Part shown: one piece after another, positions 1 through 64,000 of the stretch
Layout of the letters: each line of letters starts with the position of its first letter
How positions within the stretch are numbered: position 1 is the first letter of the stretch
Assembly (NCBI RefSeq): GCF_016756775.1
Contig: NZ_JAERMU010000003.1
Location: 62,001 to 126,000 of the forward strand
Reading direction: 5' to 3'
Source of the DNA: Dryocola clanedunensis subsp. sulfonylureivorans
GTDB taxonomy: Bacteria; Pseudomonadota; Gammaproteobacteria; Enterobacterales; Enterobacteriaceae
Length of the DNA stretch: 64,000 nucleotides
Program-made: the position numbers and the translations under genes
The notes under the pieces: model-generated
Databases searched by the model: none
Seen by the model: the letters and a program-made list of their open reading frames with translations, nothing else
What the model was told of the DNA's origin: nothing

Positions 1-3000
1 GCTACCTGGATATCGACAAAATTCTCGCAGCGGCAAAACAGAGCGGCGCGCAGGCCATCTTTCCCGGCTACGGCTTCCTTTCTGAACGAGCCGAGTTCGC
101 ACAGGCCTGCGAAGAGGCCGGGATTGTCTTTATCGGCCCGACGGCGGCGCAGATCCGTGATTTTGGCCTGAAGCACTGCGCCCGGGATCTGGCCTTCAAA
201 GCCGATGTACCTATGACGCCGGGCACCGGGCTGCTGCTCACTATGCAGGAAGCGCAGCTGGCGGCGGCAGAAATTGGCTATCCGGTGATGCTGAAAACTA
301 CCGCTGGCGGAGGCGGCATCGGCCTTACCCGCTGTGACGATGAGGCAGGGCTGACGGAAGCCTGGGCCAGCGTAAAGCGCATGGGACAGCAGTTTTTCAG
401 CGACGATGGCGTCTTTATCGAGCGGTTTGTCGACCGGGCGCGCCATCTTGAAGTGCAGATCTTCGGCGATGGCAAAGGCAAAGTGGTGGCGCTTGGCGAG
501 CGCGACTGCTCGCTGCAGCGCCGCAACCAGAAAGTGGTGGAAGAAACCCCCGCGCCAAATCTGCCGCAGGCCACACGCGAGGCAATTCATGCCGCCGCAG
601 TTGCCCTGGGTGAATCCGTTAACTACCGCAGCGCGGGCACCGTGGAGTTTATCTACGATGCGGCTCGCGATGCGTTCTATTTCCTGGAAGTGAACACGCG
701 TTTACAGGTTGAGCATCCGGTTACCGAAATGGTCACCGGCCTGGATCTGATTGAGTGCATGGTAAACGTTGCCGCTGGCGTTACGCTGGACTGGCAACGC
801 CTCGCGCTGCCGCCAAAGGGCGCAGCGATTGAAGTGCGGATCTACGCCGAGGACGCGCTGAAAAACTTCCAGCCAGCTCCGGGCGTGCTGACGGACGTTT
901 GCTTCCCCGAGGATGTTCGCGTGGACGGCTGGGTGAGCACCGGCAGCGAAGTCAGCGCCTTCTATGACCCGATGATCGCCAAAGTGATCGTCCACGGTGA
1001 CGATCGCCAGCAGGCGTTAAGTAAACTGAACGAGGCGCTGGCGGCGACCCGTCTGCACGGCATCGCCACCAATCTGGACTACCTGCGCCAGATTGTTCAG
1101 CTGGCAGAATTCAAGGCCGGCGTGATGTGGACGCGCCTGCTGGATACGGTTGTCTACGAAGCCCATGCGATAGAAGTGCTGGAGCCGGGCACCTGGAGCA
1201 GCGTGCAGGACAGCCCTGGCCGCCTCGGCTACTGGGACATCGGCGTGCCGCCGTCCGGCCCGATGGACGACTTCGCCTTCCGTCTGGCAAACCGCATCGT
1301 TGGTAACCATCCTTCTGCCGCCGGGCTGGAGTTCACCCTGCAAGGCCCAACGCTGCGCTTCCATAGCGATGCGACTATTGCCCTGACCGGAGCAGACTGC
1401 CCGGCGACGCTGGACGATGAACCTGTTCCGTACTGGCAGCCGGTAATTATCAAGGCCGGACAAACGCTCAGGCTTGGCCGCGCCACCACGGGCTGCCGTA
1501 CCTACCTGGCCGTTCGCAACGGGCTGGACGTGCCGGTTTACCTCGGCAGCCGCTCCACCTTTGCGCTCGGGCAGTTTGGCGGCCACGCCGGGCGCACTTT
1601 GCGCGTCGCGGACGTGCTGGCAATTTCGCAGCCTAACCTGCCAGCCTGCACCACGCCTGCGCCTATCGCTTTGCCGCAGACGCCGGAACCGGCTGTTATC
1701 CCGCAGTACGATGAAGTCTGGGAAATCGGCGTGCTCTACGGCCCGCATGGTGCGCCGGACTTCTTCACCCCTGAATCCATGCGAACGTTCTTTGATGCGG
1801 AATGGCAGGTGCATTACAACTCCAACCGCCTCGGCGTGCGGCTGGTCGGGCCTAAGCCAGAATGGACGCGGGCCGACGGCGGCGAGGCCGGGCTGCATCC
1901 TTCCAACGTTCATGACTGCGAATACGCCATTGGCGCGGTGAACTTCACCGGCGACTTCCCGGTGATCCTGACGCGGGACGGGCCGAGCCTCGGGGGATTT
2001 GTCTGTCCGGTCACCATTGCTAAAGCGGAGCTGTGGAAGGTCGGGCAGGTGAAGCCGGGCGACCGCATTCGCTTCCACGCCATCACTTTTGAACACGCGC
2101 AGTCGCTGGAAATCGCGCAGGAGGTGGCGGTCACCAATCTACTTCACGTTGCCACGCTGCCGGACCTGCATCCGGGAATTTTGCCCGATACCACATCCAG
2201 CGCGGCGATCCTGGCTGAACTGCCCGCGCAGAGCGGCTTCCCCGCCGTGGTTTACCGCCAGGCTGGTGATAATTACGTGCTGATTGAGTACGGCGATCAG
2301 GTACTGGATCTGGCCCTGCGCCTGCGCATCTACCTGCTGATGAAGGCGATTAAGCAGGCCGACGTGAACGGCGTTGAAGAACTTTCGCCCGGCGTGCGGT
2401 CGCTGCAGGTGCGCTATGACAGCCAGCACATCTCCCAGACGCAGCTTTTGACGCTGTTGTTAGGGCTGGAGAAACAGCTCGGCGACGTCACAAAACTCAA
2501 AATTCCGTCGCGGATTGTGCATTTGCCGATGGCCTTCGAAGACAGCGCCACGCTGGCAGCCGTTGAGCGCTACAAAGAAACCGTTCGCGCAGATGCGCCG
2601 TGGCTGCCCAACAACGTCGATTTTATCCAGCGCACCAACGGGCTGGCGAGCCGCGACGAAGTGAAGCAGATCCTCTTCGACGCCAGCTATCTGGTGCTGG
2701 GCCTGGGCGATGTTTATCTCGGCGCGCCTTGTGCCGTGCCGCTGGATCCGCGCCACCGTTTACTCAGTTCTAAATACAACCCGGCCCGCACCTGGACCGC
2801 AGAAGGCACGGTCGGGATCGGCGGCATGTACATGTGCATCTACGGGATGGATTCGCCGGGCGGCTATCAGCTGGTCGGACGCACGGTGCCAATCTGGAAC
2901 AAGTTCCTCAAAAACGAGCAGTTTGGCGACGAGCCGTGGCTGCTGAAATTCTTTGACCAGGTGCGCTTCTACCCGGTAAGCGAAGACGAACTGACGGCAT

Positions 3001-3443
3001 TCCGCTCGGCCTTCAGGGAGGGGCGTGCGCAGGTTCGCGTTGAAGAGGTCGAGTTTGATTTTGCGCAGTACAGCCAGTTCCTGGAGGACAACGCCGAGGA
3101 TATCGCTGATTTCCGCAGTCGTCAGCAGCTTGCCTTTAACAGCGAGGTCGCCCACTGGAAAGAGCAGGAAAGCGCCGCCGTAGAAAGCGCAATGCAGGCG
3201 GAGCAGGATATTCTGGAGGATCAGGAGGGGCATCTTGTCAGCGCCGATCTGAACGGCAACATCTGGAAGATCCTGGTGGAGCCGGGCCAGAGGGTAAAAC
3301 AGGGCGAAGCGCTGATCGTGGTGGAAGCCATGAAGATGGAGCTGCTGGTCGCCGCGCCGTGCGACGGGACGGTAACGCGCATCAGCTGCCAGCAGGGCCG
3401 CCCCGTGGGGCCTGGGGACGCGCTGCTTTGGCTTGAAGCTTAA
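1..3443 (+). CDS. uca: Urea carboxylase, 5' end outside the window
   Basis: Biotin- and ATP-dependent carboxylation of urea to allophanate in the cytoplasm; a separate allophanate hydrolase would then release ammonia and CO2. The frame is open from base 3, so roughly 50-60 N-terminal residues are missing relative to the usual ~1200. In visible-residue numbering the biotin-carboxylase domain covers about 1-380 with the ATP-grasp loop AGGGGIG (101-107) and the motifs ERDCSLQRRNQK and EVNTRLQVEHPVTE. A KipA-type domain starts near 417 (PSGPMDDFAFRLANR), a KipI-type domain lies near 730-1000, and a biotinyl domain ends the protein with EAMKM and the biotin lysine at codon 3333-3335. This domain order separates urea carboxylase from acetyl-CoA or pyruvate carboxylases. 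No allophanate hydrolase follows, so it must lie upstream or elsewhere. The urt importer downstream supports the substrate. Confidence 0.93.
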   Translation, partial: YLDIDKILAAAKQSGAQAIFPGYGFLSERAEFAQACEEAGIVFIGPTAAQIRDFGLKHCARDLAFKADVPMTPGTGLLLTMQEAQLAAAEIGYPVMLKTTAGGGGIGLTRCDDEAGLTEAWASVKRMGQQFFSDDGVFIERFVDRARHLEVQIFGDGKGKVVALGERDCSLQRRNQKVVEETPAPNLPQATREAIHAAAVALGESVNYRSAGTVEFIYDAARDAFYFLEVNTRLQVEHPVTEMVTGLDLIECMVNVAAGVTLDWQRLALPPKGAAIEVRIYAEDALKNFQPAPGVLTDVCFPEDVRVDGWVSTGSEVSAFYDPMIAKVIVHGDDRQQALSKLNEALAATRLHGIATNLDYLRQIVQLAEFKAGVMWTRLLDTVVYEAHAIEVLEPGTWSSVQDSPGRLGYWDIGVPPSGPMDDFAFRLANRIVGNHPSAAGLEFTLQGPTLRFHSDATIALTGADCPATLDDEPVPYWQPVIIKAGQTLRLGRATTGCRTYLAVRNGLDVPVYLGSRSTFALGQFGGHAGRTLRVADVLAISQPNLPACTTPAPIALPQTPEPAVIPQYDEVWEIGVLYGPHGAPDFFTPESMRTFFDAEWQVHYNSNRLGVRLVGPKPEWTRADGGEAGLHPSNVHDCEYAIGAVNFTGDFPVILTRDGPSLGGFVCPVTIAKAELWKVGQVKPGDRIRFHAITFEHAQSLEIAQEVAVTNLLHVATLPDLHPGILPDTTSSAAILAELPAQSGFPAVVYRQAGDNYVLIEYGDQVLDLALRLRIYLLMKAIKQADVNGVEELSPGVRSLQVRYDSQHISQTQLLTLLLGLEKQLGDVTKLKIPSRIVHLPMAFEDSATLAAVERYKETVRADAPWLPNNVDFIQRTNGLASRDEVKQILFDASYLVLGLGDVYLGAPCAVPLDPRHRLLSSKYNPARTWTAEGTVGIGGMYMCIYGMDSPGGYQLVGRTVPIWNKFLKNEQFGDEPWLLKFFDQVRFYPVSEDELTAFRSAFREGRAQVRVEEVEFDFAQYSQFLEDNAEDIADFRSRQQLAFNSEVAHWKEQESAAVESAMQAEQDILEDQEGHLVSADLNGNIWKILVEPGQRVKQGEALIVVEAMKMELLVAAPCDGTVTRISCQQGRPVGPGDALLWLEA

Positions 3444-3444
3444 C

Positions 3445-3475
3445 GGTGGATGACGCTGCGCTTATCCACCCTACG
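3445..3475 (+). repeat. REP-like palindrome
   Basis: GGTGGAT and ATCCACC arms enclose GACGCTGCGCTT, followed by CTAC. The same pattern recurs, in either orientation, between several genes of this window and matches the general form of enterobacterial REP/BIME units. It starts 2 bases after the urea carboxylase stop codon. Confidence 0.6.
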
Positions 3476-3513
3476 GCTGGCGGAAAAGTGCGCGTCTTCC
3501 GCACGGGGAAACT

Positions 3514-4200
3514 ATGCAAATCACTAAAAAACCAGAAGGCATCGCAGAGCGCATCTACCGCCAGCTGAAACAGGAGATCTTCGATTTCCAGCTGCTGCCG
3601 GGGGATCGCTTCAGCGAAAACGATATCGCAAGGCGGCTGGACGCCAGCCGTACCCCGGTGCGCCAGGCGCTGTACGCCCTGGAGCAGGAAGGATACGTCG
3701 GAGTGCAGCCCCGCAGCGGCTGGCAGATCAAAGCGGTGGATTTTGACTACCTGGAATCGCTCTACGACCTGCGGATTGTGCTGGAGCTTGAAGCGGTGAA
3801 GCGGCTGTGTGCGCTGCCGCCGGAGGTGAAGCCGCTGCCGCTGCAGATGCTGAAGCACTTCTGGATTGACTCTCCGCAGCTGGCGGACGGCGGCGAGGTT
3901 GCCAGTCACGACGAGGCGTTTCACATGACGCTGGTAGATGCAGCGGGGAACCCTGAAATGGCGCGGGTTCACCGGGACATCACCGAAAAAATTCGTATCG
4001 TGCGACGGCTGGATTTTACCCAGCGGCCACGCGTCAGCGCGACGTATCACGAGCACGGGCAGATTTTGCTCGCCATTTTAGGCCGTCATTTTCAGGAGGC
4101 GCAGAGCCGTTTACACGACCACATTGCCGCAAGTCAGAAAGAGGTTCGTCAGATTACTCTCCATATGCTTCAGCAGGCGAAGCGTGGGGTTTTTCCTTAA
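3514..4200 (+). CDS. GntR-family (FCD/FadR-type) transcriptional regulator
   Basis: A 228-residue DNA-binding regulator. The N-terminal winged helix-turn-helix (about residues 8-72) contains PGDRFSENDIARRLDASRTPVRQALYALEQEG, typical of GntR proteins. The C-terminal all-helical FCD ligand domain (about 85-215) carries the acid/histidine pattern DEAFH, YHEH and a later H that binds metal in this family. A GGGG run sits 6-9 bases before the ATG. It lies between urea carboxylase and urtA in the same direction, with only 19 bases to urtA, so it is very probably the local regulator of urea uptake and use. The effector (urea or allophanate) is inference; no operator could be assigned. Confidence 0.85.
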   Translation: MQITKKPEGIAERIYRQLKQEIFDFQLLPGDRFSENDIARRLDASRTPVRQALYALEQEGYVGVQPRSGWQIKAVDFDYLESLYDLRIVLELEAVKRLCALPPEVKPLPLQMLKHFWIDSPQLADGGEVASHDEAFHMTLVDAAGNPEMARVHRDITEKIRIVRRLDFTQRPRVSATYHEHGQILLAILGRHFQEAQSRLHDHIAASQKEVRQITLHMLQQAKRGVFP

Positions 4201-4219
4201 TACTTTTGGAGTGACAACT

Positions 4220-5491
4220 ATGCACCGTCGTACCTTTGTTAAAGCTTTTGCGCTCTCTGCCTCCGTTATCAGCATGGGGCTGGCGTTCAGCGCGCAGGCC
4301 GCCGACACCATCAAAGTCGGCATTATGCACTCGCTGTCCGGCACCATGGCCATCTCTGAAACGCCGCTGAAGGACGTGGCGCTGATGACCATCGCGGACA
4401 TTAACGCGAAGGGCGGCGTGCTGGGAAAACAGCTGGAGCCGGTAGTGGTCGATCCGGCCTCTAACTGGCCGCTGTTTGCAGAAAAAGCGCGCCAGCTGCT
4501 GAGCCAGGATAAGGCGGCGGTGGTCTTTGGCTGCTGGACGTCGGTGTCGCGCAAATCCGTGCTGCCGGTATTTGAGGAGCTGAACGGCCTGCTGTTCTAC
4601 CCGGTGCAGTACGAAGGGGAAGAGATGTCGCCAAACGTGTTCTACACCGGCGCGGCACCTAACCAGCAGGCTATTCCGGCGGTGGAATACCTGATGAGCG
4701 AGGACGGCGGGGAGGCGAAACGCTTCTTCCTGCTGGGCACTGACTACGTTTATCCACGCACCACCAACAAAATTCTGCGCGCGTTCCTGCATTCCAAAGG
4801 CGTTCAGGACAAGGATATCGAAGAGGTCTACACGCCGTTTGGCTACAGCGATTACCAGACCATCGTATCCAATATCAAAAAATTCTCCGCCGGTGGCAAA
4901 ACCGCGGTGATCTCCACCATCAACGGTGACTCCAACGTGCCGTTCTATAAAGAGCTGGCTAACCAGGGCCTTAAAGCAACGGACGTGCCCGTCGTGGCGT
5001 TCTCCGTAGGGGAAGAGGAGCTGCGCGGCATCGACACCAAACCGCTGGTGGGCAACCTTGCCGCGTGGAACTACTTCGAGTCCGTGGATAACCCAACCAA
5101 CAAGCAGTTTGTCGCCGAGTGGAAGGCCTACGCCAAAGCCCACAAGCTGCCGAACGCCGACACCGTGGTGACCAACGATCCGATGGAAGCAACCTACGTC
5201 GGCATTCATATGTGGGTGCAGGCGGTAGAAAAAGCGGGCACGACGGACGTGGATAAAGTCCGCGAAGCGATGGCTGGACAGACCTTTAAGGCACCTTCCG
5301 GCTTCACGCTGACCATGGATGCCACCAACCATCACCTGCACAAACCGGTGATGATTGGCGAAATCGAAAATAACGGCCAGTTCAACGTGGTGTGGCAGAC
5401 CGAAGGCCCGGTTCGCGCCCAGCCGTGGAGCCCGTTTATCACCGGCAACGACAAGAAATCTGACGCGCCCGTGAAGACCGCGAGCAACTGA
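4220..5491 (+). CDS. urtA: Urea ABC transporter, periplasmic urea-binding protein
   Basis: Periplasmic receptor of the high-affinity urea importer UrtABCDE. The start is the ATG with GGAG 8 bases upstream; the open frame runs further upstream but only this start gives a signal peptide (basic MHRRTFVK, hydrophobic core, cleavage after SAQAA). The mature part begins DTIKVGIMHSLSGTMAISE and has the branched-chain-type fold with the UrtA/FmdD hallmarks FGCWTSVSRKSVLPVFEE and YPVQYEGEEMSPNVFYTGA. The 423-residue length fits the family. It follows the GntR gene by 19 bases and heads the transporter genes. The amide-binding homologue FmdD is the main alternative, but the urea carboxylase context argues for urea. 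Confidence 0.95.
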   Translation: MHRRTFVKAFALSASVISMGLAFSAQAADTIKVGIMHSLSGTMAISETPLKDVALMTIADINAKGGVLGKQLEPVVVDPASNWPLFAEKARQLLSQDKAAVVFGCWTSVSRKSVLPVFEELNGLLFYPVQYEGEEMSPNVFYTGAAPNQQAIPAVEYLMSEDGGEAKRFFLLGTDYVYPRTTNKILRAFLHSKGVQDKDIEEVYTPFGYSDYQTIVSNIKKFSAGGKTAVISTINGDSNVPFYKELANQGLKATDVPVVAFSVGEEELRGIDTKPLVGNLAAWNYFESVDNPTNKQFVAEWKAYAKAHKLPNADTVVTNDPMEATYVGIHMWVQAVEKAGTTDVDKVREAMAGQTFKAPSGFTLTMDATNHHLHKPVMIGEIENNGQFNVVWQTEGPVRAQPWSPFITGNDKKSDAPVKTASN

Positions 5492-5520
5492 GTCAGACCC
5501 GACGGGAGGCGCTGCGCCGT

Positions 5521-5550
5521 GTAGGGTGAATAAGCGCAGCGCCATCCACC
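5521..5550 (-). repeat. REP-like palindrome
   Basis: On the minus strand this reads GGTGGATGGCGCTGCGCTTA followed by an imperfect ATTCACC arm and CTAC, matching the repeat after the urea carboxylase gene in the opposite orientation. It fills the urtA-urtB gap just before the urtB ribosome-binding site and may protect or attenuate the operon mRNA. Confidence 0.55.
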
Positions 5551-5569
5551 AAAAAAACAGGAGACGACC

Positions 5570-7135
5570 ATGAAACTAGTCCGCTGGCTGCTTATCGTAG
5601 CCTGGCTGCTGCCGTGTTTCGCCCGCGCGGGGGATGCCGAAGATTTTGCGGCGGCTAACCGCAGCCAGCAGGCTAAGCTGCTGCAAAGCTGGGCCGCCGC
5701 ACCTGACGCCGCTCGTCTGCCGCTGCTTAGCGCACTTGCGCAGGAGAATCTGGTCACTGACGAGCAGCACCACGCGTTTGCGCAGAATGACGCCGCGCTG
5801 TCGCCGTTGGGTGACGTCAAATCCCCGGTCGGAGAGGTAAAAAAACTCCGCCTCACCAACCGCCTTCGCGTTCTGGCGGGCAGCGCGCTGGCCAGTCATC
5901 GCTTAGTAAGTGACAACGTAACGGAAAGGTTAAAGGCGGCAAAGGCACTTCAGCGCGATGCCGACCTCGACCTTCTTCCACTGCTGGAACAAAGACTTAA
6001 GGTCGAAGAGGAAGGCGATGTTCGAGCTGCTCTCGAGGGAGCCATAGCCCGGCTCCAGCTGGCAAGCCCGGAGGCAAAGACCAGGCTCAGCGCCGTTGAG
6101 CTGCTGGGGCATTCCGCTGACCCGGATACCCAGGCGTTGCTCAAGCCGCTAACAAACCCGCAGGCTGAGCCTGACGAACAGGTCCGAAAGGCGGCGGATG
6201 AGGGGCTGCAAAAAATCCAGCACCGGCTGATGCTGGGTGACATCATGGGGCAGGCGTTCATGGGCTTATCCCTCGGCTCGATTCTACTGCTGGCGGCGCT
6301 GGGCCTGGCGATTACCTACGGCCTGCTGGGCGTTATCAATATGGCCCACGGCGAAATGCTGATGCTGGGCGCCTATTCTGCATGGCTGGTACAGACCGCC
6401 TTCCAGCACTACGCGCCCGCCTGGCTGACCTTCTACCCGGTTGTGGCGCTGCCGGTCGCCTTTGCGATTACCGGCGGGATAGGTATGGCACTGGAGCGCA
6501 CGGTTATCCGCCATTTATATGGCCGCCCGCTGGAGACGCTGCTGGCGACGTGGGGCATCAGCCTGATGCTGATTCAGATTGTGCGGATGGTGTTCGGCGC
6601 GCAGAACATGGAGGTGGCTAACCCGGCGTGGCTTTCCGGCGGCGTAGAGGTATTGCCGAATCTTATCCTGCCGTGGAACCGTTTAGTGGTGCTGGGCTTT
6701 GTGATGCTGGTGCTGCTGTTCACTTGGCTGCTGCTCAATAAAACCCGGCTGGGCATGAACGTGCGGGCCGTGACGCAAAACCGCGCCATGGCGGCCTGCT
6801 GCGGCGTGCCTACCGGGCGCGTCGATATGCTGGCGTTTGGCCTCGGCTCCGGGATTGCCGGGCTGGGCGGCGTGGCGCTTTCGCAGCTCGGCAACGTCGG
6901 GCCGGAGCTGGGCCAGGGCTATATCATCGACTCTTTCCTGGTGGTGGTGCTCGGCGGTGTCGGGCAGCTTGCCGGCAGCGTTGCCGCCGCCTTTGGTCTG
7001 GGCATCTTCAACAAAATCCTCGAGCCGCAGATTGGCGCGGTGCTGGGGAAAATCCTCATCCTTGTGCTGATTATTCTGTTTATCCAGAAGCGTCCGCAGG
7101 GCCTGTTCGCGCTGAAAGGGAGGGTAGCTGACTGA
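5570..7135 (+). CDS. urtB: Urea ABC transporter permease UrtB
   Basis: Inner-membrane permease of the urea importer, LivH-like. AGGAG stands 6 bases before the ATG. Residues 1-22 form a signal peptide (MKLVRWLLIVAWLLPCFARA). A helical, charged, probably periplasmic region of about 190 residues follows, then a LivH-type permease domain from about residue 225 with many membrane segments (starting GQAFMGLSLGSILLLAALGL) and GVINMAHGEMLMLGAYSAW and GYIIDSFLVVVLGGVGQLAGS. The long N-terminal extension is a known feature of UrtB and separates it from amino-acid LivH proteins. The stop codon shares one base with the urtC start (TGATG), so the two are translationally coupled. Confidence 0.94.
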   Translation: MKLVRWLLIVAWLLPCFARAGDAEDFAAANRSQQAKLLQSWAAAPDAARLPLLSALAQENLVTDEQHHAFAQNDAALSPLGDVKSPVGEVKKLRLTNRLRVLAGSALASHRLVSDNVTERLKAAKALQRDADLDLLPLLEQRLKVEEEGDVRAALEGAIARLQLASPEAKTRLSAVELLGHSADPDTQALLKPLTNPQAEPDEQVRKAADEGLQKIQHRLMLGDIMGQAFMGLSLGSILLLAALGLAITYGLLGVINMAHGEMLMLGAYSAWLVQTAFQHYAPAWLTFYPVVALPVAFAITGGIGMALERTVIRHLYGRPLETLLATWGISLMLIQIVRMVFGAQNMEVANPAWLSGGVEVLPNLILPWNRLVVLGFVMLVLLFTWLLLNKTRLGMNVRAVTQNRAMAACCGVPTGRVDMLAFGLGSGIAGLGGVALSQLGNVGPELGQGYIIDSFLVVVLGGVGQLAGSVAAAFGLGIFNKILEPQIGAVLGKILILVLIILFIQKRPQGLFALKGRVAD

Positions 7136-8208
7136 TGAGCCTGCCGCTGACTTTAACCGTGACCCGCCGCGCGCCTCGTTTTAGCCTGGTGCTGGGAACG
7201 CTGCTGGTGGCGCTACTGCTGACGCTGCCGTTTTTAACGCTGCTGCCCGCCGGGCATCCGCTGAGCTTATCGACATACACGTTAACGCTGGTGGGCAAAA
7301 TACTCTGCTACGCCACGGTGGCCGTGGCGCTGGATCTGGTCTGGGGCTACGCCGGGCTGCTTTCGCTCGGGCACGGCATTTTCTTCGCCCTGGGCGGCTA
7401 CGCGATGGGGATGTACCTGATGCGGCAGGCCGCAGGCGACGGGCTGCCCGCGTTTATGTCGTTTCTCTCCTGGAGCGAACTGCCGTGGTTCTGGTGGGGA
7501 ACACAGCACTTCGCCTGGGCAATGGCGCTGGTCGTGCTGGCGCCGGGGCTGCTGGCGCTGGTATTCGGCTTCTTTGCCTTCCGCTCGAAAATCAAAGGCG
7601 TGTATTTCTCAATCATGACCCAGGCGCTGACCTATGCGGGGATGCTGCTGTTCTTTCGTAACGAAACCGGCTTTGGCGGCAACAACGGCTTTACCGGGTT
7701 TACCACGCTGCTGGGGATGCCGATCACCGCGACCAGCACGCGCATCGGGCTGTTCATCGCCACGGTGATCCTGCTGATCGCCTCGTTGGGCATTGGTTTT
7801 GCCCTTGCACGCAGCAAGTTTGGCCGCGTGCTGACGGCCGTGCGCGATGCGGAAAACCGGCTGGTGTTCTGCGGATACGATCCGCGAGGTTTCAAACTGC
7901 TTGTCTGGACGTTATCCGCCGTGCTTTGTGGCCTGGCTGGCGCGCTGTACGTGCCGCAGGTGGGGATCATCAACCCTGGCGAAATGTCGCCGACTAATTC
8001 CATCGAGGCGGCAATCTGGGTGGCGCTGGGCGGGCGCGGCACGCTGATTGGCCCCATTCTCGGTGCGGGGCTGGTCAACGGCGCGAAAAGCTACTTCACC
8101 ATGGCGGTGCCGGAATACTGGCAGCTGTTCCTCGGGCTGATTTTTATCGTCGTTACGCTGTTCCTGCCGCGCGGCGTCATCGGATTACTGCGCAGGAGGG
8201 ATAAATAA
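7135..8208 (+). CDS. urtC: Urea ABC transporter permease UrtC
   Basis: Second inner-membrane permease of the urea importer, LivM-like, 357 residues. About ten hydrophobic segments are visible. Typical motifs are WGYAGLLSLGHGIFFALGGYAMGMYL near residue 65, GVYFSIMTQALTYA and NRLVFCGYDPRGFKLLVW, followed by the conserved end-domain GRGTLIGPILGAGLVNGAKSYF. It overlaps urtB by one base at its start and urtD by one base at its end, indicating coupled translation of the membrane and ATPase subunits. Confidence 0.94.
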   Translation: MSLPLTLTVTRRAPRFSLVLGTLLVALLLTLPFLTLLPAGHPLSLSTYTLTLVGKILCYATVAVALDLVWGYAGLLSLGHGIFFALGGYAMGMYLMRQAAGDGLPAFMSFLSWSELPWFWWGTQHFAWAMALVVLAPGLLALVFGFFAFRSKIKGVYFSIMTQALTYAGMLLFFRNETGFGGNNGFTGFTTLLGMPITATSTRIGLFIATVILLIASLGIGFALARSKFGRVLTAVRDAENRLVFCGYDPRGFKLLVWTLSAVLCGLAGALYVPQVGIINPGEMSPTNSIEAAIWVALGGRGTLIGPILGAGLVNGAKSYFTMAVPEYWQLFLGLIFIVVTLFLPRGVIGLLRRRDK

Positions 8209-9005
8209 TGCAGCCAGGCGAACCGCTGTTTACCCGTCAGCACCTGACGGACCGCTACCGCGACCAGACGGATCCGATCCTGATGCTTGAAAACATCAAC
8301 GTGAATTTTGATGGTTTCCAGGCGCTGACGAACCTGTCGCTGAACATTGGCGTGGGCGAGCTGCGCTGCGTGATTGGCCCGAACGGCGCGGGGAAAACCA
8401 CGCTGATGGACGTCATCACCGGTAAAACGAAGCCGCAGACGGGTAAGGCATTTTACGACCAGTCTACGGATTTAATGCGCCTGGAGCCTGCCGATATTGC
8501 CAGGTGCGGAATAGGGCGCAAGTTTCAGAAGCCAACGGTTTTTGAAGCGCTGACGGTGTTCGAAAACCTGGAGATTGCGCAGAAAGCGGATAAATCCGTC
8601 TGGGCAAGCCTGAAGGCAAAGCTCAGTTCAGAGCAGCGCGACCGCATTGACGAAATGCTCACCACGCTGCGCCTGAGCGCCGAACGTAACCGCCAGGCGG
8701 GGCTGCTGTCCCACGGGCAGAAACAGTTTCTGGAAATCGGCATGCTGCTGGTGCAGGAGCCTCATTTGCTGCTGCTGGACGAACCCGCAGCGGGGATGAC
8801 CGACGCGGAAACGGAATACACCGCAGAATTATTCAAAAACCTCGCGGGCAAGCATTCCCTGATGGTGGTGGAGCATGACATGGGCTTCGTTGAAACCATC
8901 GCCGACCACGTAACGGTATTACACCAGGGTCAGGTGCTGGCGGAGGGATCGCTGCGCGAAGTGCAGGCCAACGATCGGGTGATAGAAGTTTATCTGGGGC
9001 GATAA
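8208..9005 (+). CDS. urtD: Urea ABC transporter ATP-binding protein UrtD
   Basis: Cytoplasmic ATPase of the urea importer, LivG-like, 265 residues. The ATG overlaps the urtC stop (TAATG) and AGGAGG lies 8 bases upstream. Walker A is GPNGAGKTT, the Q-loop region RKFQKPTVFEALTVFENL, the signature LLSHGQKQFLEIGM (SHGQ in place of the usual SGGQ), Walker B LLLLDEPAAGM and the switch histidine in VVEHDMGFVE. The SHGQ signature and the N-terminal extension before the ABC core are seen in UrtD proteins as I know them. Confidence 0.94.
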   Translation: MQPGEPLFTRQHLTDRYRDQTDPILMLENINVNFDGFQALTNLSLNIGVGELRCVIGPNGAGKTTLMDVITGKTKPQTGKAFYDQSTDLMRLEPADIARCGIGRKFQKPTVFEALTVFENLEIAQKADKSVWASLKAKLSSEQRDRIDEMLTTLRLSAERNRQAGLLSHGQKQFLEIGMLLVQEPHLLLLDEPAAGMTDAETEYTAELFKNLAGKHSLMVVEHDMGFVETIADHVTVLHQGQVLAEGSLREVQANDRVIEVYLGR

Positions 9006-9012
9006 AAATTAT

Positions 9013-9064
9013 GGCGGATGGCGCTGGTTTTATTGCAGGGCGGATAAGCGCAGCGTCATCCGCC
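9013..9064. repeat. Paired REP-like units (BIME-type)
   Basis: Two REP-like units in opposite orientation fill the urtD-urtE gap: GGCGGATGGCGCTGG near 9013-9027 and GGCGGATAAGCGCAGCGTCA plus its closing arm to 9064. Such a structure between operon genes may stabilise upstream mRNA or reduce urtE expression. Confidence 0.55.
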
Positions 9065-9078
9065 GAAAGGAGTAATCA

Positions 9079-9777
9079 ATGTTAATAGTCGATGATCTAA
9101 ACCAGTTTTACGGCGGCAGCCACATCCTGCGCGGCGTATCGTTTGAAGCAAAAATCGGCGAGGTTACCTGTCTGCTGGGGCGTAACGGCGTGGGAAAAAG
9201 CACGCTGCTTAAATGCCTGATGGGGCTGATCCCGGCGAAATCGGGCAGCGTCAGCTGGCAGCAGAAAAATATCACCTCCCGTAAACCGCATCAGCGGGTT
9301 CAGGCGGGCATTGCCTACGTGCCCCAGGGACGCGAAATCTTTCCGCGCCTGACGGTAGAGGAAAACCTGCTGATGGGGCTTTCCCGGTTTGCCGGCCGGG
9401 ACGCTAAGCAGGTGCCGGAAGAGATTTATCAACTATTCCCGGTCTTGAAAGAGATGAAGCTGCGCCGCGGCGGCGATCTCTCCGGTGGGCAACAGCAGCA
9501 GCTGGCGATTGGCCGCGCGCTGGCGTGCAGGCCGCAGCTGTTAATTCTTGATGAGCCTACCGAGGGCATTCAGCCGTCGGTGATCAAGGAGATAGGCCTG
9601 GTCATCAGCCAGCTTGCCGCAAGGGGCGATATGGCCATTCTGCTGGTGGAGCAGTTCTACGATTTTGCCGCCGGGCTGGCGGACAGCTATCTGGTGATGT
9701 CACGCGGTTCGATTGTGCAGCGCGGAGCGGGAAGGGATATGGAAACGGAGGGCGTTCGCGGGCTGGTGGCAATCTAA
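9079..9777 (+). CDS. urtE: Urea ABC transporter ATP-binding protein UrtE
   Basis: Second cytoplasmic ATPase of the urea importer, LivF-like, 232 residues. AAAGGAG lies 7 bases before the ATG. It begins MLIVDDLNQFYGGSHILRGV, a typical UrtE start. Walker A is GRNGVGKSTLLKCLMG, the signature DLSGGQQQQLAIGRAL, Walker B LLILDEPTEGIQPSVI and the switch histidine is replaced in the VVEQ-type sequence ILLVEQFYDF, as normal for LivF/UrtE. A 73-base gap with REP-like units separates it from urtD, so it is probably cotranscribed but not translationally coupled. It ends the urea operon. Confidence 0.94.
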   Translation: MLIVDDLNQFYGGSHILRGVSFEAKIGEVTCLLGRNGVGKSTLLKCLMGLIPAKSGSVSWQQKNITSRKPHQRVQAGIAYVPQGREIFPRLTVEENLLMGLSRFAGRDAKQVPEEIYQLFPVLKEMKLRRGGDLSGGQQQQLAIGRALACRPQLLILDEPTEGIQPSVIKEIGLVISQLAARGDMAILLVEQFYDFAAGLADSYLVMSRGSIVQRGAGRDMETEGVRGLVAI

Positions 9778-9829
9778 AAAGTGGTCTTACAGAATGACGC
9801 CTTTCTGGCCCTATTGCTAAGGCCACTTT
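9778..9829. terminator. Long imperfect hairpin after urtE
   Basis: AAAGTGGTCTTA (9778-9789) pairs with TAAGGCCACTTT (9818-9829) with one mismatch around a 28-base loop. Only three T follow on the plus strand, so termination of the urt operon here is possible but not certain. Confidence 0.35.
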
Positions 9830-9874
9830 AGCATTATAGTCAGTGTCACTGCTCACCGTTCCCGGAGGTTTGTT

Positions 9875-10606
9875 TTGACTGGCTCTGTAAATGAATACCT
9901 GCAACCCATTGGCGACGCGATGCCCGACTGGCAGGCGCGTCCTCTTCCCCAGCGCGTGGTGCTGGAGGGAAAATACTGCCGCCTTGAACCTCTGAATCCC
10001 GAAGCCCATACAAAGTCGTTGCTCAAGGCCTGGGGCAAGGCGCAGGACGGTCGCGACTGGACCTATCTGGGTATAGGGCCGTTTACCAGCGAAGCGCAGT
10101 TTGCGGAGCACATCATGACTACGGCCGCGAGCAACGATCCGCTGCATTACACCATTATCGACAATGCGACCGGACACGCGCTGGGCACGATTGCGCTGAT
10201 GCGTATCGACCCGACAAACGGCGTAATGGAAGTGGGCTTTGTGACTTTTTCACCGGAGCTGAAGCGCACCGTACAGGCGACGGAAGCACACTATCTGCTG
10301 ATGAAATATGCTTTCGATGAGCTGGGCTATCGCCGCTACGAGTGGAAGTGCGACAGCCTGAACGCCCCATCGCGCAGCGCCGCCCTGCGTCTTGGCTTTC
10401 GCTTTGAAGGCGTGTTCCGCCAGTTGCTGATCTATAAAGGCAGAACGCGCGACACGGCCTGGTTTTCCATTATCGACGGCGAATGGCCGCTGGTTAAGGA
10501 AGCATTTGAGGCCTGGCTGTCTGACGCCAATCTGCCAGCGGGCAAGCAGCAGCGCACGCTTTCCAGCCTGCGTGAAGAGCTGGCCGCGCAGACCCCACGA
10601 GATTAG
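9875..10606 (+). CDS. GNAT-family N-acetyltransferase (RimJ/RimL-like)
   Basis: A 243-residue cytoplasmic acetyl-CoA-dependent acyltransferase of the RimL-like group. A TTG start is chosen because GGAGG ends exactly 6 bases upstream; the first in-frame ATG is 15 codons later without such a site. Family marks are the N-terminal strand YCRLEPLNPEAHTKSLLKA, the central TIALMRIDPTNGVMEVGFVTFSPELK, and the late RRYEWKCDSLNAPSRSAALRLGFRFEGVFR, the usual RimJ/RimL end pattern. The substrate (a protein N-terminus or a small amine) cannot be told from sequence. It converges with ydeE with only 2 bases between their stop codons. Confidence 0.8.
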   Translation: MTGSVNEYLQPIGDAMPDWQARPLPQRVVLEGKYCRLEPLNPEAHTKSLLKAWGKAQDGRDWTYLGIGPFTSEAQFAEHIMTTAASNDPLHYTIIDNATGHALGTIALMRIDPTNGVMEVGFVTFSPELKRTVQATEAHYLLMKYAFDELGYRRYEWKCDSLNAPSRSAALRLGFRFEGVFRQLLIYKGRTRDTAWFSIIDGEWPLVKEAFEAWLSDANLPAGKQQRTLSSLREELAAQTPRD

Positions 10607-10608
10607 CT

Positions 10609-11817
10609 TTAGAACATGGAGGGAATGGTCGGTGACTTCACGGCCATTCCCCGCACAATCATGAAATAAGCCAGCGCAATCGCCGCCATCAGCACCACGA
10701 AAAGCACCGACGGCGCAAACCACGTCAGCAGCAGGCCGGTGATCATCGGATTACAGGCTCCCCCCAGCCATCCCAGCTGCTGTGCCGCGAAGTAGCTCGC
10801 CTTCAGGCCCGGCGGGGCGATGTTATCCACCAGCATATACTCACCCGGCGCGTAAATAAGTTCCCCGACGGTGAACACGGCGGCGGAAATCCCCCAGAAG
10901 AGCAGGTTGTTGCCAGAAAGCATAAACCCAGCCAGTCCGGCCATAAAAAACAACGTGCCATAAAGCATCAGTTTTCTGATGTTTTCCGGGCGAATGCGTT
11001 TGCCTACCATGTACTGAAAAACAACCACCACAAAGGCGTTCACCGGCAGCACAACGCCCACGACTTTTTCAGCCAGGCCTGAGTCTGAGATAGCAATCGC
11101 GTACTGCGACAGGCAGGCGGCAAAGGAGCCGTAGACTAGCGAACCAAGAAACGCCGACAGGGTGAAATACATCAACGCCCGGTCTTTCAACATTGTGCGC
11201 GGTGAAAGCACCGTTGTGCCCGGCTGTGCGTTTTCGCTAACCGGGGCGCTGCGCACATAGCGGCTGATAAGAATAAACGGGATCACCGCCGTCAGGCCGG
11301 AGAGCCAGAACGGCAGGTTAGTGCTGTAGAGCACCGCAAGCGTGCCAATCGGCGGCCCGACCGTCCAGCCGATGTTGGCAAACGTGTAGTTGAGCGAGAA
11401 GATTTTCGGCTTCTGGTGGATTTCCAGCGTGTCGGAAAAATAACCTTTCAGCACCGTGGCAAAGACGGAATAGGCGCAGTTGATCAGCGAATAAAACACG
11501 ACGACCAGCACGGCGTTATTCACCAGCGGAATAGCGATAAAACCGCCGAGGAAAATAGCAATCGACAGCAGCATGTAGATTTTTTTATCGAATTTATCCG
11601 CGAGGATGCCGAACCACAGGCTGAAGACAACGCCTGCCGTCAGGGCCAGCGTCAGAGCAAGGCCGATCTCTTTTAGCGGCATGGCGTACTGGCGGGACAG
11701 ATAAATTGTCATAAACGGCAGGGTCAGGCCGCGCCCAACGGTGAGCAGCAGGGAGGCAATCAGCAACACGCTTATCGGGCGCTGCCTGCCGGTAAACCAC
11801 TTCTTAAAGGTCGTCAT
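10609..11817 (-). CDS. ydeE: MFS transporter YdeE (dipeptide/drug efflux type)
   Basis: A 402-residue inner-membrane proton-driven exporter with about 12 hydrophobic segments. It closely follows E. coli YdeE as I remember it: SLLLTVGRGLTLPFMTIYLSRQYA, FGILADKFDKKIYMLL, INCAYSVFATVLKGYFSD, FTVGELIYAPGEYMLVDNIAPP. The ATG at 11817 is preferred; a TTG at 11841 would add eight residues, and neither has a strong ribosome-binding site. Divergent from eamA, as in E. coli where ydeE and eamA are also neighbours. Known role in E. coli: export of certain dipeptides when overexpressed; physiological substrate uncertain. Confidence 0.9.
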   Translation of the reverse strand: MTTFKKWFTGRQRPISVLLIASLLLTVGRGLTLPFMTIYLSRQYAMPLKEIGLALTLALTAGVVFSLWFGILADKFDKKIYMLLSIAIFLGGFIAIPLVNNAVLVVVFYSLINCAYSVFATVLKGYFSDTLEIHQKPKIFSLNYTFANIGWTVGPPIGTLAVLYSTNLPFWLSGLTAVIPFILISRYVRSAPVSENAQPGTTVLSPRTMLKDRALMYFTLSAFLGSLVYGSFAACLSQYAIAISDSGLAEKVVGVVLPVNAFVVVVFQYMVGKRIRPENIRKLMLYGTLFFMAGLAGFMLSGNNLLFWGISAAVFTVGELIYAPGEYMLVDNIAPPGLKASYFAAQQLGWLGGACNPMITGLLLTWFAPSVLFVVLMAAIALAYFMIVRGMAVKSPTIPSMF

Positions 11818-12011
11818 GTTATCTTTGTCATGGGAGTGCAATCGGTGAGATCGTCAGATTTATCATGAAGAAACAGCCCTGTATAGGGAATGCTTATGGC
11901 AGGTGCCCGTCACAACCGATCTGTATGGCAGAGATTGTTTGCGATCTGTATCTGTTCAGCAAAGATTTTTAGGCTTAGGTTTTAACAAACTCATCATCAA
12001 CAGGGGTAGGT

Positions 12012-12905
12012 ATGACGCGTAAAGACGGGCTGCTGGCAATGCTGGTCGTCGTGGTGTGGGGGCTGAATTTTGTGGTGATTAAGATGGGGCTGCATAATAT
12101 GCCGCCGCTTCTGCTGGCAGGCCTGCGTTTTTTACTGGTGGCGTTCCCCGCGCTGTTATTTGTCGCTCGTCCTAAAATCCCGTTTCGTTTGCTGGCGGCT
12201 TACGCCCTGACTATCAGTTTTGGGCAGTTCGCCTTTCTGTTCAGCGCTATTAAATTCGGTATGCCAGCCGGGCTGGCCTCGCTGGTATTACAGGCGCAGG
12301 CATTTTTCACCATTATTCTGGGGGCCTTTGCCTTCCGGGAACGTTTACAGACGAAACAGATTGCCGGTATTGCGCTTGCGGTCATCGGCGTGCTGATCCT
12401 GATTGAGGGCAGCCTCGGTGGGGAGCACGTCGCGCTGCTGGGCTTTATGCTTACGCTGGCGGCGTCCTTCAGCTGGGCGTGCGGCAACATCTTCAATAAA
12501 AAAATTATGCAGCTGGCGTCACGTCCGCCGATTATGTCGCTGGTGGTGTGGAGCGCGCTTATCCCGGTTATTCCGTTCTTTGTGGCAAGCCTGCTGATGG
12601 ACGGCCCGGCGGTGATGCTGCAAAGCCTGGTGGCTATCGATTTTGTCACCGTCGCGTCGCTGGTCTATCTCGCCTTTGTTGCCACCATCGTTGGCTACGG
12701 CATCTGGGGCAGCCTGCTGGGCCGCTATGAAACCTGGCGTGTTGCGCCGCTGTCGCTGCTGGTGCCGGTGGTGGGTATGGCGAGCGCCGCGTTGCTGCTG
12801 GATGAAACCCTTTCGGCAACCCAGATGATCGGCGCGGTGCTGATTATGGCGGGGCTGTATATCAACGTGTTTGGGCTGAAAGTAAGAAGGGCGGTTAGCG
12901 GTTAA
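12012..12905 (+). CDS. eamA: O-acetylserine/cysteine exporter EamA
   Basis: A 297-residue drug/metabolite transporter (two EamA repeats, ten membrane helices) of the inner membrane that in E. coli exports O-acetylserine and cysteine. The sequence tracks E. coli EamA almost throughout: VVVVWGLNFVVIKMGLHNMP, FGMPAGLASLVLQAQAFFTI, FSWACGNIFNKKIM, GYGIWGSLLGRYETWRVAPL. AGGGG and TAGG lie just upstream of the ATG. It sits between ydeE and marB in the same order as E. coli. A 194-base gap to ydeE must hold both divergent promoters. Confidence 0.93.
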   Translation: MTRKDGLLAMLVVVVWGLNFVVIKMGLHNMPPLLLAGLRFLLVAFPALLFVARPKIPFRLLAAYALTISFGQFAFLFSAIKFGMPAGLASLVLQAQAFFTIILGAFAFRERLQTKQIAGIALAVIGVLILIEGSLGGEHVALLGFMLTLAASFSWACGNIFNKKIMQLASRPPIMSLVVWSALIPVIPFFVASLLMDGPAVMLQSLVAIDFVTVASLVYLAFVATIVGYGIWGSLLGRYETWRVAPLSLLVPVVGMASAALLLDETLSATQMIGAVLIMAGLYINVFGLKVRRAVSG

Positions 12906-12963
12906 AAGCGGGAGATGACGCTGTGCTTATTTACCCTACAACAAAAGTGTCTCTTAGCCGTAG

Positions 12964-12988
12964 GTCGGGTGGCTTTGCGTCACCCGAC
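12964..12988. repeat. REP-like stem-loop
   Basis: GTCGGGTG and CACCCGAC arms enclose the 9-base loop GCTTTGCGT. A degenerate second unit (GATGACGCTGTGCTTATTTACC) lies near 12913-12935. The pair occupies the gap between the convergent eamA and marB and could terminate both transcripts. Confidence 0.5.
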
Positions 12989-12996
12989 GCTGCTCG

Positions 12997-13197
12997 TTAC
13001 TCGTTGCCGTTGTAATATGGCGTTCCCAGATGTTCAGATTTATCGCTAATGGTGTTGCTTGCGTGATTATCTGAAGGGGGAATGATCATGCCACCGTTTC
13101 TGGCCTGAGTGACGTTGTAACTTCCTGATTGTTCCGCCAGCGCGTTGCCAGAGACCAGCGCCAGAACTATGGCAGCAGCGGAGATAAAGCGTTTCAT
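12997..13197 (-). CDS. marB: MarB, periplasmic mar-operon protein
   Basis: A 66-residue small exported protein, third gene of marRAB. In E. coli MarB lowers marA expression by an unclear route. The start at 13197 is set by GAGGAAATC just before the ATG; an upstream in-frame ATG would give an untypical leader. Residues 1-21 form a signal peptide ending ALA. The C-terminal GMIIPPSDNH and SEHLGTPYYN match the VVVPPS and LGVPYYN pieces of E. coli MarB, while the middle is poorly conserved, as is usual for this protein. Confidence 0.87.
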   Translation of the reverse strand: MKRFISAAAIVLALVSGNALAEQSGSYNVTQARNGGMIIPPSDNHASNTISDKSEHLGTPYYNGNE

Positions 13198-13247
13198 GAT
13201 TTCCTCGGTTACGCCTGAATGAACAGGCGCTTGCATAGCGTATTAAG

Positions 13248-13622
13248 TTAGTGATTTAGCGGTAGAAGATATTTCCCGTCGCCGGCAAGGTGCGTGATGC
13301 GGTACTTGTGCGGCGGTATGGAAAAATAGTTCTTAAACGTGCGGGTAAGCGTTTGTTGCGATTCAAACCCGTACCTTTCCGCTAAGTAGAGAATCGGCTC
13401 GTCGCTCTCTTTGAGCTTCTGCGCGATCTCCGTCAGTTTGCGATTTCTAATATATTGACCAAGTGAATGCCCGGTCTCTTTTTTAAACATTCTTTGCAGG
13501 TGCCACTTAGAGTAGCCCGAACGCTGGGAAACCTTCTCTAGCGATAAAGGGGTTTCCAGGTTCTCTTCTATCCAGTCCAAAATGCTATGTACTGTCACTG
13601 CATCGTTATTGCGTCTGGACAT
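13248..13622 (-). CDS. marA: MarA, AraC-family multiple antibiotic resistance activator
   Basis: A 124-residue monomeric activator with two helix-turn-helix motifs that binds marboxes and turns on efflux, outer-membrane and stress genes. [20 protein letters not shown] opens it; helix 3 ([23 protein letters not shown]) and helix 6 ([14 protein letters not shown]) are nearly identical to E. coli MarA, so DNA specificity should be the same. It follows marR by 20 bases. The C-terminal tail ([14 protein letters not shown]) is slightly shorter than in E. coli. No inactivating change is seen. Confidence 0.97.
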
Positions 13623-13642
13623 CGTCTCACCTCATTTCAGCT

Positions 13643-14077
13643 TTACGGCAATACCTTTGTCAGCAGGTGATAAAGCGCATCGACTTCATCTGCCGTCAGG
13701 TTTTTAGTTAGTTCCTGGTGCAGGTCCTGGCCTACAAGGCTGTGGCATTTCTCGCACAGCGTTTTCCCTTCGGGCGTCAGCCTCACCAGAACGCCGCGTT
13801 TATCGTTCGGGTTAGGCAAACGCTCAATCCATCCCTTGCAGAGCAGACGATCGAGCATGCGGGTTAACGCGCCGAGATCCACCGACAGCACTTTCTTTAA
13901 CTCCACCGGCGTAATACACACCTGGCAATAAATGGAGCAGAGCACCTTAAATTGCGTCGCGGTGATATCCAGCGGAGAGAGATAATCATTGAGCAGGCGG
14001 TCTTTATGCTGATTAACCATGTGAATCAGCCGACCGAGTGGGATCATTTCATTGAACAGATCGCTTGTGCTTTTCAC
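13643..14077 (-). CDS. marR: MarR, repressor of the mar operon
   Basis: A 144-residue winged-helix dimeric repressor of marRAB, released by phenolic compounds and by copper-driven oxidation of Cys80 in E. coli. The GTG at 14077 gives MKSTSDLFNEMIPLGRLIHM and exactly the E. coli length; a longer frame upstream would cover the operator and is rejected. The recognition helix region SVDLGALTRMLDRLLCKGW keeps Cys80 and the wing NPNDKRGVLVRLT is intact, so this is a wild-type-like repressor rather than a resistance mutant. Operator and marbox lie directly upstream. Confidence 0.96.
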   Translation of the reverse strand: MKSTSDLFNEMIPLGRLIHMVNQHKDRLLNDYLSPLDITATQFKVLCSIYCQVCITPVELKKVLSVDLGALTRMLDRLLCKGWIERLPNPNDKRGVLVRLTPEGKTLCEKCHSLVGQDLHQELTKNLTADEVDALYHLLTKVLP

Positions 14078-14082
14078 TATGG

Positions 14083-14141
14083 TTGCCCAGGCAAGTAGAT
14101 TAATCACGCGAGATATTATTGCCATGGCAAGTATATGTCAA
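14083..14141 (-). promoter_or_regulatory. marO: mar promoter with two MarR sites
   Basis: Read on the minus strand: -35 TTGACA (14136-14141), a 17-base spacer and -10 TAATAT (14113-14118). MarR site I, TACTTGCCATGGCAA (14119-14133), sits between -35 and -10; site II, TACTTGCCTGGGCAA (14083-14097), overlaps the marR leader. Both carry the TTGCC-N2-GGCAA core known from E. coli marO. Confidence 0.9.
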
Positions 14142-14166
14142 CGTGATGGTCATCCGGCGCAGGGAA

Positions 14167-14185
14167 ATGCCACAAATAGCTAAAA
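14167..14185 (-). promoter_or_regulatory. marbox (MarA/SoxS/Rob site)
   Basis: The minus strand reads TTTTAGCTATTTGTGGCAT, keeping the TTTAGC and GTGGCAT blocks and their 5-base spacing of the E. coli mar marbox. It lies about 26 bases upstream of the mar -35 box, in the position used for autoactivation. Confidence 0.8.
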
Positions 14186-14300
14186 CGCATCAGTCTGAAA
14201 GTTAAAATCTCAAAACTGCTATGAATGACCTAACAACATGCACAGACTTTTGCTTAATATACCTGGCTACTACGTACTTAACGGACATAAGAGATTAATC

Positions 14301-14969
14301 ATGATGGAATTAATGAAGGCCATCGGACTTGGGCTGGTGGTACTTTTGCCTCTGGCAAACCCACTGACGACGGTTGCGCTGTTCCTCGGCCTTGCCGGGA
14401 ATATGAATAAACAGGCGCGCGACCGTACGGCGGTCATGGCCTCCATGAACGTGTTTGTCATCATGATGGTGGCTTATTACGCTGGACAGGTTGTGATGAA
14501 TACGTTCGGGATTTCCATTCCCGGCCTCAGGATCGCAGGGGGGCTCATCGTAGGGCTAATTGGCTTCCGCATGCTGTTCCCACAGCAGAAGGCGCATGAA
14601 TCCCCGGAATCCAGAACCAAACATGAAGAGCTCAGCGAAGAGCCTGAGGCGAATATCGCTTTTGTCCCGCTGGCCATGCCAAGTACTGCAGGGCCGGGTA
14701 CGATTGCGATGATCATCAGCTCCGCTTCAACTATCCAGCACGGCGTCGATTTTACGCCCTGGGTGGTCATGGTAGCGCCACCGATCATCTTCGCGCTGGT
14801 GGGGGTGATTCTGTGGGCCAGCCTGCGCAGCTCCGGCGCTATTATGCGTCTGGTGGGGAAAAGCGGTATCGAAGCCATTTCTCGTCTGATGGGATTTCTG
14901 CTGGTCTGCATGGGCGTGCAGTTCATCATCAATGGCGTGATTGAAATCATTAAAACCTGGCCGGCATAA
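14301..14969 (+). CDS. marC: MarC-family integral membrane protein
   Basis: A 222-residue inner-membrane protein with six hydrophobic segments, divergent from marRAB. The sequence [60 protein letters not shown] and [20 protein letters not shown] follows E. coli MarC. AAGAG lies 7 bases before ATG 14301; a second ATG at 14304 is equally possible. Function is unknown and, despite the name, no role in antibiotic resistance is established. Confidence 0.94.
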
Positions 14970-14983
14970 CAAAGGAACAACCG

Positions 14984-15223
14984 ATGAAAAATCTCAGGCT
15001 TTCCCAGGACGATTACAACGCGGCTGTTGGGCATATCGTCGATTACATGGAGGACAAGCACGACCTGCAGCTGGGTCAGTTTGAAGCAGAATTCTTCCTT
15101 GACGATCTGGTAAAGAAAATCGCTCCGCTTTTTTATAACCAGGGGCTGAACAAGGCGTTTGATGTCATTCAGAGCAACGTGCTGACGCTCGAAGAGCTGC
15201 TGGATTTAGAAAAGGAAGTTTAG
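14984..15223 (+). CDS. DUF2164-family small protein
   Basis: A 79-residue acidic soluble protein beginning MKNLRLSQDDYNAAVGHIVD and containing AEFFLDDLVKKIAPLFYNQGLNKA, the pattern of the DUF2164 family. AAAGGA lies about 8 bases before the ATG, and the gene follows marC by 14 bases, so the two are likely cotranscribed. No function is known. The E. coli mar locus, as I recall, lacks a gene at this place. Confidence 0.78.
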   Translation: MKNLRLSQDDYNAAVGHIVDYMEDKHDLQLGQFEAEFFLDDLVKKIAPLFYNQGLNKAFDVIQSNVLTLEELLDLEKEV

Positions 15224-15242
15224 GAAAGACTTGCACAGCTAT

Positions 15243-15273
15243 AAGGTGGATGAGGCTTTCGCTCATCCACCTT
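15243..15273. terminator. Perfect 12-bp hairpin between convergent genes
   Basis: AAGGTGGATGAG (15243-15254) pairs perfectly with CTCATCCACCTT (15262-15273) around GCTTTCG. It lies between the convergent DUF2164 gene and sotB and shares the GGTGGATGA...TCCACC theme of the REP-like units here. No strong T-run follows, so bidirectional termination is plausible but not proven. Confidence 0.5.
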
Positions 15274-15286
15274 ACAAATGCAAACC

Positions 15287-16483
15287 TCAGCTATGGTGAG
15301 GCTGCTCTTCCAGCGCCACCGGCCAGCGGCGGAAAATCAGTATCGACCAGATTAACGCCGCCAGCGCCGGAATGGCGCCGATCCAGCCGATGCTGGACAT
15401 TGAAAAATGCAGGCTAACCTGGTTACCCAGCAGCGCGCCGGCACCAATCCCGATGTTAAAGATCCCCGAAAAGAGCGACATGGCAACGTCCGTTGCGTCC
15501 GGTGCCAAAGCCAGCACTTTTACCTGCATCCCCAGACCAATTACCATAATGGCAATGCCCCAGAACATGGACAAAACCGTCAGGTTAATGGGGCTGGGGG
15601 AAGCGGGCAATAATAGTGCCAGACACAGCACCAGCAAGGCAATCGCTCCGCTTATCAGTGTTGACGCATGCCTGTTGCCGAGTTTACCGAACAGGACGCT
15701 GCCAATAATCCCCGCGCCGCCGAGCACCAACAGCAGGAGCGTTGCGAAGTTAGCGCTCAGGCCCGCAACCGTCTGTACGAAAGGCTCAATGTAGCTGTAG
15801 GCGGTGTAATGGGCGGTGACAACAACCGCCGTCAGAACATAAATACTGACCAGCGCTGGCCGGCGGAAAAGCTGCGGGACGCTGCCAAGGGATCCAGAAT
15901 GCTCGCTGGGTAATTTGGGTAAAAGCTTAATCAGGCAAACCAGCGTGATGGCCGCAACCACCCCAATGGCGAAGAACGTGCTTCGCCAGCCAAAATACTG
16001 TCCGACAATGCGTCCAAGCGGTAGTCCCAGCACCATCGCCAGTGCCGTACCGGTTGCAATCAGGCTCAGGGCCTGCGCTTTTTTACCCGCCGGAGCCATA
16101 CGAATGGCCAGCGAGGCAGTAATCGACCAGAAAATAGCGTGCGCGAAGGCGATGCCAATACGGCTGATGACCAACACGGTAAAGTTCCACGCCAGGAAAG
16201 AGAGCACGTGGCTGCCGATAAACAGCACGAAAATAGCAATCAGCAGCTTACGTCGCTCAACCAGGCTGGTCAGCAGCATAAAGGGCAGCGACATCAGCGC
16301 GACCACCCAGGCATAGATTGTCAGCATAATCCCTACCTGCGCGGTCTCCATGCCGAAACTGTTCGCAATATCCGACAGTAAGCCGACGGGCACAAACTCC
16401 GTGGTATTGAAGATAAATGCGGCAACGGCAAGAGTAACAACGCGCAGCCACGCGGTTTTGCGTGAAACTGTATTTAGAGTCAT
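15287..16483 (-). CDS. sotB: SotB sugar/arabinose efflux transporter (MFS)
   Basis: A 398-residue 12-helix inner-membrane exporter. In E. coli SotB (YdeA) removes L-arabinose and other sugars and is linked to IPTG export. Start at 16483 gives [20 protein letters not shown], matching E. coli; the frame continues upstream without homology. Strong matches include [58 protein letters not shown] and [20 protein letters not shown]. It keeps its E. coli position next to marC. Confidence 0.93.
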
Positions 16484-16684
16484 AAGTTTATTTTGCGTAG
16501 GTGAGTACAAGACGGGAGAGGAGGCGATCATAAAACCATCAACCCGGGCAGACAACCAATTTTGTGATTTATGTCTCATTTATTTATGCGAACGGACGCT
16601 TAATAAAAAAACCGCACGCATAGTCAAAGGCTTATGGCAGTGTAAGCGCGATGCAAACACAAATAACAACGAGAGGGAAAGATT

Positions 16685-17476
16685 ATGCAGCCCATCGACT
16701 TTTATCTGGTAGATGCCTTTGCTGAAAGTACCTTTGAAGGGAATGCCGCAGCCGTCTGTCCGCTGACTGAATGGCTGCCCGATGAAACGCTGCTAAAAAT
16801 GTCAAAGCAGCATAATCAGTCAGAAACGGCATTCTTTGTCACCACAGATTCCGGGTTTGAGCTGCGCTGGTTCACCACGCAGCATGAAATTGATCTTTGT
16901 GGCCATGCTACGTTAGCCGCGGCGCACGTCATTTTTGAATATCTCGACTATCCCGATCCCGTCATTCGTTTCGATACTCGCTATGTTGGCCAGCTTACCG
17001 TATCCCGCAGTGGCGAGTGGCTGACGATGGATTTCCCCGCATGGCCAACCGAGCCGGTCATGGCGCTGCCGCTGCTGCTAGAAACGCTCGGCCTGAGCGA
17101 ATGCAAGGAAGTTCGCGTGGCGCGGGATTACATGGTCGTACTGGAAAACCAACAGCAGGTTGAAGCCGTGAAAGCGGATGTGAACGCCATGATCCCACTG
17201 GAAAAAATGGTCTGTATCACGGCCCCAGGAGAGGGGGAGTACGATTTTGTCAGCCGCTTCTTCTGCCCTGGCGAATCCGTACCGGAAGATCCGGTTACCG
17301 GATCAACACACAGCATGCTCATCCCTTACTGGGCAGAGAAGCTGGGTAAAACGCAAATGCTTGCCCGTCAGGTTTCCGAACGCGGCGGCGACCTGCGCTG
17401 TCAGCTTGAGGGGGATCGGGTGCGTATCGGCGGAAAGGCCGCTACCTATCTGGTCGGCAAAGTCCTGCTACGCTAA
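16685..17476 (+). CDS. PhzF-family isomerase/epimerase-like protein
   Basis: A 263-residue protein of the PhzF/DapF-like fold. It opens MQPIDFYLVDAFAESTFEGN, with the catalytic glutamate in QSETAFF (E47), the DLCGHATLAAAHVI glycine/histidine loop near residue 75 and the second-half EDPVTGSTHSMLIPYW motif typical of the family. GAGGGAAAG precedes the ATG. The family catalyses proton-shift isomerisations of unknown small molecules outside phenazine producers; no phenazine genes are present, so the substrate is unknown. E. coli YddE is a relative, not an obvious orthologue. Confidence 0.82.
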   Translation: MQPIDFYLVDAFAESTFEGNAAAVCPLTEWLPDETLLKMSKQHNQSETAFFVTTDSGFELRWFTTQHEIDLCGHATLAAAHVIFEYLDYPDPVIRFDTRYVGQLTVSRSGEWLTMDFPAWPTEPVMALPLLLETLGLSECKEVRVARDYMVVLENQQQVEAVKADVNAMIPLEKMVCITAPGEGEYDFVSRFFCPGESVPEDPVTGSTHSMLIPYWAEKLGKTQMLARQVSERGGDLRCQLEGDRVRIGGKAATYLVGKVLLR

Positions 17477-17577
17477 AAGCATAATAGCAGGACGGTTTTT
17501 ATTGGGCGGGTGTCATACTGTTGTCCGCCCAGGAATAAGAGTGACCGGCCCGTCACCTACAACAGAAGAGATTGCAT

Positions 17578-18621
17578 ATGGATTTGAATAAAAGGCTTCT
17601 GGCCATTGCGGTAGCAGCGCTGCTGTTTCCACAAGCTGCCACCGCGGTAAAGACGATCATTTATACCGATCATGAAGCGTTGGGCGGTATGCGAACCCAG
17701 TTTCTGAATGATGTTTTTTTCCCGGCGGTTGAAAGAGAGTCCCAGGGACGGTTAAAAATAGAACCCCACTGGGATGGCAAAATATCGACCAGCTACCGGG
17801 CTTTACAAACGGTCTCTAAAGGGGCGACTGCGGATATGGCTATCGTGGTGCCGGAGTATTCAGCTCAGGAACTGCCGCTGCATCAGATGTTTAAAAGTTT
17901 CCCCGTCGGGCCTTCCGCGGACAAGCAAATCGCCTTCTTCCGTCGCGTCTATAGAGAAGTCCCGGCATTTCAGGCGGAGCTGCTGCGCCAGAATGTCGTC
18001 CCCGTGTTTATTGCAACAGGGTATCCCGTGGCTTTTTTCAGCACCCATGAAATCAAAAAGCTCGACGATCTCAAAGAGACAAAATGGCGCACTGCCAGCT
18101 TCTGGCATCAGGATTTTCTTCGCAATGCTGGTGCCACGCCGGTGATCATGCCCTGGGGAGACGGCATCTATAAAGCGCTGGCAGACGGCAGGCTTGATGG
18201 AGTGATGGTTAACGTGGACAGCGGTTATCAGCTGGAAATCCATGAGGCCGCGCCCCATGTGCTGCTTTCACCGGAATTATGGCTGGGTCATGTCTATCTG
18301 GTGGTGATGAACAAACAGACATGGGATCGGCTCACTAAAGCTGAACAGCAGGCAATCCGACGTGCCGCATTGTCCTCTTATAAAAAGCTTGGCGGTATTA
18401 TGAGGGCCAAAATGGTTACGCAAATTCGCGACATGAAAAAGCAGGGCGCTCAGGTCAGGCTGGTTCGCCATGCCGAAATCATGAAGTGGGAGAAGGCCAC
18501 CCGCTACCAGCAGGTTCAGGCTAGCTGGGTGAAAGAACAGCAGAGCAAGGGCTTAACGGAGGCGGGGCCAGTGATGGCGCGGGTTAGCGAAATCATGAAA
18601 GAGACGATGAAAGCAGAGTAG
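17578..18621 (+). CDS. TRAP-type solute-binding protein (DctP family), orphan
   Basis: A 347-residue periplasmic binding protein. AGAAGAG lies 7 bases before the ATG. Residues 1-23 form a signal peptide ending AATA, followed by VKTIIYTDHEALGGMRTQFL. DctP-family marks are the early GRLKIEPHWDGKISTSYRALQTVSKGATADMA stretch, the substrate arginine region KETKWRTASFWHQDFLRNAGATPVIMPWGDGIYKALADGRLDGVM and the ending with long amphipathic helices. No DctQ or DctM membrane subunit is encoded nearby, so it either serves a distant TRAP permease or acts as a sensor. The ligand, probably a small carboxylate, is inferred only from the family. Confidence 0.82.
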   Translation: MDLNKRLLAIAVAALLFPQAATAVKTIIYTDHEALGGMRTQFLNDVFFPAVERESQGRLKIEPHWDGKISTSYRALQTVSKGATADMAIVVPEYSAQELPLHQMFKSFPVGPSADKQIAFFRRVYREVPAFQAELLRQNVVPVFIATGYPVAFFSTHEIKKLDDLKETKWRTASFWHQDFLRNAGATPVIMPWGDGIYKALADGRLDGVMVNVDSGYQLEIHEAAPHVLLSPELWLGHVYLVVMNKQTWDRLTKAEQQAIRRAALSSYKKLGGIMRAKMVTQIRDMKKQGAQVRLVRHAEIMKWEKATRYQQVQASWVKEQQSKGLTEAGPVMARVSEIMKETMKAE

Positions 18622-18672
18622 CTGCTTTCACCGATCATTCACTACGTCGCGCAGCAGCAGCGCCTTCACCGT

Positions 18673-19533
18673 TTACAGTTCAGGCGCAAGCAACCCCATA
18701 AAGGCATCCAGCTGGCGCGTCCTGGCACCTCGTCGCCAGATAAGCCAGGTATTAAGATAGCGCCAGTCTGAGGATAACGGCCACGCGCTTGCCTGGTGGC
18801 TGGCGGGCATACTTTCCAGCATGCTTCGCGGCATTAGCGCCAGCCCCGCTCCGGCGACCACGCAGGCCAGCATCCCATGATAAGACTCCATTTCGTGAAT
18901 TTTACCCGGCCGGGCGCCATCCTGGTGAAACCAGTTTTCGAAATGCCGCCGATAAGAACAGTTGGCCCGAAAAGCATATATATTTGCGCCATTCACCTGC
19001 CGGGGAGTTTCAATCGGGGGATGGTCGACAGGGGCTACGATGACCATCTCCTCTTTATAAACCGCTTGTCCCTCAAGGGAGGGATGCAAGAGCGGGCCAT
19101 CAACAAACGCAGCGGAGAGCCTGCCTTCAAGCACGCCGTCGATTTGGTCCCCGGAAGGGCCGGTTGACAGCGATAGCTGAATTTTTGGATAGCGCTGGTT
19201 GAACGCAGCCAGCAGGGATGGGATGCGGACGGCCGCCGTACTCTCCAGCGAACCAAGCGCCAGCACGCCCTGCGGCTCATCGCCCGCCACCACCATTCTG
19301 GCCTCATCGACCAGCGCAAGAATACGTCTGCTGTATTCCAGAAAGCTGTATCCGGCTGGGGCCAGCTTCAGCCGCTGGCTTTCACGGATAAACAGCTGGA
19401 CGCCGAGATCCGCCTCCAGCTGTTTAATGCGGGTGGTGAGATTGGAGGGGACGCGATGAACAAGCTGTGCGGCTGCCTGAATGCTGCCGGTTTCTGCGAC
19501 CGCATTGAACATCTGCAGCTGGGTCAGATCCAT
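18673..19533 (-). CDS. ptrR: LysR-family regulator PtrR (YneJ)
   Basis: A 286-residue LysR regulator. [20 protein letters not shown] with the recognition helix in [19 protein letters not shown], and the effector domain with [22 protein letters not shown] and [31 protein letters not shown], match E. coli YneJ/PtrR closely. It is divergent from sad with 103 bases between starts; in E. coli PtrR acts on putrescine/succinate-semialdehyde metabolism through sad and related genes. The same job is expected here. Confidence 0.92.
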
Positions 19534-19636
19534 GTGTTGTTCTCGTTTCGTGAGTAATCGACTAAGTATTATTCATTTTTTATCACCTTGCCTCAAGGTT
19601 AAGGTAGGGGAACTTTCAAACGATGAGGCAACCTCT

Positions 19637-21028
19637 ATGCAGCCCGTGACTTCGAATACGCACGCTATTTCGCTCAATCCGGCAAACGGCAAACGGCTAG
19701 CCGCTTATCCTTTTCATACCGACGAGCAGCTGGACGCGGCGCTGGCCAGCAATCACAACGCTTTTTTGCTGTGGCGACAGCAGACGGTTGCCCATCGGGC
19801 ACAAAAACTCCGCGATCTGGCCACCGTATTGCGTGACCACACGGAAGTGATGGCTCAGATGATCACCGCTGAGATGGGTAAACCGCTGACCCAGGCCAGG
19901 GCGGAAGTCGCGAAATCCGCTAACTTGTGCGACTGGTACGCAGAGCACGGCCCGGCAATGCTGGCCACAGAATCTACGCCGGTAGAAGAGAACAAAGCGG
20001 TGATTGAATACCGTCCGCTGGGGCCTGTACTTGCCGTGATGCCGTGGAATTTCCCACTCTGGCAGGTGCTGCGGGGTGCCGTGCCAATTTTGCTGGCAGG
20101 CAACAGCTATGTGTTAAAACATGCGCCTAATGTGATGGGCTGCGCGCTGCTGATAGAAGAAATGTTTGCGAAAGCAGCCTTCCCGGCCCGTTTGTTTTCG
20201 GTCATTAACGTGACGCCCGAAGGCGTAAGCAGAGCAATCAAAGACCCTAGCATCGTAGCGATTACGGTGACGGGCAGCGGCCGAGCGGGAGCCGCTATCG
20301 GCGCGCAGGCAGGGGCCGCCCTGAAGAAATGCGTTCTGGAGCTGGGAGGTTCCGATCCTTTTATCGTGCTGAACGATGCCAGTCTTGATGACGCGGTGAA
20401 AGCAGCGGTCGCGGGCCGCTACCAGAATACCGGACAGGTCTGCGCGGCAGCAAAGCGCTTTATTGTTGAAGCGGGGATCGCGGAGGCTTTTACCGCGAAG
20501 TTTGTAAGCGCCGCAGCAGGGCTTATCACAGGGGACCCAACGGAGGAAGCAACGCAGTCAGGGCCGATGGCACGTTACGATCTGCGAGATGAACTGCATG
20601 AGCAGGTGACAACGTCACTTGAAGAGGGGGCGACCCTGCTGCTTGGCGGCAACAAAATGGCGAGCGAAGGGAATTTCTACGCGCCCACCGTGCTGGGTAA
20701 CGTCACCCGGGAAATGACCGCTTTCCGCCAGGAATTGTTTGGGCCGGTGGCTGCGATCGTCATTGCAGAGGATGCACAGCATGCGCTGGAACTCGCTAAC
20801 GACAGTGATTTTGGGCTGTCCGCAACCATTTTCACCGCGGATGAGCGGCTGGCAGCAGAAATGGCCTCCCGGCTTGAGTGCGGCGGCGTGTTTATCAATG
20901 GTTATAGCGCCAGCGACCCGCGCGTGGCGTTTGGCGGCGTAAAGCAAAGTGGTTTCGGACGTGAGCTGTCGCACTTCGGCCTGCATGAGTTTTGCAACGC
21001 ACAAACCGTCTGGAAAGACCGTCGTTAA
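19637..21028 (+). CDS. sad: NAD-dependent succinate semialdehyde dehydrogenase Sad
   Basis: A 463-residue aldehyde dehydrogenase oxidising succinate semialdehyde to succinate in putrescine/GABA breakdown. The start is the ATG with GAGG 8 bases upstream; earlier in-frame codons lack homology. Visible are EYRPLGPVLAVMPWNFPLWQ, the cofactor loop TVTGSGRAGAAIG, the general base in LELGGSDPFIVL and the catalytic cysteine in GRYQNTGQVCAAAKRF, then GGVKQSGFGRELSHFGLHEF at the end. All match E. coli Sad (YneI). In E. coli glsB follows at once; here a 22-kb block intervenes. Confidence 0.95.
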   Translation: MQPVTSNTHAISLNPANGKRLAAYPFHTDEQLDAALASNHNAFLLWRQQTVAHRAQKLRDLATVLRDHTEVMAQMITAEMGKPLTQARAEVAKSANLCDWYAEHGPAMLATESTPVEENKAVIEYRPLGPVLAVMPWNFPLWQVLRGAVPILLAGNSYVLKHAPNVMGCALLIEEMFAKAAFPARLFSVINVTPEGVSRAIKDPSIVAITVTGSGRAGAAIGAQAGAALKKCVLELGGSDPFIVLNDASLDDAVKAAVAGRYQNTGQVCAAAKRFIVEAGIAEAFTAKFVSAAAGLITGDPTEEATQSGPMARYDLRDELHEQVTTSLEEGATLLLGGNKMASEGNFYAPTVLGNVTREMTAFRQELFGPVAAIVIAEDAQHALELANDSDFGLSATIFTADERLAAEMASRLECGGVFINGYSASDPRVAFGGVKQSGFGRELSHFGLHEFCNAQTVWKDRR

Positions 21029-21038
21029 TCAACAGAAG

Positions 21039-21059
21039 GCGGGTGCCCGACGCACCCGC
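21039..21059. terminator. Hairpin between sad and ygfS
   Basis: GCGGGTGC and GCACCCGC pair around CCGAC in the 40-base gap between the convergent sad and ygfS. No T-run follows on either strand, so it is a possible shared terminator only. It also marks the left junction of the purine block. Confidence 0.45.
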
Positions 21060-21068
21060 TAATAAAGA

Positions 21069-21542
21069 TTAAAACAGCCTGCTGCGTTTGCGCTGGCTGA
21101 GTTGCTGGAGCCTTTCTGACGTCATCACGCTTAGCGCATCGGTTGGGCAGGTGCGAACACAGGCAGGCCCGTCAGGATCGTGCTGGCACATATCGCATTT
21201 TACTATGGTCATCATGTTGTGTGACCCAATATCCGCTACGATGTCAACAGCGCCAAACGGGCAGGCCATCACGCAGCTTTTACAGCCAATACACAGCGTC
21301 TGAACCGGCTCGACGATTCCGTTTTTTTTCCGCAGCGCGCCAGTGGGACAGGCACTGAGGCAGGAGGCGGCCTCGCAGTGATGGCAAACCGCAGGTGCGC
21401 TGTCCTTTGATGCTTTATAGACGCGCAGGCGCGGATGAAACCCGAGCTGTTCGTCTGACTGATGGTTAACGGCACAGCTGACCTCACAGGTTCGGCAACC
21501 AATACAGGCCCCGGCATCGACATGAATAAACGAAGTATTCAT
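21069..21542 (-). CDS. ygfS: 4Fe-4S ferredoxin-type electron carrier YgfS
   Basis: A 157-residue cytoplasmic iron-sulfur protein of the HydN/YgfS type. Four cysteine clusters are visible: CIGCRTCEVSCA near residue 14, CHHCEAASCLSACP, CIGCKSCVMACPFGA and CDMCQHDPDGPACVRTCP, enough for four [4Fe-4S] centres. AGGAGGT precedes the ATG, which overlaps the ygfT stop (ATGA), so the pair is translationally coupled. It pairs with ygfT as in the E. coli ygf purine cluster and probably feeds electrons between YgfT and a partner oxidoreductase; the exact redox partners are inference. Confidence 0.88.
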   Translation of the reverse strand: MNTSFIHVDAGACIGCRTCEVSCAVNHQSDEQLGFHPRLRVYKASKDSAPAVCHHCEAASCLSACPTGALRKKNGIVEPVQTLCIGCKSCVMACPFGAVDIVADIGSHNMMTIVKCDMCQHDPDGPACVRTCPTDALSVMTSERLQQLSQRKRSRLF

Positions 21543-23488
21543 GAGACCTCCTGAACAACCGACGATGATGCATGCTCAAGCATATGTACAATATCTTTTG
21601 CTGCTCTACGCCCATCGGCCATGGCCGTCACAACCAGGTCAGCACCACGAACCGCATCCCCTCCCGCAAAAACGCGTGGGTGGGTCGTTTGTCCGGGATA
21701 AGCAGGGTTCAGGCCAATGCGAATCTGCCCCCACTTGTCGCATTCCACATGGCCTTCTTTCAGCCAGGGCATGACGTGCGCCTGGAAACCAAAAGCAACA
21801 ATCAGGGCATCAGCCTGTAGGACAAACTCCGAGCCTTTAATGATTTTAGGCCGCCGGCGCCCGCTGGCATCTGGCTCGCCCAGCTCCGTGCGCAGCATTT
21901 CAATACCTGTCACATGGCCTTTCTTGCTGGTGAGAATGCGCTGAGGCTGGACGTTAAACTGGAATTCTACGCCTTCTTCACGCGCATTCTTAACCTCTTT
22001 GCGGGAGCCGGGCATATTGGCCTCGTCCCGGCGATAGGCGCAGGTCACCGCCGTTGCGCCCTGACGAACGGCCGTACGCAGACAATCCATTGCCGTATCG
22101 CCGCCGCCAAGCACCACAACCTGCTTATCCTTCAATGAGATAAAAGGATTATCCGGGTCTTCCGGCAGCTTCATCACATGGCGGGTATTGGCTATCAAAT
22201 AAGGAAGGGCCTCAAGGACACCCGGTGCCTGTTCATTTTCCAGATCGGCCGTCATCGACTTATAGGTACCCGGCGCGATAAACACGGCGGCGTTGTCGCG
22301 GATAAGCTGGCTGAAACTGATGTCGTCGCCGACCTCGCAGTTGAGGACAAATTCGATACCCATCTGGCTGAATATTTCACGACGTAGCGTCAGTACCTGC
22401 TTGTCGAGCTTGAAAGAAGGGATGCCGAAGGTAAGCAGGCCGCCTATTTCGGGGTGACGGTCATACACCACAGACTTCACCCCGTGACGGGCAAGAACAT
22501 CTGCGCAGGCCAAACCGGCAGGGCCTGCGCCAATGATAGCCACGCGTTCCGGGCGCGGTTTGACGTGACTGAGGTCAGGCCGCCAGCCAGCTTGCAATGC
22601 TGTATCCGTGACATATTTTTCTATGCAGCCAACGGTGACCGAGCCGCCGCTGTTTTTTAGCGTGCAGGAGCCTTCACAGAGTCTGTCCTGCGGACAGACG
22701 CGGCCGCAGACCTCGGGCATGCTGCTCGTCTGGTGGGATAGTTCAACGGCTTCGGCAATGCGATCCTCTTTCGCCAGCTGTATCAATTCGGGAATGGCGT
22801 TGTGCAGTGGGCATGTCCAGCGGCAGTTGGCCTGTTTAGCGCACATCAGACAGCGTTCACCCGCCTCACAGGCCTGGGCTGGCGTGAACGACCGGTAGAT
22901 CTCATTAAAATTCAGGCGACGCTCAGCCGCCGGCGATTTAGCCGGATCGCACCTCTCCGGGCTGTGGCTTAACAGCCGTTCCCGGGCGGATAAGGAAGGA
23001 GAGCGTTTACCATTCAGCGTTTCCTGCTGACGTTTACGCCGCAGCTGACCAAGCTGCTCCTGCGTCACCAGCTTCAATGCGCTGGTCGGGCAAACCTGCA
23101 CGCACGCCGGGCCTGCATCTGCGCCCCGGTGCTCACATAAATCACACTTCTGGACGACCGGATTTTCTGCCTGCGTCAGGGCAATAACGCCAAACGGACA
23201 GGCCAGAATGCAGTTTTTACACCCTATACAGCGCCTTGCGTCCAGCTCCACGCGATCGTTTTGATAACTCAACGCTTCGGTCGGACAGCTGGTGACACAG
23301 GGAGCGTTATCACACTGATGGCACATCATGGCCGTTGAGGCATCAGGCGTCGTTAGTACGGTTACGCGGGGCAGTAGATTTTGCCCGGGTTCAGGGTACT
23401 GCTCCTGATTATGGGCAAGGATGCAGGCAATTTCACAGGCTTTACAGCCGATGCAGTCACGGGCGTTAGCGATGACAAAACGATTCAT
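21539..23488 (-). CDS. ygfT: Fe-S/NAD(P)H flavoprotein oxidoreductase YgfT (AegA-like)
   Basis: A 649-residue protein joining an N-terminal four-cluster ferredoxin module (C12, C15, C18, C22 in CIGCKACEIAC, then CHQCDNAPCVTSCP, CIGCKNCILACPFG, CDLCEHRGADAGPACVQVCP) to a glutamate-synthase-small-subunit-like flavoprotein (two dinucleotide folds: VAIIGAGPAGLACADVLARH and VVVLGGGDTAMDCLR; FAGGDAVRGADLVVTAM at the FAD end). GGGAG lies 6 bases before ATG 23488. E. coli has two such proteins, AegA and YgfT; pairing with ygfS and the N-terminal sequence favour YgfT. Work in E. coli ties this family to anaerobic urate breakdown. It is divergent from the xdh genes. Confidence 0.9.
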   Translation of the reverse strand: MNRFVIANARDCIGCKACEIACILAHNQEQYPEPGQNLLPRVTVLTTPDASTAMMCHQCDNAPCVTSCPTEALSYQNDRVELDARRCIGCKNCILACPFGVIALTQAENPVVQKCDLCEHRGADAGPACVQVCPTSALKLVTQEQLGQLRRKRQQETLNGKRSPSLSARERLLSHSPERCDPAKSPAAERRLNFNEIYRSFTPAQACEAGERCLMCAKQANCRWTCPLHNAIPELIQLAKEDRIAEAVELSHQTSSMPEVCGRVCPQDRLCEGSCTLKNSGGSVTVGCIEKYVTDTALQAGWRPDLSHVKPRPERVAIIGAGPAGLACADVLARHGVKSVVYDRHPEIGGLLTFGIPSFKLDKQVLTLRREIFSQMGIEFVLNCEVGDDISFSQLIRDNAAVFIAPGTYKSMTADLENEQAPGVLEALPYLIANTRHVMKLPEDPDNPFISLKDKQVVVLGGGDTAMDCLRTAVRQGATAVTCAYRRDEANMPGSRKEVKNAREEGVEFQFNVQPQRILTSKKGHVTGIEMLRTELGEPDASGRRRPKIIKGSEFVLQADALIVAFGFQAHVMPWLKEGHVECDKWGQIRIGLNPAYPGQTTHPRVFAGGDAVRGADLVVTAMADGRRAAKDIVHMLEHASSSVVQEVS

Positions 23489-23641
23489 GATTTCTCCCAA
23501 CGTTGCGTTTTACCTGCTGATGCAAAATAGATGCTCAAAGAGTCAAAAAAAGAAACGTTGATTTATTAATGCGAGCCGTTTCACAATTATTGACTGAACC
23601 CGGCGTCGGTTGCTGATGATAAGGCGCTCGTGCGGCAGCAA

Positions 23642-23656
23642 TTATCAAATTGATAA
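23642..23656. promoter_or_regulatory. Candidate enhancer (UAS) for YgeV, xdh copy
   Basis: TTATCAAATTGATAA is a palindrome with 7-base arms. It lies 142 bases upstream of the -24 box of the xdh promoter. The same TTATC-N5-GATAA form lies 141 bases upstream of the ygfK sigma54 promoter, as expected for an activator binding at a distance. Assignment to YgeV is inference. Confidence 0.55.
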
Positions 23657-23783
23657 ATTCGATACTATTCTCAATTCGATTTACAGGCCTCAGGCAATTC
23701 ACCAAATTATTTCCTGCCGTTTTGTGCGTAAATTTATAACCCCCCTCGCAAAAATAATTCTAAAAAACAGGGTTCCTCATATA

Positions 23784-23799
23784 TGGCACGGGCTTTGCT
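23784..23799 (+). promoter_or_regulatory. Sigma54 (-24/-12) promoter of the xdh unit
   Basis: TGGCACGGGCTTTGCT matches the sigma54 consensus TGGCACG-N4-TTGCW at every fixed base, with GG and GC at the required 10-base separation. Transcription would start near 23810, about 44 bases before the xdh start codon. Confidence 0.85.
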
Positions 23800-23853
23800 T
23801 GAAGTTGAACGATGAATTCACTCTTAGCTCTATTTTTATTTATGGAGAACAGT

Positions 23854-26800
23854 ATGGAAACAACGCTGGTTGGCACTGAAGTTCCGCGCGTTGACGGTGA
23901 AGCAAAGGTTAAAGGCACGGCTATTTATGGTGACGATATCGTCATGAGCGGCATGCTCTATGGGGTATGTCGCTATGCAGATATCGCCGCTGGCCGTCTG
24001 GACACGCTGGATATTAGCGAGGCGGAAAAGGTGCCTGGCGTCGTCTGTATCGCCACCGCCAAAGACGTGCCGGGTGTAGAACGCATCGGCGTCATTATTT
24101 CCGATTACCCGCCGATCGCCAAAGATGAAATCGCCTTCCGTGGCGACGTCATCGCTATTATTGCGGCAGAAAGCTATGAGGCCGCCTGTCAGGCGGCAGA
24201 CCGCATAACGGCAACTTACACACCGTACACACCGATTACCGACCCAGTAGAGGCGCTTAAGCCCGGCGCAAGGTTAATCCACAGCGACACAGAAAGTAAC
24301 GTGATTAACCGACATCATACGGTGAAAGGAGATATAGACGCGGGCTTTTCAGCATCCACGCATATTTTCGAGCGTGATTATGAAGTAGGGTTCCAGGAGC
24401 ATGCATATATAGAGCCTGAATCCATCACCACTTATCTCGATCCTAATGAAAATATCATCACTGTTGCCGGCTCTATTCAAAATGCGCACCGTGTACGGGG
24501 CATTGTTGCAAAATATCTTGGTTTGCCTCAATCAAAAGTCAATGTTAAACGCTCGGTATTAGGGGGCTCATTTGGTGGTAAAGACGATATTATCGATCAT
24601 CTTGCCTGTCGTGCATCCCTGTTAACGAAAATGACTGGTCGCCCGATAAAGTTTACCTATAACCGCGAACAGTCTATGCGCGAAAGTTATAAGCGCCATC
24701 CTTATAAGATGAAATATAAAATCGGTCTGGATGACGAAGCAAAGATCAAAGCAATAAAAATTGACATTATTGCCGACGGAGGGAGCTACGCGGGGCAGAC
24801 TATATTTGTCACCTGGCGCAGTTCTGTGCAGGCGGCGGGGCCCTATAACATCCCAAACGTAAGGGTAGATGTGACCGGCGTCTATACCAATAACAATTAT
24901 ACCTCGGCCTACCGCGGTTACGGTGCGCCGCAGGTCATCTTTGCCAATGAATCACTGATGGATGAAGTTGCAGCGGCTTTCAACATCTCTCCCGTAGAAC
25001 TGCGTCGTCGCAACGTGCTTAAACAAAATGATACCAGCATGGCCGGTCAGCTATTCAGTGAACACACCGTTTCGGCAGAAGAGGTACTTGATCGGGCGCT
25101 CGCCAGCTCGGAGTTTTGCGCAAAGCGCGACCATTATAAGAAGCTGAACGCGAAAAATGGCCCCATCAAGTACGGCATTGGCCTGGCACTAAGCCACCGC
25201 GGCTGTTCGCTAGGGGCTGAAGGGCTTGATGCTTCTTCAGCGCTGATTCAAATCAATGCCGACAGCAGCCTCAACGTCTCCACATCTGTCTCCGAGAACG
25301 GCCAGGGCCTGCAAACCACCATGTCACTCATTGCCGCGGAAGCCTTTGGGCTGGAGCTGGAACAGGTCATGTTCACCGACCCGGCGACCGCCATGATTGC
25401 TGACGGCGGATCGACGGTTGCGTCGCGCGGCACGCTCATGGGCGGACAAGCGGTGCTGAGCGCAGCCAATAAGCTTAAAAATCGCATGCTAAAAGCTGTA
25501 GGCCCGCTCCTTAACGCGAAAAGCTTAGAAGAGCTGGTTTGGCGAAATGGGGAAGTCTTCAATCGCGAGCGGTCAGATTTACGTTTGCCATTCACAGAGG
25601 TGGTCAACAAGACGAAAGCCATCGGCGAGAATCTTTCCGCATACGGCTGGCACGTTGCACCGGACATTCACTGGGACGAGCACAAAGGAACGGGTAGCCC
25701 GTATTTCACCTGGGTCTATGGCTGCCAGATTGCAGATGTCGCTGTCGATACCCGCACCGGAAAGATTACGCTTAATCATGTCACCGCTGTCCATGACGTC
25801 GGTAAAGTCATAAACCGCGTTGGGATAGAAGGGCAGATTTACGGTGGCGTCGTTCAGGGTATGATTGGCTACGGCATGCTGGAAGACTTCAACACCGTGC
25901 ACGGCGAAGTAAAATCAGAAAACTTCGACACCTATCTCTTGCCCACCATTAAAGATGTTCCAGCTATCACGGTCATCCCTGTGGAAAATCATGACAAAGC
26001 AGGGCCGTACGGGGCGAAAGTCATTGGTGAACCGGTGCTGGAGCTTGGTGCAGCAGCGCTGAACAATGCCGTAAGCTTCGCCATCGATCGCTGGAACCGT
26101 CAAATTCCACTGACCCTTGAGCAAGTGCGACTGGGTTACAACCTCAAAAAACCTGAACGGCAGAGTGAGCTACAGGGGGAGTCGAGCGTTAAGAAACAAG
26201 TTTTGCGCATTAATAATATGCAAGTTTGCAACCCTGCCACGCTGGAGGAAGCGCTTGAGGCACTGCAGGAACCGGGTGCAACAGCGATTGCGGGCGGTAC
26301 CGATCAGTTAGTGCAGGCAAGAATGCAGTCCGGCATAACGAAACTGGTCAACATTTCAGGCCTTAACGAGCTTAGCCAGATCGCTGAGGCTGGCGGTGGA
26401 ATGATCGTTGGCGCGGCGGTTTGTTTCAGCGATTTAATTGCCCATCCGGGCGTTGCAGAACGATACCCGCTGCTGATTACCGCCTGTCGGACCATCGGCT
26501 CACTCCAGTTGCGTAACCGCGCGACGATCGGTGGCAACATTGTCAACGCCGCGCCCTGCGCAGACTCCGTACCACCACTGATCATCATGGACGCAGAGGT
26601 AGAACTGCAGTCTACCTTTGGTGTGCGCTACCTGCCGCTGAGCCACTTTATCGAAGCGGGCTACCGTACGGCGCTTAAACCTGGTGAACTCCTGACGCGT
26701 GTTCTTATTCCCGAGCCGCACCCGCAAGTCCAGCAGCATCGCTACTTGCAGCTGGGGCGTCGCAACGCGCTGAACATCACCCGTCAGAGTCTTACAGGAC

Positions 26801-27081
26801 AATTCAGCCTGTCTGCGGACGGCAAGTTAGTCTTTTGTCGTCTGGTTGATGGGGCACTCTTCAGCAAGCCGCAGCGGCTACATGACATCGAAGAGCGCCT
26901 GACAAATCAGGTGCTGTCAGGCGAGCTCATCGAGGCGGTCGGAGAAGTACTCAATACCAAGATGGAGAGCGCTATCGGCGGGCGCTGGTCCGCGCCTTAC
27001 AAGATACCCGTCTATCTCGATATGTTCCGCCAGATGCTGCGCGATGTGATGAACGCAGGAAGTAAAGAGGACGAAAAATGA
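23854..27081 (+). CDS. xdhAB: Xanthine-dehydrogenase-family enzyme: molybdenum and FAD subunits fused
   Basis: A 1075-residue cytoplasmic hydroxylase polypeptide that oxidises a purine (hypoxanthine or xanthine by family and context). Residues 1-765 form the molybdenum-cofactor subunit: GGSFGGKDD (237-245), RGYGAPQ (354-360) and the catalytic-base motif GEP with E726. A linker near 766-788 leads to a CO-dehydrogenase-type FAD domain (789-1075) with GGTD (814-817) and TIGGNIVNAAPCAD (from 891). E. coli makes these as separate XdhA and XdhB. No stop codon or ribosome-binding site lies at the join, so this is a real fusion. GGAGA lies 5 bases before ATG 23854; ATG 23842 is an alternative. The stop overlaps the xdhC start (ATGA). 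Transcribed from a sigma54 promoter. Confidence 0.88.
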   Translation: METTLVGTEVPRVDGEAKVKGTAIYGDDIVMSGMLYGVCRYADIAAGRLDTLDISEAEKVPGVVCIATAKDVPGVERIGVIISDYPPIAKDEIAFRGDVIAIIAAESYEAACQAADRITATYTPYTPITDPVEALKPGARLIHSDTESNVINRHHTVKGDIDAGFSASTHIFERDYEVGFQEHAYIEPESITTYLDPNENIITVAGSIQNAHRVRGIVAKYLGLPQSKVNVKRSVLGGSFGGKDDIIDHLACRASLLTKMTGRPIKFTYNREQSMRESYKRHPYKMKYKIGLDDEAKIKAIKIDIIADGGSYAGQTIFVTWRSSVQAAGPYNIPNVRVDVTGVYTNNNYTSAYRGYGAPQVIFANESLMDEVAAAFNISPVELRRRNVLKQNDTSMAGQLFSEHTVSAEEVLDRALASSEFCAKRDHYKKLNAKNGPIKYGIGLALSHRGCSLGAEGLDASSALIQINADSSLNVSTSVSENGQGLQTTMSLIAAEAFGLELEQVMFTDPATAMIADGGSTVASRGTLMGGQAVLSAANKLKNRMLKAVGPLLNAKSLEELVWRNGEVFNRERSDLRLPFTEVVNKTKAIGENLSAYGWHVAPDIHWDEHKGTGSPYFTWVYGCQIADVAVDTRTGKITLNHVTAVHDVGKVINRVGIEGQIYGGVVQGMIGYGMLEDFNTVHGEVKSENFDTYLLPTIKDVPAITVIPVENHDKAGPYGAKVIGEPVLELGAAALNNAVSFAIDRWNRQIPLTLEQVRLGYNLKKPERQSELQGESSVKKQVLRINNMQVCNPATLEEALEALQEPGATAIAGGTDQLVQARMQSGITKLVNISGLNELSQIAEAGGGMIVGAAVCFSDLIAHPGVAERYPLLITACRTIGSLQLRNRATIGGNIVNAAPCADSVPPLIIMDAEVELQSTFGVRYLPLSHFIEAGYRTALKPGELLTRVLIPEPHPQVQQHRYLQLGRRNALNITRQSLTGQFSLSADGKLVFCRLVDGALFSKPQRLHDIEERLTNQVLSGELIEAVGEVLNTKMESAIGGRWSAPYKIPVYLDMFRQMLRDVMNAGSKEDEK

Positions 27082-27539
27082 AAACGATTGAGCTGAAAGT
27101 AAATGGTATTCGCCTGTCGCGGGAAGTGGATGACAGCCGGAGACTGGTTGATTTCCTGCGTGAAGATCTCCGGCTAACCGGGACGAAAGAAGGCTGCTCG
27201 GTGGGGGAATGTGGTGCTTGTACCGTCATCATGAACGGCAAGGCTGTTTGTTCTTGTCTGATTCTTGCTGTGCAGTGTACCGGAGCAGAAATCACAACTG
27301 TCGAAGCGTTACATCATGACCCAGTAGGAGTGAAGCTGCAAAAGGCGTTCGTGCGCCACGGAGGTACGCAGTGCGGGTTCTGTACTCCGGGTGTGTTGAT
27401 GAGCAGCAAAGCGCTGCTGGATGCTCATCCGCAGCCTTCAGATGAACAAATCTGTGAAGCCCTCGAAGGTAATCTTTGTCGTTGTACCGGTTATCATCCA
27501 GTGATTAAGTCCATTAAGGCCGTCCTTAAAACGGTGTAG
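27078..27539 (+). CDS. xdhC: Xanthine dehydrogenase iron-sulfur subunit
   Basis: A 153-residue subunit with two [2Fe-2S] clusters that carries electrons from the molybdenum site to FAD. The plant-type cluster is CSVGECGACTV (C40, C45, C48) plus C60, and the helical-domain cluster is CGFC near residue 99-102 with CRC near 134-136 (GNLCRCTGYHPV). Start and the previous stop share ATGA, giving coupled translation and a 1:1 ratio with the fused large subunit. It corresponds to E. coli XdhC, which should not be confused with the unrelated XdhC chaperone family encoded at 36407-37243. Confidence 0.94.
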   Translation: MKTIELKVNGIRLSREVDDSRRLVDFLREDLRLTGTKEGCSVGECGACTVIMNGKAVCSCLILAVQCTGAEITTVEALHHDPVGVKLQKAFVRHGGTQCGFCTPGVLMSSKALLDAHPQPSDEQICEALEGNLCRCTGYHPVIKSIKAVLKTV

Positions 27540-27548
27540 TCACTCTTT

Positions 27549-27573
27549 GGCCCCGGCTAACGGGGCCTTTTTT
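27549..27573 (+). terminator. Intrinsic terminator between xdhC and mocA
   Basis: GGCCCCG (27549-27555) pairs with CGGGGCC (27561-27567) around GCTAA and is followed by six T. This is a strong rho-independent terminator ten bases after the xdhC stop, leaving mocA, 12 bases on, to be expressed by read-through or from its own weak promoter. Confidence 0.85.
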
Positions 27574-27585
27574 AAGGACAGAGAA

Positions 27586-28221
27586 ATGAATAACGGACCT
27601 GAGTGCGTCATGCTGGCTGCGGGACTTTCCAGCAGAATGGGGGCATGGAAAATGATGCTGCCCTGGGGTGACACAACCATACTGGATAGCGCGATAGAAA
27701 ATGCGCTGGGCTTTTGCAGTCGCATCATTCTGGTGACCGGGCACCGGGCAGCAGAGCTACATGTTCGCTACGGTGAGCATCCGCAAATCACCCTGGCTTA
27801 TAATGCTGACTATCTAAATGGCATGTTTTCATCGGTGGTTTGTGGCGTGATGCAAACTCGCGGAGAGCATTTTTTCCTCGCACTCGGTGACATGCCCGCC
27901 GTCACGCCCGCCGTCTACGCAAAATTGTGGGCGCAACGTGGGAAATTCTGCATAGTGCCGGAATACAACAGTTACAGGGGGCACCCGGCTTTACTTCCCA
28001 CCGCGATGCGCCGCACTATTCTGGCAGCGCCTGGCGAAACAACACTGAAGCCATTAATGCAGCGCTTTGGCCGGGTAAGTGTTCCGGTTGATGAGCAAGC
28101 GATCCATGAGGACATCGATACACCCGCTCAGTACCATGAATGCTTCCAGGGTTGTGATTTAAAAAATAGAGTTACAAAGTCTCACTTTTTACATCCAGAG
28201 ACTCCAGACCATATTTTTTGA
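27586..28221 (+). CDS. mocA: Molybdenum cofactor cytidylyltransferase MocA
   Basis: A 211-residue nucleotidyltransferase that converts molybdopterin-Mo to the cytosine dinucleotide form used by xanthine-dehydrogenase-type enzymes in E. coli. The signature VMLAAGLSSRMGAWKMMLPW is almost the E. coli MocA (YgfJ) sequence; FFLALGDMP binds metal/nucleotide and GHPALL and DIDTP are the other family motifs. AAGGA lies about 7 bases before the ATG. The C-terminus runs about 20 residues past the usual end and overlaps the 3' end of the convergent ygeV by 50 bases. The terminator just upstream may set it to a low catalytic level relative to the xdh subunits. Confidence 0.9.
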   Translation: MNNGPECVMLAAGLSSRMGAWKMMLPWGDTTILDSAIENALGFCSRIILVTGHRAAELHVRYGEHPQITLAYNADYLNGMFSSVVCGVMQTRGEHFFLALGDMPAVTPAVYAKLWAQRGKFCIVPEYNSYRGHPALLPTAMRRTILAAPGETTLKPLMQRFGRVSVPVDEQAIHEDIDTPAQYHECFQGCDLKNRVTKSHFLHPETPDHIF

Positions 28222-29965
28222 TCTTACGATAAAGCGTGGCGACACCGATGCCCAGTTCTGCCGCAATAATGCGTTTATTAGTCTGGCGAATGAGTGCCTC
28301 CTCAATTAATGTTTTCTCAATAGACTTAAGATTCGCATTATTGTTGAGCACAGTTTCCTTTGTCAGGGGGGATGAATACCCCTGCTGCGAGGCATGGAAA
28401 GAAGGGGGGAGCATTGCGCAATCTATAACTTCCCCCGTAGGGACAATATTAACGAGGTATTCAATTAGATTACTGAGTTCGCGAACGTTGCCCGGCCAGC
28501 GGTAGCGTTCGAAAGCAACAATCACCTCGTTGTTAACACCAGGATATGCTTTACCTATTCTTTGCGAATGTAAGTTAAGGAAAAAATGCATCAGCAGCTC
28601 AATATCACCTTGCCGTTCGTACAAGGGAGGCAGTGGGATGGGGATAACATTCAGTCGATAGAATAGATCTTCGCGAAACTGTCCGTCTGCAATTTTAGAA
28701 TCCAGTTTCTGGTTGGTCGCGGAAATAACCCGAATATCAACTTTTATCGTATGACTGGCACCTACGGGTTGTAATTCTCTGGTTTCAAGAACCCGCAAAA
28801 GCTTAGCCTGTAAAATAAGTGGCATATCACCAATCTCATCAAGGAAAAGCGTGCCACCTTGCGCTGACTGAATAAGACCTATTTTTCCACCGGGTGCGGC
28901 ACCGGTAAAAGCACCTTTGCTGTAGCCAAAGAGTTCACTTTCCAGCAAATTCTCTGGAATAGCCGCGCAGTTAATAGCAATAAAGGGTTTCGTATGACGA
29001 GCACTCAGTCGATGTACTGCTCTGGCCACCACTTCTTTCCCCGTACCGCTTTCGCCAGTGATCATAATACTTGAGGGGCTGCTGGCGACTTGCGTGATAA
29101 GGCGTTTAACCGTCTGCATCTGGTAAGAGTCACCGATAATTTGTTCTATTTTTATTTCGGCGTGGCGCAGCGCTTCATAATCCAGTAAATGTGACTGGTG
29201 AAAGGCAAACAGCAAGAGTCGATGGTTATCCACCAAAAGAAGCTGGCAGGTAAGGGTTTTCTTAATATCGTTGCATTGCAGCAGGTACTGCACAAACCCG
29301 TTTTCCGCAATGGTAGAAAAGGTGAGCGGCTGTAAATCGATGGTCTGGCCCAGTAGGCTCTCTTCGGTAACATTAAGAAGTTTTAGTGAGTTTTTATTGC
29401 ATAAAACAACGCGATTCAAATCATCCAGCACCAGAACGCCCTGGTCCATGGCGGCAATCAGTCGTGAAAAAAGTTGCGTGTCGCGCACGCTGGAATTGGT
29501 ATGTCTGGTCAGATTGCTGATCACCAGCGCTGAAATATGTTTGATATACTGCGTGAAGACCAGACTGTTATCACACAGTCTTTGATACTGTTCAGGATTA
29601 ACCGCAATTAAGCTAATGACCCCCAGACATTGCTCCTCGTGGACAACGGGAACGCCAATAAAAGCCATTTCATGGCAGCAATCCCGGCCATCGCAATCCT
29701 TACACAGAGGGTCAAGCCTTGCGTGCAAAACAATTTTCTCTTTCTTTGATTCAATGACAGAACGTAACAAACTATTATTTGTGTTAGGGACTTTACCTAA
29801 GTCCTGACTATATGTCCCGCTGCCGGCGACGCGAACAAATTGATTATCAATCACCTCTACTTCAAGTTGCAAAACTCGGTGCAATAATTGAGTGAGATGC
29901 GCTACCGTCGCCTGTACTCTTAATAACGTTCCTGGGGTGTCGTGCATGGTTTTTTTATCAGACAT
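28172..29965 (-). CDS. ygeV: Sigma54-dependent transcriptional activator YgeV
   Basis: A 597-residue enhancer-binding protein. An N-terminal sensor region (about 1-270, with a GAF-like first part and PAS-like AMDQGVLVLDDLNRVVLCNKNSL) contains the cysteine set C88-C91-C96-C97 in DPLCKDCDGRDCC. The AAA+ domain has Walker A GESGTGKE (304-311), the sigma54-contacting GAFTGA loop (351-356), GTLFLDEIGDMPL and FREDLFYRLNVIPI. The C-terminal Fis-type helix-turn-helix ends ELGIGVATLYRKIKKYGL. It matches E. coli YgeV throughout and is the only sigma54 activator in the window, next to three sigma54 promoters, so it is very likely their activator. The last 50 bases overlap mocA. Confidence 0.93.
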   Translation of the reverse strand: MSDKKTMHDTPGTLLRVQATVAHLTQLLHRVLQLEVEVIDNQFVRVAGSGTYSQDLGKVPNTNNSLLRSVIESKKEKIVLHARLDPLCKDCDGRDCCHEMAFIGVPVVHEEQCLGVISLIAVNPEQYQRLCDNSLVFTQYIKHISALVISNLTRHTNSSVRDTQLFSRLIAAMDQGVLVLDDLNRVVLCNKNSLKLLNVTEESLLGQTIDLQPLTFSTIAENGFVQYLLQCNDIKKTLTCQLLLVDNHRLLLFAFHQSHLLDYEALRHAEIKIEQIIGDSYQMQTVKRLITQVASSPSSIMITGESGTGKEVVARAVHRLSARHTKPFIAINCAAIPENLLESELFGYSKGAFTGAAPGGKIGLIQSAQGGTLFLDEIGDMPLILQAKLLRVLETRELQPVGASHTIKVDIRVISATNQKLDSKIADGQFREDLFYRLNVIPIPLPPLYERQGDIELLMHFFLNLHSQRIGKAYPGVNNEVIVAFERYRWPGNVRELSNLIEYLVNIVPTGEVIDCAMLPPSFHASQQGYSSPLTKETVLNNNANLKSIEKTLIEEALIRQTNKRIIAAELGIGVATLYRKIKKYGLESLDVKSETL

Positions 29966-30349
29966 AAAAAGTACCTGTAATCGTCAGGAGATTTTTCAAC
30001 TTAATACAAATTGCAAATGCCGTTTTATTGACTCTGTCCTGCTGTAATCTGGCACATTGAGAATCTCATTATGAGAAATCAGAATCGCGTTATCATTCTG
30101 AATCACTGTTTGTTGGCTGCTCGTTAGCATACGTGAAGTTAATTCATCATTTTTCCACTCAAGTGACCTGAATCGTTATCAATGAAATGGCAGTTACTTT
30201 TAATTGCATAGTGAATTCCGACACCCCTCACAAAAATTAACCTGTTTTCTACTACCTAAACGTTCTGGCACGAAACTTGTTACTTCTTAACCCATAAGCA
30301 GAGCGCGCTGCCATGCGCGGATTATTTTCAATCACAGAGGTCAAGTGTC
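29966..30349. other. Divergent regulatory region ygeV / ygeW
   Basis: 384 bases without a gene. They hold the ygeW sigma54 promoter, a small palindrome TCTCATTATGAGA (30064-30076), an inverted repeat TCAGAAT-N9-ATTCTGA (30079-30101), and two imperfect matches to the left half of the TTATC-N5-GATAA element at 30090 and 30176. The ygeV promoter was not identified. Confidence 0.55.
30266..30281 (+). promoter_or_regulatory. Sigma54 (-24/-12) promoter of the ygeW operon
   Basis: TGGCACGAAACTTGTT has a perfect -24 half (TGGCACG) and a -12 half TTGT where TTGC is usual. Spacing is correct. The start of transcription would lie near 30292, about 58 bases before ygeW. Confidence 0.75.
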
Positions 30350-31537
30350 ATGAGTTCAATTGCAAGGCTAATCGAAGCAATTAATCAATTACCATCCGAT
30401 CTACACAGCAAAGACTTTCTTCTTACCTGGGAACAGAGCCAGTGTGAACTACAACAGGTGCTGGGTATTGCAGAAACGCTGAAAAGCTTACGTGCAGAAA
30501 ATATCGCTACGCGAGTTTTCAACAGTGGCCTGGGGATCTCCGTCTTCCGTGATAACTCTACTCGCACACGATTCTCTTACGCGTCGGCACTGAACCTGCT
30601 GGGGCTTGCTCAGCAAGATTTGGACGAGGGGAAATCGCAAATCGCCCACGGTGAAACGGTCCGCGAAACAGCCAATATGATCTCGTTTTGCGCTGATGCC
30701 ATCGGTATTCGCGATGATATGTACCTTGGTGCTGGCAATGCTTATATGCGCGAGGTCGGGGCGGCCCTTGACGACGGCTTTGCTCAGGGCGTCCTGCCCC
30801 AACGTCCAGCGCTTATCAACCTGCAGTGCGATATAGACCACCCGACACAGTCAATGGCGGATTTAGCCTGGCTGAAAGAGCACTTTGGCGGGCTGGACAA
30901 GCTAAAAGGTAAAAAAATTGCTATGACCTGGGCTTACTCACCCAGCTACGGCAAGCCATTATCGGTGCCGCAGGGGATTATCGGCCTGATGACCCGCTTT
31001 GGCATGGACGTTACGTTGGCGCATCCGGAAGGTTATGATTTGATTCCCGACGTGCTGGACGTCGCACGAAATAATGCCAGCCAGAGCGGGGGAAGCTTCC
31101 GTCAGGTGGCCACGATGGAAGAGGCTTTTGAGGGGGCCGACATTGTCTACCCGAAATCCTGGGCACCTTGGCAGGTCATGCAACAACGTACAGAACTTCT
31201 GTACGCCAACGATGACAAGGGTCTTAAAGATCTTGAAAAAGCCTGCCTGAATCAAAATGCTCAACATAAAAACTGGCACTGCACTGAAGCGCTGATGAAA
31301 CGGACCAAAGGTGGCAAAGCGCTGTATATGCACTGTCTGCCCGCAGATATCACGGGCGTGTCTTGTGAAGCTGGCGAAGTCGAAGAGAGCGTATTTGAAC
31401 GTTATCGCATTGCGACTTACAAAGAGGCCAGCTGGAAACCCTACATCATTGCCGCCATGATCCTCGCCCGAAAATACGCCCGCCCAGGTGATGTACTGGC
31501 ACAAATGCTGCGTGAAGCCCAACCTCGAATCAAATAA
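30350..31537 (+). CDS. ygeW: Carbamoyltransferase-family protein YgeW
   Basis: A 395-residue member of the aspartate/ornithine carbamoyltransferase superfamily with unknown second substrate. The carbamoyl-phosphate loop STRTR is at residues 70-74, followed by LQCDIDHPTQSMADL and HCLPADITGVSCEAGEV. It is nearly colinear with E. coli YgeW. GAGG precedes the ATG. Working in the breakdown direction it would phosphorolyse a carbamoylated purine-derived amine or acid to carbamoyl phosphate, which YqeA at the end of the same operon could turn into ATP, CO2 and ammonia; that coupling is inference. Confidence 0.92.
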   Translation: MSSIARLIEAINQLPSDLHSKDFLLTWEQSQCELQQVLGIAETLKSLRAENIATRVFNSGLGISVFRDNSTRTRFSYASALNLLGLAQQDLDEGKSQIAHGETVRETANMISFCADAIGIRDDMYLGAGNAYMREVGAALDDGFAQGVLPQRPALINLQCDIDHPTQSMADLAWLKEHFGGLDKLKGKKIAMTWAYSPSYGKPLSVPQGIIGLMTRFGMDVTLAHPEGYDLIPDVLDVARNNASQSGGSFRQVATMEEAFEGADIVYPKSWAPWQVMQQRTELLYANDDKGLKDLEKACLNQNAQHKNWHCTEALMKRTKGGKALYMHCLPADITGVSCEAGEVEESVFERYRIATYKEASWKPYIIAAMILARKYARPGDVLAQMLREAQPRIK

Positions 31538-31544
31538 GCGACCT

Positions 31545-31563
31545 GTCGCCCGCCGCGGGCGAC
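31545..31563 (+). other. Intercistronic stem-loop ygeW-ygeX
   Basis: GTCGCCCG and CGGGCGAC pair around CCG directly before the ygeX ribosome-binding site. No T-run follows, so it more likely shields or processes the mRNA than ends it. Confidence 0.5.
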
Positions 31564-31581
31564 CCTCATAAGGAGGATTTC

Positions 31582-32772
31582 ATGTCCCGGTTTACGATTC
31601 CGATGAACATTGCTGATAACGCCTGGTTTAACGGTGAGGGAATGGCGCTTTTCTCACAGGAGCCAGCCCTCAAAGCCAGAGCTTTTCATCAGCAGCTTCC
31701 TGGGTATCAGCCTACGCCACTGTACGCCATGAATGCGTTTGCCAAAGCACTTGGCGTGAGTCAGGTGTGGGTCAAAGATGAGTCTCAGCGCTTTGGTCTG
31801 AATGCCTTCAAAATGCTTGGCGGCGCTTATGCCATTGCGCGTCTTTATTGCGAAAAATACCAGCTGAATATCAAAGACTTCTCCTTCGCACAGTGTCGAA
31901 ACTCTCCACGCGAAAAAATGACCTTTGCCACGACGACAGACGGCAACCACGGACGCGGCGTGGCATGGGCGGCAAAAGAGTTAGGCCAACATGCGGTGAT
32001 TTATATGCCCAAAGGTTCTTCCCAGGAGCGTGTCGATCACATTACGCGTTTGGGGGCACAGTGCATCGTTACTGAGATGAACTACGACGATACAGTACGT
32101 CTGACTGAACGTACTGCGGCAGAGCATGGCTGGGAAGTGGTACAGGACACCGCCTGGGAAGGTTATACGGAAATCCCAACGTGGATCATGCAAGGATACG
32201 CGACCCTTGCAGTGGAAGCCGCAAAACAAATGTCCGACGCGCCGACACATGTATTTTTACAGGCGGGGGTCGGTGCGATGGCTGCCGGTGTGCTGGGCTA
32301 TCTGGTAGATATTTATGGCGCTGAAAAACTCCATAGCGTGATTGTCGAACCTGACCGCGCAGACTGTCTTTACCGCTCTTGCCGCAGCGGCAACATGACT
32401 GCGGTTGGTGGTGAAATGAACACCATCATGGCCGGATTAGCCTGTGGGGAACCTAATCCTCTGGGCTGGCCGCTGCTGCGTAATTGCGCCCACCAATTCA
32501 TCTCCTGTGACGATCGTGTCGCAGCACTTGGCATGCGCGTGCTGGGTAACCCATTGCGGGGTGATACCCCGGTCGTGTCGGGAGAGTCAGGGGCCGTCAC
32601 GATGGGCGTGCTGGCTGCTGTCTTGTTCCATCCGCAAAAAGAAGATCTCATGCAACAGCTGGGACTGGACGAAAAATCCCGGGTGCTGTTGATCAGCACC
32701 GAAGGTGACACCGACGTTCAGCACTACCGTGAAGTGGTATGGGAAGGAAAACACAGTATTTCAGGCTGTTAA
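31582..32772 (+). CDS. ygeX: 2,3-diaminopropionate ammonia-lyase YgeX
   Basis: A 396-residue PLP enzyme of fold type II that splits 2,3-diaminopropionate into pyruvate and two ammonia. The PLP lysine is K77 in [15 protein letters not shown], followed by [18 protein letters not shown] and the phosphate-binding [21 protein letters not shown] stands just before the ATG. It matches E. coli YgeX. In the block it would act late, draining a C3 diamine product of purine ring opening into pyruvate and ammonia; the identity of the in vivo substrate is supported by the enzyme family, not by this sequence. Confidence 0.94.
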
Positions 32773-32788
32773 CATCAGGAGCACTATC

Positions 32789-34003
32789 ATGGCTAAAATT
32801 CCGTTTAGTGAAATTGTCGCGAAAGCAGAAAGCTACAAAGCAGATATGACCCGCTTCTTACGCGATATGATCGCCATTCCCAGCGAAAGCTGCGATGAAA
32901 AACGCGTTGTCCACCGCATCAAGGAAGAGATGGAAAAGGTGGGTTTCGACAAGGTTGAAATTGACCCAATGGGAAACGTGTTGGGCTATATCGGACACGG
33001 CCCACACCTCATTGCGATGGACGCTCACATAGATACCGTAGGGATTGGCAATATAAAAAACTGGGATTTTGATCCCTACAAGGGCATGGAAAACGACGAC
33101 ATTATCGGCGGTCGCGGTTCGTCTGACCAGGAAGGCGGCATGGCCTCCATGGTGTACGCGGGTAAAATTATCAAAGATCTGGGGCTGGAGGGGGATTACA
33201 CCCTGCTGGTCACAGGCACCGTTCAGGAAGAAGATTGTGATGGCCTGTGCTGGCAGTACATTATTGAACAGTCGAAAATTCGTCCGGAGTTTGTTGTCAG
33301 CACGGAACCTACAGATTGCCAAATCTACCGTGGCCAGCGCGGGCGTATGGAAATTCGCGTTGATGTGCAAGGCGTCAGTTGCCATGGCTCGGCACCAGAA
33401 CGCGGCGATAACGCGATTTTCAAAATGGGCCCCATTCTCGGTGAGCTGCAGGAGCTGAATAATCACCTTAAGCATGACGAATTCCTGGGTAAAGGAACGC
33501 TCACCGTTTCGGAAATTTTCTTCACTTCACCGAGTCGCTGTGCGGTAGCTGACAGCTGCGCCGTCTCTATAGATCGCCGCCTGACCTGGGGAGAAACCTG
33601 GGAAGGAGCACTGGAAGAGATCCGTTCTCTTCCTGCGGTTAAAGCAGCGAAAGCAGAAGTCAGTATGTATCACTATGAGCGTGCAGCCTGGACAGGCCTG
33701 GTCTATCCAACGGAATGCTACTTCCCGACCTGGAAGGTAGAGGAAGACCACTTCACCGTCAGAACGCTAAGTCAGGCGTATCAGGGACTGTTCCAAAAAG
33801 ATCCTGTTGTTGATAAGTGGACATTTTCCACCAATGGCGTTTCTATCATGGGCCGTCACGGCATTCCGGTCATCGGTTTCGGGCCGGGGAAAGAGCCGGA
33901 AGCTCACGCGCCAAACGAAAAAACCTGGAAGGCTCATCTTGTGACCTGTGCGGCCATGTACGCCGCCATTCCGCTGACTTACCTGGCACAGCGCCAGGGA
34001 TAA
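32789..34003 (+). CDS. ygeY: M20-family metallohydrolase YgeY
   Basis: A 404-residue zinc-dependent amidohydrolase/peptidase of the M20 (ArgE/DapE) family. Metal-site motifs are MDAHIDTV (H80, D82), [12 protein letters not shown], and QEEDCDG. AGGAG lies 7 bases before ATG 32789; the open frame upstream reads through ygeX and is rejected. It is colinear with E. coli YgeY (403 residues). Presumed to hydrolyse an N-acyl or N-carbamoyl intermediate of the purine route; the substrate is not known from sequence. Confidence 0.92.
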
Positions 34004-34016
34004 GATATCTGGTCAT

Positions 34017-34041
34017 GGCGGGTAGGCTCTGTTTACCCGCC
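34017..34041 (+). other. Intercistronic stem-loop ygeY-hyuA
   Basis: GGCGGGTA and TACCCGCC pair around a 9-base loop, ending just before the hyuA ribosome-binding site. Like the one before ygeX it lacks a T-run. Confidence 0.5.
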
Positions 34042-34057
34042 TGAGGAAGGCGAAAAG

Positions 34058-35449
34058 ATGAAACGCTTAATCCAGGGCGGTACCGTTGTCGATGAATGGG
34101 GCGAGTACCGGCAGGACTTGCTTATCGAGAACGAAAGGATCGCAAGCCGCGAAGAGCATATCTCTGCGGATGAAGAGACAGAAATTATCGATGCATCAGG
34201 CTGTCTGGTGATGCCCGGAGGCATTGATGTGCATACGCATTTCAACATCGACGTCGGGCTTGCCCGCAGCTGTGATGACTTTTACTCCGGTACGCGAGCC
34301 GCAGCCTGTGGCGGCACAACCACCATCATTGACCACATGGGTTTTGGCCCGCAAGGTTGTAGCCTGCACCACCAGCTGGCGCTCTATCACGAATACGCAG
34401 CCGGAAAAGCAGTCATCGATTACAGCTTCCACGGTGTCATCCAGCATATTGATGAAGAGATCCTCAGTGAAATGGCGTCGATGGTCACGCAGGAGGGGAT
34501 CAGCAGCTTTAAAATTTATCTAACCTACCAGTACAAACTCGATGACGCCGCCATCCTGCAAGCTTTTGCCGAGCTGAAACGGGTGGGGGCTTTAATTACC
34601 GTCCACCCGGAAAATGATGCGGCCATCCGCTCCCGCGTTGAACAATTTGTTCGGGAAGGGAAAACGGCGGCAATCTGGCATGCTCGCAGCAGGCCCATAG
34701 CCTGTGAGGCAGAAGCTATCTCACGCGTTATCCATCTTGCCCAGCTGGCAGGGAATGCGCCGCTTTATATTGTGCACCTCTCTAATGGCCCCGGCCTTGA
34801 CGCGCTCCGGTGTGCTCGTCGGCAGGGGCAGCCTGTGTGGGTAGAGACCTGTCCACAATATCTTTTGCTCGACGAAAGCAGCTACGAACAGCCCGATGCG
34901 CTGAAATTTATCCTTAGCCCGCCGCTGCGGGAAAAAGCGCAACAGGCACTTTTGTGGGAGGGAATTTGTGACGGGTCGATAGATACAGTTGCGACCGACC
35001 ACTGCACCTTCCCATGGTCGCAGCGCCTCTTACTTTCCGATGGCAATTTTACTCGCTGCCCGAACGGTCTCCCGGGGGTGGAAAACCGTATGGCGCTGCT
35101 GTTTAGCACCGGTGTCGCAACCGGATTGGTGACACCGTCACGTTTTGTTGCTTTAACCAGCAGTAACCCGGCCAAACTCTTTGGGTTATGGCCGCAAAAA
35201 GGCTCCCTCCAGGTAGGTGCTGATGCGGATATCGTGCTGTTTGCACCGCACAAAACGGGCATCATTCGCCACGAATCACTGCACGATAACGTCGACTACT
35301 CGCCGTATGAAGGCATGGCGCTGCGTGGTCTGCCGGTGATGACAATATCCCGAGGAGAAATCGTCTGGCGTAATGGGTTATTCACCGGGCGAGCCGGACA
35401 CGGACGTTTTTTACATCGTTTGCCATTTACAACAAGGGACATGACATGA
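34058..35449 (+). CDS. hyuA: Hydantoinase/dihydropyrimidinase HyuA (YgeZ)
   Basis: A 463-residue cyclic amidohydrolase with a binuclear metal site. DVHTHF supplies H59 and H61, the carbamylated lysine is K152 in SSFKIYLTY, and TVHPEN, YIVHLSNG and VATDHC supply the remaining ligands. GAGGAAGG precedes the ATG. It matches E. coli HyuA (D-phenylhydantoinase) and would open a five- or six-membered cyclic ureide formed in purine breakdown. The stop overlaps yqeA (ATGA), so the two are coupled. Confidence 0.92.
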   Translation: MKRLIQGGTVVDEWGEYRQDLLIENERIASREEHISADEETEIIDASGCLVMPGGIDVHTHFNIDVGLARSCDDFYSGTRAAACGGTTTIIDHMGFGPQGCSLHHQLALYHEYAAGKAVIDYSFHGVIQHIDEEILSEMASMVTQEGISSFKIYLTYQYKLDDAAILQAFAELKRVGALITVHPENDAAIRSRVEQFVREGKTAAIWHARSRPIACEAEAISRVIHLAQLAGNAPLYIVHLSNGPGLDALRCARRQGQPVWVETCPQYLLLDESSYEQPDALKFILSPPLREKAQQALLWEGICDGSIDTVATDHCTFPWSQRLLLSDGNFTRCPNGLPGVENRMALLFSTGVATGLVTPSRFVALTSSNPAKLFGLWPQKGSLQVGADADIVLFAPHKTGIIRHESLHDNVDYSPYEGMALRGLPVMTISRGEIVWRNGLFTGRAGHGRFLHRLPFTTRDMT

Positions 35450-36378
35450 AAAAAAGAATAGTGCTGGCGCTCGGGGGAAATGCGCTCGGTGAGGACCTCG
35501 CACAGCAAATGCACGCGGTTAAAACTACAGCAAAGGCTATAGTAGACCTGATTGCCGAAGGGCATGAACTGGTGATAACCCACGGTAACGGGCCGCAGGT
35601 TGGGATGATCCACCAGGCGTTTGAAGCCGCTGCGATGCAGCATCACGGACAGGTATTGCCCATGTCAGTGTGTGTTGCACTAAGCCAGGGTTACATTGGT
35701 TATGATTTACAAAATGCATTGCGGGAAGAGATGCTCAATCGCGGAATTGATAAGCCGGTAACGACGCTTGTTACCCAGGTTCGGGTAGATAAACACGACC
35801 CGGCGTTTGTTGAACCAAGTAAGCCAATCGGTTCCTTCCTGAGCAAGAGCGAAGCGGAAAAACTGATGTCGCAGGGCATCGCCGTCCGTGAAGATTCCGG
35901 TCGCGGCTGGCGGCGCGTCGTTGCTTCACCTAAGCCTAAAGATATTATAGAGAAAGCGTCGGTCAAAGCGTTGCTTGAGGCCGGTCATGTCGCGATCACC
36001 GTCGGTGGGGGCGGTATACCTGTGATTGCCATCGGCCATCATCTCAAAGGAGCCAGTGCGGTCATTGACAAAGACTGGGCCAGCGCCGTACTGGCAGAGA
36101 TGATCGATGCAGACCTGCTGATTATTCTTACCGCCGTAGAAAAAGTGGCGATTAACTTTAATCGCCCCAATCAACAATGGCTCGACAGCATGACCCTGGA
36201 CGATGCCAGACGTTATGTGAACGAGGAGCAGTTTGCCAAAGGATCAATGTTGCCGAAGGTGGAAGCGGCAATGCACTTTGCCGCATCGGCCCCGGGACGT
36301 GAAACGCTCATTACCCTGCTTGAAAAGGCAAGCGAGGGGATTGCCGGTAAAACCGGTACCCGCCTGCGTAATTTGTGA
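35446..36378 (+). CDS. yqeA: Carbamate kinase-like YqeA
   Basis: A 310-residue amino-acid-kinase-fold enzyme making ATP from carbamoyl phosphate and ADP. Motifs: LALGGNALG at the start, VITHGNGPQVGMI, KPIGSFLS, GWRRVVASPKPKDI and TVGGGGIPVIA, then DKDWASAVLAEMIDADLLIILTAVEKVAINF. It overlaps hyuA by four bases at the end of the ygeW-ygeX-ygeY-hyuA-yqeA operon, so ATP gain would be the final step of that pathway. Full length, all family motifs intact. Confidence 0.94.
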   Translation: MKKRIVLALGGNALGEDLAQQMHAVKTTAKAIVDLIAEGHELVITHGNGPQVGMIHQAFEAAAMQHHGQVLPMSVCVALSQGYIGYDLQNALREEMLNRGIDKPVTTLVTQVRVDKHDPAFVEPSKPIGSFLSKSEAEKLMSQGIAVREDSGRGWRRVVASPKPKDIIEKASVKALLEAGHVAITVGGGGIPVIAIGHHLKGASAVIDKDWASAVLAEMIDADLLIILTAVEKVAINFNRPNQQWLDSMTLDDARRYVNEEQFAKGSMLPKVEAAMHFAASAPGRETLITLLEKASEGIAGKTGTRLRNL

Positions 36379-36406
36379 ACCAATGTGAGACGCCGTACTT
36401 ATCGGC

Positions 36407-37243
36407 TTAAATGGCGGCGCAGACCGCCATTTCTTTCTTTTCCGGCTCGGCTAGTGATTCGCTAATGTTTGCCTTGTGCTTCTTTCCTTTGGTGACCAGC
36501 AGCAGCTCGGCCATCACGCTAATCGCAATTTCTTCTGGCGTTTCCGCACCAATATCCATGCCTACAGGTGAGCGGATATGCGCAATCCTCTCTTCCGTTG
36601 CCCCTTCCTTTGCTAATTGCTGTCGAAAATGCTGGGCTTTGCGACGGCTGGCTAACAGGCCCAGGAAGCGTGAAGGGCGGTCTGATAAGGCATTTAAGGA
36701 CTCTTTGTCCTGATGATTGGTGGCAATGATAAGCAGACTATCTTCGTCGAGAGGCAGACTATCAATCAGGCTGGTAAAGGTTTCGCCGAACCGGCGGTGG
36801 CAGCTTTCCGGGAGTTCCGGATGATCGAGATTCGCCTGCCAGGTATCCACGACGTGTACCTCAAAATTTAATGGTATCGCCAGTTGTGCAATCGCGCGAT
36901 TAACGTGGCCACCGCCAATTAAAAACAGTGAAGGGCGCCGGGGATAGACGGCAATATGCACCGTCATTGCGCCTCCACAGTCAGAGCCAACAGCATGTTC
37001 GCCCTGTTGGGCCATACGGCCATGAAACAGCTGGGACTTTCCGTCTTTTAAGGCCTGACGGGCCTTCTCCAGTACCAGCCGCTCCATCATACCTCCACCA
37101 ATTGTACCGGCCATTTTGCCATCCTCGCTGACAATCATGCTTGCCGAATGGCGCGGCGTCGAGCCGCGGCTTTCAATTAGTTGGATCAACGCAAAACTCT
37201 GATTTCGGATCTCACACTGGCCTGCAAGTTGAAATAGCGTCAT
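36407..37243 (-). CDS. XdhC/CoxI-family molybdenum-cofactor chaperone
   Basis: A 278-residue protein of the XdhC/CoxF family that binds, sulfurates and inserts cofactor into xanthine-dehydrogenase-type enzymes. The N-terminal domain has LIQLIESRGSTPRHSASMIV and GTIGGGMMERLVLEKARQAL; the C-terminal dinucleotide fold starts LFLIGGGHVNRAIAQLA and ends SPVGMDIGAETPEEIAISVM. GAGG lies 7 bases before ATG 37243. It stands where E. coli has the longer two-part YqeB (about 540 residues as I recall), so here only the chaperone part is present. It is convergent with yqeA and its product serves the fused Xdh. Confidence 0.88.
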   Translation of the reverse strand: MTLFQLAGQCEIRNQSFALIQLIESRGSTPRHSASMIVSEDGKMAGTIGGGMMERLVLEKARQALKDGKSQLFHGRMAQQGEHAVGSDCGGAMTVHIAVYPRRPSLFLIGGGHVNRAIAQLAIPLNFEVHVVDTWQANLDHPELPESCHRRFGETFTSLIDSLPLDEDSLLIIATNHQDKESLNALSDRPSRFLGLLASRRKAQHFRQQLAKEGATEERIAHIRSPVGMDIGAETPEEIAISVMAELLLVTKGKKHKANISESLAEPEKKEMAVCAAI

Positions 37244-37343
37244 TTCGGTTCCTCTGCTTCGCTTTAATAACTTCTTATCATGTTCCTGCAATTTTCATGC
37301 CCCGTGCTTAAACGGCAGAATACGGGCGGAACAGCGTGATGAC

Positions 37344-37358
37344 TTATCATTACGATAA
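37344..37358. promoter_or_regulatory. Candidate enhancer (UAS) for YgeV, ygfK copy
   Basis: TTATCATTACGATAA has arms TTATC/GATAA and lies 141 bases upstream of the -24 box of the ygfK promoter. The xdh promoter has the matching element at 142 bases. Confidence 0.55.
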
Positions 37359-37484
37359 TTACTTTATTAATATGAAAATGAGGCTTTCTGAAATAGAGCC
37401 AGCGGGGATCCCATAGCGATCTGAAAGGCCAACCTTGCGATCGCACTCACATAATTATTGACTGATGCAGTCTGGCAGAGATTA

Positions 37485-37500
37485 TGGCGCAGTTGTTGCT
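37485..37500 (+). promoter_or_regulatory. Sigma54 (-24/-12) promoter of ygfK-ssnA-permease
   Basis: TGGCGCAGTTGTTGCT has GG and GC 10 bases apart with TGGC and TTGCT in the fixed places of the sigma54 consensus. The transcript would start near 37511, about 47 bases before ygfK. Confidence 0.78.
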
Positions 37501-37557
37501 TCTGTTAGAGAAAAACGCCGATGCGGCGACTCTTTCTTCTTTAAGGAGCAATGACCG

Positions 37558-40500
37558 ATGAGTGATATTATGCGCCCGATTCCTTTTAGCGAACTTCTGC
37601 ACAGAATGTTCGCTGAATATGCAGCGAATCGCTCTATTTTTGGCATTCCGGAAACTGAATTTTATCTTCGCGATCCCAGCAGGCAATTAACCATTTTCGG
37701 TGAAACCTGTGATACCCCCGTTGGTCCTGCGGCGGGTCCGCATACCCAGCTTGCACAAAATATCATTACTTCCTGGTTGACGGGGGGCAGTTTCATTGAG
37801 CTGAAAACAGTACAGATTCTTGACCGGCTTGAACTTGAAAAGCCTTGTATTGATGCGGAAGACGAGGCGTTCAATACCGAATGGTCAACCGAGTTTACCC
37901 TCCTCAAAGCCTGGGATGAGTATGCTAAAGCCTGGTTTGCACTCTGGCTGCTGGAGGAGATATTTACCCCCCGCCACCAGCAGGCAGGACGCTCCTTTAT
38001 CTTCAACATGAGCGTGGGTTATAACCTCGAAGGCATTACACAGCCGCCAATGCAGAAGTTTATTGATGAGATGATGGATGCTTCGGGCAACCCCAAATTT
38101 GCTTTATATCGTGAAGAGATGAAAGCATGGGTTTCCAGCGAGGAATTTATTTCACAGATGGGCCTCCAATCCCGCAGAAACGATTTCATTACGTTACCTG
38201 AACGTATTCCGTCGACAATGGTAAAAGGCGTGACGCTCTCAACTATGCATGGCTGCCCACCGGAGGAAATAGAGTCTATTTGCAGCTATATGCTAACGGA
38301 GAAGAAATTACATACCTTCGTCAAACTTAATCCAACCTTGCTGGGTTATACCCGGGTTCGTGAAATCCTTGATGGCTGCGGCTTTGATTATATTGGGCTT
38401 AAAGAGGCATCATTTGATCACGATTTGAAGCTGGAAACGGCGCTGGAAATGCTACAAAGATTGATGGCTCAGGGAAAAGCTGTCGGTCGTGAATTTGGCG
38501 TAAAACTGACCAATACTCTGGGTGCCATTAATCATAAAGGCCGCTTGCCGGGCGAAGAAATGTATATGTCTGGTAGAGCGCTGTATCCATTATCCATTAA
38601 TGTGGCCGCCACGCTCTCACGCGCCTTTGAGGGGCAGCTACCTATTTCCTATTCAGGCGGAGCAAGTCAGTTCAATATTGTCGATATCTTTGCCACCGGC
38701 ATTCATCCCATCACTATGGCGACGGATCTCCTGAAACCGGGTGGCTATCTTCGTCTCTCACAGTGCGCAGGTCTGCTCTCCACCGCTGACGGCTGGCTGC
38801 AAAAGACCGTTAACGTCGCCAAACTTGAACAGCTTGCCAGCGAAGCGCTGACGGTGAATTGGGCGCAGAAAGAGTGGAAGAGCAAAGAGAGCATTGATGC
38901 CGGTGGCCCGCTGCCGTTAACCAACTGCTATGTTGCGCCCTGCGTAACGGCCTGTGCCATCAAGCAAGATATTCCAGAGTACCTCCGCCTGGCTGGAGAG
39001 GGTCGCTATGTGGATGCTCTTGAGCTTATCTACCAGCGCAATGCATTACCCGCCATCACGGGCCATATCTGCGATCATCAGTGCCAGTACAACTGTACCC
39101 GACTGGATTACGAAAACTCACTCAATATCAGAGCAATTAAAGATCTGGTGGTGAGTAAAGGATCTGCTGAATACCGTAAGCGCTGGCATAAACCTGCGGG
39201 GTCTGGCAGTAAACATCCCGTGGCGGTGATTGGGGCCGGGCCTGCCGGACTTGCGGCAGGCTACTTCCTGGCTCGTGCCGGGCATCCGGTCACGCTATTT
39301 GAACGTGAGGCTAATGCGGGTGGGGTTGTGCGCAATATCGTTCCTCAGTTCCGCATTCCCGCTGAAAAGATTGTCCACGATATTGATTTTGTTGCTGAAC
39401 ACGGCGTGAAGTTTGTTTTTGGCTGCGACCCGTTGCTGACGGCAGACAAGCTACGCCAGCACGGTTTCCATTATGTCTGCATTGGTATCGGTGCCGACAG
39501 CAATAGTGGTATGGCGCTGGCAGGTAACAACCGCAACGTTCACAAATCATTCGAGTTTTTGCGCGCTTTCAACCGTGGTGAAGCAGTCAATCTGGGGCGG
39601 CATGTTGCCATCATTGGCGCGGGTAATACCGCGATGGATTGTGCCAGAGCCGCGCTTCGCGTACCCGGCGTGGAAACAGCCACCATCGTCTATCGTCGTA
39701 GTCGCAACGAAATGCCCGCGTGGCCGGAAGAGGTCGAAGAAGCCGTGCATGACGGCGTACAGTTCCACTTCCTCGCAAGCCCCGAACGTTTTGATAACGG
39801 AGGACAACTTCTCGTCAGAGAAATGAAGCTTGGCGAAGCTGATGCGAAAGGTCGACGCAGACCGGTCGCTACGGACCGTACAGAAACACTCCCCGTTGAC
39901 GCCCTGATCTCCGCCATCGGTGAAAGCCCGGACTACGATCTGCTGGCTCGTATGGGCGTTCCATTAAACGAAAAGGGATTCCCGGAACTCGACTCGCAAA
40001 CTCTGGAAACCACAGCGTCAGGCGTATTTCTGATTGGCGATGTGCAAAGCGGCCCGTCTTCAATCGTTGCGGCTATTGCCGGCGCCCGCAAAGCGACGGA
40101 TGCCATTCTGGCCCGCGAAAATATTAGAACGGACAAAGGTGACAAGCGTTGGCTCAATAACGATCCTGTTGCCACCTACGCCCGCAAAGGTCGCATTGCT
40201 ATACGGCAGGCGGGTGTCGAAGCCGGAGACGACTTTGCCCGCCAGGAAGCGCAACGCTGCCTGGAATGTAACTACGTTTGTGCCAAGTGCGTGGACGTCT
40301 GTCCTAACCGCGCCAATATTTCGCTTGCCGTCCCCGGCTTTAAAGACCGTTTTCAGACTCTGCACCTCGATGCCTACTGTAATGAATGTGGCAACTGTGC
40401 CCAGTTCTGCCCATGGCAAGGTAAACCCTACAAAGACAAACTCACCGTATTCAGCCTGGAACATGACTTCTTCAACAGCACCAATCCTGGTTTCCTGTGG

Positions 40501-40665
40501 CGTCACGACGAATGCCTGGTTCGTCATGAGGGCGCAGTCTGGAAATTACCTGTTGCAGCAGATGGAGCCTTAGACAACGCGCCGGAAGGGCTAACGGAAG
40601 TCTGCTCCATCATCAATTACGTTAAAAATCATCACGGCTACCTGCTTGGGGCAGTTGAGGAGTAA
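37558..40665 (+). CDS. ygfK: Iron-sulfur flavoprotein oxidoreductase YgfK
   Basis: A 1035-residue multidomain oxidoreductase, colinear with E. coli YgfK. The N-terminal ~450 residues resemble a dihydroorotate/dihydropyrimidine-dehydrogenase barrel (TPVGPAAGPHTQLAQNI, STMHGCPPEEIE, SYSGGASQFNIVDIFATGI). A cysteine-bearing linker CYVAPCVTACAIKQDIPEY and CDHQCQYNCTRLDYE leads to a GltD-like FAD/NADPH module (GAGPAG 559-564; VAIIGAGNTAMDCARAAL; FLIGDVQSGPSSIVAAI). The C-terminus has [4Fe-4S] motifs at C901-C915 and C941-C951. This layout suits reductive chemistry on a purine-derived ring using NAD(P)H or ferredoxin electrons. E. coli YgfK was first linked to selenate reduction; purine context makes a catabolic role more likely. 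Confidence 0.92.
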   Translation: MSDIMRPIPFSELLHRMFAEYAANRSIFGIPETEFYLRDPSRQLTIFGETCDTPVGPAAGPHTQLAQNIITSWLTGGSFIELKTVQILDRLELEKPCIDAEDEAFNTEWSTEFTLLKAWDEYAKAWFALWLLEEIFTPRHQQAGRSFIFNMSVGYNLEGITQPPMQKFIDEMMDASGNPKFALYREEMKAWVSSEEFISQMGLQSRRNDFITLPERIPSTMVKGVTLSTMHGCPPEEIESICSYMLTEKKLHTFVKLNPTLLGYTRVREILDGCGFDYIGLKEASFDHDLKLETALEMLQRLMAQGKAVGREFGVKLTNTLGAINHKGRLPGEEMYMSGRALYPLSINVAATLSRAFEGQLPISYSGGASQFNIVDIFATGIHPITMATDLLKPGGYLRLSQCAGLLSTADGWLQKTVNVAKLEQLASEALTVNWAQKEWKSKESIDAGGPLPLTNCYVAPCVTACAIKQDIPEYLRLAGEGRYVDALELIYQRNALPAITGHICDHQCQYNCTRLDYENSLNIRAIKDLVVSKGSAEYRKRWHKPAGSGSKHPVAVIGAGPAGLAAGYFLARAGHPVTLFEREANAGGVVRNIVPQFRIPAEKIVHDIDFVAEHGVKFVFGCDPLLTADKLRQHGFHYVCIGIGADSNSGMALAGNNRNVHKSFEFLRAFNRGEAVNLGRHVAIIGAGNTAMDCARAALRVPGVETATIVYRRSRNEMPAWPEEVEEAVHDGVQFHFLASPERFDNGGQLLVREMKLGEADAKGRRRPVATDRTETLPVDALISAIGESPDYDLLARMGVPLNEKGFPELDSQTLETTASGVFLIGDVQSGPSSIVAAIAGARKATDAILARENIRTDKGDKRWLNNDPVATYARKGRIAIRQAGVEAGDDFARQEAQRCLECNYVCAKCVDVCPNRANISLAVPGFKDRFQTLHLDAYCNECGNCAQFCPWQGKPYKDKLTVFSLEHDFFNSTNPGFLWRHDECLVRHEGAVWKLPVAADGALDNAPEGLTEVCSIINYVKNHHGYLLGAVEE

Positions 40666-40667
40666 CC

Positions 40668-41993
40668 ATGTTAATTCTGATTAATGCAACTGCAGTGCAG
40701 TTCTCTCCCGCAAGCGTGCAGGAAGGGATTGATATCGCCATTGACGGCGAGCGTATTGTGGAAGTGGGCAGGAGTCTGTCGGCGAAATATCCCGAGGCAA
40801 CACGTAAAGACATGCATGGTCGCATCGTCATGCCGGGACTGGTATGTGCCCATAACCATTTCTATTCTGGCCTGTCGCGGGGGATCCTGGCCTCCATTGC
40901 CCCTTGCCCCGACTTTATCTCCACGTTAAAAAACCTCTGGTGGCGACTCGACCGTGCACTGGATGAAGAGTCCCTGTATTACAGCGGTCTGATTTGCTCA
41001 CTGGAGGCTATCCGTCACGGTTGTACGGCAGTTATCGACCACCATGCTTCTCCGGGCTATATCGCCGGGTCGCTGAATATACTCCGCAAGGGGTTCATGG
41101 AGGCGGGACTGCGCGGGATGACCTGTTATGAAACAACAGACCGCAACGGCGGACTCGCAGAGCTGGAAAAAAGCATTGAAGAAAACGTTGATTTTGCTCA
41201 CCTGATTGATAAAGAGAAAAGTAAAAAGTCAGCGCCCTGTCTTGTCGAGGCCCACATCGGCGCACATGCGCCTTTCACCCTGCCTGATAGCGGTCTGCGC
41301 ATGCTTAAGTATGCGCTCGACAGTACGGGCCGTGGCTTGCATATCCACGTTGCGGAAGACCGTTACGATGTTTCGCACAGCCACGACAAATACGGCATGG
41401 ATCCGATGGTACGTCTTGATAGCTACGGCCTGATAAACCAGAAAGCCCTTATCGCTCATGGGCTGTACCTCAGCGAGGCTGAAGTTGACATCATCAATCA
41501 GCGTAGGGCAACGCTTGCTCATAACGCGCGTTCTAACATGAATAACCACGTTGGTTATAACCAGCAGATTACGGCGATAGAGCGGGTAGCGCTGGGCACG
41601 GACGGCATCGGCGCGGATATGTTCGAGGAGCTGAAGTTTGCTTATTTCAAGCACCGTGACGCGGGCGGACCGCTGTGGCCGGATGGCTTCCTGGCCATGC
41701 TGCAGCAGGGAAACCGCATTCTCGAAGAAAACTTCAGCGCCCGTTTCGGTGTGCTTGCCGCAGGGTACACCGCAGACCTCACCATTCTTGATTACAGACC
41801 GCCGACGCCTTTGCAGGCTGAAAATCTCGCCGGACATTTCGCGTTCGCGATTAACAGCAGTCATGTAGACAGCGTCATGGTTGCGGGGCGCATGGTGTAC
41901 GAGGAGAGGGCGTTCCCGCAGGCTGTTGATCAGCTTTATCGCGAGGCTTCGCGCAGCGCTGAAAAACTCTGGGCAAGAATGGACGCGCTATAA
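40668..41993 (+). CDS. ssnA: Amidohydrolase SsnA (aminohydrolase, purine-deaminase-like)
   Basis: A 441-residue metal-dependent hydrolase of the guanine deaminase/chlorohydrolase group. Metal ligands are H62 and H64 in CAHNHF, then EAHIGAHAPFTL, LHIHVAED and ALGTDGIGAD. GAGGAG overlaps the end of ygfK and the gap is 2 bases, so translation follows YgfK. It matches E. coli SsnA. A deaminase or ring-opening role on a purine intermediate is inferred from family and place. Confidence 0.92.
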   Translation: MLILINATAVQFSPASVQEGIDIAIDGERIVEVGRSLSAKYPEATRKDMHGRIVMPGLVCAHNHFYSGLSRGILASIAPCPDFISTLKNLWWRLDRALDEESLYYSGLICSLEAIRHGCTAVIDHHASPGYIAGSLNILRKGFMEAGLRGMTCYETTDRNGGLAELEKSIEENVDFAHLIDKEKSKKSAPCLVEAHIGAHAPFTLPDSGLRMLKYALDSTGRGLHIHVAEDRYDVSHSHDKYGMDPMVRLDSYGLINQKALIAHGLYLSEAEVDIINQRRATLAHNARSNMNNHVGYNQQITAIERVALGTDGIGADMFEELKFAYFKHRDAGGPLWPDGFLAMLQQGNRILEENFSARFGVLAAGYTADLTILDYRPPTPLQAENLAGHFAFAINSSHVDSVMVAGRMVYEERAFPQAVDQLYREASRSAEKLWARMDAL

Positions 41994-42007
41994 GAGGAGG
42001 GATCGTC

Positions 42008-43474
42008 ATGAGCACCATCACGAAAGTAGATCTTCCCCGGCATGTGGAGCCGGTAGATGAAATTTTGCCGCTCGGACAAATGATTGTGTATGGCTTTCAG
42101 CATGTGCTGGTGATGTACGCCGGGGCAATTGCGGTTCCGCTGATTATTGGCAAAGCGGTTGGCTTTACGGATAGTCAGATAATCCTGCTCATCAGTACCG
42201 ACCTGTTTATCTGCGGCTGCGGCACGATTTTGCAGTCTATCGGCATCGGCAAATGGATCGGTAGCCGGCTGCCGATTGTCCAGGGCTGTACCTTTGCGGC
42301 CCTTATCCCATTAGGGCTGATAGGACAGCAGTACGGGATCGGCGGTATCTCCGGCGCGGTGATCGTCGCCGGGATTTTTACCCTTATCTGCGCCCCCTGG
42401 ATAAGCAAGCTGGTACGGTTTTTCCCGAAAGTTGTTATGGGAACCATCGTCACGCTTATCGGGCTTTCCATCCTGCCGGTGGCGGGCGGCTGGATTGGCG
42501 GCGGGGATGCTCAGGCGGCAACCTTCGGCAACCTGGGGTCGCTGGTCATGGCGTGCTTTACCCTGGTCGTGATCCTCACCCTCTACACCTTCTCCACGGG
42601 GATGCTGAAAAATCTGGCGGTACTGCTGGGGATTATCATCGGCACGCTGATTGACTTCTTCCAGGGAAAGCTGAACATCGGCTCCCTGGACGAGGTGGGC
42701 TGGCTGACCTTCCCGAAAATAATGCGCTTCGCCACGCCGGAGTTTCATTTTGTCCCGGCGGTGCTGTTATCGATGGTCATGATTGTTGTGATGGTCGAAA
42801 CCATGTCTTCAATGATGGCAATGGGGGAGATTGTCGGGCGCACCGCAGATAAAAACGTCCTCAAACGCGGCCTGTACGCTACGGGCGCGGCGACGCTGGT
42901 TGCGGGAGTCTTCAATATGTTTCCGTACTCCGCGTTTGCGCAGAATGTAGGGCTGGTGAGTATGACAGGCATTCGCAGCCGTTTTATTGTCGGTGTGGCG
43001 GGCTGTATTTTGATTGTCATGGGGATGTTCCCGGTACTGGCTGCGCTGGTCGTCGCCGTCCCAAAACCCGTTTTAGGCGGAGCGGGGATTGTCATGTTCG
43101 GTATGGTGGCGGTTGCCGGGATCCGCACGCTGGGGCTGGTGGATTATCGTAATAACAATAACGGCATGGTGGTCGCGCTGACGTTAAGCATCGGCTTAAT
43201 GCCCGTTCTGGTGCCGCAGCTTTTCCATAACCTGCCGCCTGAGATTGCGATGTTCCTGCACAGCGGCATCACCATCGGTACGGCGGTGGCGATAATTTCC
43301 AATCTGGCACTCAACGGCGGCGATCGTAAAAAGGATCCTGCCTGCGCACATTGTGAACCTGGTGAAATTGACAACTCCACCACTGCAGCCCGTAGTGCAG
43401 CAATCAGAACGGTACGGGTGTGGTTACTGGTTCGCCGCGCTCGCGAAGAGCGGGCTGCGCACAAGAAGCTCTGA
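42008..43474 (+). CDS. NCS2-family purine/urate permease (YgfU/UacT-like)
   Basis: A 488-residue inner-membrane proton symporter with about 14 hydrophobic segments. NCS2 hallmarks are [20 protein letters not shown] in helix 1 and the substrate-region motif [26 protein letters not shown] and the C-terminal [13 protein letters not shown] resemble the E. coli urate permease YgfU rather than the xanthine permease XanQ (QNNGVIQ), but T-G replaces the T-R of YgfU after the motif, so the exact purine is open. AGGAGGG precedes the ATG. Last gene of the ygfK unit; its stop codon overlaps the glsB promoter. Confidence 0.88.
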
Positions 43475-43480
43475 TATAAT
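43472..43480 (+). promoter_or_regulatory. Extended -10 promoter of glsB
   Basis: TGATATAAT is a perfect extended -10 box (TG-N-TATAAT); its TGA is also the stop codon of the permease gene. No good -35 is seen, which extended -10 promoters tolerate. Start near 43487. A GC-rich hairpin GGCGGG...CCCGCC (43481-43501) follows at once. Confidence 0.6.
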
Positions 43481-43517
43481 GGCGGGCGTAAAATTCCCGC
43501 CGGTTCAGGAGCTTCGG

Positions 43518-44444
43518 GTGCCAGGTCAGTTAAATAATCATTTGCTGGAAGAGATTCTGGCACAGGTAAAGCCGCTTATTGGCCAGGGCCAGGTGGCGAA
43601 TTATATTCCCGCGTTGGCCGAGGTTCCGGCCAACAAGCTGGGCATTGCAATCTGCACCGTTAACGGTGACGTGTTCAGCGCGGGCGATGCTCAGGAGCGC
43701 TTTTCCATCCAGTCTATCTCCAAGGTGCTGAGTCTGGTTCTGGCGATGGGGCGCTATGAAGGCGCTGAAATCTGGCAGCGGGTGGGAAAAGAACCTTCCG
43801 GGCAGCCTTTTAATTCCCTGGTGCAGCTGGAACTTGAGCAAGGTAAACCGCGTAACCCATTTATTAATGCAGGTGCCCTGGTGGTTTGTGACATGTTGCA
43901 AACCCGGCTGAGCGCCCCAAGACAACGGATGCTGGAGTTTGTCCGTCAGCTCGCGAACACGCCCGATCTGGCCTACGATGCACGTATCGCAAAATCTGAA
44001 TTCGAACATTCCGCTCGCAATGCCGCTATTGCCTGGCTGATGAAGTCATTTGGTAATTTTGAGAACGACGTCATTACCGTGCTGCAAAACTATTTCCACT
44101 ACTGCGCCCTGAAAATGAGCTGCCTGGAGCTGGCAAAGACATTTCTGTTTCTGGCAAACCAGGGGGAGACCTTACAACAGGGTGAGGCGATACTCAGCCC
44201 TCAGCAGACGCGACAGATCAATGCGCTCATGGTCACCAGCGGTATGTACGATGGTGCAGGGGAGTTTGCCTGGCGCGTGGGAATGCCGGGAAAATCAGGT
44301 GTTGGAGGGGGGATTATCGCTATTGTCCCTCATGAGATGTCGATTGCCGTCTGGTGCCCGGAACTGGATGCCTCGGGTAATTCTCTGGCGGGCACCGCCG
44401 CATTGGAAATTCTGGCTCAGCGCATAGGGCGCTCCATTTTCTAA
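43518..44444 (+). CDS. glsB: Glutaminase 2, GlsB (YneH)
   Basis: A 308-residue serine-dependent glutaminase making glutamate and ammonia from glutamine. The GTG at 43518 is chosen because AGGAG lies 6 bases upstream and the product then has exactly the E. coli GlsB length; the upstream open frame has no homology. The active pair S66-x-x-K69 lies in [14 protein letters not shown], with [36 protein letters not shown] and [20 protein letters not shown] all matching E. coli. In E. coli glsB follows sad directly; here the purine block separates them. Confidence 0.95.
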
Positions 44445-44928
44445 TCGCAGAAGCATGAAGGTTGCAATCGTAAATAAACTGAGTGAAATGCCGCAGACAG
44501 GCACGTTTCAGAAGCCACTGGCCCTTGAAAATGAGGTTATTCCAGCCATCACGATTTATCGTCCCGCACCAGCACTGCGCCCATAATAGCGGTCACCATC
44601 ACTGCTTCAGCAAGCATGGACTTTCTCACGATCTTCTCCAGGTAATGTGTCGCCGGGTCAATATAGTCCCGGTTCCGTAAACCTCGCGTAGACCATTGAC
44701 CAGCTATGACATGGTCGGAAATGTGTGGTTCATCACACTACGTTGCGACGTTTTCCACCTGCCTGTCCTGAGAACAAAGCCGGATACAGACACATAGCAG
44801 GCTATTAATGTGCGGATCGCGTTAATAGATGCAAAAAATGCACTTATGAAAGCCCGCGGGCTGGCGCACTCTGTAGGTTATTGAATGGTTAATAACAATA
44901 AGTATTACTGTTAATTACGGAGTGTCGC
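44445..44928. other. Gene-poor gap glsB to MHS transporter
   Basis: 484 bases. The E. coli neighbour yneG is absent. A possible 26-codon leftward gene (44549-44629) is listed separately, and a 43-codon rightward frame (44455-44586) overlaps it and is not supported. The last 60 bases are A/T-rich (GGTTAATAACAATAAG near 44887) and end in the ribosome-binding site ACGGAG of the transporter gene. Confidence 0.6.
44549..44629 (-). CDS. Possible 26-residue single-span membrane peptide
   Basis: A GTG codon at 44629 has GGAG exactly 6 bases upstream and opens 26 codons to a TGA. The product has a short basic start (MRKSM), a continuous hydrophobic stretch LAEAVMVTAIMGAVLV and a charged end RDDKS, the build of the many small one-helix inner-membrane proteins of enterobacteria. 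It lies alone in a gap where no other gene is supported. I do not recognise it and no promoter could be firmly placed, so it is a candidate only. Confidence 0.35.
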   Translation of the reverse strand: MRKSMLAEAVMVTAIMGAVLVRDDKS

Positions 44929-46236
44929 ATGCCATCAGCTACCCCATCATCGCTGTTCAGGGCGAAAGCAAAAGTCATTCTTCAGGTGACGTCGGGCAAC
45001 TTTCTTGAGCAGTTCGATTTTTTCCTGTTCGGCTTTTATGCCACCTATATCGCCCATACTTTTTTTCCGGCTAAGAACGAATTCATTTCGCTAATGATGA
45101 CCTTCGGCGTCTTCGGGGCGGGTTTCCTGATGCGCCCTCTGGGCGCCGTGGTTCTTGGCGCATGGATCGACAAAGTAGGGCGTCGCAAAGGTCTGATTGG
45201 GACATTGTCCCTGATGGCGGCGGGAACATTTCTGATCGTCCTGGTTCCCGGGTATGAAACTATTGGGATCTGGGCCCCGCTGCTGGTGTTAAGCGGGCGT
45301 TTGCTGCAGGGGTTCTCTGCCGGCGCGGAGCTGGGCGGGGTATCTGTCTATCTGGCCGAAATGGCCACGCCGAATCGCAGAGGGTTCTACACCAGCTGGC
45401 AGTCAGGAAGCCAGCAGGTCTCGATCATGGCGGCGGCGGCTCTGGGTTACATGCTGAATATGACGCTTAGTGAGCCGGTCCTGCATGACTGGGGATGGAG
45501 GATTCCTTTCGCCATCGGCTGCCTGATTGTGCCTTTTATTTTCTTCCTGCGTAAAAATCTCAATGAGACAGTTGAATACGCGCAGCGTCAGAGTCACCCG
45601 ACGCTGAAACAGTCCATCAGCATACTGTTGGCAAACTGGAATGTGGTGATCGCCGGTATGTTTATGGTCGCGATGACCACCACTGCCTTCTACCTGATTA
45701 CCGTTTATGCCCCGACGTTCGGCAGGAAAGTGCTGCATCTTAGCGCCTCAGACAGTCTTCTGGTCACCCTGCTGGTGGCTATCTCAAACTTCATCTGGTT
45801 GCCGATTGGAGGAATGATCTCCGACCGCATAGGGCGTAAGTCAGTGTTGCTCGCCATGACGGCGCTTGCCATCGTCACTACCTGGCCTGCGCTAAGAATG
45901 CTGACGCATGCACCTGATTTCAGCATGATGCTGGGCGTACTTCTCTGGCTGTCATTTATTTACGGCATGTATAACGGTGCGATGGTGGCTGCGCTGACTG
46001 AAATCATGCCTGAGGAGGTCAGGGTGGCTGGATTCTCGCTGGCCTATAGCCTGGCAACGGCCATTTTTGGCGGCTTTACCCCGGCAATTTCTACCGCGCT
46101 CATCCAGTACACCGGCGATAAGGCGGCCCCGGGCTACTGGATGAGCTTCGCCGCAGCATGTGCATTGTTTGCGACGCTGTACCTCTACCGCCGAGTCTCT
46201 CAGCATCATTTCGGCACGGATAAGTCTTTTGGATAA
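44929..46236 (+). CDS. MHS-family MFS transporter (citrate/tricarballylate-proton symporter type)
   Basis: A 435-residue inner-membrane importer with 12 hydrophobic segments. [65 protein letters not shown] and [14 protein letters not shown] are close to Klebsiella CitH and Salmonella CitA/TcuC, which take up citrate or tricarballylate with protons. The gene is followed after 9 bases by a ModA-like binding protein and then a convergent LysR gene. Citrate and tricarballylate cannot be told apart; no tcuAB genes are present here. Confidence 0.85.
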
Positions 46237-46245
46237 GGGAGCACT

Positions 46246-47040
46246 ATGAAATATCAGAATTGGTTTGTTCCGGTCCTGTTGCTCGGCGGAAGCTACAGTT
46301 CATTTGTTGGCGCACAGGAGATAACCGTTATGATCTCCGGTGGTTTCTCCGCAGCGCTTGACCAGCTGGCTCCCATGTATCAGCAGAAGAGTGGTGACAC
46401 GCTGCGTATCATTCACGGCCCTTCTATGGGGCAATCACCCGAGGCGATACCCCATCGTCTGGAAAGTGGGCAGGCCGCCGACGTGGTTATTATGGTGGGC
46501 TATGCGCTGGATAAACTGCAACAAGCGGGCAAAATGACACCTGGAAGTCGTATTGAGCTTGCGGATTCCCGAATTGGCGCCGTGGTGCGCAGCGGGACTT
46601 CTGTCCCGGATATCAGCACCCCCAGCGCGTTGAAAAAGACCTTATTAGAAGCTAAATCTATTGCCTACTCGGACAGTGCCAGCGGCCAGTACGTGCAGAG
46701 CGAGCTGTTCAACAAACTTGGTATCGCCGACGAGGTGCACCAGAAGGCGAAAATGGTCGAAAAGACCCCCGTCGCCTCGGTGGTTGCGCAAGGAAAGTAT
46801 GAAATTGGTTTTCAGCAGGTGAGCGAGCTCTTACCCGTGAAGGGCGCGAAGTTTATTGGCCCGGTGCCTGACTCTCTGCAATACGTCACTCGTTTTGCCG
46901 GGGCCGTGGTAGCGAAATCTTCCCATCAGCAGCATGCACGACAACTATTGTGCTATCTGGCCTCAGCGCAAGCGAAAGCCGACGTTGAGAAAACAGGGCT
47001 TGATGCGCTTACGAGCACAGTTGCTGACTGTCCTGCGTAA
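46246..47040 (+). CDS. ModA-like periplasmic substrate-binding protein
   Basis: A 264-residue exported protein. Residues 1-23 form a signal peptide ending VGA. The body has the type II binding-protein fold of the ModA group: EITVMISGGFSAALDQLAPMYQQKSG, GPSMGQSPEAIPHRLESGQAADVVIMV, SIAYSDSASGQYVQSELFNKLGI and GKYEIGFQQVSELLPVKGAKFIGPVPDSLQ. No ModB or ModC partner is near. It follows the MHS transporter by 9 bases and was probably recruited to a carboxylate pathway instead of molybdate import; the ligand is unknown. Confidence 0.75.
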   Translation: MKYQNWFVPVLLLGGSYSSFVGAQEITVMISGGFSAALDQLAPMYQQKSGDTLRIIHGPSMGQSPEAIPHRLESGQAADVVIMVGYALDKLQQAGKMTPGSRIELADSRIGAVVRSGTSVPDISTPSALKKTLLEAKSIAYSDSASGQYVQSELFNKLGIADEVHQKAKMVEKTPVASVVAQGKYEIGFQQVSELLPVKGAKFIGPVPDSLQYVTRFAGAVVAKSSHQQHARQLLCYLASAQAKADVEKTGLDALTSTVADCPA

Positions 47041-47049
47041 AAGACAGCC

Positions 47050-47949
47050 TTAACCGCGGGTCAGAAAATAAGAGGTAATTGCAGCTTCAAGCAAGGCCGC
47101 CTGCGGTGAAAGTTCTCTGCCCGCCTTCTTGATTAACCCGACCTGTCTTTTGACGGTGGGGTTGGTCAGGAGGAGGGTTGTCAATACGGCATGAGTGTAA
47201 CCAGGCACGGCCATGGCAGGCGCCGCCGCAAGCCCCAGGCCCGCATCAACCATGCCGAGCATGGCGGTGACGTGCAGGGTTTCGCAAACCGGCTGGCGGC
47301 GGGCGGTGACTTTACCCAGCGCCTGATCGAGTAAGAGCCGGTTCCCCGATGATTTATCCAGCCAGATATAATCACCAGCAAAAAACTCTTCCCAGGTCAG
47401 GCTGGTACGCTGGGCACGAGGATCGTCCCTGCGGCACACCGCCTGATAAGTTTCATCAACCAGCGGTGTAAACACCAGGCCGACATCAATACTGGACAGA
47501 AAGCTCAGTCCAAAATCTGCCTTACGATTCTGCACCGCAGAGGCGACTTCACCGGCGCTGGTGTCGATGACTCTGATACGGGCATCAGGAAACTGCATTC
47601 TGAAGTGGCTAATGACCTGCGGCATAAAGTAATTAGCGGCCGAGGGGACACAGGCGACGGTGACAAGCCGGTTGCTGTGCGCTATCCCATCGCCGATCCC
47701 CTCTATTGCTTCTTCAAACTCCAGTAGGAGGTGCCGTGCGCGCGGCGCAAAGGTTCTGCCAGTTTGAGTTAATGTCACACGGCGGGTCGTCCGGTCGAAT
47801 AATCTCACCCCTAACAGCGTCTCCAGCTTTTCAATCCGCCGGCTCAGCGCGGATTGCGAGATACAAATCGCCTCCGCGGCATAGCGGAAGCTGCCGTGCT
47901 CGCTGAGGGCAAGAAACGCGTAGAGATCCTGGAGATCGAAGTTAGGCAA
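47050..47949 (-). CDS. LysR-family transcriptional regulator
   Basis: A 299-residue LysR regulator. The N-terminal helix-turn-helix reads LYAFLALSEHGSFRYAAEAICISQSALSRRIEKLETLLGVRLFDRT; a periplasmic-binding-like effector domain follows. The TTG at 47949 is preferred because AAGGA lies 7 bases before it; a TTG at 47967 would add six residues but has no such site. It is convergent with the ModA-like gene and most likely controls the transporter pair. It differs from PtrR in this window. Confidence 0.82.
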   Translation of the reverse strand: MPNFDLQDLYAFLALSEHGSFRYAAEAICISQSALSRRIEKLETLLGVRLFDRTTRRVTLTQTGRTFAPRARHLLLEFEEAIEGIGDGIAHSNRLVTVACVPSAANYFMPQVISHFRMQFPDARIRVIDTSAGEVASAVQNRKADFGLSFLSSIDVGLVFTPLVDETYQAVCRRDDPRAQRTSLTWEEFFAGDYIWLDKSSGNRLLLDQALGKVTARRQPVCETLHVTAMLGMVDAGLGLAAAPAMAVPGYTHAVLTTLLLTNPTVKRQVGLIKKAGRELSPQAALLEAAITSYFLTRG

Positions 47950-48096
47950 TGGCTTTTCCTTTAACAATTTTTCAACATTTCATTGTAACGTATTCATTAC
48001 CGCTCAGGAAATCGCTCGAAAAAAACGTGCTACTATAAATTTATATTTCACCTCTCACCCACTGGTATTATTTACCGGGCCTGTGCATGCAGACAT

Positions 48097-49572
48097 ATGA
48101 ATCTGAAACGCTTTGCTAGTCAGAAAAAGATCGCGATTTTCTCCGACAATAATACCCTTGCCAACGCTGTTGGTATATTTGTCATCACCACACTTTTTTA
48201 TTTTTTTGGTGCGGCCCTGCGCCTGGTGGATGAGCTGTCCCTCTTCTGGCCGCTGAACGCAGTGCTGGCGGCAGTATTTGTCCGCAACCCCTTTCTTAAC
48301 CGGCCCCTTTACTACTTCTTATGCTATAGCGCGATGATTGTTTATGATGCCTTCACCGCGTCCTGGGGCTGGATGTCGATAGTCATCAACTTTTCAAATA
48401 TGGTCTTTATTATTACTGTAGCAAAATTATTGCTCCGCTATTCTTCTCAGCAAAGTGAAAATAACTGGGCAATAAATGCTTTTAATATATTTCATTTCAG
48501 CCTTATTGGTGCGTTATTATGTTCGCTGGTCGGTGCGGTAGGTTCAATTGATAACATCAATGACTACGCAAAACTCATCCCCCTGTATGCCGACTGGGTC
48601 AGTGAACAATTCTCGACCGGCGTCCTGATGCTTCCCTGTCTGCTGTCGGCAAAATGGCCGGACTGGGAGAAGCTGCCGCCGTTCAGGTTATCCCGACTCT
48701 ATCCGCTGCTGGGGATTGTGATCTCTTTGTTTGCATCGGTGATAATTGGTGGTGCTGGAAGCCTTGCCTTTCCCTTACCGGCCCTGATCTGGTGTGCCAT
48801 ACGTTACCCGTTAGCCATTACTGCCCTGGTGACGCTGCTTACCGGCGCGACCGAGATTATCCTGGTCGCCAGTTCGGTGATTAATATCCACGCTGACCAC
48901 ACGCTGCTGGTGGGCCAAATGTTCTCAGCAAGGTTGGGGATTGCCACTATTGTGATATGCCCGCTGATTGTCTCTGTCAGCGTTGATGCCATTAACCAGC
49001 TGATCAAACAGACTGCGCTGCGTGCCGATTTCGACTACCTGACCGGGGTCTATTCCCGTTCAGGTTTGTTTGAAAAGCTGAAAAAGGAAGGCCGCTTATT
49101 GGGTGGGAAAGATCGGCCACTCCTTTGTGTCATGCTGCTGGATATCGACTTTTTCAAACGAATTAACGATAACTATGGCCATGAATGCGGGGATATCGTT
49201 CTGACTTCCTTTGCGCTAAAACTCAGGCAGGCCGTGGGGCAAAAAGGATTAGTCGCCAGAATGGGGGGCGAGGAATTTGTCGTGGTGGTAAGCGTTGCGG
49301 ATGAAGCTCAGGGCTATGGGCTGGCGGAAATGGTGCGAAAAAGCATTGAGCTAAATTCATTTCGCTATCAGCAGGAAAGTTTATTTATTACCGTCAGTGT
49401 TGGGCTTGCTACGGCTAAACTTACGCACAAACCCGTGGTAGATATTTTTAATGAACTCATCCATGAAGCGGACAGAAATCTCTATACTTCTAAGAGAAAT
49501 GGCCGTAACCAGACCAGTGCTACCGCTGCGGATGCTTCGGAAATGGCCTCCTCGTTTCAGTCTGCCCCCTAG
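48097..49572 (+). CDS. yneF: Diguanylate cyclase YneF (MASE1-GGDEF)
   Basis: A 491-residue inner-membrane enzyme making cyclic di-GMP. The N-terminal ~310 residues hold about eight hydrophobic segments of a MASE1-type sensor (LSLFWPLNAVLAAVFVRNPF, WVSEQFSTGVLMLPCLLSAK, GGAGSLAFPLPALIWCAIRYP). The GGDEF domain begins FDYLTGVYSRSGLFEKL and has an intact active loop GGEEF (390-394). The five residues before it are not preceded by RxxD, so product inhibition through the I-site is not expected. The second half matches E. coli YneF (DgcF), whose annotated form is shorter at the N-terminus. Confidence 0.9.
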   Translation: MNLKRFASQKKIAIFSDNNTLANAVGIFVITTLFYFFGAALRLVDELSLFWPLNAVLAAVFVRNPFLNRPLYYFLCYSAMIVYDAFTASWGWMSIVINFSNMVFIITVAKLLLRYSSQQSENNWAINAFNIFHFSLIGALLCSLVGAVGSIDNINDYAKLIPLYADWVSEQFSTGVLMLPCLLSAKWPDWEKLPPFRLSRLYPLLGIVISLFASVIIGGAGSLAFPLPALIWCAIRYPLAITALVTLLTGATEIILVASSVINIHADHTLLVGQMFSARLGIATIVICPLIVSVSVDAINQLIKQTALRADFDYLTGVYSRSGLFEKLKKEGRLLGGKDRPLLCVMLLDIDFFKRINDNYGHECGDIVLTSFALKLRQAVGQKGLVARMGGEEFVVVVSVADEAQGYGLAEMVRKSIELNSFRYQQESLFITVSVGLATAKLTHKPVVDIFNELIHEADRNLYTSKRNGRNQTSATAADASEMASSFQSAP

Positions 49573-49623
49573 TTCGGGTATAGTCTGTCTCGAATGAATA
49601 ATATCCCCAGGGAAAATGCAGTT

Positions 49624-50607
49624 ATGGCGAAAAAAATCCCCACATTCCCCCCAGATGAGGAAACACGTTTACGCTCCGTACATGCTTCCGGCTTATTAAG
49701 ATCGGGGCAAGATGAGCGCTTTGACCGTCTGACCCGCCTTGCAAGGCAGGTCTTTGACGTACCGATTGCCATGGTCACGCTGGCTGACGAAGATCGGCTG
49801 TACGTGAAATCCTGCGATGGTTTCTCCCCACCTCGATATGTGCCGCGTGAGGACTCTTTTTGCGGCCATGCGATACTCAGCCCGGATCCGCTTATTGTTC
49901 AGGATGCGTCAAAAGATGCACGCTTTTACGACAATTCGAACGTGACGCAAGAGCCTTACGTTCGCTTTTATGCGGGCTGTCCGGTCATGCTTCCTGATGG
50001 CGCTACGGCCGGGACCTTTTGTCTTATTGATCATAAGCCCCGCGAGTTTACCCCCCAGGAATTAGTGGCACTTAAAGATCTGGCCGCCATTGTTGAGGAT
50101 GAGTTTGCCGTGCTCGACGCGGCCTCATCGGATGAGCTGACCGGCCTGCTGAATCGCCGGGGTATCAAACTGCTCGCGGATTACTCCCTTGTCTCTTCAC
50201 AGCGCCGGGGCGAGCCGTTAAGCGTGGCATTTATCGATCTTGATGGTTTCAAGCAAATCAATGACACCTGGGGCCACGAAGAGGGCGACAGAGCGCTGAT
50301 AGCCATGGCCAACCTGATGAAGGCGGCGTTCCGGGATACTGACGTCCTCTCTCGCCCTGGGGGCGATGAATTCGTGATTATCTTCCTTGATACCGAAGAG
50401 GCTGGGGCGTTCATTGCGCTGGAGTATCTCAGTGAGCAGGTTGCCGACTTTAACCGTCACTCCGGCAACCCATGGACGCTTAACTACTCGGTTGGCCTGG
50501 TTCAATACAATGAGCTGGAACATGCCACGATGGCAGACATCATTCAGCATGCTGACCAGCAGATGTATCAGGTAAAAGCCGAGCACAAATTAAAACAAAT
50601 TCGTTAA
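49624..50607 (+). CDS. GAF-GGDEF diguanylate cyclase, soluble
   Basis: A 327-residue cytoplasmic cyclase. A GAF sensor (about 20-165: RFDRLTRLARQVFDVPIAMV, EDSFCGHAILSPDPLIVQDA, GCPVMLPDGATAGTFCLID) precedes a GGDEF domain with the active loop GGDEF at 246-250. RDTD (237-240) followed by five residues before the loop is a complete I-site, so this enzyme should be product-inhibited, unlike YneF next door. AGGGA lies 10 bases before ATG 49624; an ATG at 49594 is an alternative. It follows yneF by 51 bases and ends at a strong terminator. It is absent from the E. coli yneF-uxaB interval. Confidence 0.88.
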   Translation: MAKKIPTFPPDEETRLRSVHASGLLRSGQDERFDRLTRLARQVFDVPIAMVTLADEDRLYVKSCDGFSPPRYVPREDSFCGHAILSPDPLIVQDASKDARFYDNSNVTQEPYVRFYAGCPVMLPDGATAGTFCLIDHKPREFTPQELVALKDLAAIVEDEFAVLDAASSDELTGLLNRRGIKLLADYSLVSSQRRGEPLSVAFIDLDGFKQINDTWGHEEGDRALIAMANLMKAAFRDTDVLSRPGGDEFVIIFLDTEEAGAFIALEYLSEQVADFNRHSGNPWTLNYSVGLVQYNELEHATMADIIQHADQQMYQVKAEHKLKQIR

Positions 50608-50629
50608 GCTTCCGTTTATAGACATATTT

Positions 50630-50655
50630 AAAAACCCGTGAGCTAGCGGGTTTTT
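50630..50655. terminator. Intrinsic terminator after the GAF-GGDEF gene
   Basis: AAAAACCCG (50630-50638) pairs with CGGGTTTTT (50647-50655) around TGAGCTAG. A-run and T-run on both sides make it usable in both directions. Confidence 0.85.
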
Positions 50656-50738
50656 AATCTCTTGTTGTTATTTGGTATACATTTCCCAACCTACACTTTG
50701 CCTGTTGAATAAACAGTGTTAAAGCGAGGCGGAAGCGT

Positions 50739-51680
50739 ATGACCATTCTTGAAAATCATGAAGTGCTGCGAAAAAATAACGCAGGGCTTGCAACGTTAAT
50801 GGCGTTAATAAGTGGTGGTATTGCTCCGGCTGCGATTTGGCAGCAAAAAAAATATCGTCTTAAATATTTATTTCGCACTTTTTTGGCTCCTCGTCAGACG
50901 CTGCGTTATCTTAACATTCTGACGCGGCATCAGTATTTTTCGACGCTGCTGTCAGCGCAAAAAACATTGCCGAGCAAAATCCACCGGCATTATTTACATC
51001 TCGGTCTGAATACGGCTTCACGGGTTGACGCTATCACTTACCACTATGAATTTATCGACAGACTATGTGGCCAGCATCTTGGTCAGGCCCTGCTGTCGGC
51101 GGAGAAAACACCTCTGATTCATCTGACGGGCAAAGACGGCGAGGCTGTGATCGTCAGTGCCAGCAGCGCCGGTGGTGCCGAACGAGAAGGCGAATGCACG
51201 CTCTGGTTAGAGGTGGAGGGAACGCCTCTGGCTTCCGTCACTTTTTGCGCCACGCATAGCCAGCAGCAGCAGGCGATCGTCATTGGTGGCCTGCAAGGCG
51301 CACGGCGTAACGTACCCCATGAAGCAATTAAAATGGCGACTAAAGCCTGTTATGGTCTTTTCCCAAAACGTTTGTTAATGGAGACGCTTTGGCTATTGGC
51401 GGAACGGCAGAATATTAAAATTATCTATGGCGTCAGCGATCGCAGTCATGTTTTTCGCGGTTTGCGTTACAGAATGAGTAAAAGCAAAAAATTTCACGCC
51501 AGTTATAATGAGTTTTGGGGATCTATTGGTGGCGTAAAATATAATGAGCATCTTTTTCTTTTGCCTCTTTCACTTGAGCGGAAAGATATAAATATAATTG
51601 CCAGTAAGAAACGTTCAGAATATCGTAAGCGTTATGCGCTACTGAATGTTTTGAGAGATAAATTTAATCAATTACGGTAG
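50739..51680 (+). CDS. VirK/YbjX-family protein (DUF535)
   Basis: A 313-residue protein of the VirK/YbjX family. Recognisable parts are KYLFRTFLAPRQTLRYLNIL, HLGLNTASRVDAITYHYEFI, EGECTLWLEVEGTPLASVTF, GLQGARRNVPHEAIKMATKACYGLFPKRLLMETLW and the late KIIYGVSDRSHVFRGLRYR. Relatives include Shigella VirK, linked to IcsA surface display, and PhoP-regulated YbjX of Salmonella and E. coli; the molecular activity is unknown. The last third is more A/T-rich than its neighbours, a mild hint of separate origin. Single gene between a terminator and a GNAT gene. Confidence 0.82.
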   Translation: MTILENHEVLRKNNAGLATLMALISGGIAPAAIWQQKKYRLKYLFRTFLAPRQTLRYLNILTRHQYFSTLLSAQKTLPSKIHRHYLHLGLNTASRVDAITYHYEFIDRLCGQHLGQALLSAEKTPLIHLTGKDGEAVIVSASSAGGAEREGECTLWLEVEGTPLASVTFCATHSQQQQAIVIGGLQGARRNVPHEAIKMATKACYGLFPKRLLMETLWLLAERQNIKIIYGVSDRSHVFRGLRYRMSKSKKFHASYNEFWGSIGGVKYNEHLFLLPLSLERKDINIIASKKRSEYRKRYALLNVLRDKFNQLR

Positions 51681-51777
51681 TCGCCAGCCGATAAGTTTTT
51701 CCTATAGGTGGCGGGATTGACGCCGGTATTTTGCTCATTAAGATAACTTATTACCTTTGTTTAAAAGAGTTATTCTG

Positions 51778-52302
51778 ATGACCGATCTGCTCATTCGTGC
51801 TCTGCCTTTCTCCGAGTTTGACGCCCGTATCTCTCAGCTCAATGAGGTGCTCATTGACTGCGTGGCGGGCGGAGCGTCAGTCAGTTTTATGCACCCACTG
51901 TCGGTGCAAAAAGCCACAGAGTTCTGGCAGAAAGTGGCGAACAGCGTGGGCAATAACGAACGTATTGTTCTGGTTGCTGAAGATGAGCACCAGCAGATAG
52001 CAGGAACCGTCCAGCTGCTGACAGACCAGCCAGAAAACCAACCGCACAGAGCAGACGTAGCCAAAATGCTGGTTCATCCGCGAGCCAGGCGTCGTGGAAT
52101 TGCGCAAAAACTGATGCAGCAGCTTGAAGTTGTCGCGCTGGAGGCTGGTAAGACCGTACTGGTCCTTGATACGGCAACCGGCAGCCATGCCGAGTTGTTA
52201 TACCAAAATCTCGGGTGGCTGCGAGTAGGTGACCTGCCAAAATTCGCTCTGATGCCTGATGGGACGTTCTGCTCAACCACCTTTTATTACAAGCATCTCT
52301 GA
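51778..52302 (+). CDS. GNAT-family N-acetyltransferase
   Basis: A 174-residue cytoplasmic acetyltransferase. The acetyl-CoA loop is in KMLVHPRARRRGIAQKLMQQLE (Q/RxxGxG/A type), preceded by IVLVAEDEHQQIAGTVQLLTDQPENQPHRADV and followed by VLDTATGSHAELLYQNLGWLRVGDLPKFALMPDG, which is typical of small-molecule GNATs that protect against toxic amines. AAGAG lies 9 bases before ATG 51778. The substrate is not known. It stands alone between the VirK-like gene and the LysM pair. Confidence 0.8.
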   Translation: MTDLLIRALPFSEFDARISQLNEVLIDCVAGGASVSFMHPLSVQKATEFWQKVANSVGNNERIVLVAEDEHQQIAGTVQLLTDQPENQPHRADVAKMLVHPRARRRGIAQKLMQQLEVVALEAGKTVLVLDTATGSHAELLYQNLGWLRVGDLPKFALMPDGTFCSTTFYYKHL

Positions 52303-52409
52303 CCTGATAATGCAGGTAATGTCTTAAAAAAGACCCCGTCACTGGTAAATTCATTGTGGGTAGATACAATCCCTCGTCTTTAACACGACAAATTATAAGG
52401 GAAATTAAA

Positions 52410-52853
52410 ATGGATTTATTTGGATTAATTAAAGACGCTGGCGCGAAAATCTGGAATTCGGTTACGGATAAAAGCGAACGTGAGGATGCCGTTCAGAAAC
52501 ATATTACTGACCTGGGGATTGAGGGGGCAGAAGGTGTTTCCGTGCAAATTTCCGATGAGGGCGAAGCGACTGTATCAGGTGAAAACATCACTGCCGCTCA
52601 GAAGGATAAAATTCTGGTCGCCGTAGGTAACATTGCCGGTGTGTCCTCGGTTATTGACAAAATGGCCACAGCGGAAGGCCCTGGTAGCGCAACGTTTTAT
52701 ACCGTTAAAGCCGGGGACAATCTCAGCAGCATCGCTGCACATGTTTATGGCCATGCCGGCAGCTATATGAAAATTTTTGAAGCGAATAAGCCAATGCTTT
52801 CTCACCCTGATAAAATTTATCCAGGTCAGGTTTTGATTATTCCAGCACAGTGA
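52410..52853 (+). CDS. Kbp-like BON-LysM protein (YgaU paralogue)
   Basis: A 147-residue cytoplasmic protein resembling E. coli Kbp (YgaU), which binds potassium. It begins MDLFGLIKDAGAKIWNSVTD; a BON domain (about 25-85) with EGVSVQISDEGEATVSGENI and KDKILVAVGNIAGVSSV is followed by a LysM domain (about 98-146) FYTVKAGDNLSSIAAHVYG...IFEANKPMLSHPDKIYPGQVL. AAGGGA precedes ATG 52410. The many differences from Kbp and the location suggest a paralogue. It is followed after 28 bases by a YidB-like gene in the same direction. Confidence 0.85.
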   Translation: MDLFGLIKDAGAKIWNSVTDKSEREDAVQKHITDLGIEGAEGVSVQISDEGEATVSGENITAAQKDKILVAVGNIAGVSSVIDKMATAEGPGSATFYTVKAGDNLSSIAAHVYGHAGSYMKIFEANKPMLSHPDKIYPGQVLIIPAQ

Positions 52854-52881
52854 TTTTAACCCACCGCTAATAAGGACGTTT

Positions 52882-53277
52882 ATGAGCTTATTTGATAACG
52901 TAATGGGAATGGTTGGTAAAAATCTTCTCAAACCTGAAAATATTAAATCTGTTTTGGCCTGGCTGGAACAGCAGGGTGGCATCAGCGCTCTGGTGACTAA
53001 ATTTAGCCAGGCTGGCCTGGGCGATGTCCTTTCCTCGTGGCTGGGCAAGGAGTCCAATGCCGCTATCAATGAGGACCAGGTACAACAGGTCTTTGGCCTC
53101 GAGGAGCTAAAAAAGCTGGCAGCAGAGACGGGGATTACCCCTGCTATGGCGACCACCTTGCTGGCGCAGTCACTGCCGCAAATCGTCGATCTGCTCACGC
53201 CAGATGGCGAAACGCCACATGATAACGATCTCGTCTCTGCGGGTTTAAACCTTTTAAAAGGTAAGCTGCTGGGCTAA
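52882..53277 (+). CDS. YidB-family protein (DUF937)
   Basis: A 131-residue protein starting MSLFDNVMGMVGKNLLKPEN, with the DUF937/YidB pattern ALVTKFSQAGLGDVLSSWLGKESNAAINEDQVQQVFG and the final ATTLLAQSLPQIVDLLTPDG. The function of the family is unknown. It is 28 bases after the Kbp-like gene, suggesting an operon of two small envelope- or ion-stress-related proteins, and ends before a hairpin. Confidence 0.85.
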   Translation: MSLFDNVMGMVGKNLLKPENIKSVLAWLEQQGGISALVTKFSQAGLGDVLSSWLGKESNAAINEDQVQQVFGLEELKKLAAETGITPAMATTLLAQSLPQIVDLLTPDGETPHDNDLVSAGLNLLKGKLLG

Positions 53278-53285
53278 GTTCGCTT

Positions 53286-53310
53286 TCTCCCGATGGTTCA
53301 CGTCGGGAGA
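53286..53310 (+). terminator. Hairpin after the YidB-like gene
   Basis: TCTCCCGA and TCGGGAGA pair around a 9-base loop, followed by CTTTC. A weak to moderate rho-independent terminator. Confidence 0.55.
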
Positions 53311-53354
53311 CTTTCAAACCTGTCACACATCTCCTTTCGGAAATAAAATATTGG

Positions 53355-53386
53355 TATAATAACTTTGTTTTGATCAAAACAAGGTT
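53355..53386 (+). promoter_or_regulatory. uxaB promoter -10 and large operator-like palindrome
   Basis: TATAAT (53355-53360) is followed at once by a 26-base palindrome (53361-53386) whose 13-base arms differ at one position; its perfect 18-base core is TTGTTTTGATCAAAACAA. It would cover the transcription start, a classic repressor position. The element does not match the ExuR/UxuR-type consensus I know (AAATTGGTATACCAATTT), though TTGGTATAA just upstream resembles half of it. Confidence 0.6.
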
Positions 53387-53458
53387 TCGGGCTTATGGCT
53401 TCTGTTAGCTTTGGCGAACTTTCCGATCGCTTATCCGCTGCTAACGAAGGAGCCCATA

Positions 53459-54907
53459 GTGAAGACGCTGAATCGCCATGATTTTCCAGGCCCGCAATAT
53501 CCCACCCGTATCATTCAGTTTGGTGAAGGCAATTTTTTACGGGCCTTTATAGACTGGCAGATAGACCTGCTTAACGAACATACCGATCTTAACGCCGGCA
53601 TCGAAATCATTCGCCCAATTGACAGTGCGTTCCCACCGTCGCTCTCTGTACAGGATGGGTTATATACCACGGTTATCCGCGGCCTGAATGAGCAGGGCGA
53701 GGCCATCAGTGACGCCCGTTTGATTCGCTCCGTTAACCGTGAAATTAACGTGTACCAGGACTATGAAACTTATCTGAAGCTGGCGCACAATCCTGACATT
53801 CGCTTTGTATTTTCGAACACGACCGAAGCGGGTATCAGTTACCGTGCGGGCGACAAATTTACCGATGCGCCAGCGGCAAGCTACCCGGCTAAATTGACGC
53901 GCCTGCTGTTCGAGCGCTTTAACCATTTCGACGGTGCGGCCGACAAAGGTTGGGTCATCATCCCTTGCGAACTTATTGATTATAACGGCACGGCGCTGCA
54001 AGAGCTGGTGCTGCGATATGCGCAGGAGTGGGCGCTGCCGGCGGCCTTTATCAACTGGTTAAATGAGGCAAACACTTTCTGCTCAACGCTGGTAGATCGC
54101 ATCGTAACGGGCTACCCGCGTGACGAAGCCGCAGCGATCGAGCAGGATCTTGGCTATAAAGATGCGTTCATCGCCACCGCCGAACATTTCTATCTGTTTG
54201 TTATCCAGGGGCCGCAGTGGCTTGCAAAAGAGCTGCGTCTGGACCAGCTGCCGCTCAATGTCTCTATCGTAGACGACATCAGGCCCTATAAAGCCCGCAA
54301 AGTTGCCATTCTCAATGGTGCCCATACCGCGCTGGTGCCGGTGGCATACCTTGCCGGGCTGAACACCGTCGGTGAAGCGATGAGTGACGGCGATATTTGT
54401 AACTTTGTCGAGAAAACGATCGCCGAGGAGATTATCCCGGTGCTGGATCTGCCGCGTGAGGAGCTGCTCTCCTTTGCCGAAGCGGTCACCAGCCGTTTCC
54501 GCAACCCTTACATTCAGCATCAGCTGCTGTCGATTTCCCTTAACGGCATGAGCAAATTCCGCACCCGTATTTTGCCGCAGCTTCTGGCCGCGCAGCAGGT
54601 AACCGGGAAACTGCCGCCACGACTGACTTTTGCACTGGCGGCGTTGATTGCCTTTTATCAGGGCGAACGCAGCAGTGAAAGCTACCCTTTACAGGATGAG
54701 CAGCACTGGCTCGTGCGCTATCAGCAATTGTGGACACGGCTCCACGATCGGCAAATCGATGAACAACAGCTCGTGCAGGAAGTGTTAAGTGACAGCGCGC
54801 ATTGGGAACTGGACTTAACGCAGGTGCCGGGCCTGGTCGCCAAGGTGGCTGAAAACCTCCAGCAGATCCGCAGCCTGGGCATGCGCGCAGCGCTGGCTAA
54901 GATTTAA
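53459..54907 (+). CDS. uxaB: Tagaturonate reductase (altronate oxidoreductase) UxaB
   Basis: A 482-residue NAD-dependent enzyme interconverting tagaturonate and altronate in galacturonate breakdown. The GTG at 53459 has AAGGAG 6 bases upstream and gives [20 protein letters not shown], matching E. coli UxaB; the longer frame from 53411 is rejected. Conserved blocks: [63 protein letters not shown] and [18 protein letters not shown]. In E. coli uxaB stands next to yneF; here six genes lie between them. Confidence 0.95.
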
Positions 54908-54916
54908 TATCGTGCT

Positions 54917-54945
54917 GTAGCCAGGTAAGCGAAGCGTCATCCGAT
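54917..54945 (-). repeat. Degenerate REP-like unit
   Basis: On the minus strand ATCGGATGACGCTTCGCTTA runs into CCTGGCTAC, the usual REP-like frame with imperfect arms. It lies after uxaB. Confidence 0.4.
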
Positions 54946-55026
54946 ACATCATGACGAATCGCCGGTTAAAACGCGTTAAGCGCGCGTGATATAGTGCCTG
55001 TCATTTTGTCTGACAGGCCCTTTCAC

Positions 55027-55962
55027 ATGGAAAACGCCGCGCTCTGGTTTCGCCAGTTTGGGCACCCCGAAGACGTTTTGACGCTGGAACATCGCACGCT
55101 AGCTGCGCGTAAGCCGGGCATGCTGCGAGTGAAAATGCGCTATTCCCCGGTCAATCCTTCCGATCTTATCCCTGTTACCGGTGCCTATCGACATCGGGTT
55201 GTTCCACCGAAGGTTGCGGGATATGAAGGCGTAGGCGTCGTAGTCGAGGCCGACAATCCAGCGCTTATTGGGCAACGCGTTTTGCCCTTGCGGGGAGAGG
55301 GAACCTGGCAGCAGTTTGTAGACTGTGAGCCAGCGTTAGCGGTGCCCGTGCCTGATGAAACGCCTGATTTACTTGCTGCTCGTGGCTATATCAATCCGCT
55401 GGCTGCCTACGTCATGTTAAAGAAGTGGCCGGTGCGGGGGAAAACGGTGCTGCTGACCGCGGCAAATTCTTCCTGTGCTGGTCTGCTGGCACAGTGGGCC
55501 AGAGGGCAGGGGGCGCAAAGGATTTTTGGCGTGCATCGCTCGCAAAATCAGATAGCAGCACTGGAGCAGAACGGCGTTACCCCAGTAAGCATTAATGAGG
55601 TTTCCGTTCTGAAAGAGACGGCGCGTCATGCGGATGTTATTTTTGATGCCGTGGGCGGCGAGCTGGCGACAACGCTGTTGCAGCATCTGTCGGTAAATGC
55701 TGCGTTTATTTCCTATGGATTGCTGAGCGGGCAGCCTTATCAGCTGAAGACCAGCCTCATTAACCCCCAGCACTTTCATCTACGCGATACTCTGGCGATG
55801 ACGGCCCCGGAAATCTGGCAACGGTGGTTTGTAGAGCTATGGTCATTACTAGCCAAAAGTCAGCTGCCGGAAGTCAGTTTGTTTGCGCTGGAGGAGTGGC
55901 GTGAAGCCTTGCGGGAGTTTGCAGCGCCGGGCAGACGCTGCAAACCTGTTTTCGTCTTCTGA
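55027..55962 (+). CDS. MDR-superfamily zinc-independent reductase (enoyl-thioester/quinone type)
   Basis: A 311-residue medium-chain dehydrogenase/reductase without the zinc-ligand cysteines. The N-terminal half has MRYSPVNPSDLIPVTGAYRHR and PKVAGYEGVGVVVEADNP; the nucleotide fold starts VLLTAANSSCAGLLAQWARG, where the usual GASGGVG is replaced by AANSSCAG, as in 2-enoyl-thioester reductases. IFDAVGGELATTLLQHL follows. ATG 55027 is chosen because it gives MENAALWFRQFGHPEDVL, the normal family start; a GTG at 54994 is possible. The substrate is unknown. Confidence 0.78.
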   Translation: MENAALWFRQFGHPEDVLTLEHRTLAARKPGMLRVKMRYSPVNPSDLIPVTGAYRHRVVPPKVAGYEGVGVVVEADNPALIGQRVLPLRGEGTWQQFVDCEPALAVPVPDETPDLLAARGYINPLAAYVMLKKWPVRGKTVLLTAANSSCAGLLAQWARGQGAQRIFGVHRSQNQIAALEQNGVTPVSINEVSVLKETARHADVIFDAVGGELATTLLQHLSVNAAFISYGLLSGQPYQLKTSLINPQHFHLRDTLAMTAPEIWQRWFVELWSLLAKSQLPEVSLFALEEWREALREFAAPGRRCKPVFVF

Positions 55963-55979
55963 ATCTCTGAAGCTAAAGA

Positions 55980-56030
55980 GTGGCTGACGCTGCGCTTATC
56001 CACCCGATACGACAAGTCCGCAGCGTCATC
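55980..56030. repeat. REP-like units between MDR gene and dsbG
   Basis: GTGGCTGACGCTGCGCTTAT followed by CCACC, then a partial inverted unit CCGCAGCGTCATCAGAGC. It occupies the gap between two convergent genes. Confidence 0.45.
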
Positions 56031-56040
56031 AGAGCTACAA

Positions 56041-56808
56041 TTACGGCTTGCCGCCCATAATCGTTTGCAGCGTTTCGGCGTCAGGCAGCCCCTGATGCTG
56101 CTGAAGACGGCCGTTATCATTCAGATAATAGATAGATGGCGTCGCGCTGCCTCCTAATTCATCCATCAGAGCCAGATTGCTTTTCAGCGCCTCATTGATT
56201 TCCGGCGTGATGGCATCCGGTTTTTTCAGCGCCAGCTTCCCCTGGCTGTTTTCATAATCCGCCAGCGTTTTGGCCGGATCTTTCGCCATCATGATCGCCG
56301 CTGCTTTCTGCGCGCTGTCCGGGCGCAGCATTCCAACCATCAGCACCCGCAGCTGCACCTTGCCGGACTTAAGCCACGGCTGGGCGTTTTGCCAGAACTG
56401 CGTACAGTACGGGCAGTAGGGATCGGCAAAGGCATAAACAATCCGCGGTGCGTCGGCTCTCCCGGCGGCTATCCAGTGATTTTTCTCAAGCTTCTGCCAC
56501 ATCTCTTTGGCCATCGGCGCGTAGACCCACTTCTCGACCTGAGCATCGCTAAGATTCTTGCCGCCCGCATCCACCATATTCCCCATGATGGCATGCTGCT
56601 TGTCCGGGGTCAGATATACGGTGGTCCCTTGCCCCTGGTACTCCATGGCATAGCCCTGAAGGTCGCCCGGCGCTTTAAACTCACCTTTCAGCACAAAACC
56701 CTGCTTTTGCAGCGCCTCTAACGGGGCGGGAAGTTTCGTCTCAGCGGCCAGCACGCTGCCGCTGGCAATAAGCGACAGCGAGAGGAGCCAGCTTGATGCA
56801 ATTTTCAT
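56041..56808 (-). CDS. dsbG: Thiol:disulfide interchange protein DsbG
   Basis: A 255-residue periplasmic disulfide isomerase/reductase that guards single cysteines from over-oxidation together with DsbD in E. coli. Residues 1-22 form a signal peptide ending VLAA. The dimerisation domain LPAPLEALQKQGFVLKGEFK and TTVYLTPDKQHAIMGNMVD is followed by a thioredoxin domain with CPYC at 132-135 (FADPYCPYC) and the cis-proline in GSATPSIYYLND. All match E. coli DsbG. It precedes no dsb partner; acuI lies 17 bases upstream in the same direction. Confidence 0.93.
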   Translation of the reverse strand: MKIASSWLLSLSLIASGSVLAAETKLPAPLEALQKQGFVLKGEFKAPGDLQGYAMEYQGQGTTVYLTPDKQHAIMGNMVDAGGKNLSDAQVEKWVYAPMAKEMWQKLEKNHWIAAGRADAPRIVYAFADPYCPYCTQFWQNAQPWLKSGKVQLRVLMVGMLRPDSAQKAAAIMMAKDPAKTLADYENSQGKLALKKPDAITPEINEALKSNLALMDELGGSATPSIYYLNDNGRLQQHQGLPDAETLQTIMGGKP

Positions 56809-56825
56809 CTGTCATCCTTTATGGT

Positions 56826-57800
56826 TTAGCGAATTTTTACCAGCGTTCTGCCCTGAATGGCGTTATTCAGAAAATCAGCGGCAACTTTTGGAGCCTCTTC
56901 CAGCGCGATTTCGGTAGTGGCAGTTTGATAGAAGCTTTCAGGCAGGTCGTTTGCCAGACGCTCCCATGCTGCGGTGCGGCGCGCGAATGGCGCGTTGACG
57001 GAATCCACACCCTGCAAACGCACATTGCGCAGGATAAACGGCATCACGGTGGTAGGCAGATCGAAACCACCGGCAAGGCCACAGGCCGCGACACAGCCGG
57101 AATAGTTAGTTTGAGCAAGAACCTTAGCCAGCACGTTTCCACCTACGGTATCTATCGCGCCTGCCCAAATCTGCTTTTCCAGCGGGCGAGTTTCGGCAAA
57201 CTCGCTGCGTGGCACAATGCGCGACGCGCCGAGTTTCAGCAGATAATCATGGGTACTTTCGCGACCAGTCACTGCGGCAACTTTGTAGCCAAGGGCGTGT
57301 AGCAGGGCGACCGCTGTACTCCCCACGCCGCCGCTGGCTCCGGTCACAACAACTTCGCCGCTTTCCGGCGTTATACCCGCGTCTTCAAGCGCCATGACGC
57401 AAAGCATAGCGGTCAGGCCAGCCGTGCCGATAATCATCGCGCTGCGGGAGCTCATCCCTGCCGGCAGAGGAACCAGCCAGTCGCTTTTGACCTGCGCCTG
57501 TTCGGCAAGGCCGCCCCAATGGTTCTCGCCAACGCCCCAGCCGGTCAAGACAACTTCCTGTCCTGCGGTGTAGCGGGCATCGTTGCTATGCTTCACGACG
57601 CCAGCAAAATCGATGCCGGGCACCATCGGGAAATTGCGAATGATTTTGCCATTGCCGGTGATGGCCAGCGCATCTTTATAGTTCAGGCTCGACCAGGCCA
57701 CATCAACCAGTACTTCACCCGCGGCGGCGGCAGGGAGGTCGGCTTGTTTTATCGTCGCCTGGGTTTGACCTTCCACCTGCTCAAGGACTATCGCTTTCAT
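56826..57800 (-). CDS. acuI: Acrylyl-CoA reductase AcuI (YhdH)
   Basis: A 324-residue NADPH-dependent MDR reductase that turns toxic acryloyl-CoA into propionyl-CoA. It is colinear with E. coli AcuI/YhdH at the same length: SSLNYKDALAITGNGKIIRNFP, VPGIDFAGVV, LTGWGVGENHWGGLAEQAQV, GTAGLTAMLCVMALEDAGI, VVVTGASGGVGSTAVALLH and MPFILRNVRLQGVDSV. In E. coli the gene lies in another chromosomal region, so this may be a moved copy or a paralogue. Confidence 0.88.
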   Translation of the reverse strand: MKAIVLEQVEGQTQATIKQADLPAAAAGEVLVDVAWSSLNYKDALAITGNGKIIRNFPMVPGIDFAGVVKHSNDARYTAGQEVVLTGWGVGENHWGGLAEQAQVKSDWLVPLPAGMSSRSAMIIGTAGLTAMLCVMALEDAGITPESGEVVVTGASGGVGSTAVALLHALGYKVAAVTGRESTHDYLLKLGASRIVPRSEFAETRPLEKQIWAGAIDTVGGNVLAKVLAQTNYSGCVAACGLAGGFDLPTTVMPFILRNVRLQGVDSVNAPFARRTAAWERLANDLPESFYQTATTEIALEEAPKVAADFLNNAIQGRTLVKIR

Positions 57801-57962
57801 TACTTTTCCTCTGCTTACGCCAGCATTTATCTTAAATTGAATCCGAAGGCTACCCTAAGCCTGTTTGTCAGCTGAATCAACAGTGCGGTGAATGGGTTGC
57901 GGAGTTAGTTGATTTCGCTCACTATGGCGCCCGTCATTTTTACTGAATTCAGGACCTGCGCA

Positions 57963-58253
57963 ATGAACACGCACTCTTCAAAAGACCCCCTCCACGGCGT
58001 TACGCTGGAAGCCCTGCTGAATGCTTTGGTGGCGCAATATGGCTGGGAGGAGCTGGCAAAGCGAATCAATATCAACTGCTTCAAAAGCGACCCAAGCGTG
58101 AAATCGAGCCTCAAGTTTTTGCGTCGTACTCCCTGGGCCCGCAAAGAAGTGGAAGAGCTTTATCTCGATTCGTTAGAAGAGCAGGCCGCAAAGCAGCAGG
58201 AGGCATCAGCGGACAGCCCATGGGCAAACTGGCGCAGTAAGAAAACGGACTAA
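57963..58253 (+). CDS. VF530-family (DUF2132) DNA-binding-like protein
   Basis: A 96-residue protein with the VF530/DUF2132 pattern [62 protein letters not shown], which fills most of its length. The family has a small helical fold thought to bind nucleic acid or protein; function unknown. AGGA lies 10 bases before ATG 57963. The C-terminal tail is charged and probably disordered. It is divergent from acuI and precedes flxA in the same direction. Confidence 0.85.
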
Positions 58254-58272
58254 CTGACGAAGAAGAAAGACT

Positions 58273-58299
58273 CATTTTTTCTCATCCCGTGCCGATAAA
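58273..58299 (+). promoter_or_regulatory. FliA (sigma28) promoter of flxA
   Basis: GCCGATAA (58292-58299) is a perfect sigma28 -10 box. Eleven bases upstream lies TCATTTTT (58273-58280), a partial match to TAAAGTTT. Position and spacing fit the class-3 flagellar promoter known for E. coli flxA. Confidence 0.8.
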
Positions 58300-58340
58300 G
58301 ACAGGGAAACGATCCGTACACCCGTACATAAGGAGAAAAA

Positions 58341-58667
58341 ATGAATGTAGGCTCAGCCGGTAACGCCGCCGCCGTGGCGAAAATAGGGCAGCTCTCAGCG
58401 CCGTCTGGCGGCGGTGAAAATATTGCGGCACAAATTAAGATCGTCACTAACAAGATCGCTGAGCTGTCGCAATATATTCAGAAAAATGCCGCAGGTATGA
58501 GCAAGGAAGAGCAGCAGAGCGTGCAGGAGCAAATGGCCATGCTTCAGCAGCAGCTTGCCGATCTGATACAGAAGCAGGCGCGAGAGGCTCAGCGTGCCCA
58601 GCAGCTCGATAGCGTTGACCCGGTAAATACGCAAACAAAGTCCTCCGCAATTGACGTGCGGGTCTGA
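58341..58667 (+). CDS. flxA: FlxA-like flagellar-regulon protein
   Basis: A 108-residue hydrophilic protein with a predicted coiled coil from about residue 25 to 90 (NIAAQIKIVTNKIAELSQYI, EEQQSVQEQMAMLQQQLADL). The last residues KSSAIDVRV mirror the SAIDIYV ending of E. coli FlxA, and the overall build agrees. AAGGAG precedes the ATG. E. coli flxA is expressed with the late flagellar genes under FliA; the sigma28 promoter here supports the same. Its molecular role is not known. Confidence 0.85.
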   Translation: MNVGSAGNAAAVAKIGQLSAPSGGGENIAAQIKIVTNKIAELSQYIQKNAAGMSKEEQQSVQEQMAMLQQQLADLIQKQAREAQRAQQLDSVDPVNTQTKSSAIDVRV

Positions 58668-58804
58668 TCTGAAAAGGGGCTGTGCCAACAGTCCCTTACC
58701 GCTCGCTGATTTAATTTTAAATGAAATAATCCCCTGGTCAGCACGATAAACGCAGCGGCAAAATTCTTTTGCCACTAGCATGCGCGTTCTTTTTTACATC
58801 ATTC

Positions 58805-58836
58805 ATAGCCCGGCTTTATTTTCGGGCTATTTTATT
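58805..58836 (+). terminator. Terminator between flxA and the SYLF lipoprotein gene
   Basis: ATAGCCCG (58805-58812) and CGGGCTAT (58823-58830) pair around GCTTTATTTT, followed by TTTATT. A second weaker hairpin GGGGCTGT/ACAGTCCC lies just after flxA at 58676-58695. Confidence 0.65.
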
Positions 58837-58850
58837 GACATGGGATGCAC

Positions 58851-59447
58851 ATGCGCTTAAAAAAATTACTTCTTATTGCCGCAGCCGTTCTGGCTATCTC
58901 TGGTTGTAGTGCCGAAGGTGACACAGCCAGCCAGCAACGTACCTCTATTCAGCATATGCGTAATGACACGCTCAGCAAGCTGTATCAGGTTCACCCGGAA
59001 GCCCAGGCCGAAATTAAAAAATCTCAGGGCTATGCCGTCTTCGCCAGCAACAGCAGCAAAATTTTTGTGTTTGGTTTTGGCAGCGGCTACGGGATCGTGA
59101 AAGACTTCCGTTCGGGTAAAAATACCTACATGAAGATGGCGCAGGGCGGTGCAGGCCTGGGTATCGGCGTTAAGCAGTTGCGTACCGTGCTGATCTTCAA
59201 CGACAGCAAAGCGTTGAGCGACTTTATCACTAACGGCTACATTGTCGGCGCCGATGCAAACGCCGCGGCGAAATATGATGATAAAGGTCTGCCAGCGGTT
59301 GGGGCTTCCGCAAGCGCAGTGGCACCGAGCAGCGTTACCGCACCGAAACCTGTCACCGTTTACGAGCTAACCGAAAAAGGCCTTGCGGCCCAGGCCATGG
59401 TTAACGGCTACAAATACTGGCCGGACGACGAGCTGAACGGCAAGTAA
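58851..59447 (+). CDS. SYLF/YSC84-domain lipoprotein
   Basis: A 198-residue lipoprotein. MRLKKLLLIAAAVLAISGC is a type II signal with the lipobox cysteine at C19. The mature part has the SYLF (YSC84-like, lipid-binding) pattern YAVFASNSSKIFVFGFGSGYGIV, KMAQGGAGLGIGVKQLRTVLIFN and ALSDFITNGYIVGADANAAAK. Residue +2 is Ser, so sorting to the outer membrane is expected. GGGA lies 5 bases before ATG 58851; an ATG at 58845 is also possible. The function of bacterial SYLF lipoproteins is poorly known. Confidence 0.82.
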   Translation: MRLKKLLLIAAAVLAISGCSAEGDTASQQRTSIQHMRNDTLSKLYQVHPEAQAEIKKSQGYAVFASNSSKIFVFGFGSGYGIVKDFRSGKNTYMKMAQGGAGLGIGVKQLRTVLIFNDSKALSDFITNGYIVGADANAAAKYDDKGLPAVGASASAVAPSSVTAPKPVTVYELTEKGLAAQAMVNGYKYWPDDELNGK

Positions 59448-59465
59448 CACGACGGGCTGGCGGCA

Positions 59466-60257
59466 TCACTTTGGCTGCCAGCCAAGACGCATTTCGATGG
59501 TTGTCGCACTTTGCTGTACCAGTGCCCGCAGGTCGGGCACCGTTTGATCGACTTTACTGGCCGGCACGACAATGGAAATCGTAGCCTGACAGGCCCCGCT
59601 GGTATCACAAATGGGGGAAGCGATGCAGGCGACCGAGAAATCAGATTCGCCAGCCTGGATGGATAATCGCTGCTCCAGCGCCGTTCTGGCACTCTGCGTC
59701 AGCAGCTGCGGGTCCGTTTCTGCCCGGCCGGTTGGTGAAGGTGGCGCAAAAGCTGTAAACAGCGCCAGCCGCTCAGCCTCACTGAGATGGCCCACCAGTA
59801 ACCGTCCGGATGCCGACCAGTTTAACGGAATCCGGGTGCCAACCCGGGAAGCGACATGAAAATGGTCATGACCTTCCGCCATCGCCAGCACCACCATCTT
59901 ATCTTCGTCCCGCCCGCAGATCTGAATAATCTCTCCGCACTGTTCGCTCAAATTTTCCATCTCCCGCGTCGCTACGGTCAGTAAATCCAGATGGCGGCTG
60001 TAGGAGAGGCCGTAATAATAGAGGCGCGGCCCGAACCAGACCTGGCCATTCTTTTGGCGCTCAAGCATCAGCTTACTGACCATATCTTCGACGACGGAGT
60101 AGATAGTCGACAGAGGGGCTTTGGCGGCCTTAGCCATTTCGTAGCAGGTTAACGGCTGCTGCTTCTCCTGCAGGAGATCCAGCACCTGTAACGCGCGATC
60201 GATGCCGCTGGTGCGTGGCCGTTTTTTAGGCGAAAGGTCTTCCATTTGTTCGCTCAT
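59466..60257 (-). CDS. IclR-family transcriptional regulator
   Basis: A 263-residue regulator. The N-terminal winged helix (about 15-80: GIDRALQVLDLLQEKQQPLTCYEMAKAAKAPLSTIYSVVEDMV) is followed by an IclR effector domain with PLNWSASGRLLVGHLS and SDFSVACIASPICDTSGACQATISIVVP. It lies 27 bases downstream of the SelA-like gene on the same strand and very probably controls the leftward set of SelA-like, RidA-like and ABC transporter genes. The effector would be the substrate or product of the PLP enzyme. Confidence 0.87.
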   Translation of the reverse strand: MSEQMEDLSPKKRPRTSGIDRALQVLDLLQEKQQPLTCYEMAKAAKAPLSTIYSVVEDMVSKLMLERQKNGQVWFGPRLYYYGLSYSRHLDLLTVATREMENLSEQCGEIIQICGRDEDKMVVLAMAEGHDHFHVASRVGTRIPLNWSASGRLLVGHLSEAERLALFTAFAPPSPTGRAETDPQLLTQSARTALEQRLSIQAGESDFSVACIASPICDTSGACQATISIVVPASKVDQTVPDLRALVQQSATTIEMRLGWQPK

Positions 60258-60284
60258 TCATCTTCTCTCTCTGGCGGCTGTGAC

Positions 60285-61484
60285 TCAGTCTGGCCAAAGC
60301 AGGGCCGCTTGTTGGCGCTGCATCAGGCGATCCTCAAACCGGGTAATCGCTGGCTTGTCCCCCGACAGGGCAGCGTTTAGTTCTTCAATTATGCGTTTCA
60401 GCACCGTAACCTCCTGTCCGTGGTGAAGATTACAGGGATCGAGATAAAAGTAGCCTTTTTCTGCCATATGGTCACGCACAATCACCGACGGCGTGCCGGC
60501 GCCAAGCGCCTGGCTTAAATCCCATGCTGTAGTTCTGGCGCGATCGGGGTAAACGGTAACTTTGCAGCGTTCAAGAGGGTTGTCGGTTGGGTCGGCTTCG
60601 AGCGAGACGTGGATTCCCGGCAGATCCTGAAGCCCCTCGGCCCATAAACGCAGGATGTTGGTTTCACGCTCGCGGACGGCATGATGATCCCGGGTTTGCC
60701 AGGCCTGCAAAGCGGCAATTGCGCCGCAAATGCTTTCCTTTCCGACTTTCATACCGCGAGCGATACCGCGGTTCTGCAGCCAGGCGTGGCGAATCAGCGA
60801 TTTCCTCCCTGCCACAATGCCGGAAGTCGGACCGCCGAGGAATTTATGTCCCGAATAGATAACGATATCGGCTCCTTCACGCAGGAAGCGCTGCAAATCA
60901 TATTCAGATGCGGCATCCACGATGACCGGCACGCCGCGCGCGTGGGCTATCTGGCAGAAAAGGCTTAACGGAATTTGCCCATGATCCACCACGTGGTGGG
61001 AAACCACATACACCGCAGCCACCGTACGCTCATTGATACTGTTTTCCAGATGATAGGGGGCACACTGCGTGGCTTGTCCGATGCTGACGCATTTCGCGCC
61101 GGTCAGGCGAATAGCCTGCTCAACCGGTGCTCCGTAGCTGACCAGATGGCCTGCCTGAACAAGAACTTCGTTCCGGGTAAGCGAATCATCAGGCAGTTTC
61201 TCAACCGCGAGAAGATTATCTTTAGTGAGACAGCCCGCAACGACCATAGAAATAGCAGATGCGCTCGATGCGGTAATAAAGCCAGCTTCGGCACCGGTAA
61301 GCTGCGCGATAACACCGCTGGCGTAGCGTTGCAGCTCCTCCATTTTCACAAACTCAGGCAGAATGCGCTGCATTGCCGCAATCGCTTCGGGGACGACGAT
61401 CGACGCGCCCAGATAGGTCATAGTGCCTGCAACGTTGATAACCGGCGTGAGGTGAAAATCACGAGCAAGTTCGGTATCTCTCAT
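60285..61484 (-). CDS. SelA-like PLP-dependent enzyme (lyase/aminotransferase fold)
   Basis: A 399-residue fold-type I PLP enzyme of the SelA-like group that includes D-glucosaminate-6-phosphate ammonia-lyase DgaE. The PLP lysine is K214 in VIYSGHKFLGGPTSGIVAG, with the cofactor-holding PVIVDAASEYD before it and ITASSASAISMVVAGCL near residue 75. GGAG lies about 10 bases before ATG 61484; an earlier start at 61517 would overlap ridA. It is not true selenocysteine synthase: selB is absent and the build is shorter. Neighbouring RidA, which clears enamine/imine products of such enzymes, points to an ammonia-lyase on an amino acid or amino sugar. Confidence 0.82.
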   Translation of the reverse strand: MRDTELARDFHLTPVINVAGTMTYLGASIVVPEAIAAMQRILPEFVKMEELQRYASGVIAQLTGAEAGFITASSASAISMVVAGCLTKDNLLAVEKLPDDSLTRNEVLVQAGHLVSYGAPVEQAIRLTGAKCVSIGQATQCAPYHLENSINERTVAAVYVVSHHVVDHGQIPLSLFCQIAHARGVPVIVDAASEYDLQRFLREGADIVIYSGHKFLGGPTSGIVAGRKSLIRHAWLQNRGIARGMKVGKESICGAIAALQAWQTRDHHAVRERETNILRLWAEGLQDLPGIHVSLEADPTDNPLERCKVTVYPDRARTTAWDLSQALGAGTPSVIVRDHMAEKGYFYLDPCNLHHGQEVTVLKRIIEELNAALSGDKPAITRFEDRLMQRQQAALLWPD

Positions 61485-61500
61485 TGATTGCTTCTCCGGG

Positions 61501-61980
61501 TTATTCGAACGCGACAATCGCTTCTATTTCGACGGTGATCTGATCGGGTAATGAGGAAAACCCGACGGCCGAGCGGGCATGCACACCCTGTTTACCAAAA
61601 ACGTTGACCATCAAATCCGAACAGCCATTGATCACCTTAGGGTGATCTTTAAATTCATGATCCGCATTGACCATCCCCAGCAGTTTCACCACCTGCTTCA
61701 CGCGGCCTAAATCGCCCAGCGCTTCGTGGATCACGGCGAGAAGATTTATTCCGGTTAACCTTGCGTGTTGATAGGCCTCTTCAGTGGTGACCTCTCGACC
61801 GACCTTGCCACGGTGTTTCGTATTATCGGGATGTACAGGCCCCTGTCCTGACAAGAACAATAAGTTGCCGGCAATAACGTGCGAGCTGAAATTGGCCACG
61901 GGCGCGGGAGAGGCCGGCAGCGTGATCCCCAAATCAGCAAGACGGTGATAGGGCGTTTCGTTCAAAGTGGTGTCAGACAT
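61501..61980 (-). CDS. RidA/YjgF-family enamine deaminase-like protein
   Basis: A 159-residue member of the RidA family. Conserved parts are VANFSSHVIAGNLLFLSGQGPVHP, EEAYQHARLTGINLLAVIHEALGDLGRVKQVVKLLGMVN, and HARSAVGFSSLPDQITVEIEAIVAF with the arginine and glutamate of the RidA pocket. It is about 30 residues longer than E. coli RidA and belongs to one of the less-studied subgroups. It is 16 bases upstream of the SelA-like gene, so it probably hydrolyses the enamine or imine that this PLP enzyme releases. Confidence 0.87.
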   Translation of the reverse strand: MSDTTLNETPYHRLADLGITLPASPAPVANFSSHVIAGNLLFLSGQGPVHPDNTKHRGKVGREVTTEEAYQHARLTGINLLAVIHEALGDLGRVKQVVKLLGMVNADHEFKDHPKVINGCSDLMVNVFGKQGVHARSAVGFSSLPDQITVEIEAIVAFE

Positions 61981-61998
61981 CTTTTTTCCTTTACCTGA

Positions 61999-62988
61999 TT
62001 AAGCCTGGTGAGTGAGTTCAGCAAGACGAATGCAGCTGACCCAGTGCCCGTCACTGACCTGTCGGGCTGCGGGAACATCCTTCGCACAGTCGCTGGTGGC
62101 GCTGGGACATCGGGTGCGGAAGACGCAGCCTGACGGTGGGGAGATTGGGCTGGGAATATCCCCTTTTAGTACGATGCGCCGTTTCTTTCTGGTCGGGTCG
62201 GGAGCAGGGGCTGCTGACAGAAGTGCCTGTGTGTAAGGATGACGGGGATTTGAATAAACCTCCCTGCATGGCCCGCTTTCCATAACCCGTCCCAGATACA
62301 TAACGATGACTTCATCGCAAAGGTATTCCACTACGCTGAGATCGTGGGCGATAAACAGCAGCGTTAAGCCCAGCGACTTTTGCAGCTCACCGAGCAGATT
62401 GAGAACCTGGGCCTGCACGGAAACGTCTAATGCCGATACGGACTCATCCGCAACAATAAAGCTGGGCTCAACGGCGATGGCTCTGGCAATGCCGATTCGC
62501 TGACGCTGACCGCCGGAAAACTCGTGAGGGTAGCGATCTGCATGTTCCGGCTGTAAGCCAACCTGATGCAGCAGTTCTGCAATACGTTTTTTTCTGACTT
62601 CGCCTTTTGGGAAGCCGCAGGTATTCAGAGCCTCACCGATGATTTGCGAGACGCGCATGCGAGGATTCAGACTGGAAAAAGGATCCTGGAAAATGATCTG
62701 CATTTTTTGTCGATAGCGCTTCATCTCTTTCGCAGACAGGCTAAGCACGTCGGTGCCGTCAAAAAAGACCTTGCCCTTACTCGGTTCAAGCAGACGCAAG
62801 ATGGCGCGCCCTGCGGTCGTCTTACCCGAGCCGGATTCGCCAACCAGCCCGACGGTGTGACCACGCTTAATATCAAAGGTCAGGTCTTCCACGGCGTGCA
62901 CCGTACGTCCGTCCTGGGTTTTAAAGTACTGGCACAGCCCGGCAATTTGTAGCAGCGGCGCAGGCTGGGCGGCGGTAATTTCGCTCAT
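61999..62988 (-). CDS. Oligopeptide/dipeptide-type ABC transporter ATPase (OppF/DppF-like)
   Basis: A 329-residue ATPase. Walker [18 protein letters not shown] near residue 50, signature [16 protein letters not shown], Walker [19 protein letters not shown], switch histidine [12 protein letters not shown], and the Opp/Dpp C-terminal domain with [20 protein letters not shown] whose cysteines hold a [4Fe-4S] cluster in related proteins. Four bases overlap with the upstream ATPase gene. Its partner permeases and binding protein must lie past the right edge of the window. Confidence 0.9.
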
Positions 62989-63998
62989 AATCTTTCACTC
63001 CAGATGCAGCGTGACCAGGTGTTATTGCCGATGGCGCGTAGCTCGGGGCGGGTAGTGAGGCACTGGTTATTGACGAAGCTACAGCGCGGCGAGAAGGCAC
63101 ATCCTGCCGGTAGCGCGCTCAGGGCCGGTACTGAGCCGGGAATGGCGTATAACTGCCCACGTTCCGTCTCCGTGCTGGTGTGATTATTAGGCGTGCAGGC
63201 CAGTAATCCTTTGGTATAAGGATGGCTGGGATGGGCAAATAGCGTGGCGACAGGCGCATGTTCCACAACCCGCCCGGCGTACATCACCACCACATCCTGG
63301 GCTATCTCCGCCACGACGCCGAGATTATGCGTAATGAAGATGATGCTCATCCCCATCTCACTTTGCAGACGCTTTAGCAGATCGAGAATTTGTGCCTGGA
63401 TGGTGACATCCAGCGCGGTCGTCGGTTCATCGGCAATCAGCAGCGCGGGATTGCAGGAGAGGGCAAGAGCAATCATCACGCGTTGACGCATGCCGCCTGA
63501 CATGCTGTGCGGGTAGTCATCAACCCGTGTGGCGGGCTCGGGGATTTCCACCTTTTCCAGCATCTCAATAGCTTTCAGACGCGCCTGGGCTTTAGACATA
63601 GGCTCGTGGAGCAGAATCATCTCCATAATCTGCTCGCCGACGGTAAACAGCGGATTAAGGCTGGTCATCGGCTCCTGAAAAATCATCGCAATCTCTTTGC
63701 CGCGGATTTTCTGATATTGAGAGGGCGTAAACTGGTCAATGCGCTGAATATCGTTCCGGCTGGTGCGATAGAGGATCTCTCCGCCCGAAATATGACCATT
63801 CTTTCCCAGCAGGCCCATAATTGACAGGCTGGTCACCGATTTTCCCGAGCCAGACTCACCTACCACGGCCAGCGTCTGCCCACGTTTCAGATCGAAGGTC
63901 ACGCCATCAACAGGGGTGACGCTCTGCCGTTTGCTGGTGAACCGCGTCTGTAAATTTCTGACCGACAAAATGACATCTTCTGCAAGCTTTGGCTTCAT
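62985..63998 (-). CDS. Oligopeptide/dipeptide-type ABC transporter ATPase (OppD/DppD-like)
   Basis: A 337-residue ATPase that pairs with the downstream OppF/DppF-like subunit. Walker [20 protein letters not shown], signature [16 protein letters not shown], Walker [19 protein letters not shown], switch [20 protein letters not shown] and the cysteine-bearing end [21 protein letters not shown]. The ATG lies 2 bases from the window edge, so its ribosome-binding site is not visible and a longer start cannot be excluded. With the RidA and SelA-like genes it suggests uptake and breakdown of a peptide-like or amino-sugar compound. Confidence 0.88.
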
Positions 63999-64000
63999 GG

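Follow-up and report, generated by a model that had tools for sequence, protein, structure and literature searches.

A conserved palindrome at the sigma54 promoters of ygeW, xdhA and ygfK as a predicted enhancer of the activator YgeV

Palindromes and sigma54 promoters at the locus

The window, a 64,000-nucleotide stretch of Dryocola clanedunensis subsp. sulfonylureivorans (contig NZ_JAERMU010000003.1), contains the ygeW, xdhA and ygfK genes and the gene for YgeV, a sigma54-dependent enhancer-binding protein (Table 1). Palindrome TTATCAAATTGATAA is located between the divergent aegA/ygfT-like (minus strand) and xdhA (plus strand) genes, and palindrome TTATCATTACGATAA between a yqeB-like gene (minus strand) and ygfK (plus strand). 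An earlier note had placed them 142 and 141 bp ahead of the -24 boxes of xdhA and ygfK; the positions of both palindromes were checked in the window, and with the boxes beginning at the first base of TGGCACGGGCTTTGCT and TGGCGCAGTTGTTGCT both distances are correct. Downstream of each site stands a -24/-12 element (GG-N10-GC type), close to the consensus at xdhA and ygfK and with GT at -12 at ygeW. The ygeW region, which had been thought to hold left-half matches only, in fact contains a complete, diverged copy, ATCTCATTATGAGAA, and the presumed half-match at 30090 is a weaker full-length site, TTATCATTCTGAATC. The ChIP-seq list of sigma54-bound sites in K-12 (PMC4591121) includes the boxes of ygeW, xdhA and ygfK, that of ygfT and one internal to yqeC; the K-12 ygeW box has GT at -12, as in the window, and the K-12 ygfT element is similarly degenerate to GAGCATCTATTTTGCA.

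Table 1. Positions of ygeV, the predicted enhancers and the sigma54 promoter elements in the window
Feature	Position	Strand	Remarks
Degenerate sigma54-like element of aegA/ygfT, GAGCATCTATTTTGCA	23521..23536	-	putative; weak match, score 13.9
Palindromic predicted enhancer of xdhA, TTATCAAATTGATAA	23642..23656	.	142 bp ahead of xdh -24 box; 21.5 bits; p=0.003 vs 300 shuffles
Possible second, weak site, TTCTCAATTCGATTT	23668..23682	.	7.6 bits; 116 bp ahead of xdh -24 box
xdhA sigma54 promoter element, TGGCACGGGCTTTGCT	23784..23799	+	
ygeV, sigma54-dependent enhancer-binding protein, proposed binder	28172..29965	-	52% identical to K-12 YgeV
Palindromic predicted enhancer of ygeW, ATCTCATTATGAGAA	30063..30077	.	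203 bp ahead of ygeW -24 box; 19.3 bits; p=0.003
Second weak ygeW site, TTATCATTCTGAATC	30090..30104	.	27 bp past ATCTCATTATGAGAA
ygeW sigma54 promoter element, TGGCACGAAACTTGTT	30266..30281	+	-12 GT, unusual; same in K-12 ygeW
Sigma54-like element of divergent yqeB-like gene, GGGCATGAAAATTGCA	37287..37302	-	56 bp from ygfK palindrome
Palindromic predicted enhancer of ygfK, TTATCATTACGATAA	37344..37358	.	141 bp ahead of ygfK -24 box; 16.3 bits; p=0.003
Second, weaker site, TTATTAATATGAAAA	37364..37378	.	10.8 bits; 20 bp closer to ygfK promoter
ygfK sigma54 promoter element, TGGCGCAGTTGTTGCT	37485..37500	+	

The window has three copies of the exact pattern TTATC-N5-GATAA, where 0.09 would be expected. 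The third exact copy (56114-56128) lies outside the cluster, and a copy at 52799 falls within an open reading frame; no link to the cluster was seen for either. Across the 5.1 Mb genome the pattern has 26 copies, against two for the reversed control pattern, and a lone copy is therefore not specific. The site carries about 17 bits of information, too few for uniqueness in the genome, whose 5.1 Mb contain 62 near matches; most of the 10 stretches examined among the matches listed had no convincing box. One copy (L160) stands 142 bp ahead of a good sigma54-like box, TGGCACCGGTCTTGCG, with both inside a single, unrelated open reading frame (1659-2618), and was taken for chance; such pairs of site and box can thus arise by chance. 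Another (L161), 154 bp from a weaker box, is likewise within a reading frame.

Conservation, specificity and spacing of the motif

The window palindromes are instances of a wider motif, TTMTCA-N3-TGAKAA; the exact form was rejected as too narrow, many copies reading TTCTC..GAGAA or a mixture of the two. A matrix was trained on ygeW/ygeX sites from outside the window only. Of the 46 further genomes that carry an orthologue of YgeV, 40 were used (G228, G274, G167, G093, G230 and the partial G139 were left out) and, together with the window, K-12 and Photobacterium, gave 43 loci that fell into 35 groups by 8-mer overlap. In the scan of orthologous upstream regions, which the earlier note had proposed, a significant site (shuffle p<=0.05) was found upstream of ygfK in 30/30 dereplicated loci and upstream of xdhA in 14/17, neither gene being part of the training. 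Upstream of ygeW/ygeX such a site was present in 35/35, 34 of which constitute the training set, and the motif was present in 30/30 ygeV loci. Among cluster-bearing enterobacteria the motif precedes the sigma54 boxes of ygeW, ygfK, most xdhA and most uacT/ygfT genes, and in Photobacterium it also precedes that of ygeW. The xdhA genes of L139, L142 and L145 showed no significant site, and their sigma54 scores were poor.

The target promoters, 37 kb in all, contained 74 sites of at least 15 bits. The remaining 680 kb of these loci contained 22, and the yqeC-internal site accounts for 16 of them. A site beside mocA in three loci of the window type (L143, L148, L150) had no convincing sigma54 box and was set aside, and a pair of motif sites 20 bp from each other, ahead of an arginine-deiminase-like gene, likewise lacked such a box. 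In K-12 the five cluster promoters scored 11.0-22.0 bits, whereas all of the 19 other sigma54 promoters tested gave at most 9.2 bits in the 300 bp to each side; the xdhA site, at 11.0 bits, is little over the best control. The controls comprised one intragenic promoter and 18 of the 38 sense intergenic promoters that Table 1 of PMC4591121 lists outside the cluster.

The near-equality of the two distances in the window is not a rule, as the relatives place the site 112-134 bp (xdhA) and 111-184 bp (ygfK) from the box; an identical distance was accordingly rejected as a rule, and the equality of 142 and 141 bp as such may be a coincidence. Over all loci, in a table of 82 rows that required a sigma54 score of 16 or more for the promoter and 10 bits or more for the site, the distance to the -24 box spans 112-142 bp for xdhA, 111-184 bp for ygfK, 124-157 bp for uacT and 138-238 bp for ygeW, with one further ygeW value of 277 bp, and amounts to 185, 186 and 256 bp for ygeX. 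The xdhA and ygfK distances share one helical phase of about 10.5 bp (n=9 collapsed values, R=0.86, p=0.0003), and all five genes together are phased (n=22, R=0.53, p=0.0015); ygeW, ygeX and uacT alone are not significantly so (n=13 collapsed values, R=0.31, p=0.29). Distances no more than 2 bp apart were merged per gene for these tests, from which shared ancestry is not fully removable.

YgeV as the probable binding protein

YgeV combines an AAA+ sigma54 domain (PF00158, 1.6e-72) with a Fis-type helix-turn-helix (HTH_8, 5.1e-07). YgfK was found in 46 of 295 family genomes, all 46 of which also carry YgeV, so that no YgfK genome devoid of YgeV was found in this set; no further YgeV was detected at E<=1e-120 in 369 genomes of the class. 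A scan of contigs with YgeV returned mainly other AAA+ activators, and only L032-L036 were kept. Loci with a YgeV homologue in Clostridium, Peptostreptococcus and Desulfotomaculum contain copies of the motif, at 101-185 bp from sigma54-like boxes; among the four Firmicutes loci, no purine genes were recognised in two. A YgeV paralogue (35-39% identical protein) resides beside ygeX-like and ygeY-like genes in L179-L191, a set of 13 genomes listed at 37-39%. Its loci share with those of YgeV the half-sites TTATCA/TGATAA and the position between divergent genes, but the spacers measure 4-7 bp, mostly 4, in contrast to the 3 bp of YgeV sites. A sigma54-like box was present in 7/7 paralogue loci checked, near-complete pairs with a 3-bp spacer occur in two, and the helix-turn-helix end of the paralogue is near-identical to that of YgeV.

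The genes xdhABC, ygeWXY-hyuA, ygfK-ssnA-ygfM-xdhD, ygfT and uacT belong to the YgeV iModulon of E. coli, which also lists ybiY and rcsB (PMC12132413). YgeV, under the name IsrR, has been described for indole and LEE regulation, its direct action being stated there as open (PMC12132413, PMC9426417). Regulator and target genes thus correspond to those considered here, and the parts of these accounts consulted give no binding site. The earlier note knew of no described motif, and none for YgeV/IsrR was found in the literature searched, mostly at the level of listings. K-12 ybiY and rcsB have no site nearby; ybiY, aegA and rcsDB were rejected as further targets, with no site of at least 11/12 in the stretches examined.

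Sites of sigma54 enhancer-binding proteins such as NtrC, NifA, NorR and PspF are short inverted repeats some 80-250 bp from the -24/-12 box, are often paired, and are read by a Fis-type helix-turn-helix. The YgeV candidate sites share this form and would be read in the same way, the window dyads at 142, 141 and 203 bp falling within that range; they differ in the half-site TTMTCA and the 3-bp gap. The palindromes are predicted to be enhancers (upstream activating sequences) of YgeV (IsrR), the sigma54-dependent AAA+ activator of the cluster, a reading to which we assign a probability of about 85%. The earlier proposal of an enhancer for a Fis-type activator is the best reading in view of the match of the ygeW-trained matrix at ygfK and xdhA, the phasing, the control promoters and the co-occurrence of YgeV with YgfK. 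A dimer of the Fis-type helix-turn-helix of YgeV would read both halves of the motif, and the bound protein would loop to the sigma54-RNA polymerase held at the -24/-12 box and use ATP to open the promoters of ygeW, xdhA and ygfK, perhaps also those of the divergent aegA/ygfT and yqeB genes. The motif, its conservation, the phasing at xdhA and ygfK and the co-occurrence were computed here; the binding by YgeV, the looping and the signal are what we infer.

The palindrome may instead be the operator of another co-regulator, such as a repressor or activator that responds to purines or anaerobiosis, with YgeV binding elsewhere. Binding of the palindrome by YgeV is a prediction from sequence, and the motif also occurs at places that lack sigma54 boxes, such as the arginine-deiminase-like gene. 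We nevertheless consider this unlikely: in the cluster promoters the copies accompany sigma54 boxes, they were not found at the 19 other K-12 sigma54 promoters tested, the scan of cluster genes in the window named no further regulator, YgeV accompanies YgfK in every one of the 46 genomes, and the paralogue with a near-identical helix-turn-helix end adjoins the same half-site with a different spacer. Chance palindromes in AT-rich intergenic DNA, at a coincidentally equal distance, would fit the 26 genomic copies, the drift of the distance between species and the chance-like pair of L160; this is highly improbable, as three copies were reached in 0/100 shuffles of the window, the site recurs in all 30 ygeV loci and all 30 dereplicated ygfK promoters, and synonymous conservation is observed within yqeC; the conservation of the motif refutes the chance reading. 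An RNA hairpin, suggested by the perfect dyads and by the yqeC copy in the transcribed leader of yqeB, is just as improbable, since the ygeW, xdhA and ygfK sites are upstream of the promoter and therefore outside those transcripts, and many copies are mismatched (ATATC..GAGAA, TTCTC..GATAA), which makes full pairing impossible yet fits two tolerated half-sites.

The copy within yqeC and its implications

An intragenic sigma54 promoter in yqeC drives yqeB (Bonocora 2015, PMC4591121). The same promoter is recognisable in 16/16 dereplicated yqeC loci, with a degenerate -24 part in some, and a motif copy is present within yqeC in 16/16 yqeC-bearing groups. This copy is located 242 bp downstream of the -24 box and 159-203 bp ahead of the target gene yqeB, in the stretch of highest synonymous conservation; its helical phase is set by the coding frame and is hence uninformative. 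The published account of the yqeC promoter, as far as consulted, names no activator; the YgeV-type palindrome is an addition to that account. The yqeC-embedded copy was seen in relatives and is absent from this window.

Natural downstream enhancers exist at sigma54 flagellar promoters, namely the ftr sites of FlbD and those of FlrC. The yqeC copy resembles them in being an enhancer candidate within the transcribed region, but unlike them it resides in an upstream protein-coding gene. A broader proposal, for which the odds are about even, is that YgeV-type activators form an old family spanning Proteobacteria and Firmicutes that uses one half-site, TTATCA, with paralogous regulons separated by the spacer (3 bp for YgeV, mostly 4 bp for the ygeX-linked paralogue), and that in clusters of the E. 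coli type YgeV also drives yqeB from the coding-sequence enhancer. The near-complete 3-bp pairs in two paralogue loci and the two Firmicutes loci without recognised purine genes weigh against it. If the proposal holds, one gene would hold both halves of a regulatory device, selected at the DNA level.

The orphan activator YgeV is linked to the anaerobic uric acid/purine pathway in gut enterobacteria and, in published work, to indole signalling; with a defined motif its regulon and signal become directly testable. The intragenic promoter reported for yqeB gains a candidate activator, and the YgeV family may be a case in point for paralogues that are distinguished by spacer length.

The cluster and its palindromes

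An anaerobic purine/urate degradation cluster is located in the window (table below); no yqeC was found there. The earlier note had described palindromes of the form TTATC-N5-GATAA before xdh and ygfK as enhancer-like, and both are confirmed, at 142 and 141 bp from the sigma54 boxes that follow them. Three copies of this form are present in the 64-kb window against 0.09 expected, which is beyond chance. The exact form is not unique, with 26 copies in the 5.1-Mb genome, and is not the full motif. The ygfK palindrome sits between divergent sigma54-like boxes, 56 bp from that of yqeB and 141 bp from that of ygfK.

Features of the cluster in the window, in window coordinates
Feature	Position	Strand
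ygfS-like and aegA/ygfT-like genes		-
13-mer AATTATTGACTGA, first copy	23585-23597	
Palindrome before xdh	23642	
sigma54 box of xdh	23784	
xdhA-xdhB fusion (1089 aa), xdhC, mocA		+
ygeV	28172-29965	-
TTATTGACT, shorter form related to the 13-mer	30025	
ATCTCATTATGAGAA, ygeW site	30063-30077	
TTATCATTCTGAATC, weaker copy of the ygeW site	30090	
ygeW, ygeX, ygeY, hyuA, yqeA		+
yqeB-like gene, short		-
Palindrome before ygfK	37344	
13-mer AATTATTGACTGA, second copy	37453-37465	
sigma54 box of ygfK	37485	
ygfK, ssnA, xanthine permease		+

At ygeW, the suggestion of a degenerate pair was roughly right but overlooked the main member. The latter, ATCTCATTATGAGAA, precedes the ygeW box by 203 bp, is followed at 30090 by the weaker copy TTATCATTCTGAATC, and is the counterpart of the conserved ygeW site of the relatives (in E. 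coli K-12, ATATCAATATGAGAA).

Several other features of the locus were observed. The 13-mer AATTATTGACTGA occurs exactly only twice in the genome, both times intergenic within the cluster and on the same strand, and the shorter TTATTGACT lies in a third intergenic region. Among the upstream regions of nine related loci of the window type, none has a match of at least 11 of 13 positions; the 13-mer is perhaps the site of a second regulator. In the N-terminal domain of YgeV, C88, C91, C97 and C113 (window numbering) are invariant across 14 YgeV sequences, which suggests a metal- or redox-sensing domain. The cluster is patchy in the genus, as YgeV and YgfK are both missing from the three same-genus genomes sampled (G065, G188 and G265).

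Conservation and specificity of the motif

YgeV corresponds to IsrR (PMC9426417), the cluster genes form a listed YgeV iModulon (PMC12132413), and ygeV-ygeW is among the RpoN gSELEX entries (PMC8743547). In K-12, ChIP-seq places sigma54 at the boxes of xdhA, ygfK, ygfT and ygeW, the last with its odd TTGTT (PMC4591121). No binding motif for YgeV was found in the accessible parts of the open-access literature searched.

Regions of 20 kb were taken from 40 of the 46 other YgeV-orthologue genomes, together with E. coli K-12 and Photobacterium, and the cluster genes were mapped. The region upstream of ygeV matches TTMTCANNNTGAKAA at 11 or 12 of the 12 specified positions in 30/30 YgeV-orthologue loci, own genome included. 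The loci were reduced to 35 groups, and a symmetric matrix, trained only on the 34 ygeW/ygeX sites from outside the window, was run on the other promoters. It recovered a site in 28 of 30 ygfK promoters at p<=0.01 (30/30 at p<=0.05), in 11 of 17 xdhA promoters at p<=0.01 (14/17 at p<=0.05), in 5/7 uacT promoters and in 5/5 ygfT promoters, the latter sharing their intergenic region with uacT or xdhA. Of the uacT promoters, two were missed; one belongs to the permease in the window, and the gene upstream of it ends nearby. The xdhA promoters that failed, in loci L139, L142 and L145, reach sigma54 scores of 16.2, 14.0 and 14.7, and K-12 xdhA, at 16.7, exceeds all three. At a cut-off of 15 bits or more, the target promoters (37,474 bp) contain 74 sites, and the rest of these loci (680,296 bp) contains 22.

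The five K-12 cluster boxes have sites of 11.0 (xdhA) to 22.0 bits (ygfK), and no site above 9.2 bits was found within 300 bp on either side of 19 other K-12 sigma54 promoters, located by their published box sequences; the xdhA score is close to these controls. YgeV is present in all 46 YgfK-bearing genomes among 295 of the family (one of the 46, G167, being partial), and therefore these offer no control lacking YgeV. A fragment of YgeV occurs without YgfK in G139.

Two further places in the genome were observed. At L160:1972-2129, TTATCATCGTGATAA lies 142 bp upstream of a good sigma54-like box, TGGCACCGGTCTTGCG, the distance of the window's xdhA; a 319-aa open reading frame contains both. The pair is probably due to chance, a reminder that single site-box pairs can be. 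At L155:3775-3809, the motif-like sites TTATCAATATGATAG and TTCTCAAATCGAGAA are 20 bp apart, flanked by arginine-deiminase-like and YhcH-like genes (named by eye), with no sigma54 box nearby.

Distances and helical phase

Site-to-box distances range across loci over 112–142 bp for xdhA, 111–184 bp for ygfK, 124–157 bp for uacT and 138–238 bp for ygeW (with a single outlier at 277), and are 185, 186 and 256 bp in three ygeX loci. With distances within 2 bp collapsed to one value per gene, a 10.5-bp period is favoured for the five genes pooled (n=22, R=0.53, p=0.0015). This preference is due to xdhA and ygfK (n=9, R=0.86, p=0.0003); no such phasing was detected in ygeW, ygeX and uacT taken alone (n=13, R=0.31, p=0.29). 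Phasing is the prediction for an activator that a DNA loop must bring face to face with the polymerase, and over the longer distances at ygeW such a loop may be under less constraint. Phasing explains how 142 and 141 bp can recur even though the distances need not be equal. The best second site lies 19–21 bp from the first in 9 of the 10 xdhA promoters that have one, 20–21 bp in 6/15 such ygfK promoters, and 27–29 bp in 12/24 ygeW promoters.

An intragenic copy, a paralogue and distant homologues

Sixteen of the 22 sites outside target promoters share a single location within yqeC; they are present in 16/16 dereplicated yqeC loci (K-12 copy, L031:16400-16414), 159–203 bp before yqeB. In K-12, an intragenic sigma54 promoter in yqeC drives yqeB (PMC4591121), and its activator is not named in section 12 of that paper. 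A recognisable box occupies the same yqeC position in the 16 loci, in some of them (L123, L125) with a degenerate -24 part. In all 16, 242 bp separate this -24 element from the palindrome downstream of it, a spacing obtained directly in 15 and, in L125, from the second box match, the top match lying elsewhere. In the codon alignment, synonymous-codon identity at the palindrome (0.95; mean 0.46, sd 0.15) is the highest among 262 five-codon windows; the promoter's two windows take ranks 4 and 10. At the palindrome, the encoded residues vary (Ser/Tyr, Glu/Asp), tracking the half-site variants in 14/16 loci (L118 and L128 are mixed). This top synonymous conservation, with residues varying in step with half-sites, indicates selection on the DNA. 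The simplest reading is that of a candidate YgeV enhancer, downstream and in coding sequence.

A second enterobacterial activator of this type, 37–39% identical, adjoins ygeX-like and ygeY-like genes (L179–L191). Upstream of its ygeV-like gene, perfect half-site pairs with spacers of 4–7 occur in 13/13 loci, often two or three per region. In 11/13 the best spacers include 4, and the other two reach 11/12 positions with it; spacer 3 is perfect in none of the 13 and reaches 11/12 positions in two (L185, L186). With YgeV orthologues, the best spacers include 3 in 33/35 ygeW/ygeX and 45/47 xdhA/ygfK regions, in some of them tied with other spacers. At the HTH end, L180, the only paralogue aligned, has GIATLYRKIKQY where K-12 YgeV has GIATLYRKIKKY. 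Spacer length may discriminate in the cell.

YgeV homologues (33–38%) occur in four Firmicutes loci with motif copies near sigma54-like boxes: in Clostridium (L033), where xanQ/uacT/xdhABC-like genes are present, 154 bp upstream of the box, with more copies downstream of it or boxless at 3920; in Peptostreptococcus (L034), 122 and 101 bp away; in Desulfotomaculum (L035), 185 and 143 bp from a box ahead of a ygeX-like gene; and in Brevibacillus (L036), 177 bp from a box about 5 kb off the homologue. No purine genes were recognised in L034 and L036. Copies number 7, 3, 2 and 2 versus 0.75, 0.90, 0.20 and 0.20 expected in L033–L036.

The enhancer reading is very probably right on its main point. 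The palindromes would form a real enhancer class, sigma54 enhancers as such being already known, and the intragenic downstream copy and the spacer-shifted paralogue are candidate extensions of it.
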